A DNA stretch of 21,844 nucleotides, taken from IMG/VR virus record IMGVR_UViG_3300032562_000191, positions 1-21,844 of that record; one strand, written 5' to 3'. Positions within the stretch are counted from its first letter, which is position 1. Each line of letters starts with the position of its first letter. Position numbers and translations under genes: made by a program. This document shows positions 1 to 21,844 of this stretch, piece after piece. The notes below the pieces were generated by a model, which was not told the DNA's origin, did no database searches, and saw only the letters and a list, made by a program, of their open reading frames with translations. The DNA is from a virus.

Positions 1-642
1 ACGCTCGGGTTCATTTTTAGTGTGTAATAGCAAATCTCCGCCGGTATAATCTTCACTGTTTGAAAGTTGTATTGTTACACTGAGTTTTCTGGTACTGTTG
101 CTTTGATATGCCATATCAATGTGTTTGCCATAAAATCCTTGATCTTCGGCAAGGTAGCTGGTAAATTGTAGACTTTGTATTTCCGTGAGATCGTAATTGA
201 AAAATTGATTGTTGATGTTTTTCACACAAGTACCAATACGTTGGAATATCCAATTTGTATCTTCTAAGTCGCTGCGAATCCAAGAAATGGGACTGCGACG
301 TATTTTGACTATTTTTTCAATGTCATCTTGAGATCGAACCAACTTTCCCACTGTGCCATAGGTAAGTGGACTGGATAAAATACCCTCAGTGCCAATTTCT
401 ATAATTTTATCACACTCTTCGGGGGTGAATAAGTTATGATAATACGCCCAATTTTCATTGGTTACACTGTCCAAGTGCCAATTGAAACTGCTGGCATAAT
501 CTTTGGTCATGTTGTACTTGCTTAGATATTTCTCATCAATTTTAGGAACATCGCCTATTATTTTGGCAGCTTTGGGCTTGCGCTCTCTGGCTGCGGCGGC
601 GGGTGTTTTTTTTGTAATGGCGGTGTTTTTTTCTTCAGGCAT
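1..642 (-). CDS. 2-oxoglutarate/Fe(II)-dependent oxygenase (prolyl-4-hydroxylase-like), 3' end beyond window
   Basis: An open frame on the minus strand starts with ATG at 642 and runs without a stop through base 1, giving 214 codons, so the C-terminus lies outside the window. Residues 1-35 are Lys/Ala/Pro-rich and look disordered. Residues about 60-214 resemble the double-stranded beta-helix oxygenase fold of the prolyl 4-hydroxylase/PKHD type. The metal-binding HxD is visible as H174-I-D176, followed by RKLSVTIQLSNSEDYTGGDL, typical of the strands after HxD. The distal His and the 2-oxoglutarate-binding Arg would lie past the edge. Such enzymes hydroxylate protein side chains or other substrates using O2, 2-oxoglutarate and Fe(II); the substrate here is unknown. 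The start overlaps the end of the upstream gene by 8 nt, so the two are probably co-translated. An AGGA lies about 9 nt upstream of the ATG. Confidence 0.85.
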   Translation of the reverse strand, partial: MPEEKNTAITKKTPAAAARERKPKAAKIIGDVPKIDEKYLSKYNMTKDYASSFNWHLDSVTNENWAYYHNLFTPEECDKIIEIGTEGILSSPLTYGTVGKLVRSQDDIEKIVKIRRSPISWIRSDLEDTNWIFQRIGTCVKNINNQFFNYDLTEIQSLQFTSYLAEDQGFYGKHIDMAYQSNSTRKLSVTIQLSNSEDYTGGDLLLHTKNEPER

Positions 643-1201
643 TTTTTTCTAATCCTAGTAGGGGTCTTTGGTCAAACTTATAATTTCGATATATACCATT
701 GGCATCAACATAGTGCAGAAATAACTGAATCTGTTGTTCGCCGGTATATGTTTCTCTCCAGTGCTCCACTTCGCAGCCTTTGTATACAACCAAATCTCCG
801 ACTTGTAGTGTGATTTTTTTATTTTCTATATAGAAAGGCCAGGGTTTGCCCTTTACATCCACGCACAATGTGGCACTGTACTGGCAACTGGGTCTATCCA
901 CGTGTTTACTCAACGTACTTCCTGGCCAATATATTCTACCATAAGTGTATGTGGGAAATAGTTCTAAGCCAGTGGTTTCTTCCATTAACGGCAACAAACT
1001 AACTGCCAGACTATCAAATGTGATTTCATTATAAAAAGAAAAACTTATGGGGCTTTGTTTGTCTCCGTACGCAGTTAAATCGTCTTCGGGGGTGTTATTT
1101 TTGTAATATTTTATTTGTTTATACATTAATACAGCATTTTTTAAAAGATCCAACGTGTCTGGACTGATAGCTTGGCGTACTATTCGATATGATTGTTTCA
1201 T
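635..1201 (-). CDS. 2OG-Fe(II) oxygenase-like protein, 188 aa
   Basis: Complete 188-residue frame, ATG at 1201 and TGA at 635-637. I read it as a second, divergent 2-oxoglutarate/Fe(II) oxygenase. Residues 99-103 (KHVDR) give an HxD metal motif (H100, D102). A strand-rich segment follows (GDLVVYKGCEVEHW, 135-148) with a candidate distal His at 147, the spacing expected of the double-stranded beta-helix core. The expected Arg/Lys about ten residues after the distal His is not obvious (Gln-rich there), so activity is less sure than for its downstream neighbour. It is the first gene of a two-gene minus-strand unit and shares the 8 nt ATGCCTGA with the next gene. No Shine-Dalgarno is seen before the ATG. 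Phages of this kind often carry small hydroxylases of unknown substrate. It could also be an inactive cupin-like protein. Confidence 0.7.
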   Translation of the reverse strand: MKQSYRIVRQAISPDTLDLLKNAVLMYKQIKYYKNNTPEDDLTAYGDKQSPISFSFYNEITFDSLAVSLLPLMEETTGLELFPTYTYGRIYWPGSTLSKHVDRPSCQYSATLCVDVKGKPWPFYIENKKITLQVGDLVVYKGCEVEHWRETYTGEQQIQLFLHYVDANGIYRNYKFDQRPLLGLEKNA

Positions 1202-1218
1202 GTAGATATAAAAATTTT

Positions 1219-1247
1219 ATTATATACTTATTCAACGCACTTGTCTA
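1219..1247 (-). promoter_or_regulatory. possible sigma70-type promoter for the oxygenase pair
   Basis: On the minus strand, TAGACA (1247-1242, 5/6 match to the -35 box) is followed after exactly 17 nt by a perfect TATAAT -10 box (1224-1219). The predicted start near 1212 leaves only about 11 nt before the ATG at 1201, so the mRNA would have a very short leader without a ribosome-binding site. The region is AT-rich, so a chance match is possible. Confidence 0.42.
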
Positions 1248-1250
1248 CCC

Positions 1251-1258
1251 TATAAATC
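1251..1258 (+). promoter_or_regulatory. weak T4-like late promoter candidate (TATAAATC)
   Basis: Seven of eight bases match the T4 late -10 consensus TATAAATA, about 100 nt before the gene at 1360. The same octamer also occurs inside a coding region at 7473-7480, so this match alone is weak. The alternative site at 1329-1336 is nearer the gene. Confidence 0.3.
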
Positions 1259-1328
1259 TCGCACAAACACTGGATTTGTACAGATGTTTGGATATTTTGT
1301 GATAATTATATATTTTAGGAAAAACTAC

Positions 1329-1336
1329 GCTAAATA
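1329..1336 (+). promoter_or_regulatory. T4-like late promoter candidate (GCTAAATA)
   Basis: The sequence TAAATACT here matches the core shared by the stronger late-promoter sites at 5506 and 17593. The first two bases depart from TATAAATA. It lies about 24 nt upstream of the ATG at 1360, so a transcript from it would have a very short leader. Confidence 0.4.
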
Positions 1337-1359
1337 CTTGCTAACACTGGATAAATCAT

Positions 1360-2847
1360 ATGTCATACGCGATATACTTAACTGACGGTACGCTATTTGC
1401 TACCATACCTGACGGCACTATCAATCAACAAAGTTCTGTAACCCTTATAGGGCAGAACTATATTGGATATGGAGTGCTACAAGATACTAATTTTATACAG
1501 ATGTTGGAAAATTTTTCCAGCACAACAGCGCCAACAAATCCTCTGACGGGACAGTTGTGGTTTAATTTGAACACCAAATTGCTGTCAGTGTATTCTGGAT
1601 CAGGCATTGGTTGGGTAAACGTTGGTGCTTATGGTAATGCCAATGTAGCCAGCTTTTTAAGTAATTTTGGATCTAACAACATATCCACTACAGGCACAGT
1701 CACTGTGGGCAATTTGTCTGCGGCAAATAATATTTTTGCTTCAGGTAATGCTTCCGTCGCAGGTAACATTTCTGTGTTGAATAATGCTTCTATCTCGGGT
1801 AATGCTTCCGTAACAAATAATGTTTCTGTAGCAAATAATGTTTCTGCGGTGGGTAATATTATAGGTAGTTATATTTTAGGTGATGGATACTACTTATCAA
1901 ACATTAATTCTGGTAATATTACAAATTCTTATGGTAATGCCAATGTAGCCGCTTACTTGCCAACATATTCAGGTAGTTTTACAGCCAGCACCGTAAGTGT
2001 TACAGGCAATATCACTGGCAGTTATATCTTGGGCAACGGCAGTCAGCTGACCGGATTACCAGCAACTTATAGCAATTCTAATGTGTCGGCTTATCTAGCT
2101 ACATTTTCGGGACCCATATCAGCAACTAACATAAGCGCCAGTGGAAATGTACTGGCAACTAATGTAAGTGCTTCGGGCAATATCATAGGAAACAGTTTAT
2201 TTGTATATGGATCAGGTAATATACTGGGCAACTTGAATGTTCAAGGAAATATTACATTTATTGACAGTAATGTTATTGTTACCAATGACTTATTCGTTGA
2301 TTTGGCTAATAATCAATCAACATTTGCCAACATTAATGGCTCGGGTTTACACGCAGGAAACACAGGTTCGGCAACTTTGACCAATTGGACCTACAGCGCA
2401 TCGGCCAATGCTTGGAGTACCAACGTTGGTGTCAGCGCAACTGGCACAGTTACCGGTGGCAATGTGGTAACTAGTGGATTGGTATCAGCTGGCGGTAATG
2501 TTACCGGTGGCAATGTGGTAACTAGTGGATTAGTATCAGCTGGCGGTAATGTTATTGGTAATTATTTAATAGGTAACGGAAGTCAAATAACTGGATTACC
2601 TGCTGGATATTCTAATGCCACTGCGGCTAGTTTTTTAGCTAATTTTGGATCAAACACAATTTCAACAAGTGGTGGTATCACTGGTGGTAATATCACTGGC
2701 GGTAACATTAATATGACTGGCGGATTTTCAATAAGACAATCGGGCAGTAAACTTTATTTTTATTATAACTCTACTGCTATTTTGTCACTGGATTCGGGTG
2801 GAAATCTTATAGCCTTGGCTAACATGACTGGATACGGAACACCGTAA
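1360..2847 (+). CDS. phage tail fibre / virion structural protein with Gly-Asn repeats, 495 aa
   Basis: The N-terminal 90 residues (YLTDGTLFATIPDGTINQQ ... NFSSTTAPTNPLTGQLWFN) match a conserved head region of fibre-like structural proteins of T4-like marine phages, probably the virion-attachment part. Residues about 100-290 are Asn/Gly/Ser-rich repeats (SGNASVxNNVS, GNGSQLTGLP). Residues 290-360 hold a discrete module (NVIVTNDLFVDLANNQS ... NWTYSASANAWSTNVG) that recurs in the giant fibre at 17623. Residues 364-397 are two copies of a 17-residue unit, SAGGNVTGGNVVTSGLV in register, encoded by an exact 51-bp tandem repeat with one mismatch. The C-terminal 40 residues are less repetitive. The start lacks a clear Shine-Dalgarno. 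The stop overlaps the next start (TAATG), indicating translational coupling. It is likely a late virion component for host contact; assignment to a particular fibre position is not possible. Confidence 0.87.
   Translation: MSYAIYLTDGTLFATIPDGTINQQSSVTLIGQNYIGYGVLQDTNFIQMLENFSSTTAPTNPLTGQLWFNLNTKLLSVYSGSGIGWVNVGAYGNANVASFLSNFGSNNISTTGTVTVGNLSAANNIFASGNASVAGNISVLNNASISGNASVTNNVSVANNVSAVGNIIGSYILGDGYYLSNINSGNITNSYGNANVAAYLPTYSGSFTASTVSVTGNITGSYILGNGSQLTGLPATYSNSNVSAYLATFSGPISATNISASGNVLATNVSASGNIIGNSLFVYGSGNILGNLNVQGNITFIDSNVIVTNDLFVDLANNQSTFANINGSGLHAGNTGSATLTNWTYSASANAWSTNVGVSATGTVTGGNVVTSGLVSAGGNVTGGNVVTSGLVSAGGNVIGNYLIGNGSQITGLPAGYSNATAASFLANFGSNTISTSGGITGGNITGGNINMTGGFSIRQSGSKLYFYYNSTAILSLDSGGNLIALANMTGYGTP
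2227..2447 (+). repeat. fibre module shared with 19687-19907
   Basis: This segment encodes GNLNVQGNITF ... NVIVTNDLFVDLANN ... LTNWTYSASANAWSTNVG. It aligns without any indel (constant offset of 17460 nt) to 19687-19907 in the giant fibre gene at 17623, whose product reads NVIVIGDLYIELANN ... LTNWTYSTMANAWSTNVG. It is a dispersed in-frame module, diverged mainly at synonymous and conservative positions. Confidence 0.85.
2449..2550 (+). repeat. 51-bp tandem duplication (17-aa unit)
   Basis: Two adjacent copies, 2449-2499 and 2500-2550, are identical except for one G/A difference (2481 versus 2532). The unit encodes the 17-residue Gly-Asn repeat also seen at 16103-16429. The repeat length is a multiple of three, so copy-number change keeps the frame. 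Confidence 0.92.
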
Positions 2848-4031
2848 TGGCTATACCTAGTTCGGGTCCTATTTCTTTAGCAACTATAGCAGGGGAATTT
2901 GGCGGCGGAAACCCGATTTCTTTAAGTTCTTATTATAAAGGTGGAGCTTATGTAAAAACTACTGATACCGCGCCTAATGTGCCTACTAGCGGAGCAATAA
3001 GTGTTAGCAACTTTTACGGCGCCGCAAAATATATACCAACAGCCAAATTTGTTCAGTTTACTTCTAATGGATCGTATACTATTCCAAGTACAGTAGTGGG
3101 TTCAATAAAATATATTGTCATTGGTGGCGGTGGTGGTGGGGGTCCAAGTTGGGATGAAGGTGGTGGGGGTGGTGGCGCCGGCGGTGTGGTAATTGGAGGT
3201 GTAACTCCATTACCCGGCGAAGTTGTATCTTTCACTATTGGAGGCGGTGGAGGTGCCGGTGGAGGTAATGGGGGAACAACTACTATTAGTTCAACTTCAA
3301 TTGGATCAAAATCTGCTTATGGTGGCGGAGGAGGAGATCCCTCTGCTAATTGTTACAATTATGGCGGACACGCAGGTGGATCAGGCGGCGGTGGAGACCG
3401 CGGAACTTTAGGCGGAAGCTATACACAGTCATATCCCAATTATGGAAACAAAGGCGGCTACGGAGTTTGGTCTGACAACGCCGGCGGCGGTGGCGGAGGA
3501 GGAGCCGGACGTCCAGGTGGATTGTACACCACTAAGTGTATTAATCAGGAAGGTTCATACAATTATCAATACTGCCGTTCGGCGGGTAATTACACTTATG
3601 CCAGCACAGCTGGTGTTTTCTGGCACGGTGTTCAAGTTGCTCCGTATATGTGTCAATACTATGCCATGTCAGTGCAAGGTACTGATGGAAAATACTACAT
3701 AGCAGGAAATTTAGAAAATGTATGCTGCGGCGGGTGTTGTTCCACTTACTACAATCAAGTGGCTCAGTCAACTTTAAATCCTGGCGCATTTAGTCGTACA
3801 CGTGGTGGTGGTGGTATTTACAATCCTATAAGTGGTAGTACTATTGGTAATTACAACGGCACAGGATATGTAATAGCTCAAGGCGGTAAGGGTGCTTTCA
3901 TTGGTTGTTGCGTGATTCAGGGAAATACTGGATCTGGGTTTGGTGGGCAAGGAGCTGCAGGTTATCCCAACAGAACTCCGGGTGCTTATCCGGGTGCCAG
4001 CGGCAGCGTGATTATATCTGGAACTTGGTAA
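2847..4031 (+). CDS. Gly-rich, Cys-rich tail fibre adhesin-like protein, 394 aa
   Basis: Residues 1-62 (MAIPSSGPISLATIAGEFGG ... PTSGAISVSNFYGAAK) are a well-known N-terminal module of phage fibre proteins, with two copies of a PxSGxIS motif. Residues about 68-90 (FVQFTSNGSYTIPSTVVGSI) begin the Gly-rich 'GSYTIP ... VIGGGGGGG' domain found at the tips of many phage fibres. Long poly-Gly runs follow (to about residue 190, and again near 207-220, 317-320 and 361-370), and the protein ends GASGSVIISGTW as such domains do. Between residues 225 and 355 lies an unusual Tyr/Cys-rich insert. The protein has ten cysteines, including CCGGCC and a CC pair, far more than its neighbours. It overlaps the preceding stop by 1 nt (TAATG) and is probably coupled to it. 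T4-type gp38 adhesins also use poly-Gly motifs for receptor binding, but homology to gp38 is not claimed. Confidence 0.88.
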   Translation: MAIPSSGPISLATIAGEFGGGNPISLSSYYKGGAYVKTTDTAPNVPTSGAISVSNFYGAAKYIPTAKFVQFTSNGSYTIPSTVVGSIKYIVIGGGGGGGPSWDEGGGGGGAGGVVIGGVTPLPGEVVSFTIGGGGGAGGGNGGTTTISSTSIGSKSAYGGGGGDPSANCYNYGGHAGGSGGGGDRGTLGGSYTQSYPNYGNKGGYGVWSDNAGGGGGGGAGRPGGLYTTKCINQEGSYNYQYCRSAGNYTYASTAGVFWHGVQVAPYMCQYYAMSVQGTDGKYYIAGNLENVCCGGCCSTYYNQVAQSTLNPGAFSRTRGGGGIYNPISGSTIGNYNGTGYVIAQGGKGAFIGCCVIQGNTGSGFGGQGAAGYPNRTPGAYPGASGSVIISGTW

Positions 4032-4044
4032 AGGTTAAATTGTG
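4030..4044 (+). promoter_or_regulatory. ribosome-binding site fixing a GTG start
   Basis: AAAGG at 4030-4034 overlaps the stop codon of the upstream gene and lies 7 nt before GTG at 4042-4044. It supports GTG rather than a later codon as the start of the 88-residue protein. Confidence 0.65.
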
Positions 4045-4308
4045 GAAATTCAAAATTACTTAATTTTAGAAAACAACGTAGTAATAAATCTCGTAGTGTG
4101 GGACGGCAATACAGATACGTGGACACCTCCCGAAAACACCACTTGTTTGGTTCAAGCTACTACACCAGCTATGATTTGGCAATATAATAACCCAACATGG
4201 GTATTAACAGAAGTAATGGGCGCTGGTCAAATAGGATTTACTTGGGACGGTGTAATTTTAATGACCAATCAGACCAACCCTGCGCTTAACAGCAAAATCA
4301 AAAATTAA
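4042..4308 (+). CDS. small tail-associated protein, 88 aa
   Basis: The frame starts at GTG 4042 after an AAAGG site and ends at TAA 4306-4308. The sequence (YLILENNVVINLVVWDG, then WTPPENTTCLVQ, then GQIGFTWDG) follows the pattern of small proteins encoded directly downstream of fibre genes in many marine phages: a hydrophobic strand ending in WDG, a W-x-PP motif, and a late GxxWDG. These may be fibre caps or assembly factors, but the function is not established. Position as third gene of the 1360-4308 unit, 10 nt after the adhesin-like gene, supports a link to that fibre. There is no signal peptide and no membrane segment. Its stop overlaps the convergent glycosyltransferase stop by 4 nt. 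Confidence 0.75.
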   Translation: MEIQNYLILENNVVINLVVWDGNTDTWTPPENTTCLVQATTPAMIWQYNNPTWVLTEVMGAGQIGFTWDGVILMTNQTNPALNSKIKN

Positions 4309-5456
4309 ATCTTAAACAGTTGCAAATTATTTTCAATTTGCATCAACGGTTCGTCCCAAGCACCTATATCGGGCTGACGGAATATACGGCAGCTGGGATA
4401 CCAAGGGCTGTCATTACGTTTAAGTAACCAACGCCAATCTTGTCCAAACTGATTGAGTGGCAGCCAAAATGGTCTGGCTAATGCTCCGGTCAAATGGCCC
4501 ACAGCAGTATCTACAGCAATGACTAAGTCTAGATTCATTATAAGGCCTGCGGTGTCATTCCAATTGGATATAGTGCCAGGATACGCTTTGACTCCCTGTG
4601 CTATTAGTTGGCTTTCTTCTTCGGCAGTACAGTCAACTTGTAGATTGATCCATTCATATTGTGGATTGCGTTGTATCAACCCAAATATCTTTTCAAAAGG
4701 CACTGCTTTGTGCTGATTGATCCAGCTGTCTCTGCGCCCGCTCCAGCATACACCCACTCTAAGTTTAGTTTTCTTGCCCAAACGGTCTTGCCAAGCCAGT
4801 CTACAGTCTTTGCCTGGTGTAAGATACTGCAGTTTATGTGGCAGATTCTTATACGTCACTCCTAGAAATCCTGGAATACTCATGATAGGACTCCAGTAAT
4901 CAAATTTAGGCAAAGGATCGTTGTTGCCCAACACAGTAACTGCCGACATAAATGAATTTTCCAACAGGGGTTTGAGGTTATAATCCACACAGATGTATAC
5001 ATTTGCCCCCATGAAAACCAACTGTTCGGCAAATCTACAGAACTGTATGTTGTCACCGTGGCCTTGTTCCCCGGTTATCAGTATAGTTTTACCTTTTAGA
5101 TCCTGCCCCTCCCATCGAGGTTCACTAAATTGTGGCAGTTTACCATCTAAATGTTCAAATTTCCAACGTTTTTCGTACTGACGCCAGCCTCTGTCTAAAT
5201 CTCCTGCTAGTAAGTAAGCTACGGCTAGATTAAATTGCGCTACAGTGTCGTTGGGATTGAGGTCTATGGCATTTTGTAAAAATCCATAAGCTCTTTCGGG
5301 AAATCCCATTTCTCGAACCACGTTGCCGTAATTGTTATAAGCGGCACCCATGTCAGGGTTTTCTAAAAAAGCCTGAGCATAGCAGGCTAATGCTTGTTTT
5401 GGTTGGCTAATAGATCGATAGTGATTGCCATGTGCTATAAGTTCGTCGGGGGTCAT
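4305..5456 (-). CDS. TPR-containing GT-B glycosyltransferase (GT9/GT41-like), 383 aa
   Basis: Residues 1-100 form about three TPR helices pairs (QALACYAQAFLENPD; AYNNYGNVVREMGFPERAY; FNLAVAYLLAGDLDRGWRQY). The rest is a GT-B-fold transferase with hallmarks of TPR-linked family 9 enzymes. These are GKTILITGEQGHGDNIQF (about 122-139), the nucleotide-sugar-side motif VGVCWSG (234-240), DTAVGHLTGAL (316-326), and DWRWLL with DSPWYPSCRIFRQ (about 340-361). Relatives transfer sugars to lipopolysaccharide or proteins; donor and acceptor here are unknown. I chose ATG 5456; an in-frame TTG at 5462 would add two residues, and neither has a good Shine-Dalgarno. The gene stands alone on the minus strand between fibre genes, and its stop overlaps the convergent gene. 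The catalytic core looks intact, with no frameshift. Glycosylation of the neighbouring fibres or of host surface glycans are both possible. Confidence 0.9.
   Translation of the reverse strand: MTPDELIAHGNHYRSISQPKQALACYAQAFLENPDMGAAYNNYGNVVREMGFPERAYGFLQNAIDLNPNDTVAQFNLAVAYLLAGDLDRGWRQYEKRWKFEHLDGKLPQFSEPRWEGQDLKGKTILITGEQGHGDNIQFCRFAEQLVFMGANVYICVDYNLKPLLENSFMSAVTVLGNNDPLPKFDYWSPIMSIPGFLGVTYKNLPHKLQYLTPGKDCRLAWQDRLGKKTKLRVGVCWSGRRDSWINQHKAVPFEKIFGLIQRNPQYEWINLQVDCTAEEESQLIAQGVKAYPGTISNWNDTAGLIMNLDLVIAVDTAVGHLTGALARPFWLPLNQFGQDWRWLLKRNDSPWYPSCRIFRQPDIGAWDEPLMQIENNLQLFKI
4321..4342. terminator. weak bidirectional hairpin at the convergent gene ends
   Basis: A perfect 8-bp inverted repeat (TGCAAATT / AATTTGCA) with a 6-nt loop lies at the 3' end of the glycosyltransferase gene, just past the convergent stop codons. 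Neither side has a tight T-run, so it may only slow or stabilise transcripts. Confidence 0.3.
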
Positions 5457-5505
5457 AGTCAATATTTAATCTAAATTAAGCACCCCTGTAAAAAAACTGT
5501 TATTT

Positions 5506-5513
5506 TATAAATA
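5506..5513 (+). promoter_or_regulatory. T4-type late promoter (TATAAATA)
   Basis: Exact match to the T4 late promoter -10 consensus, which is read by a gp55-type phage sigma factor. It is followed by CTATTAA, a context shared with the site at 17593. It lies 92 nt before the ATG at 5605, in a 148-nt divergent gap with no other gene. Confidence 0.8.
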
Positions 5514-5527
5514 CTATTAACGTAATA

Positions 5528-5580
5528 ATGCGTTTTATGCTGAAAGGGTAACCCAACAGCGTAGCGGCTAAAACCCGCAT
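5528..5580 (+). promoter_or_regulatory. structured mRNA leader with nested stems and a 7-codon mini-ORF
   Basis: The leader can fold as nested stems. The outer stem ATGCGTTTTA (5528-5537) pairs with TAAAACCCGCAT (5569-5580) with a 2-nt CC bulge. GCTG (5539-5542) pairs with CAGC (5557-5560), and GGG (5546-5548) pairs with CCC (5552-5554) around TAA. The same bases contain ATG (5528) to TAA (5549-5551), a 7-codon reading frame (MRFMLKG) with no Shine-Dalgarno. The ribosome-binding site of the main gene (AAGGAG, 5592-5597) lies outside the structure and stays free. Confidence 0.5.
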
Positions 5581-5604
5581 AGGACTTCTTTAAGGAGAAA
5601 AAAA

Positions 5605-6555
5605 ATGGGGCGTCCACTTAAAATTAAAAAATCCACAACCAAGGATATTGGTTTCAATAGTTTCGCAAATTTAGACGTTGCGACTCAAGCCATTCCAGTT
5701 GGAATGACAACTTCAGAATTTTTAGGAGTAGTTGGCGGAAGTAACACCAATGTGGCTACTTCTTCATACCCTGTGGTGGCTATAACAGCTAATGTCAACG
5801 GTCAAAATGGCGCAGCACACATCATCACGCAAAAAGGCCAGATTAAATATTTGGTAGCCGGCGAAGATTCTGTTACTGCCGGTAGTTTTACTCCGGGCTT
5901 TTCGTATCAAATTCTCACTTTAGGTACTACAAATTGGACAGCAATTGGGGCTGGAGTAAATCCACAAGTTGGACAAGTATTCACAGCGACAGGGGTGGGT
6001 TCTGGTACTGGTACAGCCAGTGATGCTGGTCAGTGTATACTAACAGCCAATTCTTCTATATCTAGCGGACAGATGAATATGACGTTTAACGTCAACGGAA
6101 ACACAGTGTACGCTAGTAGATTGACTAACAAATACATATTTGATAGTTCAAATAATCGTTATGCTGTTAACTTCTTTGTAGCTGGTGAGTCAGTGGGAGT
6201 ACCTTTGGCTAACGTGGCTATTGCCGATACAGCGGGCAATATTACTTGCAACGTAGCCAATGTTACAGTTGGGCAGATTGTTACGGTTTCCGGATCATTT
6301 GCCAATGCTTCTGGCACAATCAGTGGCTATGCTAATCCTACTAATTATTATGTTCTTGCTACGAGTAACGGCAATGCTATTACTTTGGGTACTGGATATG
6401 GTTCTGCTAATATTGTAACTACGGCAGGCAATACCACTGGCGTTACCTTTACACTGGCTGCTTCAACTACAGCTAAATCAGGAGCTGACGCAGTTACTTG
6501 GTCTGGCAACAATGCTTACTTGACACTAGCACAAGTATCTAGCTACACATCATAA
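5605..6555 (+). CDS. virion structural protein with inserted GTTNWTAIGA module, 316 aa
   Basis: ATG at 5605 follows AAGGAG by 7 nt, the best ribosome-binding site in the window, behind a consensus late promoter; a strong terminator follows. This suggests a highly expressed, monocistronic late product. The N-terminus is basic (MGRPLKIKKS) and then turns to Asn/Thr/Gly-rich beta sequence. Residues about 92-138 (GSFTPGFSYQILTLGTTNWT, then IGAGVNPQVGQVFTATGVGS) form a compact repeat known as an inserted domain in many phage structural proteins. Here it interrupts the KGQIKYLVAGEDS ... AGQCILTAN strand pair. The C-terminal half (NVTVGQIVTVSGSFANASG) is probably beta-sandwich. T4-like marine phages carry similar proteins of unassigned virion position; a decoration or fibre-base role is possible but unproved. 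Confidence 0.85.
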   Translation: MGRPLKIKKSTTKDIGFNSFANLDVATQAIPVGMTTSEFLGVVGGSNTNVATSSYPVVAITANVNGQNGAAHIITQKGQIKYLVAGEDSVTAGSFTPGFSYQILTLGTTNWTAIGAGVNPQVGQVFTATGVGSGTGTASDAGQCILTANSSISSGQMNMTFNVNGNTVYASRLTNKYIFDSSNNRYAVNFFVAGESVGVPLANVAIADTAGNITCNVANVTVGQIVTVSGSFANASGTISGYANPTNYYVLATSNGNAITLGTGYGSANIVTTAGNTTGVTFTLAASTTAKSGADAVTWSGNNAYLTLAQVSSYTS

Positions 6556-6583
6556 TTCGACTACTATTAAAGTAGCTATTTAG

Positions 6584-6611
6584 ATCCCCGTCACAAGCGG
6601 GGATTTTTTTT
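6584..6611 (+). terminator. rho-independent terminator after the 316-aa gene
   Basis: ATCCCCG (6584-6590) pairs with CGGGGAT (6598-6604) around a 7-nt loop and is followed by eight T (6604-6611). It is preceded by a small hairpin CTACT/AGTAG (6561-6575). Confidence 0.9.
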
Positions 6612-6635
6612 ATGTTTCTAACAATCATAATCCAA

Positions 6636-6643
6636 CATAAATA
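6636..6643 (+). promoter_or_regulatory. T4-type late promoter (CATAAATA)
   Basis: Seven of eight bases match TATAAATA. It lies directly after the terminator at 6584-6611 and 19 nt before the ATG at 6663. The same octamer precedes the giant fibre gene at 12674. Confidence 0.7.
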
Positions 6644-6662
6644 GTAAAAAGGATTCTTTCTG

Positions 6663-8357
6663 ATGGCTTCTGTTAAAAACGTAAACACTGATTATACACT
6701 TAACGTGGGTACACCCTACGGAAATGGCATATTTACTATAAATGCCCAAACGGTGTTTAACGGAAATGTAGTCTATACAGTGCCTTCAACAACTTCTAGC
6801 CCTTTTCTTACTGTGGCGGCTAACAACACTGGTACTTTACAAGACATGGGCATATTAGCTCAAACCAGTTCTAACACATTTTCTGGATTGAGATTTGATG
6901 TAGCATCTAACACTTGGCAAGTAAGCTCAAGTGTATATTCTAACGGTGCGCCTATAACTAATTATTTGTCAATTACAACTGGACCAGGCGGAAACAACAC
7001 ACAACTTCAATTTAATAATCATGGTAATTTCGCAGGTAGCAACAATCTTACATTTAACAGTTCGGCTAATTTGTTAGCTTTGCTGGGTAACGCCAGTATA
7101 GCAGGAAATGTAGTGGCAACAAATTTTGTGGGAAATTTTGCGGGAAATATAACCGGACCTATACCAGCCAGTGCTAACATACTTTATGTGGCTAAAAATG
7201 GCAATGACAGCAACGACGGATCGTTGAATTCACCTTATCTCACCATCAAAGCTGCCTTGGCTGCGGCTTATAATATCAAAGGTAATACAGGAGGTATAGC
7301 CATACACGTGGCACCGGGACTTTATCAAGAAGTATGTCCCATGACCATTACTCCAAACATATCATTGATGGGCGACAACTTGCGTAGTGTACAGATTGAA
7401 CCAACTGACCCTGCCCAAGATATATTTTACATGACCGGGGGAACTTACGTCTGGGGCATTACAGTACAAAATTATAAATCCAATGCGTTTAGTTATAATC
7501 CTGATGGCAGCACTTGTAACGTTTATGGTAGTATATATGTTTCGCCATATATCCAAAACATAACCAGTTATACCAGCTATCCAAGCGGCCCAGGTGGTAC
7601 TTGTGTTGTGATTGACGGCAGTTTAGTTGATGACTACAGTACCAAGGCTATGATTTTAGGATTCATGACAATTATCAATCAAAACGGTATTGGGTTGTCT
7701 ATTATCAATGCTGGGTACAGTCAAGCAGTTAACATTTATACTATATTTTGTCATATTGGTGTACAAGTAAATTCAGGCGGATTTGTCACGCTCAATGCCT
7801 GTGATACCAGTGTGGGAAATTATGGATTAATTGCTGATGGTGTGGGCAACGTACAAACTGCGGGCTATACGGTTGGCAGTAGCACCAGCGGCACTTTCCG
7901 CGTTTCGTCGTTGACAAACGGGCAACCTGATGTCAATACAGTTATGACAATTCCTGGAAATCCCAATTACTATAGTATAGATACTATTATTCCAGTTGAT
8001 GCCAGTACTTTTGATGTTGTAGTACAACAGATATATACAGGAACATTGGAAGATTCTACTCCTGTGACATTTTATAATCGCAGTGCTATTATTGCCAGTG
8101 CTCATACATTTGAATACGTGGGAGCAGGAACAACTTATTTGGCACTGCCGCAATACGGCGGAATTCCTATAGAAGCCAATGAAGTGATACAGACTAATGG
8201 TGGTGTGGTAACATTTACCAGTACTGATCAAAAGGGTAACTTTAAAGTTGGAAGTGGTTTTACTATTAACCAAGCTACGGGAACTATTACAGGAAATGAT
8301 TTTTATCAAAGCTTATTTGCTCAAATGACACCATATATTTTAGCACTAACAAATTAA
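6663..8357 (+). CDS. virion structural protein with pectate-lyase-like beta-helix, 564 aa
   Basis: ATG at 6663 has AAGGA 9 nt upstream. Residues 1-110 are an N-terminal structural domain (FRFDV-like segment FSGLRFDVASNTWQV). Residues 110-170 carry Gly-Asn fibre repeats (NNTQLQFNNHGNFAGSNNLT, GNVVATNFVGNF). From residue 175 the motif YVAKNGNDSNDGS ... LTIKAALAAA opens a right-handed parallel beta-helix of the DUF1565/pectate-lyase superfamily, continuing through GLSIINAGYSQAVNIYTIFC and GGFVTLNACDTSVGNYGL. The C-terminus (KGNFKVGSGFTINQATGTIT ... SLFAQMTPYILAL) is a conserved ending of structural proteins in T4-like cyanophages. Catalytic residues for polysaccharide cleavage cannot be picked out, so binding versus depolymerase activity is open. 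First gene of the 6663-12610 unit. Confidence 0.9.
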   Translation: MASVKNVNTDYTLNVGTPYGNGIFTINAQTVFNGNVVYTVPSTTSSPFLTVAANNTGTLQDMGILAQTSSNTFSGLRFDVASNTWQVSSSVYSNGAPITNYLSITTGPGGNNTQLQFNNHGNFAGSNNLTFNSSANLLALLGNASIAGNVVATNFVGNFAGNITGPIPASANILYVAKNGNDSNDGSLNSPYLTIKAALAAAYNIKGNTGGIAIHVAPGLYQEVCPMTITPNISLMGDNLRSVQIEPTDPAQDIFYMTGGTYVWGITVQNYKSNAFSYNPDGSTCNVYGSIYVSPYIQNITSYTSYPSGPGGTCVVIDGSLVDDYSTKAMILGFMTIINQNGIGLSIINAGYSQAVNIYTIFCHIGVQVNSGGFVTLNACDTSVGNYGLIADGVGNVQTAGYTVGSSTSGTFRVSSLTNGQPDVNTVMTIPGNPNYYSIDTIIPVDASTFDVVVQQIYTGTLEDSTPVTFYNRSAIIASAHTFEYVGAGTTYLALPQYGGIPIEANEVIQTNGGVVTFTSTDQKGNFKVGSGFTINQATGTITGNDFYQSLFAQMTPYILALTN

Positions 8358-8371
8358 CATAAGGAAAGACT

Positions 8372-8707
8372 ATGCCGGGCGCATTAAATAATTTTAAAAC
8401 AACAGTAGCTAATGTAACTACTACTACAACTTCGGTGTATACTCCTCCTGCGGGATATGCCACAGTAGTATTGATGGCACAGGTAAGTAATACCGGAAAC
8501 GCTACCATACAGATATCATCAGATGTTTTGCGTTCGGGTGTGGCTACATCGTTGATATCCAATGCCAGTGTGCCGGTAAGTGATGCCATAAGTGTTATAA
8601 CTGGAAGATTGATATTAAACTACGGTGATTCTATGCAATTTACATCCAGTGATGACACTAGTGCCCAACTAGTGTTGAGCTATTTAGAAACTTTGGTAAC
8701 AAACTGA
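8372..8707 (+). CDS. small virion structural protein, 111 aa
   Basis: ATG at 8372 follows AAGGAAA (8361-8367). The product is a single beta-rich domain with the pattern VYTPPAGYATVVLMAQVSNT, then PVSDAISVITGRLILNYGDS, then LVLSYLETL at the C-terminus. Small proteins with this pattern recur in T4-like marine phages beside fibre genes and are found as virion or hypothetical structural proteins; the precise site in the particle is unknown. It lies 14 nt after the beta-helix protein and 4 nt before the next fibre, so the three are almost certainly one transcript. There is no signal peptide, coiled coil or cysteine. Confidence 0.85.
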   Translation: MPGALNNFKTTVANVTTTTTSVYTPPAGYATVVLMAQVSNTGNATIQISSDVLRSGVATSLISNASVPVSDAISVITGRLILNYGDSMQFTSSDDTSAQLVLSYLETLVTN

Positions 8708-8711
8708 TAAT

Positions 8712-11285
8712 ATGACAGTTAATTCAACACAACTTCTCAGCGGTCGTTCAAAAGTAGTTGATTACGGCAATCTTACAGCCGACAGATATCAATTTTTGGC
8801 ATTAGGACAAGCTGAACCCAATCTAGGTCCGGGCGATGCTAATAGTGTATTGACACTTGCCGCCGACAATACTAGAGTGTGGGCCAATAGCCTGGCACTT
8901 ACAACATTAACAACTAGTGGAAATATATCGGCAAGTGGAAATATATCAGCCAATTACTTTTTTGGCAATGGCAGTCAGTTGACTGGCATAACTAATGCCA
9001 ATGTCAATTTAATATTTAATGGTACTAGCTACGCAAATATTCCTGTAGCCAACGGTAATTTAGTTATAAACACTTCTGGACCGCAGTGGATATTTGAAAC
9101 TAATGGTAATTTGTCATTTCCCAACAATGCGGCCATTTACAACAGTGCCAACGCACTGGCTCTAGTATCAAATAATGGTAACTACACGTGGCTATTTGAT
9201 AATAACGGAAATTTGTCTTCGCAAGGCAACGTATATGCAAATATTTACTACGGTAACGGAAGTCAACTTACAGGTGTAATAGCCAGTTCTGCCAATGCCA
9301 ACTCTCTAACTGGTAATACACTAAGCAGCAATATTACTAATTCTAATTTGACCACCGTTGGCAGTTTGGCTAACCTAACAGTCGCTGGCAATATCACTGC
9401 TACTGGTGATGTCACTGCTACTGGTAATATTTCTGGTAACTATTTTATAGGAAATGGCAGCGGCCTAACCGGAGTAACTGGAAATATAACATTCGATAAT
9501 GTTACAGTCAGTACTAGTATACTAAATGCCAATATTATCTTGGCCCCATCGGGCAATGGCGTAGTTACTATAGCCAACACTGCTGGAGGAGCTACTGGAA
9601 TACAATTGGGATCTAATACCGCAGGTCAGTTAGTCAGCAACGCTCTTACACTTATGACCAATACTTCAGTGACCAATAGCATAGCAGAATTAAATGCAGT
9701 ATTGGGCAGACTAGTGCCACCAGCACCGCCTAATTTTCCGGGAGGCGCAACTCTCAGTATTACCTCATCAGTCACTGGGGCTAGAATGTGTTCGGGTTTT
9801 ACTCAGCCAGACAATACCACTACAGGAAATAAGGCAGTTGCTGCCGGCACGGTGGTATCGGCTGTTAGATCCAGTGCGTATTCTACTAACACTATATCAA
9901 ATACAGGACCGGGAGATTTGGGTACTATAGCAGTATATCTAAATTCAAACACAGCAGGCAATGTCACTCTCAATACCAATGCCAATCCCAGCGGAAATGG
10001 CACACATGGCAATCTTGTAATAACCAATAATGAAGATTATCATGTGGCAAACAGCAGTGTAACTCCTGGTTTTTGGTATGTTTTTTCAGCACAAGCTTCG
10101 GGTTTGGTGCCTAGCGGATGGAACGAAGTTTATATAACAGACTCGGCAGCAATGGCAACAAACACACCTGTGTGGTATTATGACAGCAGTACAGCAACAG
10201 CTCCTGTGTTTAGTCAAACCAGTTTTACCGCTTGTGCTAGTCCGTCAATTACATATTCTAGTACTATTCCTCACTATAATTCCGGAACTAATTTTGTTGC
10301 TCAATTTAGCGTTAATAATCTCAGCGGAAATATGTATCCAAACAATGGAAATTTATTAACCAACACAACTACAGCTGGTGGAGCGTTTCAAGCTCCTGTG
10401 ACGGTCAGTTATAGCAGTGCCAATGTAACAGTACCGTTGCCGCAAAATTTATACGTGGCATCTGGAGTGGCAAATGCTGTCACAACTGCTACTGTAATTT
10501 CGGGTTTTGGCAGTAATGGCACAGGACCACAAGTATCGGTAACTAACAGTTACAATTCTACTTCCTATACATTTACACCAACTGGAACAGTTCTTTATAA
10601 AACTGGAACTAGTACTGCTGTAGACGAAAGCAATATAGTAGTAGCCAGTGCTATAGGATCAGGTTCGGGAAATGCTTTTAGAATTGTCAATCCAGGTACA
10701 GGAAATACTCCTGTGTTTACTGGCACAGAGGCCGCATTTAATAGCCAAACTGGGCCGTTTTATACATATGATGCCACTGTAGTGGGACAGGGTAGCCAAG
10801 GAGTACTGTTATTCAACAAAACTAATTATAGCAATGGATCTTATCTGCCAATTGGTCCAAATTTAGGCGCACAGGATAATGTGCAATATTTTACTTTTAA
10901 ATTTGTACGTTCTGCTACTAGCAAATTTGACCTACAGTTAACAGGAACAGTGGGCGGTGTATGGGTAGCACTGCCTGGCAGTGTATTTGATACCAATATA
11001 AGTGGAGTTGGCCCAACATCTGATATCAACGGCTGGCTAAACATGAGTTTGCCTTATAATGGATCAGGGAGACCTGGGGCAATTACAGCAAATGGTGGTA
11101 ACGGATCAGACGGTTGCGCCGTAGGCGGAATAATTCCGTTAAATACAGCCATAAGCGGCAGATATACTTGTACATTTGGAACAGTAAGTAGTTCTTCTAC
11201 TAGTTCAAACGAGATATATGTTAGAATCAGACTTACTAGCGGGCAGAGTGTTACCGCTTTACAATTACAAACAGCGAGTAACTAA
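8712..11285 (+). CDS. tail fibre protein with N-terminal AEPNLG module, 857 aa
   Basis: Residues 1-60 (RYQFLALGQAEPNLGPGDAN ... TRVWANS) are a recognisable N-terminal module of marine phage fibres, probably for attachment. Residues 60-320 are Gly-Asn repeats with three clear GNGSxLTG units, plus a module SYANIPVANGNLVINTSGPQ related to the duplicated module of the 1619-aa fibre. Near residue 330 the sequence LNAVLGRLVPPAPPNFPGG begins a long non-repetitive C-terminal half. That half holds beta-rich domains (GPGDLGTIAVYLN; LVITNNEDYHVANSSVTPGF; WYYDSS) known from cyanophage structural proteins and likely forming the distal receptor-contacting part. It contains four cysteines. The start is 4 nt after the previous stop with no obvious Shine-Dalgarno, suggesting coupling. 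The stop shares one base with the next start (TAATG). Confidence 0.9.
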   Translation: MTVNSTQLLSGRSKVVDYGNLTADRYQFLALGQAEPNLGPGDANSVLTLAADNTRVWANSLALTTLTTSGNISASGNISANYFFGNGSQLTGITNANVNLIFNGTSYANIPVANGNLVINTSGPQWIFETNGNLSFPNNAAIYNSANALALVSNNGNYTWLFDNNGNLSSQGNVYANIYYGNGSQLTGVIASSANANSLTGNTLSSNITNSNLTTVGSLANLTVAGNITATGDVTATGNISGNYFIGNGSGLTGVTGNITFDNVTVSTSILNANIILAPSGNGVVTIANTAGGATGIQLGSNTAGQLVSNALTLMTNTSVTNSIAELNAVLGRLVPPAPPNFPGGATLSITSSVTGARMCSGFTQPDNTTTGNKAVAAGTVVSAVRSSAYSTNTISNTGPGDLGTIAVYLNSNTAGNVTLNTNANPSGNGTHGNLVITNNEDYHVANSSVTPGFWYVFSAQASGLVPSGWNEVYITDSAAMATNTPVWYYDSSTATAPVFSQTSFTACASPSITYSSTIPHYNSGTNFVAQFSVNNLSGNMYPNNGNLLTNTTTAGGAFQAPVTVSYSSANVTVPLPQNLYVASGVANAVTTATVISGFGSNGTGPQVSVTNSYNSTSYTFTPTGTVLYKTGTSTAVDESNIVVASAIGSGSGNAFRIVNPGTGNTPVFTGTEAAFNSQTGPFYTYDATVVGQGSQGVLLFNKTNYSNGSYLPIGPNLGAQDNVQYFTFKFVRSATSKFDLQLTGTVGGVWVALPGSVFDTNISGVGPTSDINGWLNMSLPYNGSGRPGAITANGGNGSDGCAVGGIIPLNTAISGRYTCTFGTVSSSSTSSNEIYVRIRLTSGQSVTALQLQTASN

Positions 11286-12610
11286 TGACCATAGCACAAG
11301 CACAATACGTTGACCTATTAGTTAAAAAACTCTACGGAGTGGCTACCACCGATACTGCGGTCAACAAAAGTCCCAGTAACGAATCCATACCAAGTCCCGA
11401 ATTAAATCGCGGAGATACAGTATGGACCCAGGCTAATCAGATACCTGTTACAGCGGCTAATATAGCAAATTTGGTATTTCAATACGGAAATAGCAATCCC
11501 ATACAGTGTACCCCTGATACTACTACTGTGCCTATACCCAATTATCTAGGACAGAACATATATCCCACTTGGTTGACTAATGTGCCTGAATGGATACCTC
11601 AAGAATTTGGGGCCAGTTATACTGTTACGGCTTATGTTGGACCTGCTAACATAGCCAATTTAACCACAGGCAACGTGACTTTTATATCTAGTAACGGTGA
11701 AGGCGGCACTTTTCCAGGAGAATATTACTTTGATTATCAAGCTGGTCTTTTGAATTTTATAGGCAACACCATTCCCAACTTATTAACCACGGGAAATGTA
11801 GTTTATATAACTGGCTACAAATACACAGGGTTGACAGGAGTAACAAATCTCCCCGACAATACAAATATTGGCAATATTATAATAGCCAACACCACAATAT
11901 CATCTAACTCTGCTAATGTAGTGGCGTTTGGCGGCAACGCAGGAGTTGGTATTCCTGCGGGAAATACAGCCCAACAGCCGGTAAATCCTGCAATTGGAAC
12001 TACTAGATTCAATACTATTTTAAATGCTTTAGAAACATGGAGTGGCAGTTCTTGGGTATCAGGTGGAGGCAGCGGAAATTCAACTCCTGGTACTATTACC
12101 GATCAACAGATAAGCCCAGATGGTACTAGCAACAGTTATTCTCTTACACAGTCGTCAACAAGTTCGGGAGTATTGGTATCAATCAACGGAATAAGTCAGC
12201 TTCCCAACATATCTTATTCAGTGTCGGGCAATACCATAACATTTAATCAAACACCCACCACGCAAGATATTATAGATATAAGATTTATCACATATTTTAA
12301 CTCAGTGTCAACACTAAGTAGTCCTACTGGCAATAGTTCTGTAACTATAACAAACTCGGGAAATATAAATTTTTCCACTTCAAACGTTACCGCCGCAATA
12401 TTAAACACCGCAGGAACGCTGGACATTAGCCAAGGACAAAGTATTAAACTGCCCAGTTATACGGTGTCTCAAACTGCCAATATTTCTGGCCCAACAGCAG
12501 GTCAAGTGATTTATGTGTCAAATGGCAACGCAGGAAACCCCAGTTTAGCAGTCTATGATGGCGCGTCTTGGAAGCGTGTAACCTTAGGTGCAACTATCTC
12601 GGCCACATGA
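11285..12610 (+). CDS. fibre-associated structural protein with C-terminal PVGNTAQRP-type domain pair, 441 aa
   Basis: The ATG shares its A with the previous TAA, so translation is coupled. Residues 1-80 (AQAQYVDLLVKKLYGVATTD ... IPSPELNRGDTVW) are unlike the repeats and have more charge. They may be the docking part. Residues 80-200 are beta-rich (YPTWLTNVPEWIPQEFGASY). Residues about 221-258 (VGIPAGNTAQQPVNPAIGTT, then ETWSGSSWV) and 296-337 (VLVSINGISQLPNISYSVSG, then DIRFIT) form a domain pair that recurs in the same order at the C-terminus of the 1619-aa fibre. The protein ends LAVYDGASWKRVTLGA. It could be a short fibre or a connector. It is the last gene of the 6663-12610 unit; no terminator is evident in the 63-nt gap that follows. 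Confidence 0.87.
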   Translation: MTIAQAQYVDLLVKKLYGVATTDTAVNKSPSNESIPSPELNRGDTVWTQANQIPVTAANIANLVFQYGNSNPIQCTPDTTTVPIPNYLGQNIYPTWLTNVPEWIPQEFGASYTVTAYVGPANIANLTTGNVTFISSNGEGGTFPGEYYFDYQAGLLNFIGNTIPNLLTTGNVVYITGYKYTGLTGVTNLPDNTNIGNIIIANTTISSNSANVVAFGGNAGVGIPAGNTAQQPVNPAIGTTRFNTILNALETWSGSSWVSGGGSGNSTPGTITDQQISPDGTSNSYSLTQSSTSSGVLVSINGISQLPNISYSVSGNTITFNQTPTTQDIIDIRFITYFNSVSTLSSPTGNSSVTITNSGNINFSTSNVTAAILNTAGTLDISQGQSIKLPSYTVSQTANISGPTAGQVIYVSNGNAGNPSLAVYDGASWKRVTLGATISAT

Positions 12611-12641
12611 TTTTTACCAAATAGTCATTTTAGTGTTGTGT

Positions 12642-12649
12642 CATAAATA
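12642..12649 (+). promoter_or_regulatory. T4-type late promoter (CATAAATA)
   Basis: Seven of eight bases match TATAAATA. It lies 24 nt before the GTG start at 12674, in a gap too short for other signals. It would give the giant fibre its own late transcript in addition to read-through. Confidence 0.68.
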
Positions 12650-12662
12650 CATATACACACCC

Positions 12663-12676
12663 AGGAGACTAACGTG
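12663..12676 (+). promoter_or_regulatory. ribosome-binding site fixing a GTG start
   Basis: AGGAG at 12663-12667 stands 6 nt before GTG 12674-12676. The encoded N-terminus AGNLTRINNNQITDA begins at this codon and matches the conserved start of related fibres, so GTG is the likely initiator. Confidence 0.8.
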
Positions 12677-15600
12677 GCGGGAAACTTAACCAGAATTAAT
12701 AATAATCAAATCACTGATGCGATCAGTGGTAACTCGTATGTTGGTATCAATGCCAACACGAAAGTTCAATCATATTCGATAACATCGACATTATTGGCAA
12801 ACAATCTTACTTACGGATCTGATCTTACGATTTCGGGTAATTTAAGTGTAACAGGAAATGTTACAGCGATTGACAGCACTTATGTAACCGTTGAAGATCC
12901 ATTGATCGTACTGGCGTCTAATAATTCTGGAAACAGCGTAGATATCGGCTACATAGGTATACGTGCTGGATCCAACGTAGCCATGGTGTGGCGTGAAAGC
13001 GAGCAGGCTTTTGTCACAGCATTTACAACGAGTGGTATTGGTGATACCACTACAATAGCTCTTACTGGTTATGCAGACTTACACACAGCCAATGCTAATA
13101 TTGGCAATTTATTAACAGCATCTTCAAATGTCACAGTGGTCGGAAACGTGTTGGGTAATCTCAATGTTACTGGATATTTAAACAGTGGAAACGTAACCAC
13201 TGGTGGATTTGCATCCGCCGCAGGCAATGTCTACGGTAATAATGTTTTTAGTTTAACTGATTTAAGTGCCGCGGGCAATTTATACGCAAACGCCATACCT
13301 AATCCTATCACAACTAACGATTTATCTGTAACTGGTCAGGTATTTGTTGATTGGTTGTACGGCAACGGTGCTCCTCAGCCAGGAGCAGGTATTGTGGCCA
13401 GTACAGCTAACATTTACGATATTGGTGAAGCTTCGTCGGCATTTGCCAACGCTTATTTTAACGGCAATGTTTATGCGGGAAATATTGTAACCGGCGGACC
13501 AAGCGGTAACATTAGCGGAGCTAACGTAATTTCAGCAACAACTATAACCGCAACTGGTAACGTTGGAGCAGGTCAATTCTTATTTGGTGACGGATACTAT
13601 ATTTCAAACATCAATGCTGGCAACGTAAGTTCAACCAAAATATTTAATGGCGGAAGCTATGCCAACATCGCGTCATCAGATGGAAATTTAGTAATAGCTA
13701 TAGGCGCTAGTTCCAACATTGTAGCAACTTATTACGATCAGGGTGTAAACTTCAGTACAGATGTCAGTGCTACAGGAAATATTTTTGCTTATTTAGACGT
13801 CAGTGCTGGTGGAAATGTTAATGGTAATAATGTAAGTGCTATTGGTTCGGTATCGGCTGCTAATATTGTTGATTCAGCACTGGGCATGGGTCAGGTAGTG
13901 TATGCTGGCGCAAGCGGCTTGTTATCTGGTAATAGTGGTTTAATTTATGACGGAAGTAATTTAACAGCTACAGGCACTGTGTCTGTAGGTAATCTTACAT
14001 CGACTGGTAATGTTTACGCCGCTTATTTGGTAACTCCAAACACAGTGGTTAACGGCGGAGTAAGTTCAAGCGGAAATATTATAGCGGCTAATTTTGCCAC
14101 ATCGGGTTCTGGTGGTAATATTACCGGAGCCAATGTAATAGCAGCAACTACATTGACTGCAACGGGAAATGTGTATGGTCAGTACTTGGTAACTCCAAAC
14201 ACAGTGATTAACGGCGGTGTTAGCACTAGCGGAAGTATTACTGCTGGTGGAAATATATTAGGAAATTATCTAGCATCTACGGTAGATATCAGCGCAGGCG
14301 GAAACCTCTACGCAGGCAATATTTTAGCCATATCATCTGGAGCGATTAGCACAGGCGGAAACGTAACTGGCGGCAATGTGTTTTACGGTACAGGTGTACT
14401 GTCTGGAACAGGCAATGCCAATGTTGGTAATTTATTAACTGGTGGACTGATAAGTGCTTACGGTGATATATTAACTAGTGGCAATTTAAGTGCTACAGGT
14501 AATACCATAGGTAATGTAGTTATAGCACAATATGATATTACTGCAGGCGGAAATATCACAGCTGGACCAACTGGCAATGTTTCAGGTGCCAATGTGGTTA
14601 CTCCTAACTTGATATCAAACGGTCAGTTGGCATTTATTGCCAATGCGTCTGGAATACAATTTAGTACTACAGGTAATGTCAATATGGGTAATACATTTAT
14701 TACCAATTTGGCTGGACCTCCGGTAAATGCTCAAGATGCTGTTAATAAAGCATACGTTGATGGTGTGGCCAATGGACTACAGGTTAAGGCATCAAGTAAT
14801 GTGGCAACAACTGGAAACATTTTAGCCACAACTGGCAAGAGCTATACATATAACAACGGTACTGATGGGGTTGGAGCTACTATAACATTTTCTACTCCAG
14901 GTGTTATAACCATAGATGGTGTGACACTAACATCAGGCATGCGTGTTCTTATTAAAGATGAACCACTAGTAGCACCAGTACCAGGAGGTGGCACACCTTC
15001 CGCAGCCTATAACGGTATCTATACAGTTACAACAGCAGGTTCTATCAGTGCAGCTTTGATTTTAACACGTAGTACAGATGATGACACTCCAGCATTAATG
15101 TACTCTGCTTATACATTTATTATAGCAGGTGGTAGTGTAAATGGATTAACAGGATGGGCCAGCACAAATACCCCAACTAGTTCAGGCGATCCAATTGTGG
15201 TTGGTACAACGCTTTACTACTGGTCACAGTTTTCTCAAGCAGGATCATATAGTGCTGGAAATGGTTTAAGCTTAACTGGCACACAGTTTAATGCTTTAAC
15301 TGACGGGTTATCAACATATATCAACAGTAATAATCAAATTGCTGTATATGGAAACATAACTTTATCCACACCAAGCTTGGGCAACGCGGCATTTGACAGC
15401 TTGTCATTGACAGGCAATGGTACAGGAGCTATCACAGCCAACAATATCAACGGTGTACAAATAAGTGGCAGTGGCAATATCTTAACTAGCATGAATTTAA
15501 GTGCCGCAGGTAACGTAAGTGGTGATTATGCTTATTTTAGTAGCGTAGGAAATACTTCAGTTCCGTTTGGTAATACAGATGGATCTCTAGGAACAGATGC

Positions 15601-17533
15601 CAACTTGACTTATACATATAATACTGGTGTATTGACCAGCCATATTTTCTCTGCTGACGGAAATGTAATTGGCGGCAATATATTAACTACTGGTATTGTA
15701 AGTGCGTCTGGTGACGTATACTCGGCTAATGTGTGGGCTAATGGTTTGATCAGTGCGTCTGGTGATGTATACGGAGCTAATTTCTGGCCAACAGGCAATA
15801 TAGTACCAACACAAGACAGCATATACAGTTTGGGTAATTCAACTAGTGCTTGGTTAAGTTTGTATGTAAGCGGAAGTACAATATTCTTGGGAAATATACA
15901 GCTCAAACAAAGCGCGGCAAATACGTTAACGGTAACAGCATCCGATGGTACAACCAACGCTGGTATAGTAGTATCCAATGTCAGTGCTAGTGGCAATATC
16001 AGCACTATGGGTAATGTCATAGCTGGAAATTTACGTACTACTGGAGAAGTAACAGCGCAAGGTAATGTAACGGGCGGTAACATATTCACTGGTAACATTG
16101 TAAGTGCTGGTGGTAACGTAATTGGTGGTAATGTAACCACAGTGGGATATGCTAGTGCAGCTGGTAATGTTTACGGCAATAACGTATTGTCAAACGTATT
16201 AGTCAGTGCTGGTGGTAACGTAATTGGTGGTAATGTAACCACAGTGGGATATGCTAGTGCAGCTGGTAATGTGTATGGCAATAACTTATTGTCAAACGTA
16301 TTAGTCAGTGCTGGTGGTAACGTAATTGGTGGAAACATATTAACTGGCAATATTGTAAGTGCTGGTGGTAATATTACTGGTGGAAACATATTAACTGGCA
16401 ATATTGTAAGTGCTGGTGGTAATGTTTATGCTAATGGGTTTATAACAGCTAATACATCTATTAACGGTGGCGTAGTTACAACAGGCGTAGTAAGTGCCTT
16501 GGGTAACATACAAACTGGCAATTACTTTATCGGTGATGGTTACTATATCAGTAATATCAATCCTGGCAATGTAAGTTCAAACAAAATATCTAGCGGCGGA
16601 AGCTATGCTAACATTGCCACAGGTGATGGAAATTTAGTAATAGCAATAGGAGCTGGTTCTGACATCGTAGCAACTTATTACGATCAGGGTGTAAACTTCA
16701 GTACAGACGTTAGTGCTACGGGAAATATTTTTGCTTATTTAGACGTTAGTGCTGGCGGAAATGTTACAGGCGGAAACATATTGACTAACGGCATTGTAAG
16801 TGCCATGGGAGATATTAATACCAGCGGTAATATAAGTGCCGCAGGCAATCTAGCAGTAGGCAATACTCTGTTTGTGGATGTTGCCACAAACACAGCAAGT
16901 TTTGGTAGCAACGTACAAACAACTGGTGCTGTGGTAGCGTTTAACGCCACTAATTCAATCTTGATACCGGTTGGTAACACAGCGCAACGTCCAGGAACAC
17001 CTTCTACTGGTATGTTACGTTATAACAGTACTATATCACAAACAGAAGTCTGGAATGGTGCGGCTTGGGTAGCAGTAGGTGGATCTAGCTATACTGTAAT
17101 TGCTAATGAACAGTTTAACGGTGACGGGACAACTACAACATTCACATTAAGCTCAACACAAACTACAGATAGCTGTATTGTAACTATCAATGGTATTGTA
17201 CAGATTCCAACTACAGCGTATAGCGTAAGCGGAACTACATTGACATTTACAGAAGCTCCAATGACGGGTGATACTATAGATGTTCGTGAAATAACTACAA
17301 CTACCACAGTTACAGCTATTTCAAATAGTTCAGGAAATGCTATAGTTTCTGTATCCGAAACAGTGGGCGAAGTTGACATTACTGGTAATTTGGTAGCACA
17401 GCTTAACTCCGCGGCACCAACATTGGGAGTAAATAGCACTATGTCATTCCAACTAGTAAGTGATACAAGTTTGAAAGTGTTAGTGCGTGGAACTGATGGA
17501 ACTACAAGAAGCGTAACGTTGACCCTAGCATAA
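12674..17533 (+). CDS. giant tail fibre protein, 1619 aa
   Basis: The N-terminus (NLTRINNNQITDA) followed by a module with VTVEDPLIVLASNNSGNS (about 60-120) matches the head of large fibres in marine T4-like phages. Residues about 130-670 and 900-1420 are Gly-Asn solenoid-like repeats, SAxGNVxGGNIxTxGxV in 17-residue units, with very few charged residues. Between them (about 680-885) sits a non-repeat domain: DAVNKAYVDGVANGLQVKAS, then ITIDGVTLTSGMRVLIKD, NGIYTVTT and TSSGDPIVVGTTLYYW. The C-terminal 190 residues carry IPVGNTAQRPGTPSTGMLRY and IVTINGIVQIPTTAYSVSG, shared with the upstream 441-aa protein, and end in VRGTDGTTRSVTLTLA. A 78-codon block is present twice (13586 and 16532). It probably forms a long trimeric fibre; trimerisation is inferred. 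It has its own late promoter, GTG start and terminator. Confidence 0.92.
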   Translation: MAGNLTRINNNQITDAISGNSYVGINANTKVQSYSITSTLLANNLTYGSDLTISGNLSVTGNVTAIDSTYVTVEDPLIVLASNNSGNSVDIGYIGIRAGSNVAMVWRESEQAFVTAFTTSGIGDTTTIALTGYADLHTANANIGNLLTASSNVTVVGNVLGNLNVTGYLNSGNVTTGGFASAAGNVYGNNVFSLTDLSAAGNLYANAIPNPITTNDLSVTGQVFVDWLYGNGAPQPGAGIVASTANIYDIGEASSAFANAYFNGNVYAGNIVTGGPSGNISGANVISATTITATGNVGAGQFLFGDGYYISNINAGNVSSTKIFNGGSYANIASSDGNLVIAIGASSNIVATYYDQGVNFSTDVSATGNIFAYLDVSAGGNVNGNNVSAIGSVSAANIVDSALGMGQVVYAGASGLLSGNSGLIYDGSNLTATGTVSVGNLTSTGNVYAAYLVTPNTVVNGGVSSSGNIIAANFATSGSGGNITGANVIAATTLTATGNVYGQYLVTPNTVINGGVSTSGSITAGGNILGNYLASTVDISAGGNLYAGNILAISSGAISTGGNVTGGNVFYGTGVLSGTGNANVGNLLTGGLISAYGDILTSGNLSATGNTIGNVVIAQYDITAGGNITAGPTGNVSGANVVTPNLISNGQLAFIANASGIQFSTTGNVNMGNTFITNLAGPPVNAQDAVNKAYVDGVANGLQVKASSNVATTGNILATTGKSYTYNNGTDGVGATITFSTPGVITIDGVTLTSGMRVLIKDEPLVAPVPGGGTPSAAYNGIYTVTTAGSISAALILTRSTDDDTPALMYSAYTFIIAGGSVNGLTGWASTNTPTSSGDPIVVGTTLYYWSQFSQAGSYSAGNGLSLTGTQFNALTDGLSTYINSNNQIAVYGNITLSTPSLGNAAFDSLSLTGNGTGAITANNINGVQISGSGNILTSMNLSAAGNVSGDYAYFSSVGNTSVPFGNTDGSLGTDANLTYTYNTGVLTSHIFSADGNVIGGNILTTGIVSASGDVYSANVWANGLISASGDVYGANFWPTGNIVPTQDSIYSLGNSTSAWLSLYVSGSTIFLGNIQLKQSAANTLTVTASDGTTNAGIVVSNVSASGNISTMGNVIAGNLRTTGEVTAQGNVTGGNIFTGNIVSAGGNVIGGNVTTVGYASAAGNVYGNNVLSNVLVSAGGNVIGGNVTTVGYASAAGNVYGNNLLSNVLVSAGGNVIGGNILTGNIVSAGGNITGGNILTGNIVSAGGNVYANGFITANTSINGGVVTTGVVSALGNIQTGNYFIGDGYYISNINPGNVSSNKISSGGSYANIATGDGNLVIAIGAGSDIVATYYDQGVNFSTDVSATGNIFAYLDVSAGGNVTGGNILTNGIVSAMGDINTSGNISAAGNLAVGNTLFVDVATNTASFGSNVQTTGAVVAFNATNSILIPVGNTAQRPGTPSTGMLRYNSTISQTEVWNGAAWVAVGGSSYTVIANEQFNGDGTTTTFTLSSTQTTDSCIVTINGIVQIPTTAYSVSGTTLTFTEAPMTGDTIDVREITTTTTVTAISNSSGNAIVSVSETVGEVDITGNLVAQLNSAAPTLGVNSTMSFQLVSDTSLKVLVRGTDGTTRSVTLTLA
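13586..13819 (+). repeat. intragenic 234-bp duplication, copy 1 (copy 2 at 16532-16765)
   Basis: Encodes GDGYYISNINAGNVSS ... SYANIASSDGNLVIAIG ... YYDQGVNFSTDVSATGNIFA. The copy at 16532-16765 aligns with a constant offset of 2946 nt and no indels, including 41 identical bases at 13721-13761/16667-16707. Confidence 0.92.
16103..16332 (+). repeat. 102-bp tandem repeat, two full copies and a partial third
   Basis: Copies at 16103-16204 and 16205-16306 differ at three positions; the third copy begins at 16307 and keeps identity to about 16332. Each copy encodes 34 residues, that is, two of the 17-residue Gly-Asn units (SAGGNVIGGNVTTVGYA and SAAGNVYGNNVLSNVLV). Confidence 0.93.
16328..16429 (+). 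repeat. 51-bp tandem repeat (17-aa unit)
   Basis: Copies at 16328-16378 and 16379-16429 begin with GGTGGAAACATATTAACTGG and are identical over most of their length. They continue directly from the 102-bp repeat, giving an unbroken 17-residue register. Confidence 0.9.
16532..16765 (+). repeat. intragenic 234-bp duplication, copy 2 (copy 1 at 13586-13819)
   Basis: Second copy of the block encoding GDGYYISNINPGNVSS ... SYANIATGDGNLVIAIG ... YYDQGVNFSTDVSATGNIFA, in frame and without indels relative to copy 1. Confidence 0.92.
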
Positions 17534-17551
17534 TACTGTAAAAAACAGTAT
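17533..17551 (+). other. hairpin between stop codon and terminator
   Basis: ATACTGT and ACAGTAT form a perfect 7-bp stem around five A, overlapping the stop codon of the 1619-aa gene. A further small inverted repeat (ACAG/CTGT) follows at about 17553-17562. Together with the terminator they make a compact multi-hairpin 3' end that could protect the mRNA. Confidence 0.55.
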
Positions 17552-17562
17552 CACAGTGCTGT

Positions 17563-17591
17563 AAAGATAGGACCACTGGTCCTATCTTTTT
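17563..17591 (+). terminator. rho-independent terminator after the giant fibre gene
   Basis: AAAGATAGGACC (17563-17574) and GGTCCTATCTTT (17578-17589) form a perfect 12-bp stem with a 3-nt loop, running into five T (17587-17591). The near-symmetry (A-run before, T-run after) would also allow termination from the other strand. Confidence 0.9.
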
Positions 17592-17592
17592 G

Positions 17593-17600
17593 AATAAATA
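17593..17600 (+). promoter_or_regulatory. T4-type late promoter (AATAAATA)
   Basis: Seven of eight bases match TATAAATA, directly after the terminator. ATAAATACTATTAA (17594-17607) is identical over 14 nt to 5507-5520 at the other strong late promoter. The ATG at 17623 follows 22 nt later. Confidence 0.7.
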
Positions 17601-17622
17601 CTATTAATTAATTGGGACAACA

Positions 17623-20600
17623 ATGGGCTTAACAAGAATACGCGCCGAGCAAATATCAGACATAGATTACAAACAGGCAGTAAGGGCTATAGAGCTTTCT
17701 AACGTAAATCTATCTGGTGGAGCTCCCAGTACTGTTGATGGAGTATCACTCAACAATGGCGATAGAATTTTAGTTGCAGGACAAACCAACGGTGCCGATA
17801 ACGGAATATATTACGTTGTTTCGGAAGGAACTGGATCTAGTGGAGTTTGGCAACGTACAGTAGATGCTCAATCGGGCGATCTCAACGCTGGATTTATTGT
17901 AATGGTCACAGAAGGAAGCACATACAATGATACTTCCTGGAAATTGGTAACAAATGATCCCATAGTAGTAGGCACAACACCTTTATTATTCTTACAAAAT
18001 ACTGGAAATAGTTTTAGTATTATAAATGTAATAGGTTCGGCTAATGTAGTAGCCAACGCAGTAAGTAGTACTGTAAGTTTCGCCAGCGGAAATAATTTTT
18101 CAATTACAGGCAACAACGCCGCCGATATTATCACATTTAGTGTTTCAGACAGTCCAAGTTTTATTGGCAACGTATCTGGAAATTACTTTATAGGTAATGG
18201 TAGTCAATTAACCGGTGTTAATGCGTCTAATTTCAATGCTAATAGTTTAGTGGGCAATACTTTAAGTTCAAATGTAACTTTCAGTAGTTTAACTGCCGTG
18301 GGCAATTTAAGTTTATTAACCGTAACAGGTAATGTCCAAGCAGGAAATGTATTAACAGTGGGATTAGTCAGTGCTACGGGTAATGTCACTGGCGATTATG
18401 TACTGGGTAATGGTTATTATCTCACTGGTGTAGCCATGAACTACGGTAATAGTAACGTAGCCAACTATCTTCCAACTTATAGCGGAAATCTCACAGCTGG
18501 CAATATCAGTGCCACTGGAAATATCGCTGGTAATTATTACGTAGGTAACGGATATTACTTAACTGGAATTCAAAGCAATTATGGCAATGCCAATGTAGCT
18601 GACTACTTACCAACTTATACTGGCAATTTAACTGCCGGCAATACCAGTTTTAGTGGTACTGTGGTTGGTGCTTATTTTACAGGGGACGGAAGTAATTTAT
18701 CAGGATTAGCTGGCAGTAATGTAACAGGTACTGTAGCCAATGCTACTTACGCTGTGTCTGCTGGATACGCTGCCACCGTCACTGCCAACACACAGGCAAA
18801 TATCACTGGTCTTGGTACATTGGGCAATCTTACTGTAACAGGCAACACACGTTCGGGCAATTTATTAACACCGGGCTTGTTGTGTGTTACTGGTAACATA
18901 CGTGGTGGCAACGTCACTAGTGAGGGGATTGTCACTGCCATTGGTAATGTATATGGCAGCTATATCTTTGGTAACGGTAGTCAGTTATCGTCTATATCAG
19001 GATCCAGTGTTACAGGCACAGTGGCCAATGCCACTTACGCTGTGTCGGCTGGGTATGCGGCAACAGTTACTGCCAACAGTCAACCAAATATTACATCTGT
19101 AGGTGCTTTAACTAGTTTATCGGTTACTGGCGATGTTAATGCAAATAATGTGTATGCTAGTAGTATATTAAGTGCCATTGGAAATGTATACGGAAATTAT
19201 ATTGTTGGTAACGGCAGTGCTCTTAGCTACATAACTGGTAGTAATGTAACAGGCACTGTGGCCAATGCTACTTACGCTGTTTACGCAGGCACTGTGTCAG
19301 CCAACAGCCAGCCAAATATTACATCTGTAGGCACTCTGACTAGTTTATCAGTATCTGGCGATGTCAACGCGAATAATGTTTACACTGTTAACGTGTTAAG
19401 TGCCGTTGGAAACGTATACGGAAACTACATTGTTGGTAACGGCAGCACACTAAGCGGCATCGCAGGTGGTAATGTCACAGGCACAGTGGCTAATGCCACA
19501 TACGCTGTGTACTCGGGAACAGTAACTGCCAATAGTCAACCAAATATAACCAGTGTTGGAACACTTTCTACACTGACTGTAACGGGAAATACACTAAGCG
19601 GGAATTTACTAAGCGGTGGATTGATATCCGTTGGTGGTAATATTTTAGGTAACAGTTTATTAATATATCGAGACGCTAATATTTTAGGCAATTTAAACGT
19701 TCAAGGCAACGTAACTTTTAATCAAAGTAATGTAATTGTTATTGGTGATCTTTACATTGAATTGGCTAACAATGCATCAACTTATACAGCAATCAACGGA
19801 GCAGGATTACAAGCAGGTAACAATGGCACCAGCAGTCTTACCAATTGGACATATAGTACTATGGCCAATGCTTGGTCAACCAATGTAGGCATCAGCGCCG
19901 CGGGCAATGTTTCGGGCACTTATATACTGGGTAATGGATATTATCTCACAGGACTCAGCGGAGCTACCGGCAACTACGGTAACAGTAATGTAGCTGACTA
20001 TTTGCCAACATATACTGGCAATTTAACTGCTGGAAATATCAGCACTACTGGTAATATACTGACAGTTGGGCTAATTAGCACTTCAGGGAATGTAATAGCC
20101 GCTTATTATATAGGTAATGGCAGCGCATTAAGCAGTATTACTGGTGGCAATGTAACTGGCACAGTGGCCAACGCCACGTATGCTGTTTACTCAGGCACAG
20201 TATCAGCCAATAGTCAACCAAATATCACATCGGTTGGAAATTTATCTACCTTAACTGTAACAGGAAATACTCAGTCAGGAAACTTGCTGACAGCTGGGGT
20301 AATGTCGGCCACGGGAAATGTCACTGGTGCTTATTTTGTGGGAAATGGTTCGGCACTGGCATCTATAACAGGCGGTAATGTAACTGGCACGGTGGCTAAT
20401 GCTACGTATGCCGTGTCTGCTGGCTATGCTGCTACTGTAACAGCCAATAGTCAACCAAACATAACTTCAGTTGGCACATTAACATCATTGACTGTTACCG
20501 GAACAACACAGTCAGGCAATCTGTTTACCGGCGGAAATGTTTCCGCCACAGGTAATGTCTACGCCAATAATATCAGTGTTGCTGGTACGCTATCTTATGC

Positions 20601-21844
20601 TTCTATAGTTGGGACAAGCATTAGTGCTACAGGCAATATTTCAGGCGGCAATTTATTAACTACAGGATCAATCAGTGCTGGGGGAAACATCACCGTTGGT
20701 AATGTCAGCACAGCCGGAAATGTATCGGCAGCTTATTACTTTGGCAATGGCTATAACTTAACTGGTTTGGCCAATGTTACATTTGATGTAGCTCCTCCTA
20801 GCAATGCCATAATTGGTGACATTTGGATTGACAGCAATACTGGCATACAGTACATTTATTTTAATGACATTACTGGCTATGTATGGGCCGAGATGGAAGC
20901 ACAAACTAGTTTTTCTTCTTCAGGCTATGCTAATTTAACTACAAATACTACTAATACACAGGTGTTGTACAATGCTTCAAACGCCATAGTGGGCAGTAAC
21001 AATTTAACTTTTGATGGTACTACACTCAGCGCCCAGGGATTGGCGGTGGGCACAGCATTACAACTGACGGCCAACAGCATACTCAGCACTACAAACAATA
21101 GTAATTTAACAATTAACACCACAGGATCTGCTAGTTATATCAATATGCTAGGTGGACTGACTTTATTTGGTTATGGCGGTAACAAATTAATACAAACTGT
21201 GGGCGATGCTGTAAGTTTTTATGCTCCCACACTTAATTCCACTTACAGCTCGATCAATATTATAGGAAGTTTAGATGGAAATACCGTATCTCCTATACAG
21301 TCCGGGGTAATGTTACACATATCAGGACAGCCAACACTGCCTAGTCGCATTTACAATGACGGCGCCAATGCCTATGCCGCATACATAGGCCGTATGTACA
21401 ATGGTAATGCTTCGGCCCCTACACAGTTATTAGCAAATACTACTTTTACACGCTTTGCTGGTACTCCTTATGGCAATACTGGATTCCCAAGTTTAAGTAC
21501 CACACGTATAGACATGGTTACTACAGAGGATCAAACTGCCACTAATCGAGGCAGTCAGATGACATTCTGGACCACGCCACAAGGATCTAATGTTGTAACA
21601 CAAGTAATGAGTCTTACTCAGGCCAATCTTAGTATTACTGGTAATATCATAACATCGGGCAATATTTACGGCAATGTCAATGCCAACTATGGCGGCAATT
21701 TAAGTGCCGCAGGCGATGTGTACATCGCTGGAAATCTCAGCGTGGCGGGTACGGTCAACTATGTCCCTGGAACTTACGGATCATTTGCCAATACAGCTAA
21801 CATTACCGCTGCAGCCACTAATACAGCCTATCCATTACTCTTGG
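17623..21844 (+). CDS. giant tail fibre protein, 3' end beyond window, at least 1407 aa
   Basis: I translated from ATG 17623 to the right edge and met no stop, so at least 1407 residues are encoded. A GGGA lies 5 nt upstream of the ATG. Residues 1-15 (MGLTRIRAEQISD) resemble the start of the 1619-aa fibre (LTRI-x3-QI-[TS]-D). Residues about 20-130 are the IDGV/NGIY domain (VDGVSLNNGDRILVAG, NGIYYVV, VWQRTVDAQSGD) also found inside that protein. Residues 180-1050 are repeats, including six units with NVTGTVANATYAV and SQPNITSVGTL, GNGYYLTG units, and a module shared with the gene at 1360. Residues about 1055-1090 (PPSNAIIGDIWIDSNTGIQY) start a non-repetitive distal part, with TTRIDMVTTEDQTATNRGSQ at about 1292-1311. 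The C-terminus, perhaps with a chaperone domain, is off the window. Confidence 0.92.
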   Translation, partial: MGLTRIRAEQISDIDYKQAVRAIELSNVNLSGGAPSTVDGVSLNNGDRILVAGQTNGADNGIYYVVSEGTGSSGVWQRTVDAQSGDLNAGFIVMVTEGSTYNDTSWKLVTNDPIVVGTTPLLFLQNTGNSFSIINVIGSANVVANAVSSTVSFASGNNFSITGNNAADIITFSVSDSPSFIGNVSGNYFIGNGSQLTGVNASNFNANSLVGNTLSSNVTFSSLTAVGNLSLLTVTGNVQAGNVLTVGLVSATGNVTGDYVLGNGYYLTGVAMNYGNSNVANYLPTYSGNLTAGNISATGNIAGNYYVGNGYYLTGIQSNYGNANVADYLPTYTGNLTAGNTSFSGTVVGAYFTGDGSNLSGLAGSNVTGTVANATYAVSAGYAATVTANTQANITGLGTLGNLTVTGNTRSGNLLTPGLLCVTGNIRGGNVTSEGIVTAIGNVYGSYIFGNGSQLSSISGSSVTGTVANATYAVSAGYAATVTANSQPNITSVGALTSLSVTGDVNANNVYASSILSAIGNVYGNYIVGNGSALSYITGSNVTGTVANATYAVYAGTVSANSQPNITSVGTLTSLSVSGDVNANNVYTVNVLSAVGNVYGNYIVGNGSTLSGIAGGNVTGTVANATYAVYSGTVTANSQPNITSVGTLSTLTVTGNTLSGNLLSGGLISVGGNILGNSLLIYRDANILGNLNVQGNVTFNQSNVIVIGDLYIELANNASTYTAINGAGLQAGNNGTSSLTNWTYSTMANAWSTNVGISAAGNVSGTYILGNGYYLTGLSGATGNYGNSNVADYLPTYTGNLTAGNISTTGNILTVGLISTSGNVIAAYYIGNGSALSSITGGNVTGTVANATYAVYSGTVSANSQPNITSVGNLSTLTVTGNTQSGNLLTAGVMSATGNVTGAYFVGNGSALASITGGNVTGTVANATYAVSAGYAATVTANSQPNITSVGTLTSLTVTGTTQSGNLFTGGNVSATGNVYANNISVAGTLSYASIVGTSISATGNISGGNLLTTGSISAGGNITVGNVSTAGNVSAAYYFGNGYNLTGLANVTFDVAPPSNAIIGDIWIDSNTGIQYIYFNDITGYVWAEMEAQTSFSSSGYANLTTNTTNTQVLYNASNAIVGSNNLTFDGTTLSAQGLAVGTALQLTANSILSTTNNSNLTINTTGSASYINMLGGLTLFGYGGNKLIQTVGDAVSFYAPTLNSTYSSINIIGSLDGNTVSPIQSGVMLHISGQPTLPSRIYNDGANAYAAYIGRMYNGNASAPTQLLANTTFTRFAGTPYGNTGFPSLSTTRIDMVTTEDQTATNRGSQMTFWTTPQGSNVVTQVMSLTQANLSITGNIITSGNIYGNVNANYGGNLSAAGDVYIAGNLSVAGTVNYVPGTYGSFANTANITAAATNTAYPLLL
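18682..20568 (+). repeat. six-copy 76-96-residue module array in the last fibre gene
   Basis: Units begin near 18682, 18970, 19207, 19435, 20113 and 20341. Each reads GNGSxLxxIxGxNVTGTVANATYAV, then SQPNITSVGTLTSLTVTGN or similar, then one or more 17-residue Gly-Asn repeats. Spacings include 237 bp (79 residues) and 228 bp (76 residues); the difference is a three-residue change (SAGYAATV versus YAGTV). Other modules interrupt the array between 19663 and 20112. Confidence 0.88.
19687..19907 (+). repeat. fibre module shared with 2227-2447
   Basis: Second copy of the NVIVxxDLxxxLANN ... LTNWTYSxxANAWSTNVG module, aligned without indels to the copy in the gene at 1360. It splits the NVTGTVANATYAV array. 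Confidence 0.85.

Follow-up and report, generated by a model that had tools for sequence, protein, structure and literature searches.

A predicted TPR-bearing GT9-type glycosyltransferase among the structural genes of T4-like phages, possibly acting on a virion protein

Does a phage that encodes a glycosyltransferase beside its tail fibres use the enzyme to decorate its own particle? The question is raised by a stretch of viral DNA of 21,844 nucleotides (IMG/VR record IMGVR_UViG_3300032562_000191; we call the whole of it the window), in which one open reading frame encodes a glycosyltransferase with tetratricopeptide (TPR) repeats among genes for fibre-like proteins (Table 1); the plus strand of 4305-5456 contains 17 stops. 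A preliminary description of this DNA likened the enzyme to O-GlcNAc transferases (OGT) and to HMW1C-type N-glucosyltransferases, and took the many N-X-S/T sequons of the fibres as its possible substrate.

Table 1. Features of the window that bear on the enzyme and its candidate substrates.
Feature	Position	Strand	Remarks
TPR-GT enzyme	4305..5456	minus	one open frame, 383 aa + stop; TPR + GT9-type glycosyltransferase (predicted)
TPR part of enzyme, residues 1-101	5154..5456	minus	Pfam TPR matches; model helices 3-101
GT-B core of enzyme, residues 117-383	4308..5108	minus	structural alignment with 3tov_B (GT9)
GEQGHGD motif, residues 129-135	5052..5072	minus	candidate catalytic-base loop; invariant 20/20 (alignment A1)
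DTAVGH, residues 316-321	4494..4511	minus	GT9 nucleotide-sugar site motif; profile-aligned with WaaC VDTGLSHLTAALDRP
TAAATA, late-promoter-like, enzyme	5463..5468	minus	T 12 nt before ATG
TATAAATA, late-promoter-like, MGRPLKI gene	5506..5513	plus	about 90-100 nt upstream of gene
freshwater-2 RNA (RF02980), MGRPLKI leader	5518..5607	plus	64.9 bits vs gathering score 49.9
MGRPLKI protein, 316 aa	5605..6555	plus	divergent partner of enzyme; beta-rich model
Asn/Ser/Thr/Gly-rich fibre-like protein	1360..2847	plus	
Tail fibre protein	6663..8357	plus	phrog_17885, E 7e-54; sequons at expectation
Fibre-like protein	8712..11285	plus	phrog_8578
Fibre-like protein	11285..12610	plus	sequons at expectation
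Large repeat fibre-like protein, 1619 aa	12674..17533	plus	sequons at expectation
Large repeat fibre-like protein	17623..21843	plus	open at window end; top sequon excess

The proposed architecture, TPR repeats combined with a GT-B domain, is borne out by Pfam, by structure prediction and by structural alignment. Pfam places three TPR repeats within residues 8-89 of the window enzyme and matches it to Glyco_transf_9 at 17.5 bits, below the gathering score of 22. An AlphaFold2 model computed from an input alignment of 20 family members (mean pLDDT 88.4, pTM 0.88) has six helices at residues 3-101 followed by an alpha/beta domain that aligns with GT-B enzymes, and VIA-align superposes the helices on the TPRs of OGT chain 5bnw_A (Z 18.4, 104 residues, 1.7 A).

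The core, judged by its sequence, which we regard as decisive, is of GT9 type (heptosyltransferase superfamily) and not GT41, so that the supposed kinship to OGT and HMW1C is not borne out. Glyco_transf_9 is matched by all 20 members that we chose from 81 for scanning with Pfam (E up to 1, best 3.2e-9), and Glyco_transf_41 by 0/20 at E up to 1; likewise, Glyco_transf_9 was found in 10 of 10 long related records, 8 of them above the cut-off, and Glyco_transf_41 in 0 of 11 records, with positive controls in Caulobacter and Synechococcus. The best PDB sequence match of the core profile is WaaC (E 0.024), aligned at the donor-site segment VDTGLSHLTAALDRP. Structural alignment with VIA-align also favours GT9 for the core, which aligns best among GT9 structures with 3tov_B (Z 19.5, 250 residues, 3.2 A), and with WaaF (1psw, Z 18.1) and WaaC (2h1f, Z 17.2), the GT9 set covering 236-250 residues at 3.2-3.6 A, as well as with TibC (Z 17.1, 243 residues, 2.9 A). 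The highest-scoring GT41 chains, at Z 17.2, draw level with WaaC and TibC, but only because their alignments run across both domains, at 15-16 A. In Foldseek, the E-value order is headed by the GT41 chains SPY and OGT (SPY E 1.3e-9), with TM-scores of up to 0.32 for GT41 chains versus 0.49 for WaaF. SPY and OGT also pair TPR repeats with a GT-B domain. The structural match to WaaC and WaaF covers residues ~123-383 of the enzyme only.

Enzymes of this kind recur in viral DNA. The sequence pattern was matched by 258 viral stretches, 255 of which encode relatives of the enzyme; we kept the best 80 of these 255 (53-78% identity, mostly full-length), giving together with the window 81 distinct loci (82 in raw tables, which also list L001, a duplicate of the window). 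One of them, L015, holds a partial copy that is 100% identical to the window enzyme over residues 162-383. The gene looks to be under constraint: dN is 0.15-0.20 between the window enzyme and L002, L003, and L008, for which dS was returned as -1, that is, not computable, and was taken as saturated, and dN/dS is 0.18 for the pair L058/L042. At the donor site, D316, T317, and H321 are invariant in 20/20 members of alignment A1. Within GEQGHGD, both inner glycines and the aspartate are invariant in 27 of 27 cores, bacterial and distant phage cores included, and by analogy with GT9 enzymes this aspartate (D135) is a candidate for the catalytic base. The donor-site aspartate is replaced by Cys or Ser in four distant phage homologues of the 27-core alignment, which may therefore differ in the kind of enzyme they encode.

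The placement of the gene within a structural-gene region, as first described for the window, holds in most related loci. The T4 major capsid gene gp23 (Pfam Gp23, 5.8e-97), in opposite orientation, lies on the side of the enzyme away from the gene for the MGRPLKI protein in 66 of 81 loci, at a distance of at most 3 kb in 61, and beyond it, where the locus extends, lie gp21 (Peptidase_S77), gp20 (Portal_T4), and a gp22-like gene. The window differs, in that the enzyme is followed by fibre genes instead of gp23. The gene for the MGRPLKI protein is the head-to-head neighbour of the enzyme in 78/81 loci, the exceptions being L015 and L079, where the enzyme is at a contig edge, and L011, where other genes are found. 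In the five loci where gp23 is more than 3 kb off (9.0 kb in L015), the MGRPLKI neighbour is retained in four. The reverse search, with an alignment of the MGRPLKI protein, returned 367 relatives; we kept the best 80 and set aside 13 with less than 1.5 kb upstream, and found the enzyme in the same slot in 56 of the remaining 67 loci (50/61 after removal of 6 enzyme-bearing contigs common to both locus sets). Other genes occupy the slot in the remaining 11, and the enzyme is absent throughout these 11 records, which are all fragments of 5 to 133 kb (the three largest measure 133, 104, and 88 kb), indicating that the enzyme is not essential to the MGRPLKI protein. Fibre genes follow in related loci both with and without the enzyme. 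The co-occurrence that the preliminary description proposed to test is real, but its recurring partners are the MGRPLKI protein and T4 head genes.

Two queries with the MGRPLKI protein itself found no match in the 50,697 phage records, and it has no significant Pfam or PHROG family; its model is of low confidence (pLDDT 70.8), and the best viral fold match is an uncharacterised protein. Across 31 loci without near-copies, evolutionary distances of the enzyme correlate with those of gp23 (r 0.91), gp22 (0.91), and the MGRPLKI protein (0.73), and since gp22 correlates as strongly as any, we read these correlations as common descent. Given gp23 and gp22, the partial correlation between the enzyme and the MGRPLKI protein is weak (r 0.25, permutation p 0.001, 31 loci). 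A second set of 26 loci gives r 0.86 between the enzyme and comp4 (partial 0.56 given gp23), and a partial correlation of 0.19 between the enzyme and the MGRPLKI protein.

Upstream sequences suggest when the gene is expressed. The T4 late promoter consensus is TATAAATA. The core word TAAATA stands 10-12 nt ahead of the enzyme ATG in 77 of 79 loci, with a Shine-Dalgarno-like word in 2/79, and because this element near the ATG resembles T4 late promoters, the transcript would be late and possibly leaderless. The pattern at the portal gene gp20 resembles it (TAAATA near the ATG in 14/15, Shine-Dalgarno-like words in 1/15); gp23 has TAAATA in 7/27, at 17 nt, and it was found near the ATG of gp22 in 0/29, gp21 in 0/17, comp4 in 0/56, and the MGRPLKI gene in 0/77. 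Shine-Dalgarno-like words are also few ahead of gp21 (5/17). The MGRPLKI gene has its late-promoter-like element further upstream: 47 of the 79 intergenic regions (counting L001, the window copy) contain ATAAATA on the strand of this gene, and 75 of 77 have the core TAAATA within 200 nt upstream of it. Between TATAAATA and the MGRPLKI ATG lies the structured RNA freshwater-2, in 6 of 6 records and, in a further set, in 12 of 13 (all 11 enzyme-less loci and L062, but not L012). There is no paper on freshwater-2 among the literature matches listed, and the RNA is now tied to one phage gene.

The sequons of the fibres, in turn, do not identify the substrate. The supposed richness holds for three of the six fibre-like proteins and not for the other three: in composition-preserving shuffles, z is 3.0 for 1360..2847, 2.6 for 8712..11285, and 5.5 for 17623..21843, against -0.5 for 6663..8357, 0.4 for 11285..12610, and 0.4 for 12674..17533, and dipeptide-preserving shuffles give, in the same order, 1.3, 2.0, and 3.8, against -0.5, 0.4, and -1.2. 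The six together contain 198 sequons, versus 147 expected from composition and 171 from dipeptides. No excess is seen in six other scored ORFs of the window, including a Gly-rich one at 2847-4028 (z 0.2) and the MGRPLKI protein (z -0.1), which across loci has 583 sequons versus 592.8 expected. Within the window, Ser or Thr occurs at position +2 from Asn in 31%, at +8 in 31%, and at -4 in 28% of cases, against a background of 23% (the same with unique contexts), and at +14 it is at background (unique contexts), a pattern that we read as repeat register. For a comparison between loci we took fibre ORFs that have a minimum of 400 aa and 7% Asn and that lie beyond the MGRPLKI gene on its strand. 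Their excess over composition comes to 1.38x in loci with the enzyme (168 ORFs from 104 of 141 loci) and to 1.39x where the record contains no enzyme, the latter set comprising only 9 ORFs from 6 of the 11 fragmentary loci (Mann-Whitney p = 0.51). We rejected sequons as a substrate signal, because their excess is tied neither to the +2 spacing nor, in this small control of fragments, to the presence of the enzyme; by the criterion that the preliminary description itself set, the sequon argument falls. The sequons seem to follow from the repetitive build of the fibres, and are probably not the target signal of the enzyme.

Fold, motifs, conservation, and gene position are observed; timing, donor, acceptor, chemistry, and benefit we infer by comparison with TibC and FlmG, giving slightly better than even weight to a late O-glycosyltransferase that acts on a virion protein through its TPR dock. 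The gene would be expressed late in infection and its product would be cytoplasmic; the TPR part would dock a phage structural protein, and before assembly its Ser/Thr side chains would receive a sugar carried by a nucleotide, either ADP-heptose or another NDP-sugar. Among candidate acceptors we rank the adjacent fibre proteins first, then the MGRPLKI protein, and then gp23. A GT9 protein glycosyltransferase has a precedent in TibC, which is reported to heptosylate Ser of a beta-helical adhesin (PMC4358343, in part). The earlier idea that the acceptor is protein rather than lipopolysaccharide (LPS) stands as plausible. TPR docking has a precedent in Caulobacter FlmG, whose TPR part alone is reported to bind its flagellin substrates (PMC7591256, in part). 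A more specific version, which we put forward tentatively and think rather less probable than not, would have the two divergent genes form a virion-glycosylation pair of T4-like phages, in which the late, leaderless TPR-GT9 enzyme recognises and O-glycosylates the MGRPLKI protein, itself under freshwater-2 control, and/or the beta-repeat fibres in the cytoplasm, as a counterpart of TibC/AIDA-I with a TPR dock. Overall, the interpretation with which this DNA was first described is partly supported.

The strongest alternative, which we consider unlikely though deserving attention, is an enzyme of the host envelope that adds sugar to LPS or another surface glycan and thereby changes the receptor and excludes superinfection, its gene merely sitting in a convenient slot. 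LPS is the acceptor of known GT9 enzymes, for example WaaC and WaaF, and WaaC is the best PDB sequence match of the core. Six matches to the enzyme were found among the 50,697 phage records, two of them in the same phage and one in marine virus AG-345-E08. Two cyanophages, BUCT-ZZ01 and S-SRM01, have the homologue inside a cluster of tail-fibre genes, which we count for the virion reading. In S-SRM01 a sulfotransferase and a beta-1,4-glycosyltransferase are also near it, which favours the host-envelope role; glycan clusters of cyanophages have been interpreted as modifying capsular polysaccharide (PMC7824862, in part). In podovirus ctDrO704 the homologue is the third gene past that for the major capsid protein, again in favour of the virion reading, and has an FkbM methyltransferase and a galT-like gene in its vicinity. 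In ct7QV12 the match, annotated 'tibC', has the terminase gene about 3.5 kb away and is not by fibres or capsid, which counts against that reading.

The nearest bacterial relatives mostly lie amid genes that we recognised by eye as housekeeping, which we count against the virion reading, and we rejected these relatives as a guide to the substrate. A search of bacterial contigs gave four relatives from 26 matched stretches, all from Paraburkholderia and each adjoining what appears by eye to be chorismate synthase. There are 11 homologues in the L082 genome and 12 in that of L083, covering 262-273 of 276 profile positions, and neither flagellin nor YadA-anchor genes are close to them (39 kb at the nearest by listed coordinates). 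Among 19 more bacterial places (L179 being the continuation of L170), one with three tandem enzymes adjoins a 4220-aa secreted-looking protein, in L175 the homologue and an autotransporter are separated by about 3 kb, L180 has no qualifying ORF nearby, and the remainder have neighbours that by eye are housekeeping or metabolic. The GT core occurs in 50 of 150 genomes of the phylum (E up to 1e-25), and the median number of flagellin matches in these 50 is 8.5 (G151 counted as 0), an association for which clade is probably a confounder; among the matches listed, GT core and flagellin come no closer than about 15 kb. Against the host-envelope role, the TPR part has no counterpart in WaaC or WaaF, and the location among head genes and the gp20-like promoter element suggest a timing that is late for exclusion.

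It is improbable that the protein is degenerate or moonlighting and serves, with no sugar transfer, as an assembly chaperone for a fibre or for the MGRPLKI protein. TPRs are common as chaperone docks, the enzyme is tightly paired with one late gene, and the donor-site Asp is lost in distant phage homologues, but within the family GEQGHGD and the three donor-site residues do not vary. We think it very improbable that a GT41-type enzyme transfers O-GlcNAc, as OGT does, or N-linked glucose, as HMW1C does, to N-X-S/T of the fibres: the TPR and GT-B build, the Foldseek E-values that put SPY and OGT ahead, and the excess in three of six fibres would suit it, whereas the lack of Glyco_transf_41 in the 20 members and 11 records, and a sequon excess independent of both the enzyme (in the small control) and the +2 spacing, argue against it. 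Least probable of all is a DNA-modifying glycosyltransferase that lies among late genes by chance, since, although phage glycosyltransferases are reported to glucosylate phage DNA (PMC12619734, in part), the enzyme joins a TPR docking part to a GT9 core and no DNA-modification family is among the matches within the window.

Should the preferred reading of a late virion-protein glycosyltransferase be true, at least some 250 viral contigs would carry a particle-decorating enzyme, and sugars on capsid or fibres could alter adsorption, host range, and the evasion of decoys. Because the TPR dock is small and the neighbour fixed, the substrate lends itself to direct testing. Virion glycosylation as such is of a known kind, because capsid and tail tube proteins of mycobacteriophages are reported to carry glycans (PMC12619734, in part); the type of enzyme and the phage group would be new, and no paper on a phage TPR-GT9 enzyme is among the literature matches listed.

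Among known systems, the mycobacteriophages with glycosylated virions are unrelated to the phages considered here. OGT, SPINDLY, and HMW1C (GT41) carry TPRs ahead of a GT-B core as the phage enzyme does, but their core family is different by Pfam. WaaC and WaaF have the fold and the DTxxxH donor-site segment in common with it, and, unlike it, have no TPR and a glycolipid acceptor. TibC/AAH (BAHT) has a GT-B core of the same GT9 fold, with an N-terminal beta-barrel where the phage enzyme has TPR helices (residues 1-101). The iron finger of TibC is reported to comprise Cys-339, 342, 358, and 370 (PMC4358343, in part); the phage enzyme is without such cysteines, Cys occurring in at least half of the A1 members at two columns only (residue 25, 19/20; residue 276, 10/20), and the window is without an autotransporter partner. 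The bacterial TPR-GT9 proteins (Paraburkholderia and others, with 23 matches in two genomes) have the same kind of GT core and, in one scanned protein of 751 aa, a longer TPR part. By architecture there is also a likeness to FlmG, in which an N-terminal TPR part (residues 1-313, longer than that of the phage enzyme) precedes a compact C-terminal GT of about 290 residues, and which is reported to act in the cytoplasm on a filament protein, modifying it with pseudaminic acid (PMC7591256, in part), much as we propose that the phage enzyme may act, in the cytoplasm, on a protein of the virion.

The MGRPLKI gene, divergent neighbour of the glycosyltransferase gene (TPR plus GT9-type; hereafter the enzyme), is preceded by a freshwater-2 RNA leader flanked on its 5' side by the late-promoter-like TATAAATA and on its 3' side by the start codon, and this RNA also precedes the gene in related loci, both with and without the enzyme. 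The enzyme gene, in the window and in related loci, and gp20 (the T4 portal gene), in related loci, have the late-promoter-like TAAATA near the ATG and almost no Shine-Dalgarno sequence, a combination that may point to leaderless late mRNAs in this phage group.

Features in the window and in other loci (L-numbers)
Feature	Position	Remarks
Freshwater-2 RNA (Rfam RF02980)	window 5518-5607	leader of MGRPLKI gene
TAAATA, late-promoter-like	window 5463-5468	near enzyme ATG
Two adjoining ORFs	window 1-642 and 635-1201	minus strand; one 2OG-Fe(II) oxygenase (PF13640)
comp4, ~195 aa	L036 1570-2154	downstream of MGRPLKI gene; 58 loci
Unrelated genes in or near enzyme slot	L103 3767-4402; L104 3883-5906; L133 4834-5901	loci without enzyme
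Three tandem TPR-GT9 genes and 4220-aa protein	L170 8129-15056; L179 293-12952	Paraburkholderia solisilvae
ESPR autotransporter, TPR-sulfotransferase protein	L175 1332-6734	bacterial

Among the three enzyme-free loci tabulated, the genes in or near the slot include a methyltransferase (Pfam Methyltransf_24) and others whose proteins lack any Pfam match. The recurrent neighbour comp4 weakly resembles an alpha-2,3-sialyltransferase (phrog_4603; E 0.014); it was not seen in the window, and by eye 9 of the 11 enzyme-free loci also have it. At the window start, the partner of the oxygenase gene is labelled ferrochelatase in PHROGs (phrog_2954), and its product bears what we take, by eye, to be an oxygenase-like HxD...H pattern. 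A 2OG oxygenase also adjoins the enzyme homologue of Synechococcus phage S-SRM01.

In bacteria, the three TPR-GT9 genes of P. solisilvae lie immediately ahead of the gene for the secreted-looking 4220-aa protein. Elsewhere, an ESPR autotransporter is followed by a TPR protein that carries a sulfotransferase domain at its C-terminus, a gene arrangement that suggests modification of a surface protein via TPR docking.
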